DNA of 64,000 bases from Actinernus sp. WN-2022 (Eukaryota; Cnidaria; Anthozoa; Actiniaria; Actinernidae): NCBI GenBank assembly GCA_030867875.1, contig JAOWCC010000091.1:1301464-1365463 (forward strand), written 5' to 3'. A program made the position numbers and the translations under genes. Positions 1 through 64,000 of this stretch are shown in pieces; the first letter of the stretch is position 1; each line of letters starts with the position of its first letter. Under the pieces are notes generated by a model. The model worked only from the letters and a program-made list of their open reading frames with translations, was not told the origin of the DNA and ran no database searches.

Positions 1-213
1 GAGGTTATGTACTGGAGCGCCCAGAGGTTATTTTTTCGAGCGACTTCCCGTCAGAATAACAAACTTTGGAGCGAGAACAAAATAATCTCTGGATACCAGG
101 GTACTTTCCCATGTTCACAGGTTTGATAATATTTTTTTAATACAAAAAATCCTATAATTAATACAATTTACGATCTAAACGATTTAACCGAATTAAACTA
201 TGCCCTTTTTCAG

Positions 214-1781
214 TCATTTCTAGGTATGATACCTGAGAATGAGAACGATGCTGATGGGATTATCAAGATTTTAAAAACCCTCCATGAATATGTCCCTCAT
301 ATTGGTGAAAGACAAAAAAGAGGGTATGAGTAACTCTATCATGATATATACGATCTGTAAATAAAGATACCTGTTAAACCTCTATGCTCCTGGGACTACA
401 TCTGCGAGGATGTATCATTGTTGGTTGATACATGTTTATAACCATTGTTATCAGCATTGAAAATGCTTCAATTTGTGATAACATTACTATAAATCAAGTT
501 GTCTCATTTCTATTAAATTTGTTATCAGCATTAGCATTGAAAATGCTTCAATTTAATGATTACTATACATTTATTGTTTATAGGTGGCTTTTTCTAACTT
601 GTATAATATCTCATCCGCTGCTGACAAATGTACACTGTACAGTGACCGCAACCTCATCAATAGGAGGAATGTTAAAGGTGATGTTACTGCAGCAGCCAAT
701 GCATGCCGAAGATTTTTCATCATTGAAGTTGAATCAAGAATAATTGCAGCAGCATTGAATATCCTTGGCATGGGTTCAGTGGATGATCAAAAGCCAACTA
801 AATTTGAGCTTCCAAGACCAGAGTCATCTAATAAGGATAAGAAAGATTATCTAAATAAGATAGCCTCCATTGTTGTTGACACATTTGTGGTTGACAAGGA
901 AAGGAATACAAGCATGGAAGAATTAGCAAAACAACTCGAACAGGAACAGAGTGAAGTGATAGCAGGTGAAAGGTACAAGTGCAGATTTCCTGGATGTCCA
1001 AAGACGTTTGCTCATCATGGCAAGTTAATGCGGGAGCACGAGTCACAGCACAACCCTCCTGTGATTTCAAATGAGACTACTGTGAATATCCTTAAAGATT
1101 CCAAGTCAGATGAGGAAGATGGAGATGACATGCTCTCATATCAGAGATCACTCTTAGATTATGGTATGCTTCTACTTTATTTATTTGATGCTATATCAGA
1201 GGGAGATGGCGGACGGCTGTTTCGGTGCTGGAATTTTTTTCTTATGTTCCTTAAACATCAAGGAGGAACTTGCACAAAGTATTCATTGGAGAGTTTATAT
1301 TTGATGTTTCAAGCTTTTGCATTGTTAAGTCCCAAGTCAGCTCATCGACTCATTTGGAACACATCTGTAAAAAAAAAAACCAGGAAGGGGTGGAAACATT
1401 CCACTTGATCTTCAGTTGGAATTCTACAACAAGACAGTAAAGGAAGCCATAAAGAAGCTTGGACCTGCTGCATCAACAAAATCACTTAACAGGATTTGCC
1501 ACTCTCTTGGAGTAACAAGTGAACTTATGCTTAATTATGACCATAACCTATCAATATATAAAAGATCTGGAAAGCATGTAAAGAAGTCAACAAAGGGTGA
1601 CGTAGGCAAGATTGTGAAGGAACTGGTCACAAATAAGGCATTCACATACACTCCAGGAAGAAGATACAGATACTACACAAGAGTAAAACCAAGCATGTTA
1701 TATGGTTTCAACATGCGCAACATGTTTACCTGGATCAACAACCACAAAAAGTACATGATTCTAAACAGGAGAGCACGATAA
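214..1781 (+). pseudogene. DUF6589-family protein, C-terminal exons, frameshifted
   Basis: Exon 214-323 (after a TTTTTCAG acceptor, before a GTATGAGT donor) encodes a segment around IIKILKTLHEYVP. A second exon opens after TTTATAG near 583 and runs to 1781. It has the block SDRNLINRRNVKGD, then a C2H2-like finger (C-x4-C, H-x3/4-H) around RYKCRFPGCPKTFAHHGK, then a helical C-terminal region ending GFNMRNMFTWINNHKK. I recognise this order from a large cnidarian/sponge family annotated as DUF6589; its role is unknown and it behaves like a transposon-borne gene. The frame changes at the A-run near 1370-1380: upstream is the 584 frame, downstream the 1416 frame (from GGNIPLDLQLEF). The N-terminal half lies outside the window. 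Family assignment comes from memory of the motif order. Confidence 0.6.
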
Positions 1782-2508
1782 CTAATTAAGTGCCATTGTT
1801 TGGACACTTTATTGACACTGCCACTTGTGCCTCTTATATAGACAATGCATAATAGAGTTGAAAAAAATCGAACAACATCATAGTAAAAAATGTTGTGAAT
1901 AGAAGTTAATTATTAGTTGTACATGTACCTACATGTATATGTTCATTGTTTCCTGGTACACGTACATAGTTCACAAGGTATGTCATTATTTGTGCTACAA
2001 AATGTTTTGCAGAACACTGTATATTAGCCACTTTAGAAACAAGTGAAGGACTGGGACGAGTCTGATGAATTTTAGGAATACACCTAAAGGGCTGTATCAA
2101 GTTTCATTTTTTTCTTAATGAATTCCTAAAATTTGTGCCCAGTCCCCACTTGTTACCAAGGTGGCTAATACTAGTTTTGAAGACAACAGCTACACTTATA
2201 TACAGTACAAGTGTAGATTAAGTACATGGAAAGTCTAAAAGTCTGGAATAGAGGTGTTGTTATACAAACATGTTGCACAGCTAGTATATTGTATATTTTT
2301 TTAACGAGAATGCATGAAAAGCCAATTTCAATTTTTGTCATACAATAATATTGATGCTGTCATGTGTTTGCATAAAGCCTCAATAATAGTAAATAATAAT
2401 AACTTCTATACTGATAATTCTGAAATAGTAGAATTGTGTGTAATGTCAGTGTTAAATGAACTTAGATCTTCTAAATCTCGGCTGTTTAGCATATTAACAA
2501 CCGTAGAA
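1782..2508. other. Non-coding interval between convergent genes
   Basis: AT-rich sequence between the DUF6589-type gene (+) and the helicase (-). Apart from the hairpin MITE at 2022-2170 I see no gene. The open frame at 2314-2574 (+) shows no recognisable motif and overlaps the helicase end antisense. Confidence 0.5.
2022..2170. repeat. Hairpin MITE, about 149 bp
   Basis: Imperfect inverted repeat: the left arm starts TATTAGCCAC and the right arm ends GTGGCTAATA. Both arms continue for about 55 bases through an AACAAGTG...GGACTGGG...TTTTAGGAAT block, separated by a short loop. No coding capacity. Confidence 0.7.
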
Positions 2509-4446
2509 TCATCTCGTGAGTTGGCTCCAATCAGAATAATGAGACATTTCCATAAATACATCAGAGCTTTGTAGTGTATCAGCATCTACATCACCAAAGA
2601 TATTATTTAAAACTTTAAGAATACCTAAAGCATATTGCATTCTCCATATTTCGACAAAATCTAAAACATCTAGAACAGTAAATAAGTCATTACAGTGTTC
2701 AAGTACCTGGTTGATGTGAAATGAATTGAATTCCATCCACACATTGGGACAGGACACCATTGTATCAACTTGTATTTGCTTCAGCATATCTTGCTGGTAG
2801 TGATGAAGCTCGGATCTTAGTTTCTTTTTGTCTTGTTGATTAACAACTCTTGTTAACTTGACCCTGTTATGATTAGAACTGCTAGTGCTCAGTTTCAGAT
2901 CTGGTAGCTTACTGCTGCTGTTCACATCCAGACTGGGGCTCCAAAGCACCCTGCAATCAGCTGTGTTACATTTGCATTGCATTGCACAACAACCACAACA
3001 TTTGTGTAGTGAAAAAGAATTCGTCACTTTGCAGTCAAAATGACTCATTAGCCACCTGCGAGAGCATCCTTCTTGTTGGAGGTATGTCTTCATGTCCCTA
3101 TCACAGTGAGCTGACAGCAATCCATTGTACAGCATAATACAAGAGCTTTGAAGACCATCTCGTCCAGCACGACCACATTCTTGAATATACAGTTCTACTG
3201 TCTTTGAAGGGCCAAAATGAACAACCCTTCTTACCTTTCTGCAATTTACTCCCATTCCAAAGGCAACTGTGGAGATTAGTACAAGCAGGTGTCCATCATC
3301 CTTTGTCGTGTTTTCACATATGTGCTCCTTAACTGTTTTAGGGGTGCCTGCATGGAACATTTCCAATAACCTTTTCTGTGGTTGAATTGATTCACCGTCG
3401 TACATTTTAGCCCCCAAAACACCTCAAACATCCGATACAGAACTGAGCACTGCTTCCTTGTCTGACAGTATATCAATGTTCTTGGTGTATCTGAGCCCAA
3501 CTTCATTAATAAGATTTCCAAACACCCTCTCTAGTGGCTCATTTTTATCGATGTATTGTGTAGAATAAAATAGGTTTGGCCTGTAAGGAGTTTGCTGTAT
3601 CATAAGCATGTCATTGGATGACAAATTGAGGGTCTCCATTATCTGCTCCTTTGTTGCCTTAGTAGCAGTTGCAGTAAGGACTATTAATTTGGCATCTTTA
3701 GGGATTAAGGAATTCAGTTCCTCCAAGCAGCCATACCACTTCCTAAATGGCACCTTCTTTGTACCTGCCAACCCCCTGTTAAAGACAAACAATCAATCAG
3801 TATTGAGAATTATAGCCAACCTTTCAATAGTAAGCAACCAGTATAAATAATAAACCCCATAAACATGTAAAAAGGATACTACATGTAGATGGTAGTGCAA
3901 AATATAGTAATTTGTTTTCAATGAACCAAGGTTTTGTTCGGATGAAACACAGGCTAATGAACAGCAAAAAAAAAAATGTATAAATATACATAAACTACAT
4001 ACCTCATCCATCACGACACCAACCAACATCTCCCTGAAGCATGGAGCACTGAAAATGCCTCTCCATGTCGTCGTAGACAAAAAGCATTCGGGAGAGCCAA
4101 ACACTATGATATAGTTCCCATTAAGAACTTGCTGTATGATTTCAGGATCTTCTTCATCACCAATTGAAATGGCAGGAACTCCAATGTTGTTCAAAGATCT
4201 AACCTGATCATCCATTAGGGATCGAGGTGGAGAAATAACCACAATAATACTGGAACCTCGTGTTTTGCAATGTAGTACATCCGAGACTATGGGAAGACAC
4301 TGAAAAATTAGTGACTTCCCATACCCTGTAGGCAGGTTTACAAAGACATTTCCTTTCTCGAAGAATCCTTTTATCGCTTCTTCTTGTTCTGGTAAAAGAC
4401 TCTCAATCTCGAACTGAGATTTACATTTGAAAACGCTTCCTTCCAC
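2509..4446 (-). pseudogene. RecQ-like superfamily 2 DNA helicase, broken
   Basis: Exon 1 (4446-4003) has a Q-motif-like LLPEQEEAIKGF, Walker A NLPTGYGKSLIFQ, motif Ia ISPPRSLMDDQV and motif II VVMDE, cut at the DEAH-type box by a GAG|GTATGT donor. Downstream (3792-3424) comes motif III LTATATKATK. The helicase C-lobe (3521-2509) has LIYCQTRKQC, motif V STVAFGMGV and motif VI QECGRAGRDG, then a zinc-binding-like cysteine cluster. RecQ helicases unwind DNA 3'-5' using ATP; short RecQ-like copies are common in cnidarian repeats. The frame changes twice between 3521 and 3400, and exon phases do not match across 4002-3793 unless a micro-exon is present, so as written the gene is not functional. 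It lies just downstream of a tyrosine recombinase on the same strand. Confidence 0.8.
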
Positions 4447-4499
4447 AAGTCTTCGCTAAAAGCCGCCATTTTTTTTTCAAGAAGATCAGACTGATATAT

Positions 4500-4570
4500 C
4501 ACATGGGACTGGTACGGGCTTCTGACCAATCAGAAACGGCGTTAGAATTCAAATCAGTGCTAGCCAATCA
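4500..4570 (-). promoter_or_regulatory. Possible CCAAT-type promoter of the helicase gene
   Basis: Two CCAATCAG motifs (CCAAT at 4526-4530 and 4564-4568) lie 80-120 bases upstream of the helicase ATG. Such boxes bind NF-Y in animals. No TATA box is evident. Confidence 0.3.
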
Positions 4571-5785
4571 GCATCTAGTTTCCACATCGCATGGTTCAGA
4601 ACACCGCTTCGCAGACGGACTATACCAGAGAAAAGTCCGGAATGTGACGCAGGCTATGCTTGGTGAGCTCGCGCCATGACTGAAAGTGCGTTTTTGCAGT
4701 GTTTTTGATTCGGTGCAACTCAGAATTTGTGACATGTTACGTTGTTGCTCTAGATTAACAGTACTATAGTTATTAACACTTTGTAAGTTTTTATGGCCAG
4801 TCAACTGCATAATATGCATCGGAGGGATGTCATTATCGTTGAGTTTTTGCATCATGCGTTTGCGAGCACTGTGATTTGTAAGCCGCTCGTTGGAAAGATC
4901 AGCTTTCGCCGCCATTGTCTTCATAAGAGAATTCAGTTTATCGACTCCCATCGGGGCTGACTTGAACCAGTTCTTGTTTGACATTTCCTGTTGGGAATTC
5001 CTGGTGTGATTAATCCCCAGATAAAGCGGTGCATCGGCATCGAGCATATTTTCTGGTCGCTTTTGACGATAGATTTTGTATACAGCCGCTGGATCATGTT
5101 CTGTTTCCGTCGAGAAAATTTTCGGAGTCACTTTATGGACTTTAGATGTGTCTGCCCCTGTCCTTGTTTTGGTTTACCTTTCATTATATTCTAGGTATTC
5201 TTCTCCTTTTGAATCCTGGCAAAGTTTTACATCTCCCCAGCACATTTCTCTGTGTTCTTGACAACTACGTAATTCGAAATGGACGGTATTGTTCAGCCAC
5301 TGTGTGTTCAACATTGACTCAGCTGATGAAACACCCAGGACATTTTTGTCGTAGAGAATATCAAGTTCACTGTCGGTTAACGGTACTGCGGCTTTATCTT
5401 TGTTCCCTTTGCCTGATTTTTTCAATTCTTTTTGCTTTGACTGCAAAGATTTTCGAGTGAGCTCAAATTCTCTATCTGTGATAATACTCGCAGGATACCT
5501 ATTTCGCTTTAGGTGTCTCTCGAAGCTCGCTTTCAAACTTCTTAGGCTTGTTGGTTCGTATTCTGCTCCATCTTTACGCCTGACGGAACGAATAAACTCT
5601 GCTAGGTATCTATTCAGCTCTTGCGGAGTTATTTCGTGGAGTTCTCGTTCTTCGTTTTGAGATGTCAACAACTTTTTAAGTAATCTTACGTCTCGCTCCG
5701 TTTTTTCCTTCGTGTTTCTGTTTTTAAGGCTATTCACGTAATCCTCCACGGAAATATCGAAGTTGGCGAATCGATTCTCTTCCAT
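4568..5785 (-). pseudogene. Crypton-like tyrosine recombinase with one internal stop
   Basis: A single frame from ATG 5785 to 4568 (about 405 codons), interrupted only by TAA at 5174-5176. The N-terminal half is a SAM-like core-binding region (SVEDYVNSLKNRNTK...EFIRSVRRKDG). The catalytic half shows an arginine-bearing strand (HFELRSCQEHREMCWGD), the H-x-x-R box NHSARKRM, and GHKNLQSVNNYS carrying the second histidine and the candidate tyrosine nucleophile. This matches the KIAA1958/DUF3504 type of recombinase found in Cryptons and their domesticated relatives. These enzymes cut and rejoin DNA through a 3'-phosphotyrosine link. The single stop could come from CAA to TAA. It lies immediately upstream of the RecQ-like gene, same strand. 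No Crypton ends were identified. Confidence 0.75.
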
Positions 5786-5947
5786 TTTTCAGAATTTTAG
5801 GTCACTTTTGGTAGAGAAAAACTTATCTTTGGTCAAACAAACAACAACTTCCCTCCAAACAAATCTTGTTGAATGAATGAATGAATGAAGCCATGCGCCG
5901 CCGCTGAGACACAGCTCAGACAGCGGGAAACCCCCGGCAGTGAAGAA

Positions 5948-6024
5948 ATATCGTTCGCGAATTCTGATTGGACGAACGATTTTCGTCACACATGAAAAAT
6001 GTCGTTCGCGGCCTCTGATTGGCT
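5948..6024 (-). promoter_or_regulatory. Duplicated TCGTTCGCG...CTGATTGG promoter-like motif
   Basis: The motif TCGTTCGCG followed by CTGATTGG occurs twice, about 51 bases apart (ATTGG at 5967-5971 and 6018-6022). In minus-strand orientation these are CCAAT boxes 180-240 bases upstream of the recombinase ATG. A short ATGA tandem run lies at about 5872-5888. Confidence 0.35.
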
Positions 6025-6800
6025 AGAACCCATTTCCGTACTAACATTTACAGCATGGCTTTTCAGTGAGTATGTCTCAGTGTGTATATGATAAAACCAT
6101 TCTATGCTAGTTTTACTACTCAGACCAGTTCACGGTTAATTCTGACATTTTAAAAGGGGTGCAAGCATGGCGCGAAATAACTTGTTTTATTGGGATCTAA
6201 TAAATAATTTCCGTAAAATTGAACTTCTGAAATATTCACTTTCTGAAAACTTAAGATACCAGGTAAAAGATTAACTGATCAAAATTTGAGGATGTAGCTG
6301 TGGTGGAAAGTGTGCAATCGTATTTTCCGTTTTCTATACATTTGTCTGTAAATGTTCCTGCGGACTTTGACTTATTATTTTAACTGGTATCTTAAGTCTG
6401 CAGACAGTGAATGTGGGAGACCGAGGTTCTAGTCCTCCCCGCCCCCAGTGAACCACATTTTCACAAAGTATGTCATATCTTTTTCTTTACATACTCAGTA
6501 CCTTTGATATGACAGGTCTACAGTGATCCTATGTGAAATGTGGCTGACTACACTTAGTTGGAATACTCTTTGCTACCTTACTATGTTTATGAAATAAATC
6601 AAGACTTTACTCAAAATGCAAACCAACATTGATTTAGCGTCTGACCTCATACAAAACTGTTTCTTCATGTAAACCTTATTTAACCTCCCTCAATCCAGTA
6701 AATAATATATGTAGAAACGTTAACCACCTCAGTATATCAATTACTTATAAATTGACATTTTTTTCCAGAGTGTTTTAATAACAAACATACCTATTGCATA
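6025..6800. other. No gene seen
   Basis: AT-rich interval of about 775 bases. No convincing coding frame, hairpin or recognised repeat was found. Confidence 0.4.
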
Positions 6801-7184
6801 GCTGTCTTTCAAGCGGGCTCAAGGTTTATTTTATTGCAATGCTGCTGCAGTCCTCCCAGTTGGGTCTCCCTTCGAAGTCCACTATGGTAAGTCGGGACGC
6901 CTCATCTGACCGCCGTTTGTTAAAGATGATTAGCCTTGTCAGCGTCACCCGAGACAGATCACCCCAAACACTTAGTGTTCCTCCCTCGTTGTTTAGCAAA
7001 AGTGACATGGCACTTTGGCAAGATCTTGTGTGAGAGGCAACAACTCAACCTGGTTCTGTTGCCGTTTTCCAAGTAAAGCCAGAGTGTGTGAAGATATTTG
7101 ATCGCTCCAATCTACCTCCATCAATTCTTTGGATACAGCTGGTTTGGAAGCTGCACTGAAGTGGGCTGTAGGAGCAAGCTCCAT
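6801..7184 (-). pseudogene. Middle exon of a decayed anthozoan recombinase-like gene
   Basis: Minus-strand exon with the block SDQISSHTLALLGKRQQNQV, then LLPLTQDLAK, then after a frameshift near 7010 the segment LTRLIIFNKRRSDEASRL. It ends at an AATAG|GTATGT donor near 6801 and contains an in-frame TAA just upstream of TLSPLERQLCNR. These blocks match the middle of a family, abundant in corals, that also has N-terminal C2H2-like motifs (seen at 9545-10255) and, in intact members, a C-terminal tyrosine-recombinase-like region. I infer that both pieces belong to one ancestral gene now split by 2.4 kb. The C-terminal exon is not visible here. Confidence 0.55.
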
Positions 7185-7199
7185 TCCACCACTGCGTCT

Positions 7200-8235
7200 C
7201 CCAATTTCTTACTAAAATAGTCTACATGTACATAGTTTTAACTACTGTTGACATAGTTTCATTTTATTGGTTGCACTCCTGCTGTTCACAACCAAAGACA
7301 TCATAAATGTACTAATTCATTGCATTATTTCGAAAAGCAAGAAGTTATTGACAAACAGAAAAGGCATTCATTCCTCATCTGAAAGGGTTTACTATTGATA
7401 TCAAGTATGAAGTCCCCTTTATCTATTTTCACCTGTGAAAGGGGGACCCTAAGGGTATGGATTTCACACTGTTTTAGTAAGACTGAAAACTGGTTACAAA
7501 ATATTGTTCCTATTTTAGCCTGCAATGACATTTTCTGCCTTTTTAACTTGTGGATCTTACTATGCAATATCCACGAGTTATTGGTATGGGGGAAATCATG
7601 TCACTCGCTCACTCACTTTGTAAGGTGTTAACAAATCACGTGATTTTAAGAACATACCCGTATCTCCCTCACTTCTAATGTCAGGTGGCTCAAACTTTGG
7701 CAGGCATGGTACTAGGTCGCCATAAATCAGTTAGTGGCGATGATGTAATGATGACATTATCTGTCACATGGTTTAATTTACAGGCTACACTGAGGTTATC
7801 ACAGCAAAAATAGCTGAAATGTTGAATATTCCGACATGTTTACATTTGAGAACACACTAAAATACACTTTGCATCCACGAGTTCGCCATTGGGGCACTAT
7901 GTTTCGATTTAGGTGTATACAGTGTACTGGTGGTCATCTGGTCACAGGTGTAATTAATAAAGATGTTTGGACTTCAGGCTTATTACACCATATGCTCCAT
8001 TTCATTCCTATAAAAATTCTGTATGACACTTGAAATGCTTGGATGTTGGAGTGATTTTGCTAAATCTATGAAATAGATTACTATCACCTTAACCCTTTGT
8101 ATGTCCATTTGTCTACAAAATACTGACTGTTTCATGGTTTTGTAAAATCACTCTATCCCTTTGCTACTTCCATCAATGTAAAATACATTTTTTCTGCATC
8201 TTCCCAACTTTTTGGGAGCTGTAGATCACTGCTAC
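7200..8235. other. No gene seen; one short coding-like relic
   Basis: Mostly unassigned intron-like sequence of the decayed gene. A relic near 7840-7960 (+) encodes TLHPRVRHWGTMFRF, which resembles LHPRVHHWVPMF in a minus-strand relic near 38.6 kb, so both derive from one dispersed coding repeat. Confidence 0.35.
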
Positions 8236-9290
8236 TCAAAATGTGGTTGAAATATTCCTGATATTTACCTCATCCCCCCATGTGCAAAGATTTTCCCTTA
8301 CATATTGAATATGCTGGGATGAGATAACAAGACTTAATCCATCAACTCCACCATGACACTCAGGAAGGTGATGCAACTCTTCAGGTATACCAGGAACTGT
8401 GTCGTGTCTTGAATCCCTTACACGTTGCATTATACGTTCCATTACTCTTTCACAAGGTCGAGGTCGGCCTGGATGACCCCAGAAAAGCAAAACCAGAGGT
8501 ATTCCTTTTCAAGTTCATTATCTGGATTGAAGTGCCTCCTTTCAGTGAAATCTTTAAAGTAATTTATCTACCATGTAGACCTGTTTCTTCAAAAATGAGA
8601 CCACAACCCCTCGATTCTCTGATTGGCTGGCGAAGTGCCATAGAAATGAGCATTCACATCGTCTCTGAATTCACACTGCATTGCAGCCATTATACCTTTC
8701 TCGGTGCCGCAATCACTTCACAATTTCACTGGGCAGCCATATTCTTCTACACATTGAAGAAAAAAGGAAGCTGGTATCTCGGGTTGGTTGTTGGACCTTG
8801 TTACTCGAAGACACATGAGTTGCCTATTCCACCCATCGATGCAGCTATGAATGGGAAAGCCATACGGCTTCAACTTATCGTATCCGTCGGTGTGCCAATA
8901 ATAACTGGGACCTGGCACTCTATATGTCCTTCAGTGTAAGCGTTTTGTTCGTCTCATTTCACAGCCTTCGGGGTCCACTTCTCGCATAAGCTGTTCAACA
9001 ACCCTTCTTGGAACTTGATAACCTTCCATTCTTAGAGCGTGCCATACTGAACGATATCCTCCCATGCAACCTGGACCAGCAACTTCCACTTGTATTCCTT
9101 GGCGCACCTGATCAATGTCGAAGGAAGGTGATCATCTTCGGAGGCCGTACTCTCTCAAACGATTATTTAAAGTGCGTTCAGAAATATTGATGCTATGCAG
9201 CTTGGACAGGAAATTGACAATGCTCTTGTACTCGAATCTTCTTGTGAAATCAAACTTTCGTCAAAACACTCCGAAACACCCGCCATTTTG
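8236..9290 (-). pseudogene. Decayed integrase-core transposase (IS3EU-like)
   Basis: Minus-strand relics in order: an HTH-like segment (NISERTLNNRLREYGLRR), then QGIQVEVAGPGCMGGYRS, then the catalytic core PGPSYYWHTDGYDKLKPYG (first Asp) and IHSCIDGWNRQ, then, in other frames, PANQRIE with the expected Glu, and finally SRHDTVPGIPEELHHLPE. This order matches a DDE/integrase family widespread in cnidarians and fish. Multiple frameshifts and stops (for example after LREYGLRR) make it inactive. It lies between two exons of an unrelated decayed gene on the same strand, so it looks like an old insertion. It represents a different lineage from the integrase at 48.7-52.6 kb. Confidence 0.65.
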
Positions 9291-9334
9291 TTTGGAGCAC
9301 ATGTAGTACTGAAGCGCAAAGGATTATGGGAAAA

Positions 9335-9545
9335 TCTAGCTATTTCTGTACTGGATGTATTACTCTACTGGATATATTTCTGTACTGGAAATATTTCTGC
9401 ACTGGATAATATATTTCTGTCCCTACTGGAATATATTTCCGTAGTCGAATATATTTCTGTGCTGCATTTCTCTGTGTTTTGTTCTGTACTGAAAATATTT
9501 TGGTACTCATTTCATTTTGGCCTGTACTGGAAATATATTTGTAAT
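9335..9545. repeat. Minisatellite with a ~20-bp TACTGGAAATATATTT unit
   Basis: About nine degenerate copies of a unit close to CTGTACTGGAAATATATTT in tandem. It abuts the 3' end of the N-terminal exon of the decayed recombinase-like gene. Open frames across it are by-products of the repeat. Confidence 0.7.
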
Positions 9546-10255
9546 TGCCTTTGTGGGCCACCGTACTCTTTCACTGCTTGAAGGATCAGATCATACTTGG
9601 ATGTATAACAGATGAAGTCTTTCAGGCTGACTGGTGTTCTTTTGTGTAAACAGATAAGAAGCCTCGCAAGCTGGCGCTTTCTTTGGGAAACATAATTGGC
9701 ATTTTTCTTCCCAACCTTACCCAACACTGCTGAGCCAAACCTTAAGATGAGGTTGTCATGCCTCGCACAAAGCGATACATCTTCGCTTTTCATGGATGAC
9801 ATCACTTGCTTTTGAAGCTATTCGGTGGCATGTGGGCACTGTACTGGCAACAACAACAGCCTGCTGTGCGCCTGGATCCTACTGCGCTTCTCTTTAGCTT
9901 TATCCTTGAATTCACAGCTCTTAACGTGTCTCCACAGGTCCACCTTTTTACAAAAGCCAAAACAGTGAGGATAGGGAAGTTAATCGTCTGGGCTGCATAT
10001 CTCTCCTTTGTCAGGTGTCCTCATAACAAGCAGACTTCCCTTCCCTGTTGCCAGCACAGTGCAGTTGTGATGGTAGTTGCCAAGGAGTCTGATTTTGTTT
10101 TTTGCCTTTCCCCGTCCTTTGCTTCCTTTCTTCAGTATGAGCATCGTTGCTACTTCTTCTTCGCTTGAGTGAGAAGCCTCCAGGTGCCTCGCAAGTTTTG
10201 AAATAAGTTTGTCACAGAAGTAGCAAGCTTGCTTCTTATCGTACATTCGTGTCTT
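9545..10255 (-). pseudogene. N-terminal exon of decayed C2H2-like/recombinase-like gene
   Basis: One minus-strand frame with two stops (9980-9982 and 9818-9820). It contains a first zinc-finger-like motif CYFCDKLISKLARHLEASH (C-x2-C...H-x4-H), a block KIRLLGNYHHNCTVLATGKG, a second finger-like motif CFGFCKKVDLWRHVKSC, then SMKSEDVSLCARHDNLILRFG and an end near LQAVKEYGG. The order matches the N-terminal half of an anthozoan family; the continuation is the exon at 6801-7184. Sequence upstream of about 10255 changes character abruptly to a CpG-rich block, so that block may have inserted into this gene's 5' part. Non-functional as written. Confidence 0.6.
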
Positions 10256-10320
10256 GTGACTGTTTTTCCGTCGGGTGCGGCCTACGCAATTGCACTTCTT
10301 TTCTACCTCTCGGGCGCGGC

Positions 10321-10626
10321 CTATGCGATTGCACACGCTTCTTCTTTGGGCTTCGGGCGAGCTCTCTTCTTTTCTGCCCTTGGGCGCGGCTCCTTCCCTT
10401 CGAGCTGGGCAAAGTACTCCTTCTGCTCCTTCCGACCCTCTTCTGTGGCCTTCTGCCATGGGTGCATGGCTGGGTCTTCCTGGTCTTTGCCCCATATGCG
10501 GTGGAGTCGTGCATGTCCTACCCCATACTTCTTTGCGGCTGCGCCAGACATCGTGCCCTTGCTTGCGGTCTCTCGTATCTGCTCTTCGGATAGTTGGGTG
10601 GGTTTCGGCAGGTTGTATGTAGGCAG
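10321..10626 (-). CDS. Unrecognised small protein with HTH-like segment (module A)
   Basis: About 101 codons from a CTG at 10626 (the first ATG is at 10551). It shows PTQLSEEQIRETASKG then GAAAKKYGVGHARLHRIWG, a pattern like Psq/resolvase-type helix-turn-helix DNA-binding segments, followed by a lysine/arginine-rich tail with a short repeat of RPRAEKK/RARPKPK. It is clearly related to the protein at 10743-11396: a similar start (PTYNLP versus PTYSIL) and a similar HTH (KKYGVGHARLHRI versus RLYGIGQGRAYRI). The missing ATG at the matching start suggests it may be degenerate. Function unknown; a DNA-binding role is inferred. Confidence 0.4.
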   Translation of the reverse strand: MPTYNLPKPTQLSEEQIRETASKGTMSGAAAKKYGVGHARLHRIWGKDQEDPAMHPWQKATEEGRKEQKEYFAQLEGKEPRPRAEKKRARPKPKEEACAIA

Positions 10627-10698
10627 GACGAGAAACAGGGGTGGATGCTCTAGTAGGAAGGCGTATGTGGAGTCTCCTACCCGCAGAGTATACGGAGG

Positions 10699-10766
10699 AT
10701 GGCTACACTACGAGTGTGCGGTTCTTGGGAAAGTGGCCATCGCTATATCCAATACAGGCCTGGTAG
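10699..10766 (+). pseudogene. Truncated duplicate of the 11405 (+) gene
   Basis: Starts ATG GCT ACA and encodes MATLRVCGSW. After restoring one G in the TTGGG run the frame reads on as GKWPSLYPIQAW and then stops at TAG (10764-10766). The intact paralogue at 11405 reads MDILRVCGSWGKWSVFYPVR. Several differences are at third codon positions, so the (+) reading was once under coding constraint. Confidence 0.5.
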
Positions 10767-11396
10767 CTTTGCAATAGGGTTCGTAGCTTCCAACTTGTCT
10801 GCTCGCAGGTTCGCAGCATCTAGATCTATCTCCTCTATGCGCTCTAGTAGTTGGACTACATCCTGTATCGGTTCAGCCACCTCCAGTAGTTGGGCTACAT
10901 CCTGCATCGGTTCGTCTACCTCCAGTAGTTGGGCTACATCCCGTATCGACTCGGCTTGGGCCGCCTCCAAAGCTAGAATACGATCATCTGCAGCTTCCAA
11001 CCTGTCGACTAGCTGGCTTGTGGCGACTTGTTTTCTCTCTAGACGACATACTTCTTGTTCCAGATCCTTTGTATACGCTTGGGATCCCATATCCCGCCTT
11101 GTCTCTGTTTGTGGTTGGGTTTGGACCTTTGCTATCTGTTTCTCGTCCTGCCTAGTTGGAACAGCTTGTGGAACAAAGGCAGACGTTTCCAAACCTTTCT
11201 GGATGCGGTAGGCTCTACCTTGCCCTATGCCATAGAGTCGTATTGCCTCTCGAATACCAACCTTTCCCGAAGCGATATTTTGGAATTGTTCTGTATGGCA
11301 TTGTATATCTATTCGTATCTGTTTCTCCAGTATGCATATGTAGTCTACTTCGTAGTCGAAGCGAACGCCCTTTTGTAGAATGCTATATGTAGGCAT
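10743..11396 (-). CDS. Unrecognised protein: HTH-like segment plus coiled coil (module B)
   Basis: 217 codons from ATG 11396, chosen because it matches the start of the related protein at 10321-10626 and lies 8 bases from the divergent (+) ATG at 11405. Residues about 45-70 form an HTH-like motif (IREAIRLYGIGQGRAYRI). The C-terminal half is strongly charged and predicted coiled coil (DLEQEVCRLERKQ onward), with three 13-residue tandem repeats of the type RDVAQLLEVDEP. The protein may bind DNA and multimerise through the coil; this is inference. The longer open frame upstream to 11726 lies antisense to the 11405 gene and is probably not used. No homologue recognised. Confidence 0.45.
   Translation of the reverse strand: MPTYSILQKGVRFDYEVDYICILEKQIRIDIQCHTEQFQNIASGKVGIREAIRLYGIGQGRAYRIQKGLETSAFVPQAVPTRQDEKQIAKVQTQPQTETRRDMGSQAYTKDLEQEVCRLERKQVATSQLVDRLEAADDRILALEAAQAESIRDVAQLLEVDEPMQDVAQLLEVAEPIQDVVQLLERIEEIDLDAANLRADKLEATNPIAKLPGLYWI
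10845..10965. repeat. 39-bp coding tandem repeat, 3 copies
   Basis: Three copies of a 39-base unit (TCCTGTATCGGTTC...TAGTTGGGCTACA type) that encode the 13-residue repeats in the minus-strand coiled-coil protein. The second and third units are very similar, so expansion was recent or homogenised. Confidence 0.7.
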
Positions 11397-11404
11397 ATGG
11401 GAAT

Positions 11405-11764
11405 ATGGATATTCTACGAGTGTGTGGTTCTTGGGGGAAGTGGTCAGTATTCTATCCAGTACGGGCCTGGAAGGATGCCATGGCTGTGGCAGTGTCTTCG
11501 GGTGCAACCCAGACGTCCTTGGAGGAATACCTTGCCTCGCCGAAAAAGGAAGAAGGCGTTTTGTGTTGCGTAGGAGTGGAGGATGTTGGAGTAGAAAGTG
11601 TGGGGAAAGCACTATGCGATGCTCTTGCTCGCGGTCCATTGTATCTCGTGCGAGACGCCGACTACGAGACTCCTTCGTTGTGCAACGAGGATGGTCTTGT
11701 TTTCCCTTGGCCGGATAGTCCAGCATTCCAACGTCTGGCTAGTCTTTGTCCGTCTACGTCGTAG
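11405..11764 (+). CDS. Unrecognised 119-aa protein
   Basis: Intact frame beginning MDILRVCGSWGKWSVFYPVR and ending LCPSTS. Globular composition with no membrane segment. A partial paralogue of the first ~22 codons lies at 10699. Similarity there includes synonymous third-position changes, supporting this strand and start. Divergently transcribed from the HTH/coiled-coil gene with only 8 bases between the two ATGs, too short for separate ordinary promoters. No family recognised; an alternative is that the minus-strand frame across this stretch is real and this one is a shadow. Confidence 0.45.
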   Translation: MDILRVCGSWGKWSVFYPVRAWKDAMAVAVSSGATQTSLEEYLASPKKEEGVLCCVGVEDVGVESVGKALCDALARGPLYLVRDADYETPSLCNEDGLVFPWPDSPAFQRLASLCPSTS

Positions 11765-11769
11765 ACATG

Positions 11770-14312
11770 CTACACGCATTGGCAGATAGATATGGTGGCA
11801 AGCCTGTCCTTCTTTTTGTTTGGTGTGGTTCGAATGTCTCCAAGGTAGCAGCGTAGTGGTGCAAGAGCGCGTTCCAAGTTCGTTGTTCCGATTGCTTCTA
11901 GTTCTCGATCTAGGAAGAAACCATACGTAGGCGTCTCTTCCTCGGTGGTAGGCTCGCTATCTGCAGGAAGAAGATGTAGAATAGTTCTTGGACTACCTCG
12001 GAAGGTGGTTGGAGAATATAGGAAGCAAATGTACTCGCCTGCAGCGAGGTCGGCTGCTTTGCACTCCGTTCTTTTGGGTGCTGGTACAATGGCAAGGTTG
12101 CGGGGATGTAGACGAAGCTCGTTGTCTGCCTCGTTGGCTTTCTGCAATAGGGCTTCTACCAAGGGCTTGTCTGCTGGGTTTGGAGTCTATTGCACAGATA
12201 TGGGAATCCATTCGATTCGTTTGCTGTTGGCATATAACTTTTTCTCTGGTTGGGTTTGGAAGCGAAGGGTAGGTTTGTAGGGAGATAGCTGGACTAGGTA
12301 GTAGAGCTGTGCGGACTGCTCGAAGTTGCCCTCGAGTTTGTCGAGGATAGTAGAGAGTCCCTTCGTACTCCATATGGCCATATCCTCTCGTACATCGCAC
12401 CCTGGCACCTCGACATCCTGGCTGTATTTCCATACTGGTTTTTGCATCTGCGGAACCCTAGGACACGAAAGTTGGTGTGGGGAAGAAAGTAGTCTAGCTT
12501 GTAGGTGGTGGTTTTCGCGGCACTCTCTATCCGACCTATAGCTTCGGCTGCCTTTGCCTCGAATGCTCTCCTCCCATCTAGGAAGCGTTCCATCTTCGCG
12601 AGCTCTTCTTTGCTCGAAGTGCACCTTGTTTCTCCACAACTCTGCGGCGCCAGTCCTCGGCCTTCTTCGCATCTGCAATGGCCAACAAGCGAGCTACCCT
12701 GTGGAGTGGCGATAGTGTCGATATTTTGCGTTCTGTGGGTATCTCTTCCAGTGGCCAGCTAATCTTTTCTTTCCCTATGGCATTGTTCGTGCTCTTTTCT
12801 CGCCAGATCCATTCTACTTGGGTGGTTTCGGGAAGCAGTTAGCTTGGTGGAAGGCAGTTGGTGTGTTTCTGCACCGGCCGTTTGCTGGCGGCAAGAATGG
12901 TCGAAGTGTTGGCTGCTTTGGTGTAGCAGCGGAGTGGACCTATGTCGATGCCGGCGTCTGTGGCCTCCAGAATGTCTACGCGAAAGATGGGACAGCATCG
13001 GAATCCAAACTCGGAAATTGTCCATTGTACGGCCTTCTCCCAGTGCTGGTAGTTGTCGCATATGGCTGCTGTGGGAGCTACCCGCACCCCAGCCACCCTC
13101 TTTGTCTTGGAGTGGGCATACCACGTTGCATATATGGTGTGGGAGGGACGATCGGCAAGAATACAACAACGGTCCAGCTCCTGGCGAGATTCCTCCATTG
13201 TCTGGCTGGTGGTTGTACTACGAAGAGACCTTGGCCCAGGGTCTGCAGAACCTCCTCTACCAGCTCTTTGCCCATGTTGGAAGACAACTCTTCGCAGAGG
13301 CGGCATGCGTATAACGAGACCTCGACGCGAGTGCACCCTCGAGCCTGCACATCTGGGTGTTGGAATGTTTGGTGGAGATGCTTGTTGGGACAGTCGACAT
13401 AGACTGCAAGGTGGCCACCAAAAGGTTCTCGAATCTCTCCCGCCTCGAAGTTCGAAACAATCTTGTTGTATATCTTCGCACGAATTGTCTTGCCTGCTGG
13501 GGTGGTGCGAACGTAAGTGCACACGTGCTTTCCGACGGAGTCTGTATTGTCCAAGATGGTAGCCCCATAGGAACACATTGCATGGGCTAGGTCTCCTTGT
13601 TCTCGCATACCTTCTTTTTCCACCAGATGGCCCACAAGTGCGGGTCGATCTAGTACTCCCGAGAAGTCTTGGGTATAGTCTATGCTATAGAGCATAGGTG
13701 CCTTTCGAGTCCTGCTAGTGTGGACTGCAGCTTCTCCAGTGGAATTTCCGATACGTCGACCTTGGCCACGAAGTAGGCTTCGGGTTTTTCCTCTGGATAT
13801 AGCTTGCGCCATGCTTGGCGAGCTCAGCTTGCCGTGTCGTTCTCGATTCGAGCAATGGTCGTAGAGACAATGCCAGTGCTGGTAGGTCGAGCAGTGTGGG
13901 AAATGGCTACGTGGAGGTGTTTGCCAGATAGGTTGGAGTTCTGGATTGCGAGCTGTATTGCTGCAATCACCTGCTTTGCTTTGCCACCATCTCCAGTGGA
14001 CAGTAGGACCTTTTGTCCTTTGTAGACTACATCCATGCGGGCGAGGTAGCCAAACACGTACAAGTCGTCCACGAATGTTGGGAGCCCTTCGAGTGGGGCA
14101 AGGTTGGTTGGGCCTTCGTTTCCAGCCAGATAGTCCACATCGGCGATATCCGAGACGAGGTTGCTATCGTAGGTGTTTTCTAGGAGGAGATGGAGGGCTG
14201 TGTTCTTTTCCACACGAAGTCCCATGCTTTCGAATGTTGCGTAGATAGCTGCCATTGTTGTTGTAGGTTTTTGGGGCGAACGGAATAGTTGCCTATATCC
14301 TTGGGCTACCAT
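11770..14312 (-). pseudogene. Long unrecognised protein, weak replication-initiator-like motif, broken
   Basis: A minus-strand coding stretch of about 2.5 kb starting ATG 14312 (MVAQGYRQLFRSPQKP). The coding-like reading moves between frames near 13830, 13690, 13150, 12600 and 12430, and has stops at 12839-12841 and 12187-12189. Parts read smoothly: YFVAKVDVSEIPLEKLQSTL, DYTQDFSGVLDRPALVGHL, GKTIRAKIYNK, then about 45 residues later GCTRVEVSLYAC, and a helical lysine-rich C-terminal half. The KIYNK...RVEV spacing is reminiscent of pT181/Rep_trans-type rolling-circle initiators (R-[IL]-Y-[ND]-K ... R-x-E); this is only a motif-level resemblance. It is the largest gene of a CpG-rich block whose other genes are also unrecognised. 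It could be an integrated plasmid, virus or transposon gene. Confidence 0.4.
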
Positions 14313-14379
14313 TGTCTAAATAGGAAGTTTCTGGGCAACAAATTGCATATGGACTATGGTGGAGGCCCGGACTGCGCTT

Positions 14380-14555
14380 CGCATGCGAAAGGCGACCCAT
14401 CTGGCTACACAGAGGATTTCCGAAAAAGTTGTGTAGACTGTGGGTCTCCCATCTACTTCCATATGGCATATATGCATAGATGCAGGATTTCCGAAAAAAA
14501 AAAGATGTGTCACCATCTGGCATATATACATATACATAGGATTTCCGAAAAGGTT
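14380..14555. repeat. Iterated ~60-bp repeat ending GGATTTCCGAAAA
   Basis: Three units, each of the type CATCTGGCATATATACATA followed by AGGATTTCCGAAAA, at roughly 14397-14428, 14460-14500 and 14515-14552. They lie directly upstream of the long broken gene and overlap the 3' end of the cysteine-rich ORF, a position where iterons or promoter repeats would sit. Confidence 0.6.
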
Positions 14556-14869
14556 GCCGAAACGGAGGGTTGCCAAAGAAAAAATACGGGTCTAGTTATG
14601 TTGTCAGAAATAGGGGTCTTCATTTTCAATTCAGCTAACACCTTTGCAAATCGCTTCTTAGTGCGGCATTGTAGGTTCCAGAGGCGATGGCGCTGTGTTT
14701 GTCCGCACTTCGAGCAAAGTCCATAACTCGTAAGACAGCCGCGATCACACTTAGAACATGGAGTGGGTGATGTGCTCCCTCCTCGTATCTGGCAATTATG
14801 CTGGGCGCAGTACTCTGTCTTCGAACGACCTAGACTCCTTACACACCTCGTATCCTTCCCAAACATCAA
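14510..14869 (-). CDS. Cysteine-rich zinc-ribbon-like small protein
   Basis: 119 codons from ATG 14869. The core has three C/H pairs: YCAQHNC, PCSKCDRGC and LCSKCGQTQRH, then a basic stretch NLQCRTKKRFAKVLAELKMK. Paired CxxC motifs with a basic tail suggest a small zinc-binding nucleic-acid protein. The last ~35 codons run into the iterated repeat, so the true end is uncertain. It is the most upstream ORF of the CpG-rich block, same strand as the long gene. Confidence 0.4.
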   Translation of the reverse strand: MMFGKDTRCVRSLGRSKTEYCAQHNCQIRGGSTSPTPCSKCDRGCLTSYGLCSKCGQTQRHRLWNLQCRTKKRFAKVLAELKMKTPISDNITRPVFFLWQPSVSATFSEILCICIYARW

Positions 14870-15286
14870 GAGTTCCGTAACGTCATATGTAGTCTTATTT
14901 CAACACGGAAATCACTGACAGCTTCATTCACCGCCGGCAAACTGCATTTTTCAGACCCGGGTTTTCAGATTAACGAACTACAGTACTCTGTAAATGAAAA
15001 CAAAAATTACATCGATCTACAAGTGCCTTTCTCCATAGTTCGATATATACCACATTTATTCCCTTCTCTAATTCGAAATTTTCTATCTGTGTCGTGACCC
15101 CTGCGAGAAAGGGACTTATCTAAACGTTGCGGAGTCGATGTTGGTCCGATGCCATCCTTGTTGAGTTGTTGAATCACGTTATATCGAATGATCAGAGGGC
15201 AGCATTTTCGTCATACGTATACGTATATATCTATACGAAGCCCTTCTCTAATTGGAACGCAGAATCGATATTATTGGGGTAGAAAC
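14870..15286. other. No clear gene; right edge of the CpG-rich block
   Basis: Composition falls back toward AT-rich here. A short minus-strand frame (QQLNKDGIGPTSTPQRLDK) around 15060-15170 may be the tail of a further ORF. No boundary repeat matching the left edge near 10260 was found by eye. Confidence 0.3.
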
Positions 15287-15594
15287 CTAGTAGTATAGCC
15301 GGAGAAAAATGATACCGCCTAGTATTTTTCCACAGGAGAACCGTTTGGATGGCTCCCGACCTCAATATCTTTTTTGGACTTTGTTGAAATTTTTGACCAC
15401 AGTATGTGTGTTTATTGTACCCAATCACAACATCTATGGTATTCCAGAGATAATAAGTTGGAATTTTGTACAATAAACACACATTGTGGTCAAAAATTCA
15501 ACAGGGTCCAAAAAAGGTATTGAGGGAGGGGGCCATCAAACGATTCGAGGGAAAAAAATAGGTGGTATAATTTTAATCCCGGCTATATTACTAG
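15287..15594. repeat. Fold-back MITE, about 308 bp
   Basis: Long inverted repeat with arms of about 125 bases and a ~50-base loop. The left arm begins TAGTATAGCCGG, the right arm ends CCGGCTATATTACTA, and the arms meet at TTTATTGTAC / GTACAATAAA around 15412 and 15468. Arm identity by eye is about 80%, so this is an older copy. Confidence 0.7.
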
Positions 15595-16440
15595 TTTCTT
15601 AAAAGTGTCATCATGACTGAGTTGATCTGAGTTGTTTTTAAACCAATGCCAAAACAGGTTTCACACCCTGATTATTATACATGTACTCAGAGTTTTATTG
15701 ATGTGTTTGCTATTTAGTTTTGTTTATTGAGAGGGCTAGTTTTTGCTGTCCAGCTTGGGTACCAGTACTCATATAACTAAGTAAGGGCAAGATTCAGCTG
15801 TACATGTGTTCAGCTCCTGACCCTAAATAAAAGGTATCTGTTTAAGGTAATCTACAGTGTATGAGTAAACAGTCAAACCCATGGTCTAGTGACCTGGTGC
15901 AGAATATTGTCTTCAAGTACATGTACTAAGGACTTGTTATTGAACAATAGATTAACAAAGTATTGTCAGCTAGAAATAAGTGAACATGTCTGCTACATGT
16001 ATGTAAGCAAGGTACATGTAATGCATCTCAGTTGCAGGACCTCTACCACTAGCCATGAGAAAGATTGAGTTTACTGTTACAGTTTAATGTATAATCCATT
16101 GTGTTGTTTCAATTGATAGCTTTGGAACTGTATGAAAAATGGATTAAATAAAATGCAAAATACTGAGCATTTGTATGTACATGAATGTGATGGCAACAGT
16201 AATCTGCATAAATCCCCAAAACAATGCTTATTTTACATAGTGCCTAGCCTAAAAGACTCGTTTATACCGAAAAATTGTCTCAAAAACATATGACTGTATG
16301 TATTGGGGCATGTCAAAGTAACCATAACCATGATTGACAGGGTAGAGTACTACCACTACTGCTCTGCGCAGTGTGAAAATTCAATCACGTCTTGGGAAAA
16401 TATAACCAAAATGACCAATTTATAACCCGTCATGTTATTG
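15595..16440. other. No gene seen
   Basis: AT-rich, no coding frame of note. Several short TACATGTA motifs, a sequence that recurs throughout the window. Confidence 0.4.
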
Positions 16441-16690
16441 GGTCATGGCCCACCTGTTGCCTTTTTACAGTTTCTTTAAATTTTATTAAATTATAGGCTT
16501 CCCTTAGCCTTTTTGTGCAATTAAAAATATGAATTTTATTTTGTATCGAAGTCAGGCATAATTGTCAAAATTAGGCGACAATTTGTATGCCTTTAAAGAT
16601 ATGCTAATCACATGCGTGATGTCACAGGGTCTGCACATTTATGTTCACAAAGCCGACTGCAAGGCTTCTATTAGAGAAATTATGGCCATC
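16440..16690 (+). repeat. Dispersed repeat related to the 52.74-53.73 kb element
   Basis: Shares in order TTAAATTTTATTAAATT, CTTCCC, TTTTGTGCAATTAAAAAT, GTCAGGCATAATT and the block AAGATATGCTAATCACATG followed by CGTGA and GTC with 52.76-52.99 kb. Only one end is present here, so it is a half copy. Confidence 0.6.
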
Positions 16691-16756
16691 TTCAAGGTTT
16701 CTCTTTGGTCGAGAAAAGGGGCGGGGCGATGACGTCACAAGCGGCGGCCGCCGCCG

Positions 16757-16965
16757 CTATTATAGATCAAATCCAGGCTCCTGGTTGGCCGGAATTTTAT
16801 AGAACAAATATATTGGCCGGAATTTTATAGAACAAATACAGGCTCGGGATTGGCCGGAATTATAGATCAAATACAGGCTCGGGATTGGCTGGGATTATAG
16901 ATCAAATACAGGTTCCTGATTGGCCGCCGTTATAGATCAAATCCGAACTCCTGAGTGGTGGACCG
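16757..16965. repeat. Tandem repeat with ATTGGCCGG cores, about 5 units
   Basis: Units close to TTATAGATCAAATACAGG followed by CTCGGGATTGGCCGGAA repeated about five times, each with an inverted CCAAT box. A related unit (GAACAAATCCTGGGCTCTGA then TTGG) recurs at 19176-19206, on the other side of the RING-like gene. Confidence 0.7.
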
Positions 16966-17107
16966 TAGAACCTCCCAGGGAATATAAAAAAGTGAACCTC
17001 CTTTGTAAATTTAGTGAGAACGATGAACCCTACTTGCTTTTGTGGGTGCTACGCTAAAGTCGTGAAAGGATTGGCCGGCACGCCAGAGTGTGTGTACAAG
17101 TGTGGAC

Positions 17108-17281
17108 AAACGGCTAATTACAAGTCGCAACCGCAAGTATTTACCCAAAAAGATAATGGATCGAAAAATGTGCAACCGCACTAGTATTTTACCCAGAAAG
17201 ATAATGGATCGAAAATGTGTAACCGCACTAGTATTTACCCAAAAAGATAACGGATCGAAAATGTGCAATCGCACTATTTGA
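17108..17281. repeat. ~51-bp tandem repeat, 3-4 units
   Basis: Units of the type ACTAGTATTTACCCAAAAAG followed by ATAATGGATCGAAAATGTGC and AACCGC. They lie just downstream of the RING-like gene and were read as an ORF only because the unit is a multiple of three. Confidence 0.75.
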
Positions 17282-17351
17282 TTGAAAAAGTATTTACATA
17301 ATAAGAGTAATAGGATAAAGCAAAATTGCAATGGAGAAAAAAAAAAGTTCA

Positions 17352-18444
17352 TCAAAACATATCATAATGATTGCTGTAGTGTTTATTGATCGGTAGATTG
17401 ATTGTGCCATACGTGGCTAAATGATGAAACAAAATAATAGTGCCTGACTTAAAAAAAAAGGGTGTTAGGCAACAATAACAGAAGGGTACTTTGTTGTATT
17501 TCAGTTTCCTTGAGACAAATTTAATGAAGCAAGGGGTAGACACTGTTTCCCCACAACAGGCACACACAAGTCTTCACACAATAGACACCCCCACCCCCGG
17601 TTCATAAATGAGATTTCAGTGGAAAAAGCGATCATGAACGTAACTATAATAATGTTTGTACTTCTTGGTAAAAGGCAAACGAAAACTGGCCAAAGTGACC
17701 AAATGTAATAATACAACGATACTCCCCTGTCTTATGAAAAAAATATGTTTTACTTTTCGTAAACAAAAAAGACACCGTGGATTATAGTCTAAATGTAAGG
17801 CATTAACAACGATACGTACAAAGCATGAGCTGCAATAAGTTACCCCACAGCAGGGCATTGGAGGAAGCTGTTGTGCTGGTAGATCCCCGCACTGTATACA
17901 CTAAAAAAAAAGAATTGTTGACGTAGCTGTAATGAGATTTGAATTGTTCCGCTAGGGGTAAGCGTAGGACAACCAAAGTAAATAAATGTTGATATACTAT
18001 AATACTCCCCCGTCTTAAAAAGAAATGGTGGTTTATGTCTCGTTCACAATAAAGACAAAAGGGTTGAAGGCCAATACGTATCCCTCCCGTAATAACGGTA
18101 ATGAAACAAGTGTCGCACATTGTACCGCCACAACAAGGCATCGGGGGTAATTGGTTTTCCGATGGGTCATCATCACACACCAAACACTGTGGAATATGAT
18201 GCCTATAGACGGGGTGGTGGGGGCACCGGCGGTAGACGATGCAATGTTTGCTATGCATCTTGCAGTGGGTATGATTTGAATGACAATAACTACACCATGA
18301 AAAAGTAAATGCTGTAACGGGCTCTACACTTATGGCCCCGCTAACTGCCGTCGTAAATATAAAACTTCTATTAAATTCTAAGGCTTGTCCGGAATTATTC
18401 CAAGAGTAGTTTCCTTTTACCCCGGTGGCCACATGGTTAATCAA
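17352..18444 (-). CDS. Tandem RING-like zinc domain gene, partly degenerate
   Basis: Minus-strand array of three related units, each about 100 residues. Unit 1: a C/H-rich lead (WCSYCHSNHTHCKMHSKHC), CLVC, PMPCCGGTMCDTCF, then FCLYC. Unit 2: PMPCCGVTYCSSCF, RCLFC. Unit 3: CACCGETVSTPCF, FCYCC. Each ends with a hydrophobic tail of the form GSIIVYQHLFTL...Y.HYYSY. The C-x2-C...C-C-G...C-x2-C...C-x2-C layout is RING-like, so an E3 ubiquitin-ligase role is possible but unproven. Units 1 and 2 are separated by a stretch with a TATACAG acceptor near 17895, consistent with one exon per unit. Unit 3 carries a frameshift. Candidate upstream exons lie at about 18540-19010. Confidence 0.5.
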
Positions 18445-18539
18445 GAATAGAGACGGGGCAAAAATTTCCAGATGTTGTTCTTTTTTTTTATCGATCCTCT
18501 GTTGAGTGCAGACGTACTCGCCGATTTAAGTCAAGATCT

Positions 18540-19010
18540 CGGCTGGAAGACCTATCTGCCGTAGTACCATGGCGTGGGTATAGTAATGATTGCTAGTGAA
18601 AGTCTGTTTGGGGGAAAAAATAAAAAAATAAAAATAAATAAAAATAAAAGAGGAATAGCATGAACGTTTTAAAGGAATTGTTTCTGTGGAGGCGCTCTTA
18701 CCAGAGCGGGAGGACACCGAGAGAGGACCTCCGAGAAAAACCTATAAAAAATGATCAAATTATGGTTCGTGGGGGATTTTTGCCAATAAAAATGAACGGC
18801 CCGTTAAGCAGAGACCGAACGCTAACACTGTCTTTTAGGGGGACGGGACGGAGAACAACTTACATGGGTCAGGTTCAGATCTTCTACTCCGTAAACATTC
18901 TAGAAAAAAAACAAAAGAAAAATTAGCGGTGGTGTTCCAAGATTAAAAAATAATTCAGCAGGTAAGTACCTCTCTCTCTGTGGCGCCCTCGGTAAGCCAT
19001 TGCCCTTGCT
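18540..19010 (-). other. Candidate 5' exons of the RING-like gene
   Basis: Reading the minus strand: an ATG exon MAYRGRHRER with a GAG|GTACTT donor near 18970, an exon after TTTTTTCTAG (CLRSRRSEPDP, donor GTAAGT near 18864), one ending before GTAAGAG near 18702, and one after CCCCAAACAG near 18600. Arginine/serine-rich. Splice sites look good but the reading is short and unverified. Confidence 0.3.
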
Positions 19011-19826
19011 CTTGCTCTTTGTTTTTGTTCTTTCTGAGCTGTAGAAATAAAAAGGAAACCAAAGTAAAAAGGGATTAGTACAGCCACGTGTTGAATTTCA
19101 AGAGAGAATTTCGTGTCATCTTACCTGGCTGAGTGTTTGGTTCAAAGGCGCCGAAGTTCATTCAACCTACAGTATTTATGGAACAAATCCTGGGCTCTGA
19201 TTGGTGCACTTTTCTTGGTCTGGGATTGGTTCGCTAATCGGAGCGCACGCTGTGAGTGTTGGATTTCAATCCGGTTTTAGGCCAAACTCAAGCTCGAGTT
19301 TATTTGGGACGGCCAAGAAGCTCAATTTCTACCCAAAACCTCGGGGAAGTTTTTTCCGTCTCATTCGATCCGGGAAAGGGTTCATTTTCCTACCGAAACC
19401 CCGTGCAAGCCAAATCAAATTTAATAAAGACGAGCGGCCTGGCAAGCTCTCATTATCTTTGCCATTTTTCGAGATTTTATATTTGCCTGAGGATTTGGGT
19501 TTCAAAGTTCACATTTTCTGTGGGTGTTACTTGGTCTTTCCAAATGTGGTGGTCTCATTGCCTTTTGGACAGTTTTGGTCATACATTTGACATTGTCCTG
19601 CAAGGATATTAAATACTAAATATTTCTTGATTTGATGCAAGTAAAGGACATGCATATTTTTGGACTTGCAATAATAAATAATGTATGTGACATCACATAG
19701 TCTGCCATTTATGTCTGGTTAAATACATTTTTTACCTCACACATCTGCTGGGCCTAACTTGATCATGCCAATGTACACACGAGTCACCTGGAGAACAAGA
19801 AAACAAATTTTGTAAATCCCGTGGAA
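19011..19826. other. No convincing gene; CCAAT-rich start
   Basis: Near 19176-19240 there are two ATTGG boxes in a unit matching the tandem repeat at 16.8 kb; this is a plausible promoter for the minus-strand RING-like gene. The 129-codon (+) frame at 19201-19590 has two internal near-repeats (LNFYPKPRGSFF / FIFLPKPRASQ) but no recognised domain. Confidence 0.35.
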
Positions 19827-20162
19827 TCTCCACTGGTGGACATCTCCCGTAAGCGGACACCAACAGAGGTCCCAGCCATTATCCAATCAAAATAGTACAT
19901 TCACAACCTCCCTAAAGTGGAAACAAATACTAAAAAGATATGTACATTTATTAGTTTGTGTTATTTAAAATCAGCAAATTTTCTAACCTTATCCAGCACT
20001 TAATTTGGATTAAAACTTGCCAAGCGCTAGTTCTAAACGTTATTTTCACATCTACTGACCAGGTCTTGTGACTGTAACTGTCTCCATTTGCTGTCTCGAT
20101 CTCCCATAAGCAAACACTTGTTCAAGGTCCTGAGGGTTGTCCACTTACGGGAGGTTCCACTG
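19827..20162. repeat. MITE with CTCCCGTAAG(C/T)GGACA ends
   Basis: The left end has CATCTCCCGTAAGCGGACACC and the right end, inverted, CAGTGGAACCTCCCGTAAG then TGGACAACC. The arms share the CTCCCGTAAGYGGACA core and a nearby CTCCCATAAGCAAACA copy. This end sequence is familiar from metazoan MITEs. Confidence 0.55.
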
Positions 20163-20599
20163 TACTTATGTATATGTATTTAGGACTGTAGGGAGGGGGT
20201 TCAAATAAAAATCTATAGTACACAAAACGTGCACCAATTTCCCTTTGCTTTATGCCCAAACACTCAATTGTATATGTATCAATGCATTTTTATCAATAAG
20301 TTAATAGATACGAACTCGAGCTAAAAAAAACATATTAACAGCAACGTCTCTGAAGGAAAAGAGAACGACATGGCATAGAGGAAACAGACCATCTCACCCT
20401 AACAGTATCCAAAACTAATGCAAATAGGTTCATGCAGGTACAATCAAATTGTACCAATCTTGTCTTTGTTGACTGGGGTGTATCTGGCTGCTGTTCTGTA
20501 CTAGACTGTCATCATCAGCTGATTTCTACAATATTACGTATGTAATACAACAATAAAAAAAAAGAACGTAAGATTATTTCAACACCCAAAGAAACTGAA

Positions 20600-23500
20600 A
20601 AAAAATTGGGAGCTTGTAAACAAAACAGATATAAACATCCTATAAACATATTAATATGCCCTCTGATAATAATTTCGCTTATTATACTTCGCATGATTTT
20701 CACAATAATTACGATATTAATGAGTGTTTATCTGACCCCAAATCATTTTCTGCATTACACTGTAATATTAGGAGTTTGGCAGCCAACTATGACAGTCTTG
20801 TTGATATGCTATCTGTATTGTATTTTCCATTTTCATTGATGGGCTTTCTGAAATTAAGTTTAGAGCTGATCAGGATCCCTTGACAAACATAGATATATCT
20901 GGATATGAGTTTGTTTCTAAACCTAGTCTTTCTAATGCAGGAGGAGTAGCTTTTTATGTTAAAAATAATTTAAATTTCAACATACGAAATGAAATATCTG
21001 TTACTGAATCAGACCTTGAGACTCTCTGGATTGAAATCGAGTCTGATGGTAAACCTAATCTAATATGTGGTGTAGTGTATAGACACCCAAACGGTAACTT
21101 AGATCACTTTATGGATTACATTAACTCTACAGTTGAACTAATTCACCGAGAGAATAAACTTTGCTTAATAATGGGAGATTTTAATATAGACCTTTTGAAA
21201 ATTAATTCACACTCTGGCTCAGACAACTTTATTAACACTCTCTGTTCCTTCTTCTTTCAACCACAAATTCTGCAGCCAACTAGGATAACCGATCACTCTT
21301 CAACATTGATTGATAACATATTTTTAAATTCAATTGATTACTTTGTTATCAGTGGTAATCTCGTTTATGACCTAACTGATCATTTACCAAATTTTATTAT
21401 ACTTAATAAATTTTCTTCTCTACCTTCAAATGTTAAGATATATAAAAGAGACTATTCTAATTTTAATGAATTAGCCCTTATTAACGAAATCCAATCTATA
21501 AATTGGCTATCAGTCTTTGCATCTATTACTAATCCATCAGTCATGTTTTATTATTTTTATTCTAAAATAACTGAAATAATTGATAAACATATTCCTATTA
21601 AGCAATTATCAAGAAAAGAAATAAAATAAAAATACAAACCTTGGATAACACGTGCAATTCAAGTATCTATTCTTGTGAAAAATAAATTATACAAGAAATT
21701 TCTAAAGACAAAGTCCTCCTATTATCACTCAAAGTTTAAACATTATAGAAATAAACTAAACCACATATTGAAGATTAGTAAAAGAAAATATTATAATAAC
21801 TATTTTTTACAGAACATTAAAGATACCAAGAGAGTTTGGAATGGTATCAAACAAATAATTCATTTTAAGCCCCAAGCGAATCAGAGAGTTATGAAAACTG
21901 TTGAAAGGAATAATGAAATAACTGATCCAATGACAATTGCTAAAGCTTTTAACAATTATTTCGCTAATATAGGAAATAGTTTAGCCTGTATAATACCTAA
22001 TGTTCAAAAATCACCGCTAGATTATTTATCTGGTACATCATGCAATAGCTTTTATATCTTTCCTGCTACTACTGGGGAAATTGAAAATGAAATTTCTAAT
22101 TTAAAAACTGGAAAGGCCACTGGTCCTTTCAGTATTCCAGTCTCAGTCATTAAAATTCTTAAAACTGTAATCTCAAAGCCTCTGGAAACCTTATTCAATG
22201 CTTCTTTCTCAGCTGGGATAGTCCCAAGCAATTTTAAATTAGCAAACGTCCTACCGATTTATAAAAAAGGATCCCAGACTAGTATTTGCAATTATCGCCC
22301 AATCTCTCCTTTCTATTTTTAATAAACTCTTAGAGAAACTTATGTGTAACAGATTGCTTGATTTTCTTCAAAAGAATGCAATTCTGTTTGACAACCAATT
22401 TGGATTTCGTGCAAAACACTCCACTGACCATGCAGTCCTTAGCATAATAGATAAAATCCAGAAAGCAATTGATGAACGAGACTTCTCTTGTGGAATATTT
22501 TTAGATTTTAGTAAAGCCTTTGATACGGTTAATCATGAAATTTTAATAAAAAAACTAGAGTACTATGGAATAAGGGGTGTAGCCAAAACCTGGTTTACCT
22601 CTTATCTCAGTAACCGTCAACAAACGGTCACAGTTAATAATTTTACATCATCGGCTAAATACATTTCTTGTGGTGTGCCTCAGGATCAGTACTTGGCCCC
22701 ATACTCTTTCTGCTATATATTAATGATTTCCACCTATGCTCTGATCTTTTTGACTTCCACTTATTTGCTGATGATGCTAATTTATTTTATAGACATAAAA
22801 ATATAAATACCCTTCAATCAGATATCAATTCTGAATTAAATAATGTCAATACTTGGTTAAGTGCAAATAAGCTTTCTCTCAATGTAGAAAAATCTAACTT
22901 TGTTCTCTTCCATCCACCTTAACGGAAAATAAGTATCAAATTTGAATTAACCATAAATGATAAGATACTAAAACAAGACTATTGTATTAAATACCTTGGC
23001 ATCCTGATTGACTCTAACCTAAGCTGGAAATCCCAAATTGAAAGTATTGCAAAAAAAATTAAGAGAAGTGTTGGTATCCTGTCTAAATTACGGTATTATG
23101 TTCATATTAATATTTTAATTAATCTTTATTATGCTCTGATTTATCCCTTTTTAACATATGGAATAATTGTTTGGGGTAATACATACCCCTCCACTTTACA
23201 ACCACTTTTTATTCTGCAAAAAAAAGCTATGCGTATTATAACTTTTTCTAAATTCGATGAACACTCAAGTCCTTTATTTAAGTCATTGAATATAATTAAG
23301 TTGCTCGATCTCGTCACTTTCCATATCGCATCTTTTATGTTTAAGTTTTACCATCAATTATTACCTTCAGTCTTTAAAAAGTTCTTTACTCCAATTGATA
23401 GAATCCATAGCCATAATACAAGATCTGCATCAAAACAGTGTTATTACCTTCCTAAAGCAAGAAGGAATTACGGTATATTTAACATAAGATTTCAAGGATC

Positions 23501-23961
23501 TAAAATATGGAATTCTATGGATAAAAATATGAAATCGTTTTCGTTTTCAAAATTTAAAGAAAAGTTTAAAAGTGATTTATTGGAGAAATATTAAAGATAT
23601 TTCTTCTACTACTTCTAAAATTGATAAAACTGTTTTGGTCTTTTTTTCTCCTGAATTTTAAATACTATTTATGCTCTCGAAGATTATTTTATTATGACAT
23701 TAGTGTAGATCTGTTTGTGAATGTGTGTTTATTGCTGCTTTTGCCTGTGTGGGTATGTTAGCATAGTTTATGTTGTGTGTGTACCCCTTGCTTTCTTCCG
23801 ACCTCGTAATTATAATTATTCTATTTAAACTGGCTTCCTGGCATTTTTAGCCCCTTAAGGTTATTTCTGGAAGCCAGTACCCTAATTATATTTATTTCAA
23901 ACTTTTAAACACATAACTGTTGTATTATTCAAAGGGTACAATAAATTGTTGTTGTTGTTGT
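20600..23961 (+). mobile_element. Non-LTR retrotransposon (CR1/L2-like LINE), inactive
   Basis: Reads EEP endonuclease then reverse transcriptase. Endonuclease marks: ALHCNIRSLAANYDS, a GVVYRHP block, MGDFNID, and a terminal DH (TDHLPNF). RT marks: GKATGPFSIPVSVIK, ANVLPIYKKGS, NRQQTVTVN and FADDANLFY in place of the YXDD box, then a C-terminal region with HNTRSASKQ and GSKIWNS. The 3' end is a (TTG)n run at 23946-23961. Damage: frameshift near 20840, TAA at 21627-21629, frameshifts near 22315 and 22690, stop near 22920. Such elements copy themselves by target-primed reverse transcription. The exact 5' end is not defined; 20600 is an estimate. Confidence 0.8.
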
Positions 23962-24182
23962 CCTATACAACAGTGTAAACATTGGCACACGCTGTTTGGG
24001 CTTATTGAAAATAACAGCCAATAAAATTGTAAGTTACCGTATTTGTCGATTAGACGCCCCAGCATTTATGTAAAACTTAAAGTAATTCGAGGCTTACAGT
24101 TTCTTTTAAAATGGAATCTATTTAGTAATTTTGCAAGGCAGCCTCATTTAAGGCCTGAATTGTATCCCATGGCCTGAATTGT

Positions 24183-25140
24183 ATGATGTATGCAGACGAC
24201 ACACAACTTTGTGTGTCTAGCAATCCCTGTTCTGATCGTTCAGTTGTGTTGTCCAGGCTCGAACTATGTGTCAAAGATATTCTAATTTGGTGCACTTCCA
24301 ATGGCCTTGCGTGCAACCCTAACAAAACTGATGTTGTCCATCTCACGTCTCGTTATGCCAAACGATGTGATCTGATCTCGGAAATCACTATTGATGATGT
24401 TGTCATTGCTCCAAAGCTGGCTGCACGCGACCTCGGTGTTACTGTTGATTCCCATCTCCAACTGACGAAGCACGTAAACAATATTTGCAAGTCTGCGTAT
24501 TTGGCTATTAGGAATATTGGAAGGATTCGAAAGCACTTGGCCCAGGATGATTGTGAAAGATTTGTTCATGCCTTCATTACATCTAAACTTGACTCATGTA
24601 ATAGCATTTTGTATGGTTTACCGACATGTGAACTTGATAAACTACAGCGTGTGCAGAATACGGCTGCGAGACTTGTAACTCGAGCTGGGAAGTTTGACCA
24701 TATTTCCCCTATCTTATATAAACTTCACTGGCTGCCAGTTAGATATAGAATCACTTTTAAAATAATTTTAATTACTTTTATGGCTCTCCATGGCCAAGCT
24801 CCCAAATATATAAACGAATTGCTCAGACCTTACAGACCTTCTCATTCACTCAGATCGAGTTCACAAAATTTACTGTCAGTTCCTCGTTGTAATACTGTAA
24901 CCTATGGCGACAGATCATTCTATGTCGCTGCAGCTAAACTGTGGAACTCTCTTCCGGATTATATTCGAAGTATTTATTCATTAACTAGGTTTAAATCAAG
25001 TTTGAAGACCTTTCTTTTTTAGATGCTTTTAGCTAGTTACTTGGTACATTTTATATATTCAGGTAATTTTATTTCGATTAGGTATAATATGTAAGAGCAT
25101 CGAGACTCTGTAGGATGCTCCTAATACGTTATTATTATTT
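24183..25140 (+). mobile_element. 5'-truncated LINE, RT C-terminal part
   Basis: Open frame 24183-25022 begins exactly at the MYADDTQLCV catalytic box and continues through LARDLGVTVDSHLQLTKHV, FITSKLDSCNSILYG, LHWLPVRYRI and AAAKLWNSLPDYIR, ending FKSSLKTFLF. This is the standard C-terminal half of CR1/L2/Jockey-like RTs. The 3' tail is (ATT)n at about 25130-25140. A 14-base block (GGCCTGAATTGTAT) is repeated just 5' of the truncation point (about 24152 and 24171). Confidence 0.85.
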
Positions 25141-25168
25141 CAGCATTGTTGGAGACTCCAGGAATGCA

Positions 25169-25285
25169 AGGCCCATTTCAAACGTCGACCTTTACATGTG
25201 CCAAACCTAATGCAAATGAGCAAAATGTTTAAGGTCATTTGCATTAGGTTTGGCACCTGTAAAGACCGACGTGTGAAACGGGCCT
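25169..25285. repeat. 117-bp hairpin MITE
   Basis: Arms AGGCCCATTTCAAACGTCG and GACGTGTGAAACGGGCCT, with inner arms CCAAACCTAATGCAAATGA and its inverse TCATTTGCATTAGGTTTGG. Almost fully palindromic. Confidence 0.8.
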
Positions 25286-25375
25286 AAGTCGGCCCGCCCC
25301 AGGGATCAAGAATTTCGATAGTCTGGACTGAGCTTGGCATTTATTCTGGCCTGGCGTTTAATTGAGAAAATGTGG

Positions 25376-26385
25376 TACATTTCACAGCAAGAAGCCAAAT
25401 CCTCTTACCTTTGAAAACAGAAGAAAAGGACTACTCTTCCCAGTCTTCGTGTTGATATTACCTGATCCCATGTAATTTGCATAGTTTTTTATTTAGGATA
25501 CTAAAAATCCAATTAAGGACTTCCAACACATAATGCAGAATAAAAAAACCTACAAAATATAGATTATGTTAGACAAGTTAATGGTGACCATTAGAAAACT
25601 GGGGAAGGGTGCAGGTGGCAGTTAAAGGAATTGTGCAAGGGCAATTCTACAAAGTCTAAACAACATACAAAACATCAGATTGGAGTCTACGGATCAACAA
25701 ATATTGTACAGGACAAAGAGGTAAAAAAATCCTGTATCAATGGTTGAATTGTCTTTAGAAGGATACTGTCCACACAGATGCTGGAGTTCAGGAGATGGCG
25801 TGGAGTCCCATTCCTCTAGGAGTTTTGTGTTATGAGCCTGCTGGGGTCGAACACCATCTGGTGTTGAAACGTTGTGGAAATGTTGTGGGTAATCTGGGAC
25901 TTTTTGTGATAACTTTGCCAGCACTTCAATAGAACATCTTGAATGCCCTGTGGATGCCAATCCCATGAACATTTTTCTGGTAGTCGCACCCTGCAGCTAT
26001 GCATCCTTCAAGAAATTGTGATGCATTTATGCCAAAGCCTTTAAGTATCTTTGCCATGCAGTATGATTCCCCCTCTCCACTGAGTTTCAGTTTTGCAAGC
26101 ACCTACGGTTTCATAAACAAAGTACACATTAAGTATATGTATGTTTCAGCCATGCCCTCGAATAAAGTTTCTCATACCGTAAAACCTCAAGCTATATTCA
26201 GCTTGCTCACATAAGTACAGAAAGATGAAGAAAAACCAGCCCCAGTAAACAATTTGTATTGACAACTCCTCCCACAGGTGGCATTTCATTTTGATACCCG
26301 CTCCCTTGGAAATTTTGTTCTTTTAATAGCCTCTTACCTCCCCCATCAGACTGATGGGAATAAGGGATATGTACAGCAAATACAC
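25376..26385. other. No confident gene
   Basis: A minus-strand frame at 25694-25972 (CSIEVLAKLSQKVPDY) reads smoothly but shows no recognised domain. The rest looks intronic. Confidence 0.35.
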
Positions 26386-26394
26386 AAATAAAGA

Positions 26395-26665
26395 CTAACC
26401 TCCCCACATCCATATGCTAACAAGCCCCCATCCTCGGTGACTGCAAAGTCAGCATAACCATTTGTTTATGAGGAATGCTATCTGGGCATCTGACTCATAT
26501 GGTGACACTATATATTCAACTTCATGTGAGACACAACGCTGGAAAATAAAGAAGCAAATATTTTTTTATACAACACTCTTATACAGTTGACAGTGTAGAA
26601 TTATTATTTTTTACCTGTATACATTCCACCAAGTCGTCATAGTGGCTGCCTGACCAAGTGAACGG
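26395..26665 (-). CDS. Possible exons of a minus-strand gene, RCC1-like end
   Basis: Two consecutive candidate exons: HYDDLVECIQ ending at a CAG|GTAAAA donor (about 26611), then after TTTTCCAG the segment RCVSHEVEYIVSPYESDAQ and, one frame over, YADFAVTEDGGLLAYGCGE before a GAG|GTTAGT donor near 26395. Codon phases join cleanly between the first two. The last segment resembles the x-TEDG-x-L-Y-x-W/Y-G turn of an RCC1 blade. A 1-base shift is needed inside the second exon. Low confidence; it could belong to a host gene whose introns hold the surrounding repeats. Confidence 0.3.
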
Positions 26666-27130
26666 TTACAGTTTTCAGCTGCAGATTTTTATGACTGGAT
26701 ATCTCTTTCCCTATAAAATGAAACAAGCGCAAGAGTCGAGCATGGTTCCAAGTTAGCAATATAAGTAAGTTTGAGTTCGAATGCCGGCCTCTTGCACTCG
26801 AAAATAAGTTAACCATCAAACCAGGAGCCCAGCACCAAACCCAACAAAATTTGTGAATAAACTGACAAGAATGTCCTTGATTAGGCTGCAAACAGGCTCT
26901 TGGGGGAGGGGGTGGGAAGAAGAGGAGAGGGAGGGGAAGAAGAGGGGTGAAGGCAATAAGGGAGGGAGAGCCTGCACGAATCCCATACAAATTTGAATTC
27001 CGCCCCCTCAATGAGGCACAAAATCGAAGCCAATCAGCGCCCGCTAGAATTATGACATTTATTTGTTTGGCGCGAAGCTGGATGGCGCGAAGTTTCGGCG
27101 CAAAACAACTAACACAACTAGAAGAGCTAG

Positions 27131-27740
27131 ATGTATAGGCAAAATACGCCAGAAAAAATATGTAGTTCAAGGAAATCCAGAAAGGAAAGCGTAAATCACT
27201 ATTGTCGGTGTTGCCATGTGTTTTTGAAAGTTCAATATGGCGATTCATGGAAGTCTGTGTCAACAGAAAACTTATTTTTGCCATCAAAACAACAAGGAAT
27301 CGAGGTCAAAGCTTTATCATCGTTGTTGGAAATTGCAGGAATTTTTCGCGGAAAGATTATTCAGAAAGATTATGCAAACCCTGTGCAACGAAAATTCGGA
27401 CAACTTACGAAGGAAGAGAACTCTCCCAACTACGATTACTCCCGAGCGACGTCAGAATGCGAGGGAAATAAGTAAGTTATATTCAAACGATAAAAGAAAC
27501 GACGAAGCCCTTTTCAATATCGACGATCTTATCGAAAGTGACACTAACAAAACACGAGTTAAAGTCCTAATACTATGGCCAAATGGCGACACATCGGATC
27601 GTATTCCCTCAGAAGAAGAAAGTAACTCAATTATCCTGATCAAAAACATTGCTCTCAAGAATTGGAAACCCGTTGCTAGAACAATTTTCAAACATGAAGT
27701 CCTCAAACCTGATCTTGCTAAATACTTGAGAAAAGGATAA
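27131..27740 (+). pseudogene. ZAD-like N-terminal domain gene, frameshifted
   Basis: First frame: HYCRCCHVFLKVQYGDSWKS then STENLFLPSKQQGIEVKA. A 1-base shift near 27340 leads to YSERLCKPCATKIRTTYE. The paired CxxC motifs about 60 residues apart resemble a ZAD-type zinc domain that heads a cnidarian protein family. Further 3', a third frame reads VKVLILWPNGDTSDRIP then IALKNWKPVARTIFKH and stops at 27740. In that family this second block follows the zinc domain. Two frameshifts make it inactive or mis-assembled. Partner exons are not visible downstream. Confidence 0.4.
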
Positions 27741-28067
27741 TCTGGTATATACTTCATGGTAGTGTTTCGTTCCATATAGTCTCCTGCATAATCATTTTCT
27801 CTACTGTTTTACAGTATTATGCAGGGAATGTACCCATAATCTGCAGTTTCAAAAACTAACTACAAAGAGGCAATTTATGTAAGGGTTAGGTAATGGCACG
27901 AGAGATCTATGTGATTTAGAATGCCGAGCATTTAGAAAACCATGAGCGTTCACCCGAGTGTTCATTATCTAACCGTCTTAGAATTTGGTCCCATCCACGA
28001 GACATTTTTACTGAAATTATTGGCAACTACTGTAAGAAACTGTAATAAGTATTCTCTACATAGAGAA

Positions 28068-28118
28068 TACTAATAAGGCTATTGGTTTCTATTGTTTCAT
28101 AGCCTTATTAGTATTCTA
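28068..28118. repeat. Short perfect hairpin AGAATACTAATAAGGCTAT
   Basis: The arm AGAATACTAATAAGGCTAT and its inverse ATAGCCTTATTAGTATTCT are separated by about 16 bases, followed by a (TA)n run into which the next element is inserted. Confidence 0.7.
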
Positions 28119-28131
28119 TATATATATATAT

Positions 28132-28577
28132 GACGCATGTTAACATGTTAACACAAAAGGCGCCTTAGCAAGGAACACTCATTTTGTGTTAACATGACTC
28201 ATCTTTTGTGGAATTCTCGATTTCCTCAGTTTAAAGCGCTAATAACTGATATTCTAGGTTTCAATGATAGTAAAATGATACTTGCTTCCATTTATAGCTT
28301 TCTATCCCATAATTTCCTTGTTTGAGAGTTTTTTTGCGATTTTCTACCTTATCACCTTTTTGCAGTTGATCAACTAAAAGTGACATTTTGGGGTGTTTTT
28401 AATGCACAGTCGAAAGTTGTTCTATAGTAAAAGACGCTTCTTTTGCTGCAAACCGCATTAAAATCCATCAAGATCTCGAGAAACGGCGGCCAGTTAAAAC
28501 TGAAACGGTGCACAAACTGACGCATGTTAACACAAAAGGCGCCTTAGCAAGGAACACTCATTTTGTGTTAACATGAC
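28132..28577. mobile_element. 446-bp element with palindromic direct terminal repeats
   Basis: A ~58-65-base block starting GACGCATGTTAACA and ending TTTTGTGTTAACATGAC occurs at 28132-28196 and, in the same orientation, at 28517-28577. Each block is itself an inverted repeat (TGTTAACACAAAA...TTTTGTGTTAACA) around GGCGCCTTAGCAAGGAACAC. The left copy has an extra TGTTAACA. The pair is flanked on both sides by (TA)n, and outside that by inverted AGTATTCT sequences, which looks like insertion into a TA repeat. No ORF inside. Ends that are both direct and palindromic are unusual for cut-and-paste MITEs. Confidence 0.6.
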
Positions 28578-29996
28578 ATATATATATATATAGAATACTT
28601 ATGGGATTTAGACAGCTGAAATGGGAACGCTGATTGTCGAGTAGGTGTGACCATGTTCTAAGCTTCTGATAGATCCTGTAATAAAATTAATGACAACTAT
28701 TTCTAATTACATCCATGACTGCTTCCAGAAAAGAAAAAGGGCATTACCTCAAATAGAAAATATATATGTCTAACTACACCTGAACTAAAACGGGGAATAT
28801 ACAATGTACTACAGTTCTGAAGTGATCTTTTGAGAATTAAGAGGCTGTCTCTGTAAGAGCGGTCCACTCGATCTCGGACCCAAAAATAAATTTTGTTTAT
28901 ATTTCTACCATGAATGGTATTATCTAACCTTACTACTAAAATGTAGTTAGATTGATTGAAAAGTTTATTTTACTCCCATTTCGAGGGGTTGAAATGGTTA
29001 GTCCTGCTAACAGGCCAAAAAGTGACACTGGGTTTTTAGAGTCCACTCAAACATTCTTCGCAGCATTTCAACTTTCAAATTTTGCACACATTCAATAGAT
29101 TATTACTTCTTTTTACCCTCGATGTGAGATTTGGACATTTAAATGCTCGAAATAGGACGAAAATCAATTTTTAATGAAACCCATTCAAAAAGTAACTCGA
29201 TCAGCCCAAAATTGTAGCTTTTCAAAAATGCAGAATTCTCACTTGTGGCACTTTGGCCAGACCTAAATATCCATTCTAGGCATATGTTAAGAACTATTTT
29301 GTAGAATTATGCAATAAAACCTGAGGCACAATGCGATTTCGAGGAGTAGGCTTCAAGTTAATTCATTTCGCTAACTTCTCTTGCGTGACAGAACTCCCAT
29401 TTCAGACTTATGACTATTTAACTGGTCCTTTATCGACTCAGCTAGAACTATTTCGGTTTATAAAAAGGTTACCGTTAATAATGGAACAACCCATAGAGTG
29501 CTTTGTGTGTTTCGGTTCCATCAACACAATAATTCAAGTCCTTCACTCAGACTTAGTCGCGGTGGTGTTGTGTGACTCCCCACTAACTTTGGTCTTCTGT
29601 CGAGTCCCTAGTTTCGAACACGTTGAAGACGTTTTTCTTGTGGTCCTTAAATAGTTGGAGGAAGGAATTCGGTTTGTCAGGTATTAAACTCAAACCAATT
29701 GATCGAAATACAGAGGAAAACTCATGAAAAGCGAGTGTTGCAATGTCTTGATTAAAAAAATTATCGATTTATAATTATCGGGGAATTTCTTTTGGTGGTG
29801 GTTCTTAGTTGTTCTACTGTGGCCAGGGTTGGAGCCCTGGTAACATATAAGTTGAGTTGGTTGGTATGTATGTGTGTTGCCTTCAACTTGCTCCGAGGGT
29901 TTATCCGTGGGGATTCTCCTTAGCCATCTTCCCCTCTCCTCCCTAACCCTTGTTACTACAACACGGTGGTACGTTCTCCCGGAAATTGAGTCGGAT
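28578..29996. other. No gene seen
   Basis: No recognised coding sequence. The 107-codon (+) frame at 29331-29654 shows no domain. A stretch near 29800-29960 with CAGGGTTGGAGCCCTGGTAA resembles repeat consensus but could not be assigned. Confidence 0.4.
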
Positions 29997-29998
29997 TA

Positions 29999-30092
29999 GC
30001 CATTTCGAAGTTGCGCGAGGGATTGGAACCTAGTGAGCGATCGCGTTGCATCTTGGGGCTGTTTTGGAGGACTCTATTTCAAGATGGCGTCT
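29999..30092 (+). repeat. Left terminal inverted repeat of ISL2EU
   Basis: 94 bases, GCCATTTCGAAG...CAAGATGGCGTCT, preceded by TA. Differs from the right copy at about three positions. It contains an ATG GCG TCT that here opens only a six-codon frame (MASSSL). Confidence 0.9.
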
Positions 30093-30128
30093 AGTAGTTT
30101 ATGACTGTGTTGAGAAAGCTAGTTTAAA

Positions 30129-31610
30129 ATGGGAAAATTTAGTTGTTGCGTACCACACTGTAATAACAACTGGAGGAGCTCTCCAACAATGAAGTTCCAC
30201 ACACTTCCAGGTGATCAGAAAGTTCGGGACGCGTACAAGAAGCTAATAAGAAACGAAACACTGAAATACGACGCTCAAAATACGAGAATTTGCGGCGCTC
30301 ATTTTCCAGACGGAGAACGAATGTGTAGAACTCAACTGCCTTCAATATTTCCCTGGAAGTCTGCCCCAGTGAAGCGTCGAATCATAGAGAAACATGAATT
30401 GCCGGTGAAAGTCAGGAAAATACTGGGGATGAATGGGATCGAGAATCATCAACAAACCATCGAGAGTCTCATCGAGTCAGTGACAGTTATTAGCCAAGAC
30501 GAACTACTTGTAGAACCTGTTATGGAACCTTCTACATCTACATCCTCTGAAAACGAATGCACGGTTGAAGATAAAATAGCAGATAGCGAAGAAGTGAAAG
30601 CTCTTAAAGATGAGATAAATTCACTGAAGAGGAAATTATTGGAGATGAAATGTACAATCAATATTAACAATAACAAACCGAAATTTGATATAGATGATTT
30701 CAAACACAGTGACGAGGACGTTTCTTTCTTTACTGGCTTTCCGAACTACGATACAATGGTGTTTTGCTTCGATTTGCTGAAGGACAAAGCAGCTAATATT
30801 AGTTATGGTGGCAAGATCAAGACAACATTTGATACAGATTCAAGAAGGCCAGGGACTAAGCGAAAGTTGACTACATGGCAGGAGTTCACAATGGTGCTCA
30901 TGAGATTAAGACTTGGTTCTTTTGAAAAAGACTTAGCAGAGAGATTCAGGTTGTCAGTTTCAAGTGTATCTACAATTTGCAGAACTTGGATAAAGTTTAT
31001 GAGAAAAGAGTTAGAGCCAATCTGTATCCACTGGCCTTCAAAGGAACAGATTCTTTATTACATGCCTCCTGTTTTCAAATCATTTTATCCTGATTTGGTC
31101 TCCATCATTGACTGCACTGAACTTCAAATGGAATCACCATCCAGCTTAGACAAGAAATCACTTTGCTATTCAAGCTACAAGTCCAGACCAACAATGAAGG
31201 CTCTGATTGGTATAACACCCAATGGAGTAGTCTCATTTTGTAGTGAGTTATACTGTGGATCTATAAGTGATAATGTAATTGTCAATGAATCTGGCTTCCT
31301 GGCACATTTAAACAGAGGAGATTTGGTTATGGCTGACAAGGGATTTACAATCCAAGATGAGCTAGCCACCGTTGGCGCACGATTAGCTTTACCACACTTC
31401 TTGAAGGGAAAGGGACAATTTACAAAACAAGAGTCAGACCACAATAAAAAGATAGCCAGTCTTAGAATACACGTAGAGCGTTATATGGAAAGATTAAAAA
31501 ACTGGCATTTTTTTGACCGCCCAATTCCCATTACCTTATCTGATATTGCTTCAGATGCCTGGATTGTAATAGTATGTTTTTCTAACTTTCTCCCACCAAT
31601 GATCAATTAA
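30129..31610 (+). CDS. ISL2EU transposase: THAP domain plus DDE_4-type nuclease
   Basis: 493 codons, intact. N-terminal THAP zinc domain with C6-x4-C11 and C55-x2-H58 and a closing LPSIFPW box (residues 70-76); it binds the element ends. An acidic linker with a likely coiled coil (about 145-175) follows. A winged HTH-like segment TWQEFTMVLMRLRLG to STICRTWIKF lies at 249-290. The RNase H-fold catalytic core supplies D328 (SIIDCTE), D403 (MADKGF) and E450 (IHVERYM). Length and order fit IS4/Harbinger-like DDE transposases of ISL2EU elements. It would excise and insert the element at TA. No frameshift or stop. The ATG is the first one, 36 bases after the left TIR. Confidence 0.9.
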   Translation: MGKFSCCVPHCNNNWRSSPTMKFHTLPGDQKVRDAYKKLIRNETLKYDAQNTRICGAHFPDGERMCRTQLPSIFPWKSAPVKRRIIEKHELPVKVRKILGMNGIENHQQTIESLIESVTVISQDELLVEPVMEPSTSTSSENECTVEDKIADSEEVKALKDEINSLKRKLLEMKCTININNNKPKFDIDDFKHSDEDVSFFTGFPNYDTMVFCFDLLKDKAANISYGGKIKTTFDTDSRRPGTKRKLTTWQEFTMVLMRLRLGSFEKDLAERFRLSVSSVSTICRTWIKFMRKELEPICIHWPSKEQILYYMPPVFKSFYPDLVSIIDCTELQMESPSSLDKKSLCYSSYKSRPTMKALIGITPNGVVSFCSELYCGSISDNVIVNESGFLAHLNRGDLVMADKGFTIQDELATVGARLALPHFLKGKGQFTKQESDHNKKIASLRIHVERYMERLKNWHFFDRPIPITLSDIASDAWIVIVCFSNFLPPMIN

Positions 31611-31693
31611 CAATAAGATGGGTAACAATGAAGATTTTATAGTTTGTAATATATATTTCAAGAAATATGTTTATTAATACACATATACATGTT

Positions 31694-32061
31694 AGAGTGA
31701 TTTTCATAAACCCATTACAGCGCGACGCGCCGTACCGTGGCCACCCAATTAATCATCTGGACTTTGTTTTGAATGCAAAATGTCATATATTTGTACTTAG
31801 TAATTAGTCACAAGAGCTTTGACCTTTGTTTTAGCTAAACAAGGAGCTTGTTCTCAGAGCTCAGCAACTTTACATGCATGCTAACTTGTAAAAAAAAATT
31901 AATTGGGTGGCCACGGTACGGCGCGTCACGCTGTAAATAGATATTAAACTAATACACATTAGTAGATCTTAATTCCATTGTTTTCTTTTGTTGTCATTTG
32001 ACTATTACACATTACATGTAACTATTAGTATTTATTTTACGGGTTTATGAAAACCACTCTA
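31694..32061. repeat. Outer MITE with TAGAGTG(A/G)TTTTCATAAACCC ends
   Basis: The left arm TAGAGTGATTTTCATAAACC and right arm GGGTTTATGAAAACCACTCT then A are inverted copies. It lies in the gap between the two convergent ISL2EU genes and contains the next MITE. Confidence 0.7.
31718..31933. repeat. Inner MITE, 216 bp, TA-flanked
   Basis: 35-base terminal inverted repeats beginning CAGCG(C/T)GACGCGCCG with one mismatch, flanked by TA on each side (31716-31717, 31934-31935). It is nested inside the outer MITE, giving the insertion order ISL2EU, then outer MITE, then inner MITE. Confidence 0.85.
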
Positions 32062-32319
32062 CTATGGAAATTAGACAAATACATGTTGTTGTCTTCTAAG
32101 TCAAAATATTCAATGTCTTCCATTAGATTCCAATAAACCTGGGCACTACTAATTAGGTGTACTTGTAGTTATTAGTTTTTATTTAATTATAAGGTTCACT
32201 CATTCATGTATGTTAAATATTGGAAACAATAAATTATTTAAATATAATAGTGATGTTAGCATTTACTTGTTTAATTATGTACATTGTATCTACAGTGAAT
32301 GAAATATTTCAAATATGAA

Positions 32320-33870
32320 TTATGATGATCTTGGAAATACAAGGTCTTTATTCCATCTTGTTTCACCATGCAAAATCCTAGGATAAACTAGCTCTGGAAA
32401 CATATGTTCAAAATAAAACTGCTCAAGTTTGGGCAATCTTTCATTCCAAAAAGTAATGTCAAACAAAATATGATCAGTATGCATTTCAATGCCATTTGAT
32501 ACAAGAAAATGGCATACATTTAAGTTACAACAAAAAAGCTGATGTTGAATCTGATGATAGTATTTATGAGTCTTATTGATTACAAGTTCCTCTCCATTTT
32601 TCTTATAAATTCCTTGTCTGCACATGGCATCTTTTAAGACTTCTCCTTCTTTTAATACAATCTTCTTGACTTCCACAAGATGGTTTTCTTCAGTAATGCC
32701 ATCAGGCGATGCTCCTAGGAAAGGATGGGTTGCAGATAACATAAAGCCTGATTTCTTTACTTGATGACCTGTCTCATTTTCGAATTTCTTCAAAATAATC
32801 GGTTCCCATTCAATGCCTTCCTTCATAGCCTTTGTCTGGACATATGAATTGTATGATAAGACCTCTGCTACAGCTTTCGTTGGACTAGTGGTAGACTTGA
32901 GTAAGCATCTCTTGCATTTAGAAGCTGTTATTCGTGGTTGGCGCACATTGTACCACACCCTAGTTTTATGCTGTTCAATTGTTGCATTTGTAATTGCATC
33001 AATATCATTAACTGAGTCAAATAACCTTTGCTTAGCTCTGAATGCCTTATTAGCAATGTCATCCAAAGAAAGGGGGCAGTTTTTCACTGGAGAAATAATC
33101 TCCCATTTTGCATTCTGATCCTCTTCAATGATTTCATTTGTTTCTTGTACAGGAGATTGTTGAGGGAGTCTGTGGGGAATAATAAAACTAAGTCCAATTT
33201 GTTTTCCATTTTGTGTCTCTAGATGTTTCAACCTCTTGAATATTTCTCCAAGGTCCTGATCTTGACTTCTTTGGTGCGGGGCTCTGACATCATGTTCAAT
33301 ATCATTTGAAGTTTTGGGATCTGCTTTGCGTTTCCCCCCAAACATGTTTTTCAAAATTCACAGTCTGAATAGGTTTTGGTTGTGATAGTCTTTCCCGAGG
33401 CACACTCCATGTACACGGTTTCGAAGTGCAAGGTACATATTTACCATTCGCCTTGTCTTTATCAATTTGCCCAAACATATCTTCAATGGCAAACAATGAG
33501 GCTGCTAAATGGTTGCATCGACCATCAATCCCAGCTGGACATGGACAGTAAGCCTTGTTGATATTTGAATTGGCTTTGATAATGATCTTCACTGCATACA
33601 ACGAACCAGACTTTGCATACGAAGGCATCACTTGGCTCTTGACATAAAACAAACCGTTTTCACTTTTGCTGTAAACTCCTTTGACCTTTCCAGATTTGTA
33701 GAAGTTATAGCCTTTGACTATTGGCTTTTCAACGGAAAGTTGCTTTTTAATTTCAACGTCTTCAATTAAGTAATTCCATATTTGAGCATATCCCACTTTG
33801 GGCAAGTCAGAAATCCCTATACGAAACCCATCGGTGGGAAATGCTTCATCAGTCCAAGGGCTTATCTCAT
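32320..33870 (-). pseudogene. YqaJ-type exonuclease with SWIM zinc domain (ISL2EU partner), frameshifted
   Basis: Opens after a GTCTTCAG acceptor near 33873 at DEISPWTDEAFPTDG. A SWIM zinc motif (C-x-C-x(n)-C-x-H) is seen as YCPCPAGIDGRCNHL. The YqaJ/lambda-exonuclease-like fold follows: [19 protein letters not shown] (Glu), [10 protein letters not shown] (Asp), LVEVKK (E-x-K) and [10 protein letters not shown] (Gln), ending at 32320. The frame changes once near 33340, in a G6 run (reading VWGETQ... becomes FGGKRKADP...). YqaJ-type proteins of ISL2EU elements are thought to aid transposition or repair. Its first exons are at 36435-36076. The N-terminal codons from 34000 to 33875 include an Asn run encoded by a (TTA)n microsatellite and are probably not part of the gene. 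Confidence 0.8.
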
Positions 33871-33946
33871 CCTGAAGACCGAGTTCCAATCGCTTTTTAC
33901 TCGGGCCAGGCCTTCGGCCGAGGCACGAGTCAGAAAATGCAAGGCG

Positions 33947-33972
33947 TTTATTATTATTATTATTATTATTAT
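33947..33972. repeat. (TTA)n microsatellite
   Basis: Eight TTA units next to the 5' side of the SWIM exon. It encodes the apparent poly-Asn stretch on the minus strand. Confidence 0.85.
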
Positions 33973-34067
33973 TTTTTGTGTCGCTGGTTGGCGCCGTCAA
34001 CCAATCAGATTGTGCCTACTTTGGAAGTTCTTTTCACCACCGTACCAATCAGATTGCACTGTGCTGG

Positions 34068-36075
34068 TCACGTGAACAGTGGACAACTTTCCAGGTTTTT
34101 CAAGGTGGCGGCGAGTGGGAGTTTTGACTTAGCAATACCTTTAATATCAGCTGTTTTTTTGTGTAAACCAAAGATTCCTTCAAGTGCAATACCAAGATTT
34201 TTGTCTTTTCTAAAGCTGAGAGGTGTTTTACGGGCTTTGGGACGGGAATTTATCACATAGTATGCGACATGCTTTAAGATACACTCGTGAGACGTGACAG
34301 CGGAGTCTGATCTGCTACCTCGTGTCAGACCAGCTAATACTACAGTCCCAAGACCTGGCTAAAGGGTCTTTAAAGGATTCGAGTCAGGTAACAGCTTGTA
34401 AAATATGTAAGTAGCCGCTAATCCGAACATGATAACCTTTATACCAATTGACTGTCGTTGTGTTGTTATTTATTGTTATTAACCTCTCGAAAGTGTAATA
34501 GAAATGACACGATTTCTCAGTTCTCTGACTGACAGGGGCCTTTTAAAAGAATTACAGTCGTTTCGCCCCCCATGCACATGTATTTAAATGTTTATAAATT
34601 CGGGAACGAAAATCCAGCATGCAGTGAGTGAGTATAAACTGAGTAAGTAATCCGAAATGAAGATTTTTTCAAACGAACGATAAATGACTGATGTGGAAAA
34701 CGCATATTTATCTGTGGCGTGTTATTGTTGTTCTATTCTATTTCCCGGGTCTATTTACATCTGGCCTGTACCTCTTTGTATTTGATTATTATCTCTTGGT
34801 TTAGGCATTCTACAGTGTATTTAATGTTTTTTTTTTTAGAACTGACATAATGATATTATGTATCGAGTAGTGTATTTATCATTGCAAGTTTATAACATAA
34901 CATAACTAAATTTGGTCCAGAACTGAGAGTATACTTACATGCAAGTGGCACTCTTTCTTTCCCTTCCCCTTTCTTGGTACCATTATATATTATCCATGCA
35001 TGCAAGCTAGATATTGTTTCAGTGTTTTCCATCTGAGCTGGTCCTGGCTTAAGATATTAACCCTAAGGTTACCTTAAGGACCTACCTTCTCATCATTGTA
35101 TGTCTTATTATGCCTTATTACTCGTAAACATTTCCATCATCTTAAGAAAAAATAAATGTAATTGTTGTTGTTGTTCCTCAGTTCTTGGCGTCAGCATCGT
35201 CACTTTCACTCAGTCATGATCAGGAGTACGAGTACTTTTACGAATTATTTGGGAATGAAAATTAATCTTCCTGCGACCCCAATGATATAAAAAGAGTGGA
35301 CATTGCATGTTTATTTGTGGCCTGCCATTATAAGTTTCAGTCTCCTTCAAGATGTAGAAAATGACCACTAGCACAGTGGCAGTTCACTAATACTAGAAAA
35401 TGGTGGTCTGTAGTTTACGACCTCAATCGAAAGTATTGTATTGAGAATTTAGCCTGAATGTCAGCCATCTCCACTGGTTTGTTAATAATTGAGAATTACA
35501 AATAGATATGACTTTATTTCACATGTAGAATGACATTACCTAACTATTCACAATGAATAGCAACATTATGTGGAATTTGTTGTTCTAAATTGCTTGATTT
35601 CTCATACCGTAGTTGTACTGCACCTAATATAATTACAATGCATCAAATTTGAGTGACTCAATATCGTGTAGACTACTCAAATAACCATTGCACTTCAATC
35701 AACAACACCCATACCAAGTTTTCTTTGTAATTCTAACGACCCTCAAGGAACAATAATATTGAAAAGAAAGTAATATTAAACTACAGAATTGAGGGAAATT
35801 GTGGCTGGAATGTACATGCACAGCATGTATGTATGTGTGTGTTGTGTGTGTATTATGGCTCTATCATTTCTAACCCCCCCTCTCCCCCCAGGCATACCCT
35901 AACCTAACTCCCCCCCGGAATACGTGGGGCACTTGCACATTGACATTTGACAGACAAGAGCATCAGTAGAGAACCAATTCTCTGGCTACTCTAGCACAAA
36001 CCATGTTGACACAAAATTATGCTAGCACTCCATGCAGTACATGCTATAGATGGCCCGAGTTAAGGCCAATCAGGG
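34068..36075. other. Intron of the YqaJ gene with a LINE 3' tail
   Basis: No coding exon recognised in these 2 kb. The segment about 34750-35176 ends in AATGTAATTGTTGTTGTTGT, the same type of (TTG)n tail as the LINE at 23.9 kb, so it is probably a 3'-end LINE fragment. Two ACCAATCAGATTG motifs near 34003 and 34044 look promoter-like. Confidence 0.4.
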
Positions 36076-36435
36076 CCTCTTGTTTTCAATATTAATTCCA
36101 CCATCAGGATCGACAATATTTCCACTGAGGCCATTGCTGATGTAATCGTTTACCCTATAGAAGATAAAGCAAGAGAAGAATTAAGCATTTTAAATACTAA
36201 ATACTCATGCACACTATTAAATGAAAGGAGCTGAGGAGCATGTAAACGAAACTAACCTTTTGATCAAGTTATCGCGTTTGCCAGACACTTTTGCTCCCCT
36301 ACAAGCAAGCCATCGCTTCAATATAGCCATGGTACACTGTTCAGGTGGTTTTAAAAGCTTTGCCCCCGGGATATCGGTTTCTTCCAGACGTATATTAGAG
36401 TTATTCGAAGAATCACAGGCTTCAACAGACGCCAT
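36076..36435 (-). CDS. SAP-domain first exons of the ISL2EU nuclease gene
   Basis: ATG 36435 lies inside the right terminal repeat. Exon 1 (36435-36257) encodes [14 protein letters not shown] and a SAP-like helix pair [19 protein letters not shown] then KRDNLIKR, with an AAAAG|GTTAGT donor. Exon 2 (from 36154, after TTCTATAG) joins in phase as [18 protein letters not shown] and meets a TGA at about 36076. SAP domains bind DNA. The downstream exons encode the SWIM/YqaJ parts. The TGA may be a mutation, or a donor that I could not identify may lie before it. Confidence 0.65.
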
Positions 36436-36520
36436 CTTGAAATAGCGTCCTCCAAAACAGCCCCAAGATGCAACGCAATCGCTCACTAGGTTCCAATCCC
36501 TCGCACAACTTCGAAATGGC
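36427..36520 (-). repeat. Right terminal inverted repeat of ISL2EU
   Basis: 94 bases, inverse of 29999-30092, followed by TA. It includes the start codon and the first codons (ATG GCG TCT) of the SAP/YqaJ gene. Confidence 0.9.
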
Positions 36521-36522
36521 TA

Positions 36523-38306
36523 ATAGGGGTGTGTCGTGGAGGTATCAAAACCCTGACCCTATTTAAGGGTGAAACATCGGAAAGTTGCTTCCCTTTCTAA
36601 GGCCTGAAACTGAAATGTGACAAGTGAAAAAATGATTACTATGCAATGATTTACGTTTATTTTTAGATTGTAACGTTTAGCGGGCGTTGAGCAAATGCAC
36701 GATACTGCAAAGCAAGAGTTTAATAGAGGAAAGAAAAAACCGTATACGTACCCTATTTTTAAGGATAACAAAATATGAGAAACTTTTTAAGGGTGCGCCA
36801 CCTCAAAAAGCATACCTTATCCCGCGGCACATACCTATATGGTTAAAATATGGGAGTAGTTTCCTAAAATAATGCACATTTATATAATTTAACCTGACTT
36901 ACGGTCCAAAAATATATACTTTGATAAAATCAACAGAAGTGTAAAGCTGTTATTGTTCAAACAGAAACGGCTCATAATAAGTCAATATTGAAATCACGAT
37001 GCATGGTTCACATGTAGTAACGCCCTCTTCTTCAGTTCTTGTATTTACAGCCTTGTGTTGCCACATTTCATTCAACAGAATGGCGGCCTTGAGGCTCTGC
37101 TTAGCCGAATAACCACTGCATGGCCGGTCATTTTACAGTAGTGCTCGTGATCGCATTTATTTGAAAATAGACGGCACTGTTGTGTTCGTGCCTCGTATAC
37201 ATCAGTTAATTTGTAAAACGACAATGGAGTGAATCCCTTTACGGATGTATTTATTAGTATAATTCCCTCAATCCAGCCGGGGCCGTAGCTAATGAAGAGG
37301 TGAAGAGGCGGGGAGGGGGTTCTGCCGCGAAAGGGACTTGAAAAGGTGAATTGATGCATCTATTTGTTAAATGCATGTCATGGTAGATTCCCATATAGGT
37401 GTGATTAAACTTGAAATCCAAAATGTGTCAAAATGGCTATTTTGCCTGGACCCCGGCCCTAGACAGTCTAACCTTCCGCACTATCAAAAATAGTTATCCT
37501 CCTAACTAATATAAGTTATCTATATATATACGGTCCTGCAATTGCAACTAAATGTTAAAATACACGTGAGTGTTAATATATGTGGACCAAACTACACTTA
37601 TAAATGTCTGTTCGATATCGAAATAATCTCGTTTGTTGTTCAAACGTTGTTTCGGAAGACAAAAGTTGCTCGTCTGAAAGAAAGAGATGCTCAAAAGTCC
37701 AAACATTGCCGAGCACGTCAATGGGGACAGGCCACCTTTCCACCCAGTTCATAAGTCCATCAGTCTGGAACATAAAATTGCCGCTATTAGCCATCTCCCT
37801 CCACACTTTCTCACCTCTTTTAATGTAGCAAAGGAACAGTTTAATAAGGATATGATCGTGGCATTTTCTGTTAATTCATCCCCATGCACCTACCATTTAG
37901 GAAGTTGTATAAGGCCAGGACCTAGAAGCGGGTTTCAGTACGAACAATACGGGTTTCAGTACGAACAATACGAAGTGGTATACGCTGTATACGTTATACT
38001 GACAGCTATATATTTCAAACTGATTGGTTACACAATGCAACATGCACCAGGCACGAGACATTCAAAAACTACGGCAAGTTCAGAAAACGCAAAAACCTGT
38101 TAAGAAAATAATAGTTAATACCTCATATTTGTTATTGAACCAGTATCTATCTAAAATCATAACCTTTGGTGCGGCACACAACAGCAACATTTTTATTGGA
38201 CCTGGATGCTTCTTCAAGTATATTGGTGAAACTCCAGCATCAATATTACTAGGTTAATTTGAGTATAGCTGTTAAATATTGTAACCGACATTGTATGAAG
38301 CATAAA
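36523..38306. other. No gene seen; old repeat fragments
   Basis: No supported gene. About 36,805-36,860 contains CATACCTTATCCCGCGGCAC followed by ATACCTATATGG, a dispersed repeat that also flanks the 13-kb transposon (see 48188). GGCCGTAGCTA near 37,271 recurs at 39,215 and, as GGCCCGTAGCCA, at 61,382. Confidence 0.4.
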
Positions 38307-38761
38307 TTAATATAATTGCTCATTTAGTTGGCAAATTGTTTCCTCTGATTCAGAAACTTCTTTATAGTTATGAGACACATCTTTCCTCTTCGCATAGCAT
38401 GCAATGAAGTAGGAAATGTTCCTCATCTTCAGTGTTGGTTGTACAGAAGAAACTTTAACGTACACCGCTTTCCCCACCCACTGAAAATGATTTACACAAA
38501 TTAAATGCCAAATACCTGTAACATTTGCATCTAATACTAATGAGAGTCCATCATTAACTGCCAGCTCATGTAGTGCATGACTCGTGAGTCCAAAAAAACT
38601 AGAAACATAGGCACCCAATGGTGAACTCGTGGATGTAGTGACGAAGTTAGTGCATTGCTAAGAAAAGCCTTCATCTGAAAAGTATACAACACTGGTCCAT
38701 TATGCTTGGAATGAACAGGAGCCATGTAATGTTTAACTTTGTGGTTAGTAGTGAAGTTCAT
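38307..38761 (-). pseudogene. Coding relic of a dispersed repeat, LINE-tail-like end
   Basis: Minus-strand frames read VLYTFQMKAFLSNALTSSLH then PRVHHW, then shift to SSFFGLTSHALHELAVNDG and VLDANVTG before a GTATTTGG donor-like site. Past CATTTTCAG one frame reads CTTNTEDEEHFLLHCMLCEE, the C...EDE-HFL..C pattern typical of LINE C-termini. The first part has a relative near 7.85 kb. Too broken for assignment. Confidence 0.35.
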
Positions 38762-38944
38762 ATTGCCATTTAACTTTCATGCTATTTGGTGTAACAGTGA
38801 TACTGTTGATGATGTGACAACTTTCAGGATAGGTAATGAAAGTTACATGTACCTATATATCATCCAAATTTCAGAGCTGAAATAAAGCTTGCACGCTCTT
38901 CAGAACAAATGAGATGACTGATCCATTTAAAACAAACTGATTGC

Positions 38945-39214
38945 AGGGGCCCGTTTCTCGAAAGCCCCGATAACTTAATTACCGGACCCCGTTAAAAATG
39001 CTAAAGACGTATAGATCGAAATATCCTAGATTGATAAAACTTGTCAAAAATACGTAATTTTTAGTTCTCTTTCAGTAAAACGCACCTTGATCTTATTTGA
39101 ATCAGCAATAAAGATTTTTAGGATTCACGTGACCTAAGTGAAATCGATGTATTGCTTACCGGGCTCGGTATGTTATCAAGTTATCGGGGCTTTCGAGAAA
39201 TTAAACGGGCCCCT
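38945..39214. repeat. 270-bp MITE, AGGGGCCCGTTT ends
   Basis: Inverted ends AGGGGCCCGTTTCTCGAAAG then CCCCGATAACTT, and AAGTTATCGGGGCTTTCGAG followed by ACGGGCCCCT. No coding. Confidence 0.8.
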
Positions 39215-39239
39215 GGCCGTAGCTAGCATGCAGGGAGAC

Positions 39240-39313
39240 AAGCGGGGTATCTACCCCACCCCCCCCCCCCCCAAAAAAAACACAAAAACACCCCCCTCCA
39301 AAAAAAAAAAACC
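39240..39313. repeat. C- and A-rich simple sequence
   Basis: Runs of C (about 16) and A (8-13) with CACAAAAACACCCCCCTCC between them. Confidence 0.9.
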
Positions 39314-39487
39314 TAGTGAAGAATAATAGAAACTTAAGATTAGAAAATACCTGCTTAACCATTTGGGGAGTTTTACATACGTTTTACGCATGTAACCTAT
39401 CTGAAATAGCTGAAAATGGCATTTCAGAGCTTCTATATTTCAAAATTTAGGGAAAAAACCTATATGTTCTTTCCTGGGCCTTCCCTG

Positions 39488-39645
39488 AGTTGGCAGAACG
39501 CCCAGTAAAATATAAACTGATCGACATCTCGATATTGTAACGCCTAATTACCGCGAGAAAGGTCTCATTTCGTTGGCAGAAGGCCCAGTAAAATATAAAG
39601 TGATCGACATCTTGGAATTACCGTGGGAAAGGTCTCATTTCATTG
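39488..39645. repeat. ~80-bp tandem duplication
   Basis: The block TTGGCAGAACGCCCAGTAAA...GGTCTCATTTCGTTGGCAGA occurs twice with small differences (TTGGCAGAAGGCCCAGTAAA in the second copy). Confidence 0.75.
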
Positions 39646-39661
39646 TGATGTTACACGTGTG

Positions 39662-40507
39662 TACCCTGGATACCAGAGGCTCGAAATCGTCGGGGCGAGC
39701 GAAGCGAGACCAGCTGAAAGGATTGATTTCAGCACGAGTCGGGAAGCGACGAGCCTCTGGCCGCCCAAGTAGAGATTTTCGTTTCTTCCGGTACAGAATC
39801 TGTACCTCGTCCCTGATTGGTTGATCGAGTTGTGGCCATGGAAACTGAGGCATTCGGATCAAAGGAACATTTTGATTGGTTTTCATCTTGAGATCGTGTT
39901 ACCAACCGGTTCACGAGTCTTGACAGATTATACACAAACGTAATGTTTCACAGTGGTTAGCCTCGAAATGAACGAGTTGAAGTCTGTTCATGTTCTTGAA
40001 GCGGCGTGATGTCTTCTCAGTACGGCCTACTGCCTAAGGAAAATCTCCAACTCATACCTGGTATTTGCTTCTTCCTTCACGTTCGATTATCCAAAACGAG
40101 CAATTGTACTGGGGGTTTCCCCTCTATATGCCATGATTTACTCCCACATAACAGAGCTAGAACAACGAGGAATCAAATCATCAGCTCATTGGGAGATCCA
40201 AACATCAAACCCGACGAAGTAAATCTAGGATAATTTTCCTTTATCTTCGCATGTTTTATGTTTTGAATCACACACGACTTCACCACGTGAAAGTGACATG
40301 CAAATTAACCGCCGAGTCGAAACCAGTTTGACTGGACTTGTAAACGTAAAAGCGAGTCTATGGGCATGAGATTGAGGTTGGCTATTCGAGCGGCCAGAGG
40401 GGCTCAACGGTCGTCACGCAAAACAAAACTCCTTCGGGGATTCAAAACACTTTCGATCGCGGTACATTACAGTATATTCGTACCTGAGCCCCTCTGGAAC
40501 CAGGGTA
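39662..40507. repeat. Non-autonomous element with TACCCTGG...CCAGAGG ends
   Basis: The left end TACCCTGGATACCAGAGGCT and right end GAGCCCCTCTGGAACCAGGG then TA are inverted, both next to CACGTGT. Each end is also internally palindromic (GAGGCTCG...CGAGCCTC, and GAGGGGCTC...GAGCCCCTC), so this could be one 846-bp element or two small ones. Confidence 0.55.
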
Positions 40508-41070
40508 ACACGTGTGTACTTCGGATCGGAATGATCTCGGAAAGCAGCCATAAAATTTCACGAAGAACACACACTCGATCAAATACTTGTAAATAAGAGT
40601 AAACGGATTATAATTCTACTTTAGAATTGAGGTAAAATTTTAAACTATACATTTATATTTGTGATTTATTACACTCACCAGTATTTTATTCTGCCTTCGA
40701 TACTCATCCCCTTCAAGAACCGTTCAACGCTAGACTTCGGCGTGAGACATGTTTGCGAGTCAAGTGGCCAAATATTCCCGGGAAACCAAACCTTTTGTGC
40801 AATACAGAACCTTGTAAACAAGTCCATCATTACATAAAGTTGATTTTTCCGCCATCACAGTGTGTAGTCTCCGTGTAAAATACTTCTGCAGCTATGAATG
40901 CCACTCGCCCGACAGCTCACAGTGCCTCAAAACTCGTCCCCGAGGCTTCCTCGCTCGTATTCCGAACAGCATACGATTTGATATTGATTGATTTTTTGCT
41001 AACGGCTAGCTAGCCATCATTCGCCCACCTCACGCAAAAACTCGTTCCTGCGCATGCGCGCATCCACGAG
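40508..41070. other. No gene seen
   Basis: No recognisable coding sequence; GC-richer near 40,900-41,060. Confidence 0.4.
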
Positions 41071-41690
41071 TTAAAAACCGGGGTTTAAAGCAGCTTCTAC
41101 CTTGCCCTTGGAGTAACGTTCCACATTTTTCTCCTCGACGATCAGATGAACAGGATACGAGCCCAAGGAGTGGTATGAAGCCATCTGGCTTGTAGAAAAC
41201 AGCATACATTTAGTTTTTGAAGGGTTCAGGGGAAGGTTTGAATCCTGTGACCAAATGCTGAGATCTGCGAGAGTCTTATTCATTTCCGTTTCTTGCACTT
41301 TCAGATCTGCTACAGTACTGTGATTATAAAGGGTGGTGTCGTCAGCATACTGGAAACACTTTGTAGTAGGCGGAATAATATCCTTTAGATCAGCTACACA
41401 GAGATTAAAAATTATCGGTCCAAGAATAGATTCTGTGGGATTCCGAACTGAAAGGTCTTGCAGGTAGAGGTCTTGTCATCTGTCTGTACAAACTGCAATC
41501 GGCCTGATAAATAATTACGTAGCCACTTCAGAAAGTTTTTAGAGAAGTCCAACTTGTGGAACTTGTTGATTGTAGTTTTAAAGCATACAGTGTCAAATGC
41601 TTTGGAGAAATCAGCAAGAACCATTAGCGTGACTTCTCCTTTCCTCATGGCACGATATAGATCGTCCCTCATTCACAGGAGAGTGCACTT
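41071..41690 (-). mobile_element. LINE reverse-transcriptase fragment
   Basis: Minus-strand RT segment: VTLMVLADFSKAFDTVCFKT, NYLSGRLQFVQTDDKTS and FGIPQ, then after a frameshift ILGPIIFNLCVADLKD, a QYADDTTLYN catalytic box and PLNPSKTKCMLFSTSQ. Truncated at both ends. It ends abruptly next to the SGNH ORF on the other strand. Confidence 0.8.
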
Positions 41691-41705
41691 GAGGAGTTCA
41701 TGCGG

Positions 41706-43234
41706 AATGGCGGCTGCTTCCACAAGCTCCGACTTAGATTCGAGAAAACTGGCGGATATCGAGTTCCCTGCAACCCATGAAGTCTGTAAATTCCTATCTT
41801 ATGACATAAAGAGGGGAATGTTCGCATGGATCGGTTCTTTTGACGAACTAAAGGATTTCTGCGTCCAAAAGTTGTCTTTCGCGGAGCCGTTAGCAACTAC
41901 TAACAGTGAGAGATCATTATCAATCAAGACAAAGTCGGTAACGCTAACATATTATAGAAGTACTAAGACTCTTCAAGTCCAGGGCTCAACCGCTAAAGAA
42001 TTCAGGGCACTACTTCGAACTTTCCTGGATGCCACAATCAGTACAGAGAGCGAGGAAAGTAAAATTGAGTCCGATGAACAAGACGGTGAAATTGACTACA
42101 ACAACAATGGCGACGGCTCGATTTTGTCAATTGTGTTGGATAGCTGTGCGGATGTTGGTCATCGCGAAATTAATAACGATAATATTGACAGTGGATGCTC
42201 AAACCAAGCATGTGATTGCTTTAAACCAATACTTGTCGAAATCAAAAAGCTAAGAAGTGAACTCGAAGACTTGAGACAGAAGGTTATATTTCCCGCGCAA
42301 AAAATTCCAACCATGACTGCTAATGAAAGCAAAGGCAAAGATATGCAAATTGAGAACGAAAGACTGAAACGCGAGAACTCCGGTCTGATAATAGCCCTGG
42401 AGGTTCTGAGTAAACAACTCCTAGATGCTAAACCCCAAACATCTAGCTACAGTCCCACGGCTGCCTCTACTGCTGAGAATACTAACCATAAAACCAGTCA
42501 TAACCTAGGAACCACACTGTCCATAGCAACAATGGATAAACATGTGAACACTGCTCCAAAGAAACAGAGCAAAAAGAAGAATAAAAAGAACACGCCTGGT
42601 AATCCATCACAGCCAGCACTAGCTCCACAGCCAGCGCTAGCTCCAACTCAGTCATCTCAAACTGACCATACTCAACATGGTACGCAGAGGAATGGACAAA
42701 ACAATGGCAAGCGGCTCGTATATATCACTGGAGATTCCATCATTAATTATGTACAGGGACGGGATTTATCTAACAGCGAGCGGCATGTAGCTGTAAAATC
42801 CTTTTCAGGAGCAAGAATTGATGGCATGGAGGACTACCTCAAGCCGCTCATACGAAAAGAACCGGACGAAATTGTGTTGCATGTAGGAACTAATAACATC
42901 AAGGATGAAGATGCACGCACTGTAGCTTGAAGGTATTGTAAATCTAGCATTACAGATCGAACAGAACTCACCTAGTACCACCAAGATCGGAATATCAGCA
43001 CTCTTGGTCAGAAACGATAATCGAGAATTTAATACTAAGATCAATGAGGTAAATAAGATGTTAAGGCCTTTTTGTAGATCCAATGGATGGGAATATTTAG
43101 ATAATAATAATTTTGACATATCGTGTTTAAACCGCAGAGGGCTTCATCTAAATCGTAAAGGCACTAGTGTACTTGCTCAAAACTACGAGTTATTGTCTAT
43201 ACTCCGTGCCAACAATAACTCATTTATGCTCTAA
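41706..43234 (+). pseudogene. Retroelement-type ORF with coiled coil and SGNH hydrolase domain, one frameshift
   Basis: Starts ATG 41706 (MAAASTSSDLD). Residues about 10-130 are globular and unassigned; a coiled coil follows (EIKKLRSELEDLRQKV and ENERLKRENSGLIIALEVL), then a Ser/Lys/Pro-rich linker with repeated QPALAP. The C-terminal SGNH-hydrolase fold has ITGDSIIN (Ser block), LHVGTNN (Asn block) and, after a +1 shift at 42926, GLHLNRKG (His block). SGNH/esterase ORFs are known in some Ngaro and CR1-type retroelements. It converges on the tyrosine recombinase of the DIRS-like element, on the opposite strand. Whether it belongs to that element or to a neighbour is open. Confidence 0.65.
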
Positions 43235-43368
43235 ACCTTTATCTCCGTATAAAACTCAGAACGCCTGTATGTTAACCATAATACTTTATTATTATTGGTA
43301 GGATAGGATATGTGCAGTGCTAGGATGCGAAACTGAAAAAGCATAGTTACAATTACTTTGAGAATACT

Positions 43369-44365
43369 TTACAGTCCAATATTCTTAGGCACTATTAGCC
43401 GTGCCTCAATTTTGTCACACACATAGCCGTCCTTGGCTGACTCAGATTTCCACCTGCCGTGGATTTTAAATAATCTGTCTGGTATGTTTAGATTCGCTGC
43501 TGCTGTAGCCCCTCCAGACCTAAAACTGTGGTTACTAAAACCAGAAGAATTTACTCCAACAGATACCAGATTAGCTTTAAGTATCTCTCTAGATCTGTTG
43601 GCGCTAAGAACTTTTGTAGAAAGAACGTTTCTTTTGCCTTGTTTGTCATATCTTACTGATCTAAATATGAAATCTTGTGAATTGTTAGGTATCTCTGCAG
43701 CACTCAAGTATTTAAGGAGAAAGGTATATGGGCATGTATCATTGCCCGTTTTGGCAATATAAACCCACGAACCTTCTCTGTATTTGTCTGTTTTGCTAAC
43801 TTCTACAAGGATCTTGTGGTACTCATCTTGGGTTACAATATTATTCCTCCTAATATTCAATAATTCAGAAATGCGGAAAAACCTCGCGTAAGAAAGTAAA
43901 CACATATTATACATATGAATCTAATGTCTACTAAGTTACTACTATCCCCATAACGCTAACAGAGTATCCTTAGAACCTCAGGGGTTATTGGTTCAGCTTT
44001 CTTAACAGCTTTACAATTAATACGGTTTGAAGCCTCTACGACTGATTTTACAAGAAACTTATTGCAAGCATTTCTATCCTCGAATCCTGCCAACTTATGT
44101 ATCCAATTTATTGCATAATACATGTTGTGTATGGTTGCCTTAGCCTTATTTTCTTCAAACATTGATTTAAGATACATAGCAACTGTAGTAGGTGTAGCGG
44201 GAAGGAAAGCATTTCTCATATTACTGAATTTACACCAATATTTGAACTTACAAAAGTTTCTACAGTAAGACAAAACAGTATTATCTGCTCTAGAATTTAA
44301 GGCAAGGAACCACAACTTCTGATCCGTCTGACAGTTTCCTTCCTGGTATGCAGCTGAAGTGATAT
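43369..44365 (-). pseudogene. DIRS-like tyrosine recombinase, broken
   Basis: Begins after a TTGATCAG acceptor-like site near 44366. The core-binding half reads WFLALNSRADNTVLSYCRNF through AINWIHKLAGF. The catalytic half has FFRISELLNIRR (first Arg), NHSFRSGGATAAANL (H-x-x-R), HGRW, and KDGYV with the candidate Tyr. It ends at 43369. Damage: TAG in frame near 43953 and a frameshift near 43912. Such enzymes integrate circular DNA copies in DIRS/Ngaro/PAT retroelements. It lies downstream of the RT gene, same strand, as expected for this class. Confidence 0.8.
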
Positions 44366-45032
44366 CTGATCAAAAATATAATAAGAATATATTAATAATA
44401 AATATAACTTTAACCATACCTAAACCAAAACAAATGTAATTGTATAGAGATTATATCGGTTGTCGATGTACTCTATCCTTTCTTTTCGAACGAAAGGCGG
44501 CCCAAACAGGTGTCGCCAATATCAACCTAGATAACTGATATAAATCTGAGTACCCAAGTGGGATTTTTTGTTGTTATTGTTGTTGTTGTTGTTGTTGTTG
44601 TTATTGAACTTCAATCTTGATGACAGCCCAAGTGGGACTTTACAGATAAAACAATAATGACCAGGTGGTCCCAGTAAATGCATACAAATAATATAATTAA
44701 TTAATTACAGAAACTAAGTAGTTTCTTCGATTTACTCAACAAGCTAGGATCCAGGTGAATCCGATATGACTTGTGTCAACTAACACCAAGTGGTTTACAT
44801 GCCAGGTAGCTCAGGTTTAAAAGATCAAATGATCTCGCTAAGTCGTACATGTATATAAGTACCAAAGTAGTAATATTTACATATTCCAGTCAGGTTCCAA
44901 GTGGACCCTGGTTAATGCGTATCAATATAACCTAGATAACGTCCAGGTGGGCGCTTGATCTGAAACATCCAACTAAGGACCGCAAACCATGATCATGCAA
45001 CTTAATGCAAGATAATTGTCCTCCGATGCGCG
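44366..45032. other. RT-recombinase spacer with (TTG)n and AAGTGG-type motifs
   Basis: A 667-base non-coding gap between RT-RNase H and the recombinase. It holds a (TTG)n run at about 44571-44603 and seven scattered copies of (C)CAAGTGG or CCAGGTGG, plus AACCTAGATAAC twice (near 44525 and 44928). DIRS-type elements usually have adjacent or overlapping genes here, so the spacer is unusual. Confidence 0.5.
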
Positions 45033-47027
45033 TCAATCAGTTATACTATTAAACCTTAGGAAAAGGACACCGGAGCGAAATTCAGGTGAACCAAACAAAG
45101 ATTTCTTGTTATGGCCAAATTCAAACACCTCTGTACCACACGGGATTTCACATATATCAGTAAATATGCACGATAACCCTCTATCTGTGTACACCATAGG
45201 CCAGAATACGGCAGAAGGCCATTTTGGTACCATAAGGGTACCTCTACACCCTGTGGCAACGACGTAATTAATAACTCTAGGGATGAGGAAAATAGGCGGG
45301 ACTACCCAATTATTTTCATTCGCCCAAGAAACAGAAAACGCGTCTACTACTTCAGTGCCCGGGCACCAAAACCTGCTGTTGAAGCGAGGTAATTGTGTAT
45401 TTTCATGATTAGCGAATCTATCCACAGAATGTGGACCCCACCTGTCCTCAATCACACAGAAGTATCTCGATCTAACTCGCCAGTCGTCGTAATCTACGAT
45501 TCTGCTCAAAAAATTTGCTCTTTCATTAAGTGATCTAGGGATCCATTCCACCTGGAGTCTGATATTATGCTGTACACATATGTTGAAAATACGAAGCGCG
45601 ATGCACTGCAAGTCTTCCTTCATGCTACCTACTTCGACTATTCTCGAAACGCTTTGATTGTCGTTATGCCATATAATCGTCTGACCTTTCAACATACTAA
45701 TGAAGGACTCCATACCGAGGGAGATGGCATAAAGTTCTCTGTAAGAAGAGCTACGTTGAGCTTCCGTGTCGCTCCACATCTTATGAGCAATTGCGTTATG
45801 AAATTCTAAGATGTAGCTTGCACAACCGGTAGAGCTCGCGTCAGAGTAACATATTCTAGAATAAACAAATTGCTGCTTAAGCATGCGTTTACTGTTCAAC
45901 AACAAAAGATTGTTTTTCCAGAAAGTTAACTCTATTAGAGTAGAGCTCGATAATTCAATCCTCGTATCCCACGAAAATCTTCTCAAAATATCGAAATGAG
46001 AATATCTGGTCATAATACGAGTAATATTACCAAGTACAAAACCCATGGAAATAACTTTTCCTACGAATTGTGCCACTTTTCTGGCTGTACTGAAAGAATG
46101 CAAAAGAATATTATCAATAATCTGTTGAGTACTGTGAATTCTATCTGCGGGAATAGCAATAACATGAGTAGACAAATCTATCATGTATCCCAACCACTCA
46201 AATTTGGTTGTAGGCTGCCAGACCGACTTCTTATCATTAGGAAGAAAACCCGACAATTTCAGAACCTTCTCGACATAATTAGACGACGTCTCGCAACTTG
46301 CCCAATCTCTGGCTGAACCGAGACCATCATCGAGATACACTGTAATTCTGACAGAATTCTTTCTCCAATATTTAACTAATTCACGGACCACTTTCGTGAA
46401 AATAAATGGAGCAGACGAAAGACCAAATGGAAGAACTGTAAAAACAAAGAATTTACATACTCCGTTGAAACACCAAGAAAATCCAAGAAAAGATTGATGT
46501 TCTACCATTATATCGATATGATGGTAGCCGGACTTAAGATCAAATTTAAACATGAAGTTATCATACGGAAGATAATTATTGGCTACTCTTATATCTTCAA
46601 ACTTGATCTTTTGCTTCCATATGTGGAAGTTAACATGTCTTAGATCGAGAATCAACCTCTTCTTGCCTGACGTTTGTTCCGATACAGATAATGGGTTGAT
46701 CACGATCGGAGGGATTACAACTTCTATAACACAGCCTGATTGAACAAGTTCTAATATAGATTCAGTTACAAATTCAGAATGCTTGTTTGCCGAATTATTG
46801 TTCTTAAATCTAGCAGGTTGTGGCGTGTTAATGAACGGAATAACATAACCTTTATCAATAGTATTGATAATGAAGTTACTATAGCTGTAAGCGTATCCTT
46901 CCAAAACTTGATGTTTTCTGAGCCTGCCTTTAACTGTAAAGGCACTAAGGCCTGTAGGATTAGTATCCAAACTGCCCTCAAACTCGAAATCTCTCATTAA
47001 CGTACTGATAATACTGGTTACCTTCAA
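45033..47027 (-). CDS. DIRS/Ngaro-type reverse transcriptase-RNase H
   Basis: 664 codons, intact. Fingers/palm motifs: KKRLILDLRHVNFHI, FKFDLKSGYHHIDI, LPFGLSSAPFIFTKV, and the active-site box YLDDGLGSA (residues 231-239). Connection/thumb region: FEWLGYMIDL. RNase H: CYSDASSTGCASYI (Asp 396), SSYRELYAI (Glu), WHNDNQS (Asp). It ends with a lineage-specific tail. The layout matches DIRS-group RTs, which make circular or rolled copies inserted by a tyrosine recombinase rather than a DDE integrase. The gag end lies immediately upstream in another frame. Intact while its recombinase is broken. Confidence 0.9.
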   Translation of the reverse strand: MKVTSIISTLMRDFEFEGSLDTNPTGLSAFTVKGRLRKHQVLEGYAYSYSNFIINTIDKGYVIPFINTPQPARFKNNNSANKHSEFVTESILELVQSGCVIEVVIPPIVINPLSVSEQTSGKKRLILDLRHVNFHIWKQKIKFEDIRVANNYLPYDNFMFKFDLKSGYHHIDIMVEHQSFLGFSWCFNGVCKFFVFTVLPFGLSSAPFIFTKVVRELVKYWRKNSVRITVYLDDGLGSARDWASCETSSNYVEKVLKLSGFLPNDKKSVWQPTTKFEWLGYMIDLSTHVIAIPADRIHSTQQIIDNILLHSFSTARKVAQFVGKVISMGFVLGNITRIMTRYSHFDILRRFSWDTRIELSSSTLIELTFWKNNLLLLNSKRMLKQQFVYSRICYSDASSTGCASYILEFHNAIAHKMWSDTEAQRSSSYRELYAISLGMESFISMLKGQTIIWHNDNQSVSRIVEVGSMKEDLQCIALRIFNICVQHNIRLQVEWIPRSLNERANFLSRIVDYDDWRVRSRYFCVIEDRWGPHSVDRFANHENTQLPRFNSRFWCPGTEVVDAFSVSWANENNWVVPPIFLIPRVINYVVATGCRGTLMVPKWPSAVFWPMVYTDRGLSCIFTDICEIPCGTEVFEFGHNKKSLFGSPEFRSGVLFLRFNSITD

Positions 47028-47330
47028 TGATTTCTCTTACTACTTTATTCTGGGCGATGAATTCAGTGCTGCCCACTTGTACCGCTGGTCTTGTTTGTAT
47101 AATCCCTGTAGTTACTGTACGTGTAGGACGGTCCTGGTGAGAAGTAAGCACTGGAGTTTGGGCAGTTGTTCCTCCAATGACCGGTCTTGCCACAGGCGAA
47201 ACAGACGTCGTTCTGGCTTTTACCAAAAACTTTTCTCGTTGTTGACGGACGAAAATTATTGAAATTTCCCGGTGAAATAGAAGAGACAGCAGTAAAACCA
47301 GTAGGGGGCGTTTGTCTTCTTACAATCTAT
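47028..47330 (-). pseudogene. Gag C-terminus with CCHC zinc knuckle (DIRS-like), partial
   Basis: Minus-strand frame RRQTPPTGFTAVSSISPGNF to the retroviral-type knuckle CFACGKTGHWRNNC (C-x2-C-x4-H-x4-C), then SSAYFSPGPSYTYSNYRDY. It opens after a TTTCCATAG acceptor-like site at about 47331, and nothing gag-like is visible further upstream, so the element appears 5'-truncated or the exon's partner is missing. Confidence 0.65.
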
Positions 47331-48187
47331 GGAAATTAAGGAACAAATTAACTGTCGTTTGATCCGCCTTTTGTAGTTGTGTCCATCACAAGATCAAGAA
47401 ACTGAAAAAGGACCAAAATCTGGGACCAGCCGACAAATTCAGAACATAAAGGATGAAAGTTAATCCGCCATACACTCCCCAGATTTTATGGTAGGGTAGT
47501 GCCGCCGAGGTCTCCGAAAACCTACCCTATCCTAGACATACAAATTCAAATTTTCCATACCCTACCACAGAATGAGACCTAAACCCAAATTTGTATGCCT
47601 ATTCCAGACCTAAAACCAAATCTACATGCCCTAATTAGACCTGGAACGTCGTGAACGTAATACATTTATGTTATATGCACAACCGAAACACCTGGATATT
47701 TCATCCACACGTTTATCGTGGTATTGGTTGCTGAAGGCTGGCGGTTGCTACAAATACGCACCCTACTCCAGACCAAACTAGCGAGAAACTATAGCCTATC
47801 TCAGACATCGTGGCTAAAAAAAACATACCCTATTCCACGGCACCCCAGGGTGGTACTCGAAAATGACGGGGAGGTCTGAAGGATTAATTTTTTTTGGGTT
47901 AGAAATTTTCAGTTTAGGGGGTTTTATTTGGGGGGGTAGGGGGTGAAGAATAAACCGCGTATTATGTAGGGATTGGCGTAATTGTCCTGATTTTTTTGGG
48001 GTTGCAAGTTAAAAAATGTGGATATTAATGTAAAATGTATGTGGGATCTTGTTTTGAGTATCCAAAAAAGGCCAGCGATTTTTGGGAGTGTAATGTTTGA
48101 AGCCAGGTATTTTTTGGGGTGCCAATTACTGAACCTCAGTCGGACCCCACCGTCAGAAAAATAGCAGAGTAACCCCTGGGCGAGGCA
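47331..48187. repeat. Decayed dispersed repeat (TACCCTATCC-type)
   Basis: No gene. Recurring TACCCTATYCYAGAC phrases about 60-90 bases apart between 47,480 and 47,850, ending near GGCACATACC. The same family occurs near 36.8 kb. Confidence 0.5.
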
Positions 48188-48193
48188 CATACC
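48188..48193. other. Target-site duplication CATACC, left
   Basis: CATACC directly before the left end; an identical copy follows the right end at 61346-61351. A related uninterrupted site, GGCACATACCTATATGG, is present at 36827-36842. Confidence 0.8.
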
Positions 48194-48672
48194 TATGAAG
48201 GGTGAACAGGGTCAAAAATGTCATTACATGGTTATACGTTTTATTGGGCCGTGTTGACGTTCTATTGGGTCGTGTGTCGTTTTATTGGGTCGTGTCGATG
48301 TTTCATTGGGTCGTGTTGTCATTTTATTGGGCCGTATTGACGTTTCATTGGGTCGTGTTGTCATTTTATTGGGCCGTATTGACGTTTTATTGGGTCGTGT
48401 TGTCAATTTATTGGGTCGTGATGTCGTTTTATTGGGTCGTGTGACCATTGTCATTTTATTGGGTCGTGTGGACGTTTCATTGCGTCGTGTTGTCATTTTA
48501 TTGGGCCGTATTGACGTTTTATTGGGTCGTGACGTCGTTTTATCCGATCGTGTCATTGTTTTATTGGATCGTGATGTTGTCTTATTTCATCGGATTGCCG
48601 TTGTTGTTTTATCGGGCTATGCGCCTTCACAACGTGTTACCTGCGGTCTCACCCATTAGTACCCAGGGCCTC
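48194..48672 (+). repeat. Left TIR made of ~21-bp ATTGGGTCGTGTTGTCATTTT units
   Basis: After a 45-base unique lead, about 15 units with a ~21-base period, each with ATTGG (inverted CCAAT; 14 exact) and, on the minus strand, AATAAA. The last part (48540-48672) is unique. The transposase ATG is 43 bases past its inner edge. Confidence 0.9.
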
Positions 48673-49542
48673 ATGTCCAAGGCGATCGACGCTAACCTAT
48701 TATTATAAACCATCATGGAAGCGCTGCGAGTGTACGGCAAAAGGTTTCTTCTTGATTTGGTGTCACAGTTGGAGAGGAACAGCGTTGTGCAGGATCAATT
48801 AGATAGTGTAAAATTTCGCCTGGATTGGTTTTTGGGTGTTTTGAGTCGATATGCTCAAGCCACACCAGATGTTGACCTTCCAGTAAACTCTCTTATCGAG
48901 AAGCTCGAGCGTGCACAAACCATCATGCTACAGCTCGATGAGGACATTTGTTCCGGTTACAGACCAGATAAAGTATATTCTGGATGCAAAGGAAGACCAA
49001 GTTTTGACATTCCTAAAGACCAACTTGAGATGCTTTTAGAATACAGCTTTTCAGTTCCCCAGATCGCTGAAATGCTTGGGGTTAGCCTCAGTACAATCAA
49101 GCGAAGATTTCGAGATTATGATCTTTCGATTTCTCAGACCTACTCCACTATTGGCGACAGTGAACTCGATGAAATAATGCAGCAGTTAGTAACTGAATTT
49201 CCGAATTGTGGTTACAGAAGGATGACTGGTTTGTTGCGTGGAAGAGGGATACATGTACAACAATTCCGTTTAAGAGAGTCCAAGCGAAGATCTGATCCCG
49301 AAGGAGTCCTGTTGCGTGCTTTGCAGTTGACACCAGTTTCCAGGAGGGTATACATATGGACGGTCACCACAAGCTGATTAGGTATGTCGGTAATGTTTAT
49401 GTGCTTTGTTTTATTTGTTGCTATTGCATGTACTGTAGATGCACTCATCCCTCTCCCTCCCTTTATATATGGTTTTCCCTTTATATATAATTATACCATG
49501 GTAGCCTCGGATTCTTTTGTTCTCCGAGGCACATTTAAACCA

Positions 49543-49663
49543 CTAATTTTCCCTGATGCAGGGATATTTAGAAATATGCATTGTTTCGAAATTTCCCGCC
49601 GGGAAATTTCGAGACAATGCATATTTCTAAATTTCCCCTGCATGCGTAATGAGGGAAAATTAG
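49543..49663. repeat. Hairpin MITE in transposase intron
   Basis: CTAATTTTCCCT...GGGAAAATTAG arms; inner arms AGAAATATGCATTGT and its inverse meet at CCCGCCGGG. A small GCCTCGG/CCGAGGC hairpin lies just upstream. Confidence 0.75.
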
Positions 49664-50146
49664 AAGAGAATGCAGGCTGGAAGTGAGAAGGTCAAAAGCA
49701 TCAACTCCTGCTCCCCTCTGGTAACACTAGCCCTGCGCTCCCGGATGAAAAATACTGAATCCAAACTGACCTGTCTTCATCATAACCTTCAATGTAATCC
49801 ATGTGGGATGACCTATTTCAATCTGCATATTCTTCTCTTAATTTCTCAAACCCGCTTCTTCCATGTGGGATACTTAAAACCATAAACGTGACGTAATTAA
49901 AATCCATTCATGTTCTTTGAATATTTAGTCAACCGCATAATTACATTGTATTTTAGTGTTATTCTTCTAAAAAACAACACGCTTTTCCCCAGGGGAAGCC
50001 AGGGTCGTTTAATCAATGGCGCTCAGTCAAGCATTAAACAAAACGTTTTCGAAAGCAACTCGACTGCGACGTCTTTAGTTTCGGCAGAGAAAACTAAACT
50101 TCTCAGAGATTTGTTCCGTTCCTCGGCGATCATGGTATAACAAACT

Positions 50147-50293
50147 TATACCATGGCATTTCGGGGTATTAGTGATTTAAATTGCCCCGAGAGCCGCGGG
50201 AAGATTTGTAAAAGCGGCCGAGGGACTTTTACAAATCTTCCCACGGCTCTCGGGGCAATTTAAATCACTAATACCCCGAAATGCCATGGTATA
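50147..50293. repeat. 147-bp near-perfect palindrome (fold-back MITE)
   Basis: TATACCATGGCATTTCGGGG...CCCCGAAATGCCATGGTATA with ~68-base arms nearly identical throughout and a ~15-base centre. AACTT flanks on both sides are compatible with a 5-bp duplication. Very young by arm identity. Confidence 0.85.
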
Positions 50294-52037
50294 ACTTATA
50301 AATATACATGTATTAAAGCTATAGTATACGAATATGTGCCACCCCCAAAGGCTATGGCACGGGAATGTTTTACCTTGTTGGTATGAATTATCTTAGTGCA
50401 TGTGATCTTAAAAACATGTACATGCATGTATGGTCCAGATTTTGGATTTATGGTCTGGAAAAGGGAACATTTGTACCCCCTACAATATCTGTCAATAAAA
50501 AACGTACCCCCTCTTCATCATCATTGTCATTGTTCAAGTTATGCTCAGTAGGTCAAATCAAAAGTCACCGTGTTGCATGAAAACATAAAACTGTACCCCC
50601 CATATTTAGAAATTACAAAAAATTTCCCCCCCAATTTCAACTGATTTTGGGAATTGTACCTCCCTGCAAATCCACCCTAGGTTGACCCAGTTCAGAGTTC
50701 ATTTGACTATTCTGTGTTCGACTCCCGCTTGCACTGAAAGCGATCGAGGTAAAGGCGACCCAACAAAACAGGCCATGTTTGACTTGATGTAGCTTGAACA
50801 TCAGACTTACTGCTCCAAAATAATTAACACTTTCCTCAAGCTTTGACAAATCATACTTACAAACTTTTTAAACATCATTGCATTGGATTGGTTTGAAAGG
50901 CAAGTAACTTAATACCAATCTTGGGCAAAACAGAAACCATGATTGTACGTATAGTTACCAGTTTCCCTGACCGAGATAATTTATGCAGAAAGGTTAACTA
51001 AAACAGACATGTATTATACACAAATCTCGATTTCTTTTGCCTGTGAAAGCACAGGTAGCCCACACATGACTACAGGGAGTCCAACTCAAGATTAGTATGC
51101 ATTTTCCTTCATCGAACGCAAGGTGTTACCTTATTCACAGAGATTTGGTACATTGTACTTCAATTGGACAGTGAATCTAAGTTTTATTTTCTCATACATG
51201 TAGATGGAAGTTCGTGATTCATGGTTGCATCGATGGCTATTCTAGAAAGATAATGTTTCTCAAGTGCAACACAAACAACAAGGCTCAAACTGTGCTCTGT
51301 GCCTTCTTAGAAGCTGTAGGTGAGCATGGATTACCATCAAGAGTTAGAGGAGACCATGGTGGTGAAAATGTTGATGTTGCCAAATACATGTTAAACCATC
51401 CAGAGAGGGGACCAGACAGAGGCTCATTTATTACTGGAAAAAGTGTGCATAATCAGCGCATAGAGCGACTTTGGGTTGATGTTTATGTTTGCTGTGTGTA
51501 CACATTCTATTGTGTATTTGATTTCCTTGAAAATGAAGGCTACCTTGACATAGACAATGATCTACAGATGTTTTGCCTGCATTTTGTCTTTGCCCCAAGA
51601 ATCAATGACTGCTTGGAACAGTTCATGAGTGGTTGGGATAATCACCCTATTGGAAGTGCTGGAAATAGGACTCCCAACCAACTCTGGATAAGTGGACTAT
51701 TTGGTATTGCAAATGGTGAAGGAGCTATTACTAAAGAGGTCTGGCTAAATTTAGATGAAGTGAGTATAGCTTTCATAAATTAAATTATTTCTAAAGCCTC
51801 CCCCCCCAAAAAAAATATTTTTTTGACTTAATAGCCTCCTGGGAAGTAGTAGAGTGAGGAAATAGAATACATCCATATCTCCTATGTGTGTCACAGCATT
51901 TTTACAGGTTAGGCTATTTTTAGATTTATTTTCCCAGCCAATTGGTGTAATGCACCGGTGGCAGAACAAAATGCTTGTGTTATATCAAATAATATGGCTA
52001 CTATATATGTTTTTGTGATTTTATTCCCGTAGGAATA

Positions 52038-52177
52038 ATTGAAGGGCTGTGTGCAAAAAGGGCATTAGTGATTCTTGATCACATTCTAAATTCTCCCTTA
52101 GAAAACAAAGAAATTGAAGGAGAATTTAGAATGTGATCAAGAATCACTAATGCCCTTTTTGCACACGGCCCTTCAAT
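52038..52177. repeat. 140-bp palindromic MITE, copy 1 (ATTGAAGGGC ends)
   Basis: The arms ATTGAAGGGCTGTGTGCAAA...TTTGCACACGGCCCTTCAAT are almost perfect inverses over ~58 bases. It lies in transposase intron 2. A decayed relative is at 56884-57024. Confidence 0.85.
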
Positions 52178-52739
52178 TGCAACTCATGAATAGCAGGAAA
52201 CCGGCCTAACTTGTGAAAATGCTGTTACATAGGTCTACAAATGTACCATGTGGGATGAACACTCTGGTTATGAGCTCTTGTCATTATAACGTTTTCTTCA
52301 AGGTTACAAGCACCTCCTATCCATCTATTTTTAAATTTTAACAGAGTGAACAAGAAAATTATGGGAGAGACTGTGAAGGGATGTTGCCAGAATCAACTGA
52401 AACAACTGTAATTGACATACCAAATGTGATGTGCCCATTGAGTGATACATCACTAACTGAACTGAGAACAACTATCAACCCAAAGCTTCCAAGTGCCAAT
52501 CGGGGCATTGATATATACTTAGAAACCATTGCCTTTGTCAGAGAACATGTGATGTAGATATTTCATAATCACTATTGCAGCCGAGTGATAGGGACCTTCA
52601 ACATACATTGTATTTTTCGTGCCCTGCTTCCCCTAACCCGTTGGCATTTACACACAGTACTTTGTTTATGTTCAGTTCAACTTGATAATGCAGCTACATG
52701 TACATGTATGAGATGCATTGACCAATCCCCAGCTTTTCA

Positions 52740-53728
52740 TTAAAGTGCATACTGTATGAATTAATTTATTTTATTAAATTTAAGTCTTCCCAGGGTCATT
52801 TTGTGCAATTAAAAATAAAATTCACAAGCGCAAACATGATTTTTTGTTGTCAAAGTCAGGAATATCATGCAACAATTTTTATTCTGTTAAAGATATGCTA
52901 ATCACATGCGTGACGTCAGTTGATTTGCACATTTATATTCATAAAAGTAAAAATATGGCTGATGGCAAGGCCACTCTAGTAAGACAGTTATTATGAAAAT
53001 TAGGCAAATAAAGCTGCACTGTATGTTATAGTATTTACGGAGAAGAATATTGATGTGCAAATCAACTGACGTCACGCATGTGATCAACATATCCAACGGC
53101 ACAAAAAAATGGCATTTCCCAAGACACAGTTGACTGCTTACCAAAGCCTTGGTTTGACTACTTGGTTTGTCTGTTGAGCGGGAGGTCGTGGGTTCAAACC
53201 CCGGTTGGACTAACACTCATGGTCTTAAAATAACTGAGTAGAAGGTGCTGCCTTTGTGAAACAACTGCAAATGGTTAGACCTTCACGTCTTCTCAGATAA
53301 GGACGTAAAATCGTAGGACTAGCGTCCCCAATTAGTTGCAAAGCTAAATACATTTGACACTTAAATAAAGTTACTTACTTACTTACATATTTTCAAGTCA
53401 TTTACTTTAACCACACATTTATTGGACAAGTAATGTATGGTTACTAATCAGTACACAATAGAGCATGGTAGGATTGCTAATTACACAATATATTCTCAAC
53501 TCATGGAGTCTATTTTCAGCACATGAAAATTTGTTTACACCTCCCTGGTCAACAGAGGCTTTGATAAGTACAGGCCAGGTTCAGTGAGCAGTCAACCATA
53601 TCTTGGGAAAGGCATATTGTCGCACGATATTCCTGAATTTGACACGAAAAAGAATCTTGTTTGCACTCTCCAATTTTATTTTTAATCAGGGAAGACTTAA
53701 ATATAAAAATAATTCATATACACTTTAA
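52740..53728. repeat. ~990-bp non-autonomous element with long imperfect TIRs
   Basis: The left end TTAAAGTGCATACTGTATGA...TTTAAGTCTTCCC and the right end inverted (TTAAAGTGTATATGAATTAT...TTTAAGTCTTCCC) continue through a shared TCAGGAATATC(A/G)TGC block. An inner inverted pair CATGCGTGACGTCAGTTGAT/ATCAACTGACGTCACGCATG lies at about 52906 and 53055. A half copy is at 16.44 kb. It contains a SINE. Confidence 0.65.
53115..53395 (+). repeat. tRNA-derived SINE with (ACTT)n tail
   Basis: A B-box-like GGTTCAAACCCC at 53191-53202 inside GTCGTGGGTTCAAACCCCGG, an unrelated body, and a 3' end TAAATAAAGTTACTTACTTA. The A box is weak. The layout (Pol III B box, body, short tandem tail) is that of a tRNA-derived SINE. 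Confidence 0.55.
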
Positions 53729-54225
53729 AGACAATAAAAAAAGATTGAATTCCAGTTCTGGACACCACTGGGCAACTACAATCAATTAACAACTTAAAAT
53801 TGCTTTATTATAACATACAGATTATTACAAACATCATGCCATATAAGTATAAAAATGTTGCCCAACCAAATATTTTTCATCATCTGGAGACCAACAATTT
53901 TTATACGTGTACATACCTTTCAGGTTTTCTAATGTGATGGGTGTCAAACATCTGACAGTAACTGGGTGGCTAATTTGATATTCTATAACATAGTTTAATG
54001 CAACTGATTGCCCACAACGATATTGTAAAGTATCAGATAATGGTGAAGTTGCTATACTGTAGTTGAAATATCAAGCAAACTATAATTATTAATATTTGCG
54101 AATGTGTAAATTAAAAAAACTTTAACTCCAATGGTTGCATCAGTCTTGTGCTGAAAGTGAAGGACTCCACTTTCATTACCATAACCAACCTGATTTCATT
54201 GAAACAATCTGTAAAACGCAACCTC

Positions 54226-54440
54226 TAAAGGGACACTGTCAACCAAAGCAATGCGAATTTCTCCCTTGACCAAACTATGCTTTCTGGTTATACTGGAGAA
54301 ATTCCAAGAAAGGAAGGACGAAATTTACGTTGACATATGCAAGGTGTTTCTATTCAATTGAAGGGCTGGGTGCTATTTTTTTGTATTTTCATTTTAATGC
54401 AGTGTGAAGGTTCAGTATGACTGACAGTACCCCTTCAATA
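54226..54440. repeat. MITE with AAAGGGACACTGTC ends
   Basis: The left end AAAGGGACACTGTCAACC is matched at the right by GACTGACAGTACCCCTTCAA in inverse orientation. It lies downstream of the HECT gene stop codon. Confidence 0.45.
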
Positions 54441-54541
54441 AGGGTCTTCATTTGTCAGTGTAAATGAATGCTTCATATGTAAATGAGTGCTTAATTGCTG
54501 GGGTGCCAAGTTACTCAGTTAATTGATCAAAAACTGATAGA

Positions 54542-57500
54542 CTACACTATCATAAAACCCTGGCCTTCAACTTCAATTGCTTTGTTGAACATGTTTTTGA
54601 AGCTTTCATATGATGTATGGCAAGTTGGCAAGTGAAGCATCCCAGTACAGGTATTGACTTTGGGGAAGACTGCCCTGGGGTCTCTATGAAAACCCACTGC
54701 AATTGACTTGGTAGATCTTGTTACATGAGGTGAGGCCGTACAGAACATCAAAAACTTTGGCGTACAACAAGTAGTGTCACCTGTAGCAAAACAAAACATG
54801 ATACTAGTAAGTAAATAACTTAGCTTTGATGTTTTGGAAAAAAAAATGGGGGAAAAAATCATGGGTTCTTGTTCCTGGAACAAGTGAAATTTAGAGGGCT
54901 GTACTATTGTCAGTTATTAATGCAGTATTACCTGGGAGGGTATTCTTCTCTTCACAATCATTTATATAGTCTTGAAGGAAACCATATGCTCTATGCTTAT
55001 TTGGTTCCAGTGGCTGAGGCTCATCATCTTCAAGAACTAACATATCAAGAACAACTGCTTTTGGTATCATGACATCACTCTCTGTAGGGAATACCAATGG
55101 AGAAACACAAGGGTGGCTTTTGATAAGTTCTGTTAATGACAAGGTTTTCATCCCCTTTATGATGTCATCTATTTCGTACTTTCTCTTTAGAATAACATGG
55201 TGTAGTAGGATCTGTTGCACAGCCTTGTCTTTGTTCTTGGCTTGCAGTTTTGGGACACCAGCTTGGTCTAACGTATCTAGCAACAAACTGTCGTTCTTCC
55301 ACAATTTGGTGAGTTCATCATCGGGTGAAGCGATTATTCTACCAACTTGTTCTTGAATCTCTACATCGGGTATGTCTTCAGTTGTGATACTAGCAGCAGC
55401 TATGTCCAAATCTTCTGTCTCAATATATTTGACAATTCCCCGACACATTCCAACAAAGCCACTCCCACCATGTATTAGAGAATGTGCAATTAACTTTCCA
55501 ACCAGGAAATAATTACCATCCTCAAGTATATCCCAGTCATGAACAGGTACGAGGTGATTAACTTGCCCCGTAAATAGCCTACAACTGTTTTCTATTTCCT
55601 GGGTGCAAGAATTCAAGGCAAGGAAAAAGAACTCACGACTTGGTCCACCAGCATCACTGCCCAGTTCATGGATACCATGGCCTTTAAACACCACATTTGG
55701 GACTGCTTTTAATTTGTTCTTGTCCATTCTTTTGTAGATCAACCTTACTTGTTTGAACATGCTTTCCTCACGATTTACATATATTGTGTTTGTTGGGATT
55801 GTTAGATCAACAATGCTGTTTGCATAATCGTTGAACATCTTCTCACGTTCACAGCTGGAATTACATGTTGATGGTTCTATTGATGTTGATATTTCTAATG
55901 AGAATGAAAAGGGAAAATCGTTAACCAAAGGAAAGCCTTGCTATATTGTAATTTCTGCATGTCTCTGAGTGTGTATATATGTAGCCTGCTATGCAGACAT
56001 ATTTTTTCACTCAGAAATTCGAAGAAAAAGTAATGTCTGCTTACCCGAGCGCTTAATTAGTTTCCAATATGCACACCTCATTGTGTTATGGTAGTTAAGC
56101 GACTGAAACTCTGTAGGCCATGCAAGAAATCTTAAAGTGTGAAATCTTCAAGTGTGAAATCTTCAAGTGTGAAAATCTAAGTACTTAAACAACCAGCCGT
56201 TCTTTGAGAATTGCACTATAGCATGACTGAGTGATTTTTTGATGAGTGAAATGCTAATGTACATTCAAATCTGAAAATTCAATATGGCTCGAATGGAAGA
56301 CTAAAAAAAACACAATTAAGTAGACTGAAACTAAAAGAACTGTTTGGCCTGTACTGAAACAACATGTTCTTGAGGTTTACTTTAAAGTGCCAGTAGCGCC
56401 ATAAAACAACATGAACTCTTTTTGCCCCAAATTATATTCTTAGTTGTTTAACTTACTTTTCTTTGAGAGGCAGGAGCAGAAATTAAACTAGAATAAATGC
56501 TACCCGAATTGCGGGATTGATTCATCTTGTGATGTCACAAAGAAAACCTACATGATTCTATTGTAGTAGTTTTCTCTAGGAAGGGATTTGATTCATCTTA
56601 TGACGTCACAGGATCCATGAAAAGTAATATTACGAAATTTGCAAGATTAATACCTTTTTGTGAGAAACAAACACAATAGTACAATATAAAAAAGTCTCAT
56701 TACTGACAGATATTTCTGTGATGAGTTTTTTTAAATTGCCCCTTATTGCACACATCTCAATTCAGTTAAGAACCTTATGAAAAACACTGTTTGGAAGAAC
56801 AAGCATTGATTGCCACTGCAACTTATTTAGTAGTAATATTTGGTGTTGTTGATGTTGGTTGATGTTGAAATTGCTGTAATAATAACTGAAGGGCTGTGTG
56901 CAAAAAGGGTGTAAGTGACTCTTGATCACATTCTAAATTTTCCCATAGAAAACAAAGCAATCAAAGGAGAATTTACAATTTGATCAGGAGATACTTATGC
57001 CCTTTTTGCACACAACCCTTCAATTATTTTCAATGTCATGAAGGAAATGACAAGTACTCATGATAAATTTAACTTTTCATTCATACCTTTCTTTTGGTTT
57101 TGCTCCTCACAAACAGCATTGACAGCTTCATTGCTGTCTAGAGCATCTCCTGCAGCACGTTTTAAGTGGGCTTCATCAATGTCAGGAAACATGTTCTTCA
57201 AAACGTTTAAGATATCCTCCTAAAATCAAGATTGCATGATTTTATTAATTAATACTCCAAATAAATCCTACTAAAATGCACACTTGGCTCATTTACAACA
57301 GGACTGCTGAAACCACTTCCATTGATAAGGTGAACATATTCCACTGGAAAATGAAAATAATGCATTAACTTTGTCAACTTATTTTTGACATTTATCCAGG
57401 CACACAATTTATTCATTCCCATATAAGACTTGGATGCCAGAACTAATCAAACGAATTTGCATCACCACTTGAGCACATTGAAATACTATTGTGCAACACA

Positions 57501-60500
57501 CTGATTGGTGCAAATTGTAACAGCGTGACAAAACATGATTTGTAAAAGCTTGATAGTCGATAGATTTTTACACAAACAAATATCACTCTGTAACATAAGT
57601 AATCAAACATGATGCTGAAACAAGAGGAGTATTCAACATAGAAAACAAGTTTAGTGTGTACATGACAAGAATTATAGTTAATTATGTACCTCGGTTTCAT
57701 AAGTGCAAGCAAGAGGGGATCTGACATTAATATTGTCAGCTGCAGTTGGTCCTTCTGCACCTATCACCTTCCAATAAAAAAACACCATTTAGTAGCGATT
57801 CTAACACAAATGATAATAAAATGATAGTGCTAACGAATTTTGAAGGCATCAATATTGATAATGTCAGTGGAAGTGTTATTTGTTGACAATAACTGTGCAA
57901 AGTAGCAATTTACACCTGCATATCTAAGTATTTTATTATTTGTTTGCCACAGTGTACAATAAAATAAACAGTATAATTTGTGGGGGGGGGGGGGGGGGAC
58001 AGTGACGAGGAAGCCTAAACGAGAAACCGTAAGGCTTATGGAAGTTCAGGCTTTCCCTTACATACGAGATTACAAATAATTAAATAAACATTACAGGAGA
58101 TGGCGGTTACATATATTAAAGCTAAGATAGACAAGGGAGCTCTGTACATACATTACAGCAAGAGAGTATATAGACAAGGAAGCTGTATTCTAGATGGCAG
58201 TAATTCAGTTGTCAATATGACGTTAATAAGAATATTTTAAAGTTCGATTTAAAGTTTTTTAAGCTAGAAGAATTTGTCAACTCATCGTTTAATGAGTTCC
58301 AAAGTTGCGGGCCTTGATATTTAATGCAAAATTGTTTGAGTCTAGTTCTACAAAAGTGGGAACGAAGTCTAGAAGCATTTCTGGTATTATAATTATGTAA
58401 TTGTTTGCCGGAAGTAAACAGACCATTGAAACTAGAAGGAAGTCAATGATTAGAATAAGAGTACATAAAAATGCCAGTTTGCAGTGAATTGATTTCAAAG
58501 ACTTTCAATATCTCTAATTGTTTAAAAATAGGACCTGAGGGAGCATCAAAATGTGTGTTTTCTATTGTCCTTACAACACGTTTTTTGTAGGAGCAGTAGT
58601 CTACGAAGATTAGTTGGGTAGGCTGAAGCCCAAACTATATTACAGTAATGCAAATATGGATAGATTAAAGAGTAGTATAGTGAAAGCAATGATTTGCTAG
58701 GTAAATAAATATCAGACAACAACAAAAATTTCCCATGAAGTACATGGATTCCTGCAATAACTTTCTTGTTGATTAATTTCAAGAGTTACACATACATCAT
58801 ATGAGCCTGGGACTAAAAGTCTATACCTCATTTCCACTAGTCAGATCAATAAGAGAATGGCTAGCTTTATGAACGAATTCTGATGTTGAACCACAGTCCT
58901 AGGACCAATAAAAAAAACAATATTTTATCTTGTGAAATTAAACCTGTTGTACTACTGCCTAAGTGTGTGATTTTCTAGCTCTAAATACCAGTGTTTTGCA
59001 TATCCCATTTCATTATGATCATATTGCTAAAAATCACACTGCATACATCCAAATGTTATAAGTGCTTTCTACGGACTCAATTGCACTGGCATAAATACCT
59101 TTACTGCAGAAGCTCTGCACTCCTTTTCTCTGTGGTTCTTTAGGTGACCATAATTCACTTTTTGACAACAAGTTATACACTCAACAGTAGGACCACCCTC
59201 AAGTTCAAACTGTGGTGTGTGGAAAATAAATAAATAATCACAAAAGAAAGAAAAGCATATACATGTACTGTCTTCATTACATGAATTCAGTGTACAAGTA
59301 AACAAAAAATGTATGAACTAGTATATTAATTATGTTTTCAAATAATTTGCATCTTAGAAAAACAATGCTAGCAAGGTATACATGTATAGATAAATGTATA
59401 AGTTATCAGGGGTTTCATTATTTATTGAGGGCTAGATAGTGTAAGATACATGTAAGGGGCAGGTATATTAAAATTCCAGTGTGCTTATATTAGTTTTATA
59501 TCATATTTTACCATCATAGCCAGTGCTTGCCACTTATAATGAAACCCCTGGCACATACATACATAACTACACTGTACATACATGTACACAGACCATTCTC
59601 ACATTATGATCTCTGAGTCAGCTAATTTGATGTCTATATCAATTTCAAAGCTGCCCCTCCATATGTGGGGCATTTTACAACTCAGTCCTCGTGGTTGGGC
59701 AGGTTTGGAGAGAGACTTTATACTCACCCCTTATAGGAAACCCACTAATTGGTATGAATTCATTACCACCAACTTTGGCCAGACTAATAAAAAATAAACA
59801 ATTTACAGGAAACACAGATTCAGGGGGTCATCCCATTTGTAAGTTACTTACAGAACACACCCCCACATCATTTTGCTTGTAATAAGAAAAAAAGTAATTT
59901 CTACTTGTACAAAATTTAGATGTAATTATAGACAAAAACCAAGTTGACTCACTTCATAGGATTGTGGGCTGAGGTCTAAGTCTTGTTGCAGGGGTCTTGC
60001 ATAGGTCACTGCTTGCCCAACACAGACAGTGCATCTGAGATAACGTATGGTATACCTAACCCTCTGGGCCAGGTGGGATGGTTGCAAGTTGCCTTTGTCC
60101 TCCACCACCTCCAACAGCATAGAGCAGCTCAACACCACCACCATCTTTCAGCTTGGGGCATTCATTTTCTAGCGCTTCGATGAACTGTTCATGTTTGAAA
60201 TACAACCTTCTTCCTCCCCAAGCCACTTTTTTGGAGATCCATTAACTGTTCCTTTGTTGGCGTGGTATCGTCCTTTACTCCACCAAGAATACAGAAATTA
60301 TGGGTCCAACTTTCTTTAGGTTTGAAATAAGGCGTGTATCTCCTTGATGCTTTTCCTTTTCCCTTCGTTTTCTCAGGTTCGGGATGGCGTGTTTGACTTC
60401 TGCCGGACGGGAAGGCACGCCTTTTAAGATTTTTAAAATACAAAAATTATCTAAGTAACATTTAAGTAAAATAACCTTAAGTAAAAATAACCTTCAATAA

Positions 60501-60777
60501 AAAGAATGTTACCTGAAGTTTTCGTTCGCTCTGATCTGAAAATCACTGCCGGCTTTCCTACAAGTATATCCAGAACTAGAGCCAACTCCAGTAGAGGAAC
60601 TAGAGCCAGTAGAGGCACTGCCATTATTGGCATTGCTACTGCCAGGGAAGCTAAACTTGAAATTCCCCTTGAAACTTCTTCAGATGATTGTAGACGATCA
60701 AGGTCATCAATCGCCGACTTCATAATAGCCGTCAAGTTACTGATAAGGCCCTTGCCGTCTTTCTCCTTTCCTTCCAT
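54542..60777 (-). CDS. HECT E3 ubiquitin ligase with zinc and CUE-like segments, carried by the transposon
   Basis: Eight exons read on the minus strand with matching GT/AG borders: 60777-60513, 60420-59953, 59209-59099, 58898-58827, 57767-57690, 57219-57087, 55894-54932, 54780-54542. Order: Ser/Gly-rich start; RRAFPSGRSQTRHPEPEKT; KLKDGGGVELL with YARPLQQDLDL; zinc-like CITCC...H-x3-C; CUE-like VLKNMFPDIDEAHLKRA (ubiquitin binding); HECT N-lobe (GHGIHELGSDAGGPSREFF); C-lobe with the catalytic cysteine in KVNTCTGMLHLP. HECT ligases take ubiquitin from an E2 onto this Cys before passing it to a target. The catalytic exons are intact; exons 1-2 show three 1-base shifts (about 60655, 60200, 60060). 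Related to fish/cnidarian G2E3-like genes. It starts about 110 bases from the right TIR. Confidence 0.75.
56884..57024. repeat. MITE copy 2 (ATTGAAGGGC family), decayed
   Basis: CTGAAGGGCTGTGTGCAAAA...TTTTTGCACACAACCCTTCA; the same family as 52038-52177 but with several mismatches between arms. In a HECT-gene intron. Confidence 0.75.
57982..57998. repeat. G17 homopolymer
   Basis: Seventeen consecutive G on the plus strand in a HECT-gene intron; likely length-unstable and error-prone in sequencing. Confidence 0.9.
58010..58790 (-). mobile_element. LINE 3' fragment in HECT-gene intron
   Basis: Minus-strand RT C-terminal region: LYYSLIYPYLHYCNIVWASA, then, after a frameshift, FDAPSGPIFKQLEILKVFE, HNYNTRNASRLRSHF and IKYQGPQLWNSLNDEL. 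Typical CR1/Jockey-like end. 5'-truncated. Confidence 0.75.
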
Positions 60778-60883
60778 TGCTACGGCAAGCAAAAACTGAG
60801 GAAGACACCTTAGACTTAGTAGCAAAGGCGCCCGGCCCAGCAAATATATTTCCCGCAAAATGGCGGGGAAATGATTACTTAGC

Positions 60884-61345
60884 CGTGAGACCCTGGGTGA
60901 CTAATGGGTGACACCGCAGGTAACACGTTGTGAAGGCGCATAGCCCGATAAAACAACAACGGCAATCCGATGAAATAAGACAACATCGCGATCCAATAAA
61001 ACAATGACACGATCGGATAAAACAACGTCACGACCCAATAAAACGTCAATACGGCCCAATAAAATGACAACACGACGCAATGAAACGTCCACACGACCCA
61101 ATAAAATGACAATGGTCACACGACCCAATAAAACGACATCACGACCCAATAAAATGACAACACGACCCAATAAAACGTCAATACGGCCCAATAAAATGAC
61201 AACACGACCCAATGAAACGTCAATACGGCCCAATAAAATGACAACACGACCCAATGAAACATCGACACGACCCAATAAAACGACACACGACCCAATAAAA
61301 CGTATAATCATGTAATGACATTTTTGACCCTGTTCACCCTTCATA
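60884..61345 (-). repeat. Right TIR of the 13-kb element
   Basis: Inverse of the left TIR with roughly 98% identity by eye, one ~21-bp unit fewer. On the plus strand each unit reads CGACCCAATAAAACG, giving 13 CCAAT boxes and repeated AATAAA pointing outward. Confidence 0.9.
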
Positions 61346-62697
61346 CATACCCATATACTTTAATCACTTTATTCTGATTCAGGCCCGTAGCCAGGATTTT
61401 TTTTTGTGTGTGGGGGGGTTCTCAGTACATTTTTGGTAACAGCTACCTCATTCTAAAATTCCTGGATCGATGATGGTTATTGGCTGAAAAATGTCATTGG
61501 CCGGGGGACCCAGGGCATGACAGCAAGCAGCGGATGCATTTTGTGGGGGGAGAGAAAGGGGAAAGAGAAGAGGGGAAAAGACGCCCTGGGCACCTGGGGC
61601 CAATCAGTGAGCTAGTTTGGGAACCATTACTACCAGCTTTTTACAGAGCAGATGCCCAAGGTGTCATTTCCCATCTTCCCTTTCCCTCCAAGTACCCCCA
61701 TTCCTGCTGCTCGACACAACACCCTGGGTCGCCCCACCATTCAAAGAGCTGACCACCAATCAGAGAGACCTTCCACAATATTTTATAGTTTCCAGAAAAA
61801 ATACCAAAGTTTGATATTATCATAAAAAGAAATTTAAGATTGGAGTCAGAAAATTCTGTTCTGAAATTGCTCAAAACAGAAATGGGTAAGTCGAACAAAT
61901 TATCTGCTCCCACATTTGGAAATTCTGAATGGGGTAGGAAAGGTTTTCAAGATAAAAAAAAATTGCTTTGCATGCGAAACCAGGCTCAGGGTGTCTCATT
62001 TGTGATGGTAGAACAAGGATAATTAGTTTCATAGGGTATCTAGAAATAGAAAGTAAAAATATGCAATTTGTGGTATGCCTAGAATGGTAGTGGATGAAAA
62101 AAACAATCCTATTGTTGAGAGGGGGTGCAGATATATTTTGGAATTGTGCAAATTTTATAAAATGCCATAAACTGTCCCTTTTAATTTTGTGGGACCTATA
62201 TGTCTGCTTACTAACAATGAAATGTTTCCCCCTTTCAATCCCACAATATTATGCAAAATCCAATATGGCGGCTTACTGGCAGTGAAATCTGACCCCCTTT
62301 CAATCAATATAACATAAAAGCAATATAAAAAGCTGTTTGTTTACCTTCTGACAGCATTGTATTGACTGAATGGTATGTTTCTTTTTAAAGAAACAAATTA
62401 AAATGTGTTTACATAAAACAGGAGTTTAGGGTTATTAAGACAGAATTTATGATGTTTCCACTTTCCATTCTGAATTTTCTAAGTCATCACCAAAAAGGCT
62501 TGAGCGTCAATTCTTTGTAAGAAAAAGAACTCTTTATTGATGTGCCATTATAGCCTGATATTGATTATGAGAACTCACGAGAAAGCCAATGCTGATTTTG
62601 AAACAATTTTCAATTTGTTACAAAAGGCTTTATGTATAAGTGATATTGTTTTGGATGATTTACTTGAGGGTCATACATACATCCTATTATTATCCAC
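61346..62697. other. No gene seen
   Basis: 61,346-61,351 is the right CATACC duplication. The rest is repeat-like (GGCCCGTAGCCAGGATTTTT near 61,382; G- and A-rich runs). Frames at 61480-61752 lack any motif and look like repeat by-products. Confidence 0.4.
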
Positions 62698-63122
62698 AGG
62701 CCACTGAGCTTAACCCCACCGCAAAGGCTGTGAAAGTTGGGATCGAGGAGGAAGACGTAGCCAAAAGGATCCTGAAGACAAGAGGGCCTTATACAACAGC
62801 ACGCCGTGTGTCAATCAGCTTTCCATCCTCTTGTCGGCCCCGCCTCAACATGGTGCAGGCATCAATGCAAAAGTTGCAAGAGGAGGGATTAGGCACTCGT
62901 AAGGTGCTAAACAAGCTAAATTTATTTTACAAGGAATTGCCTAATAATGATCTGCAGGCTAAGCTTGCGAAGTATGACATTTCCCAAGATGATTATTTAA
63001 CAAGTTTTCTAGAAATGGTTGACAGGATAACTGCAGGTAATGTAGCTACCATTTTAAATAGCCATCCAAATGAAGAGGAGCTGGATAGATTTTTAGCCAG
63101 AGACCTCCCAGTAGTATTATAA
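62698..63122 (+). CDS. C-terminal exon of an unrecognised gene
   Basis: Opens after a clean TTATTATCCACAG acceptor at ATELNPTAKAVKVGIEEEDV and runs to TAA at 63122. It includes KRILKTRGPYTTARRVSISF and a helical region EEGLGTRKVLNKLNLFYKEL. Smooth codon usage, no stops. I do not recognise the family with confidence; the TRGPY...AR block feels like a cnidarian transposon-associated protein. Upstream exons were not found before the right end of the 13-kb element. Confidence 0.45.
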
Positions 63123-64000
63123 ACTATACTATTATTGATGGTACACACATGACTAAAAGATAGCTCTTCTTTCCTTTATAGCCCGGGTGCCAGCGGCCAG
63201 AAAGGGGGTTAAAAAACGAGTTTGTTTACTCGGAAAGCTGACCGGAATTTGACCACCCAGGAATGCTCCTCTAACATTGAGGAGTAGTGCTTGGGTGGGT
63301 GGTGCTTGGGTCACTTAGTAATGACCAAACTATACATTCGTGTCGATCATTTACTATTTTTATATATTTATTCCCTTTTTTTTAGAAAGAATGGGGCACT
63401 TTTGCGACGTTTGACAAGTAGTGAAAATGCTATTGACAGTGTGGTTATTCTAATGTTTATTTGATAAAACACGTTCGGGGAGCTACACTTAGTTCAGAAA
63501 CGGGTAATCATTGACCTCTAGAAAAGGATCGAACAACAATGCCAAAAGCGGAACGCGAAGTAGGTTATTTACACCAGTACGAGAGCACAAGTACAAAAGC
63601 TTAATTTACTCTGATCCTCCTTAGGGAACATCGAGAAGGTCGTATTTTGGCGCTATTTCAACTTCTCGATTGTTTTTCTAAACGTTCTGACTACAGCACA
63701 TCGACTGATCTCGCTCCGCTACATATTGCACTGATGCATATGTGTGGCCAGTGCCAAGATTTTGAAATGGTTTATAGTTTACATGGTCGAAAACAGCTTC
63801 GATACTGTATACTTGAAAGCTATGACAGGAGTCGGAAAAATATGTTCGCCAATATATTATTATTATTTCAGCAGTTTTTGTACATTCTAATTTATCCTGT
63901 TTCTTGTTTGCAGCCTCATGCTGCAGCCATTTCTTTTTAGTTCTGTCTTTTTTTCGCCGGTTTTGTTGTTCGGATAGCGTATACCAACATGTTTAAAAAA
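63123..64000. other. No confident gene
   Basis: The (+) frame at 63647-63940 shows no domain. No repeats recognised apart from short TTATTATT runs. Confidence 0.4.

Follow-up and report, generated by a model that had tools for sequence, protein, structure and literature searches.

A 13-kb IS3EU-like DNA transposon with a HECT-like gene tail to tail with its transposase in a cnidarian genome

DNA transposons of the IS3EU/GingerRoot kind are described as having TA..TA termini, usually 6-bp target-site duplications, and a DDE transposase that is related to those of IS3 and IS481 and lacks an HHCC domain (PMC10045372). IS3EU elements with extra genes are already known in fungi, where TET+ elements combine oppositely oriented transposase and alpha-kinase genes with 6-bp duplications and the ends TAYGG..CCRTA (PMC12730594). 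Styx, an active IS3EU-related element of 7,927 bp with 6-bp duplications and four ORFs, moves by a probably non-replicative route (PMC10853768).

Here, we describe a DNA transposon of 13,152 bp at positions 48194-61345 of a 64-kb window of a cnidarian genome (the window being the whole stretch of DNA that was analysed). This element shares with IS3EU/GingerRoot the TA..TA termini, the 6-bp duplication, the transposase kinship and the lack of an HHCC domain, and differs in that it carries a HECT gene, a word that does not occur in the main text of that description (PMC10045372). With the fungal TET+ elements it has in common the IS3EU framework with extra genes, opposite gene orientations and 6-bp duplications; their cargo, however, is a TET/JBP dioxygenase and an alpha-kinase, and the main text of that report likewise has no occurrence of 'hect' (PMC12730594). 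Styx resembles the window element as a large IS3EU-related transposon with 6-bp duplications and differs by its 36-bp terminal inverted repeats (TIRs), its putative GATA and CCHC DNA-binding motifs and a domain of unknown function (PMC10853768). Our search of the literature, as distinct from Repbase, on HECT or ubiquitin together with IS3EU or DNA transposons found, among the titles listed, no report of a HECT gene in IS3EU, and such a gene may already sit unremarked in Repbase. The notable point here is the recurrence of the HECT partner. Taken as a whole, the explanation that we hold with considerable confidence is that of an IS3EU-kind DDE transposon with two tail-to-tail genes, in which the HECT gene is a gene of the family.

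Ends, empty sites and the copy family

Read inwards, both ends of the element are TATGAAGGGTGAACAGGGTC, with 0 mismatches. At up to 3 mismatches, this 20-nt motif occurs at two sites in the window, each with 0 mismatches, and in 0 of 100 shuffles of the sequence. The element is flanked by CATACC on the left (48188-48193) and on the right (61346-61351). The flanks are identical at 6 bp and not at 4, 5, 7, 8 or 9 bp; a 6-bp match at the spacing of the element is found at 28 of 50,834 positions. Complementarity ends at the termini, with only 6 of 30 flank positions pairing beyond them.

The left TIR (48194-48681, plus strand) begins with TATGAAGG and the right TIR (60878-61345, minus strand) finishes with CCTTCATA. 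Over 480 and 460 nt, respectively, they align in 459 columns with 453 matches and 6 mismatches, interrupted by one gap of 21 nt, which equals one repeat unit, and another of 1 nt. The bulk of both TIRs consists of 21/42-bp tandem repeats, located at 48237-48586 on the plus strand (about 16 units) and at 60974-61303 on the minus strand, and the window outside the element contains a single 21-bp row of 2.1 copies. The precise ends, the 6-bp CATACC duplication and the almost identical TIRs of about 470 bp, all of which had been reported in an earlier note on this DNA, are thereby confirmed, with exact coordinates and a motif that is unique to the two termini within the window. A palindromic MITE-like repeat is present inside the element in two copies that are 85% identical (52023-52178 and 56870-57025).

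The earlier note had also proposed a look for individuals that lack the insertion. Three sites without it were found within the same genome assembly (1.39 Gb, 1772 contigs). At these sites (on contigs C1161, C1304 and C635), the left and right flanks of the element adjoin with a 6-bp overlap, and alignments across the junctions contain CATACC once at each. The homology extends over about 2.3 kb, with identities of 96.8, 94.0 and 93.5%. The empty sites represent either diverged haplotypes or paralogous repeats rather than separate individuals; the flanks are themselves repeated sequence, as the genome contains three further matches that are partial and weaker, two of them to the left flank and the third to the right. 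Given that CATACC is present once at three homologous empty sites, the 13,152 bp were inserted as a single unit. Together with the duplications of other copies, this result upholds the view of a precisely bounded, IS3EU-like transposon inserted as a unit.

Those copies were obtained, along with their lengths, duplications and contents, by the genome search with the start of the TIR that the earlier note had suggested. The first 201 bases used as the query gave at least 89 matches (40 scored of 65 candidates), from which 16 stretches holding 15 elements were fetched for having two TIR matches that face each other. With the window element included, both end motifs were found in 15 of 16 elements, L049 having one, and the lengths range from 583 to 13,473 bp. 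The termini read TATGAA..TTCATA in 14 of the 15 two-ended elements (L042 ends in TTCATG), an agreement that arises partly by construction because the elements were found via the TIR. An exact 6-bp duplication flanks 12 of these 15 and was not found for L042, L045 and L048. These 12 elements represent 10 distinct insertions: L039, L040 and L041, on three contigs, have identical flanks with the duplication CATTTT and so count as one insertion, being haplotigs or segmental duplicates. TIR copies with other internal limits had been named as evidence against the proposed boundaries. The contents of the copies do differ, but the limits stand because 12 of the 15 two-ended elements have 6-bp duplications of their own.

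A second long copy, on contig C734, is 13,473 bp in length, is flanked by the duplication TTAGTC, and contains both the transposase and the HECT genes. The near-identity of the TIRs had previously been read as a sign of recent insertion. This dating logic does not hold. The TIRs of a DNA transposon, unlike LTRs, are not copied from a single template, and TIR-TIR identity by the BLAST measure is 93.7% for the window element and spreads from 76.4 to 95.8% among the 14 two-ended fetched elements, so that it is no measure of age and was ruled out as a clock. The inferred youth fares better: the window and C734 elements are 98.73% identical, with 134 substitutions in 10,579 aligned bases, and this divergence of 1.3% between the two 13-kb copies suggests that the element family is young.

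Transposase gene, damage to the long copies and classification

The transposase gene, on the plus strand, consists of three exons linked by GT-AG introns. Exon 1 (48715-49381), delineated by Pfam, protein alignment and the splice model, encodes the helix-turn-helix (HTH) region; exon 2 (51204-51759) encodes the integrase core (Pfam rva_4, E 4.7e-69); and exon 3 (52345-52557), from the splice model, encodes the C-terminus. Several Pfam HTH families match exon 1, all below their cut-offs, and Pfam detected no H2C2 zinc-finger family in this exon, consistent with the lack of an HHCC zinc domain ahead of the core. The spacing between D and E is 36, which is also the case in 68 of the 75 relatives where the pattern was found, out of 120 examined. 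Of 21 aligned transposase members, 20 are matched by the NCBIfam models for IS481 and IS3, with scores for the window protein far under the curated cut-offs; these matches and that to rva_4 bear out the earlier assignment to an IS3-type integrase. A PDB search with the transposase profile gave weak integrase matches (best E 0.0055).

A protein search returned 1783 transposase relatives, and all organism-bearing names among the 120 listed are those of animals. The closest named relative is Stylophora pistillata P0106, 71% identical over 30% of the transposase and grouped with it at a tree support of 1.0. This kinship points to a stony coral or one of its near relatives as the probable host. Animal-type rva_4 transposase relatives are also encoded on three contigs (L001, L002 and L003) of a sponge-symbiont MAG (Cycloclasticus), in which HECT was not matched at E 1 and the only inverted repeats were short; these contigs are probably sponge DNA in a bacterial bin. 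Among viral contigs, neither the transposase nor the HECT profile found a relative, and the exact TIR motif did not occur. Elsewhere in the window, the minus strand at 8436-9275 harbors what is left of another, distantly related transposase of this kind (at most 36.5% identity, E 2e-26), with profile matches at 8721-8930 and 8934-9131 and a frame that is interrupted by stop codons.

Among the family copies examined, a transposase match (E 1e-4) was obtained only in the window and C734 elements. Compared with C734, the window copy lacks 28 bp at about 49352, a deletion that was first deduced from the protein alignment and that disrupts the transposase frame immediately ahead of the first catalytic Asp. 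The C734 copy retains an open frame in transposase exon 1 across the first catalytic region and differs by 1 bp close to the start codon. Furthermore, frame breaks are present in HECT exons A and B of the window copy, exon B being open in C734 and in the 5,967-bp element on C1706, which contains HECT exons A-F and lacks G-H. The window copy is coding-defective and, with its own transposase broken, could move only if transposase were supplied from elsewhere. C734, for its part, lacks 853 bp that cover HECT exon C and most of exon D. Each of the 13-kb copies is thus damaged, though not at the same places, and an intact two-gene copy was not seen in the family.

The two long copies also differ by larger segments. 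A stretch of 811 bp (49486-50296) is found in the window and absent from C734; it takes in one pair of arms belonging to a palindromic repeat (50143-50297). Another of 795 bp (57917-58711, minus strand), absent from both C734 and C1706 in the copy alignment, is a 3' relic of a LINE, corresponding to the 3' portion of a LINE protein found in the window. Conversely, segments of 663 bp and 1,987 bp are specific to C734. The coding exons are less diverged between the long copies than the remainder (26/3591 vs 108/6988, p = 2e-4), from which we claim no selection because synonymous sites are low too. For HECT, pN is 0.0071 and pS 0.0067, which shows no sign of purifying selection in a comparison without power (10 substitutions).

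The TA..TA ends, the 6-bp duplication and the IS3/IS481-like transposase fit an IS3EU-kind DDE transposon, the assignment being made by the features of IS3EU as described rather than by Repbase reference sequences. Polinton/Maverick elements encode PolB, ATPase, protease and capsid proteins; within the scanned subset of the element's ORFs of at least 100 aa, there was no Pfam match to PolB, ATPase or capsid. Polintons likewise combine a 6-bp duplication with a related integrase, but Ginger1 and Ginger2 duplications are 4 or 4-5 bp (PMC10045372) compared with 6 bp here, and a transposase with an HTH and without an H2C2 zinc-finger match argues against both groups, so that a Polinton/Maverick or Ginger identity is very improbable. 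A negligible chance is left to the suggestion that the TIR arrays are independent satellite blocks with a fortuitous span between them. The predominance of 21/42-bp tandem repeats in the TIRs would suit such blocks; the ends, however, are exact and non-repetitive, many paired copies have duplications of their own, and the empty sites with a single CATACC refute independent blocks. The IS3EU assignment is therefore the one on which we build below.

The HECT-like gene and its recurrence beside transposases

The second gene occupies the minus strand and comprises eight exons. Exon A (60513-60777), the first, adjoins the TIR and is followed by exon B (59953-60420). Exon C (59099-59209) contains a CxxC..H..C zinc-finger-like motif that was recognized by eye and has no Pfam match, and exons D (58827-58898) and E (57690-57767) come from the splice model. 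Exon F (57087-57219) is CUE-like, its score of 21.0 bits falling just short of the 21.1 cut-off. Exon G (54932-55894) encodes most of the HECT domain, and exon H (54542-54780) the C-lobe with the presumed catalytic Cys, the position of which was assigned by eye. Exons C-H (59209 down to 54542) are joined via five GT-AG introns into one frame of 531 codons. The C-lobe passes the Pfam HECT model (30.1 bits, above the 23.9 cut-off), and the domain beyond it (the N-lobe) was recognized by hhalign only (97.7%, E 2.3e-12), against a 750-aa ORF on C806 that itself scores 50.6 bits with Pfam HECT. Judging by these sequence comparisons, the gene is predicted to encode a divergent HECT ubiquitin-ligase-like protein. 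The AlphaFold model of the HECT ORF, with a mean pLDDT of 37.6, is too poor for use, and PDB sequence searches with HECT returned only WD-40 and other non-HECT chains.

Protein searches, which depend on shared exact words, gave 7 relatives for the 349-aa HECT ORF and 3 for exons F-H, the closest named one being Stylophora pistillata P0003 (72% over 75% of the HECT ORF). A genome search in which 116 of 241 candidates were scored gave HECT matches at 111 places or more. Identity is 99-100% for the window and C734, 41-45% for two neighbouring pieces on C1312 and 23-40% for the other 107. Near-identical copies of the main HECT exon are thus two only, both within the 13-kb elements. The earlier note had mentioned a host-like regulatory gene, which we take to be this minus-strand HECT gene; its presence stands, whereas the few relatives and the two near-identical copies seen in these searches do not fit an ordinary conserved host gene.

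The peptide of the first HECT exon was detected in 13 of the 16 family elements and not in L045, L047 and L048; 9 of these 13 have a second, weaker match in the opposite orientation, towards the other end. Most shortened copies therefore descend from an element that carried HECT. A genome search with the transposase core yielded 150 scored places of 1118 candidates, and 29 of the 111 HECT places have one of these no more than 15 kb away. The expectation is 0.36 under uniform placement, which ignores repeat clustering, and some pairs are mutual duplicates (e.g. C235 and C1258). The arrangement is convergent, tail to tail, in 28 of the 29 pairs, at 26 distinct transposase places; this orientation bias is independent of the placement model. 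Window and C734 excepted, transposase identity at the paired places is 47-63%. No transposase was scored within 15 kb of the other 82 HECT places. Most shortened copies retain the first exon close to the TIR, and distant HECT and transposase genes form tail-to-tail pairs; the HECT gene therefore belongs to the element family rather than representing a single capture event.

Several of the distant loci differ in their modules. In L073, one of the 29 pairs, RING (PF13639, 1.1e-8) and HECT (1.1e-10) ORFs lie in the same frame with a stop codon between them, convergent with a 504-aa transposase ORF (rva_4, 1.5e-76); the 8-kb piece contains no TIR pair. L067, the locus of the C806 ORF, has a transposase fragment downstream in the same orientation (E 6e-18), a CUE-like stretch seen by eye only and weak zinc ribbons by Pfam. 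L066 (41% HECT) has no transposase within 9.9 kb. Arrays with a 21-bp period recur as well: L073 has 25 copies, of a unit unrelated to that of the window, beside the transposase start, and L071 and L072, which are near-identical and represent one lineage (66% transposase), have 14-15 copies of a third unit. L067 lends weak support because its array periods are mixed (11, 20, 21, 22, 41, 46 and others), and no 21-bp arrays were found in L070 and L066. We infer that the 21-bp arrays may be helically phased transposase binding sites.

Possible roles of the ligase-like gene

In a working copy, the transposase, with its HTH and integrase core encoded by three exons, would bind to the long TIRs at their 21-bp units and insert the TATG.. 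ends into the target with a 6-bp stagger, and the element would presumably move by cut-and-paste. The eight-exon HECT-like gene would contribute a putative ligase. The role that we consider most likely for it, with a shade less than an even chance, is the modification of a host factor involved in silencing, repair or restriction, from which the element would benefit.

Capture of host genes by DNA transposons is common, and the HECT gene could be a passenger of this sort, a captured host gene without a role in transposition. This would agree with the similarity of pN and pS between the two long copies and with the 82 HECT places that have no scored transposase nearby. We nevertheless consider it unlikely, given that the first HECT exon is present in 13 of 16 elements and that tail-to-tail pairs at 26 distinct transposase places are more than a single capture with random orientation would give. 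Alternatively, the ligase might regulate its own element by ubiquitinating the transposase or its complexes, limiting or resolving transposition. Convergent genes would allow separate control, and the front modules vary (CUE-like in the window, RING in L073, a weak zinc ribbon in L067) while HECT is constant; even so, we regard such self-regulation as a distinctly unlikely role.

Returning to the action on a host factor, a broader version can be put forward tentatively, at appreciably less than even probability. Cnidarian IS3EU elements would be two-component systems, in which a transposase that reads helically phased, lineage-specific 21-bp arrays is accompanied by a standing tail-to-tail HECT ligase that disables a host factor and whose front modules (CUE-like, RING or zinc ribbon) can be exchanged. 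If true, a lineage of eukaryotic transposons would possess a counter-defence of its own that is based on ubiquitin. The proposed role of the TET/JBP cargo of fungal IS3EU is escape from methylation-based silencing, and recurrent HECT genes beside diverged IS3EU transposases in one animal genome would point to ubiquitin as another lever of selfish DNA. A recurrent HECT partner would also account for part of the many divergent HECT-like genes of this genome, and arrays that keep the 21-bp period but not the sequence would provide a testable rule for end recognition by such transposases.

The window contains traces of other mobile elements outside the 13-kb transposon. ORFs with DUF6589, Helicase_C and QRICH1/DUF3504 lie in a single stretch at 584-5788, possibly a helicase-bearing mobile element. 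At 30123-33357, a THAP and DDE_Tnp_4 transposase ORF adjoins a YqaJ-like nuclease ORF, in an arrangement that presumably resembles an ISL2EU-type element. On the minus strand at 43369-47036, a reverse transcriptase ORF is located beside a tyrosine-recombinase ORF, a combination that we take to be DIRS-like.
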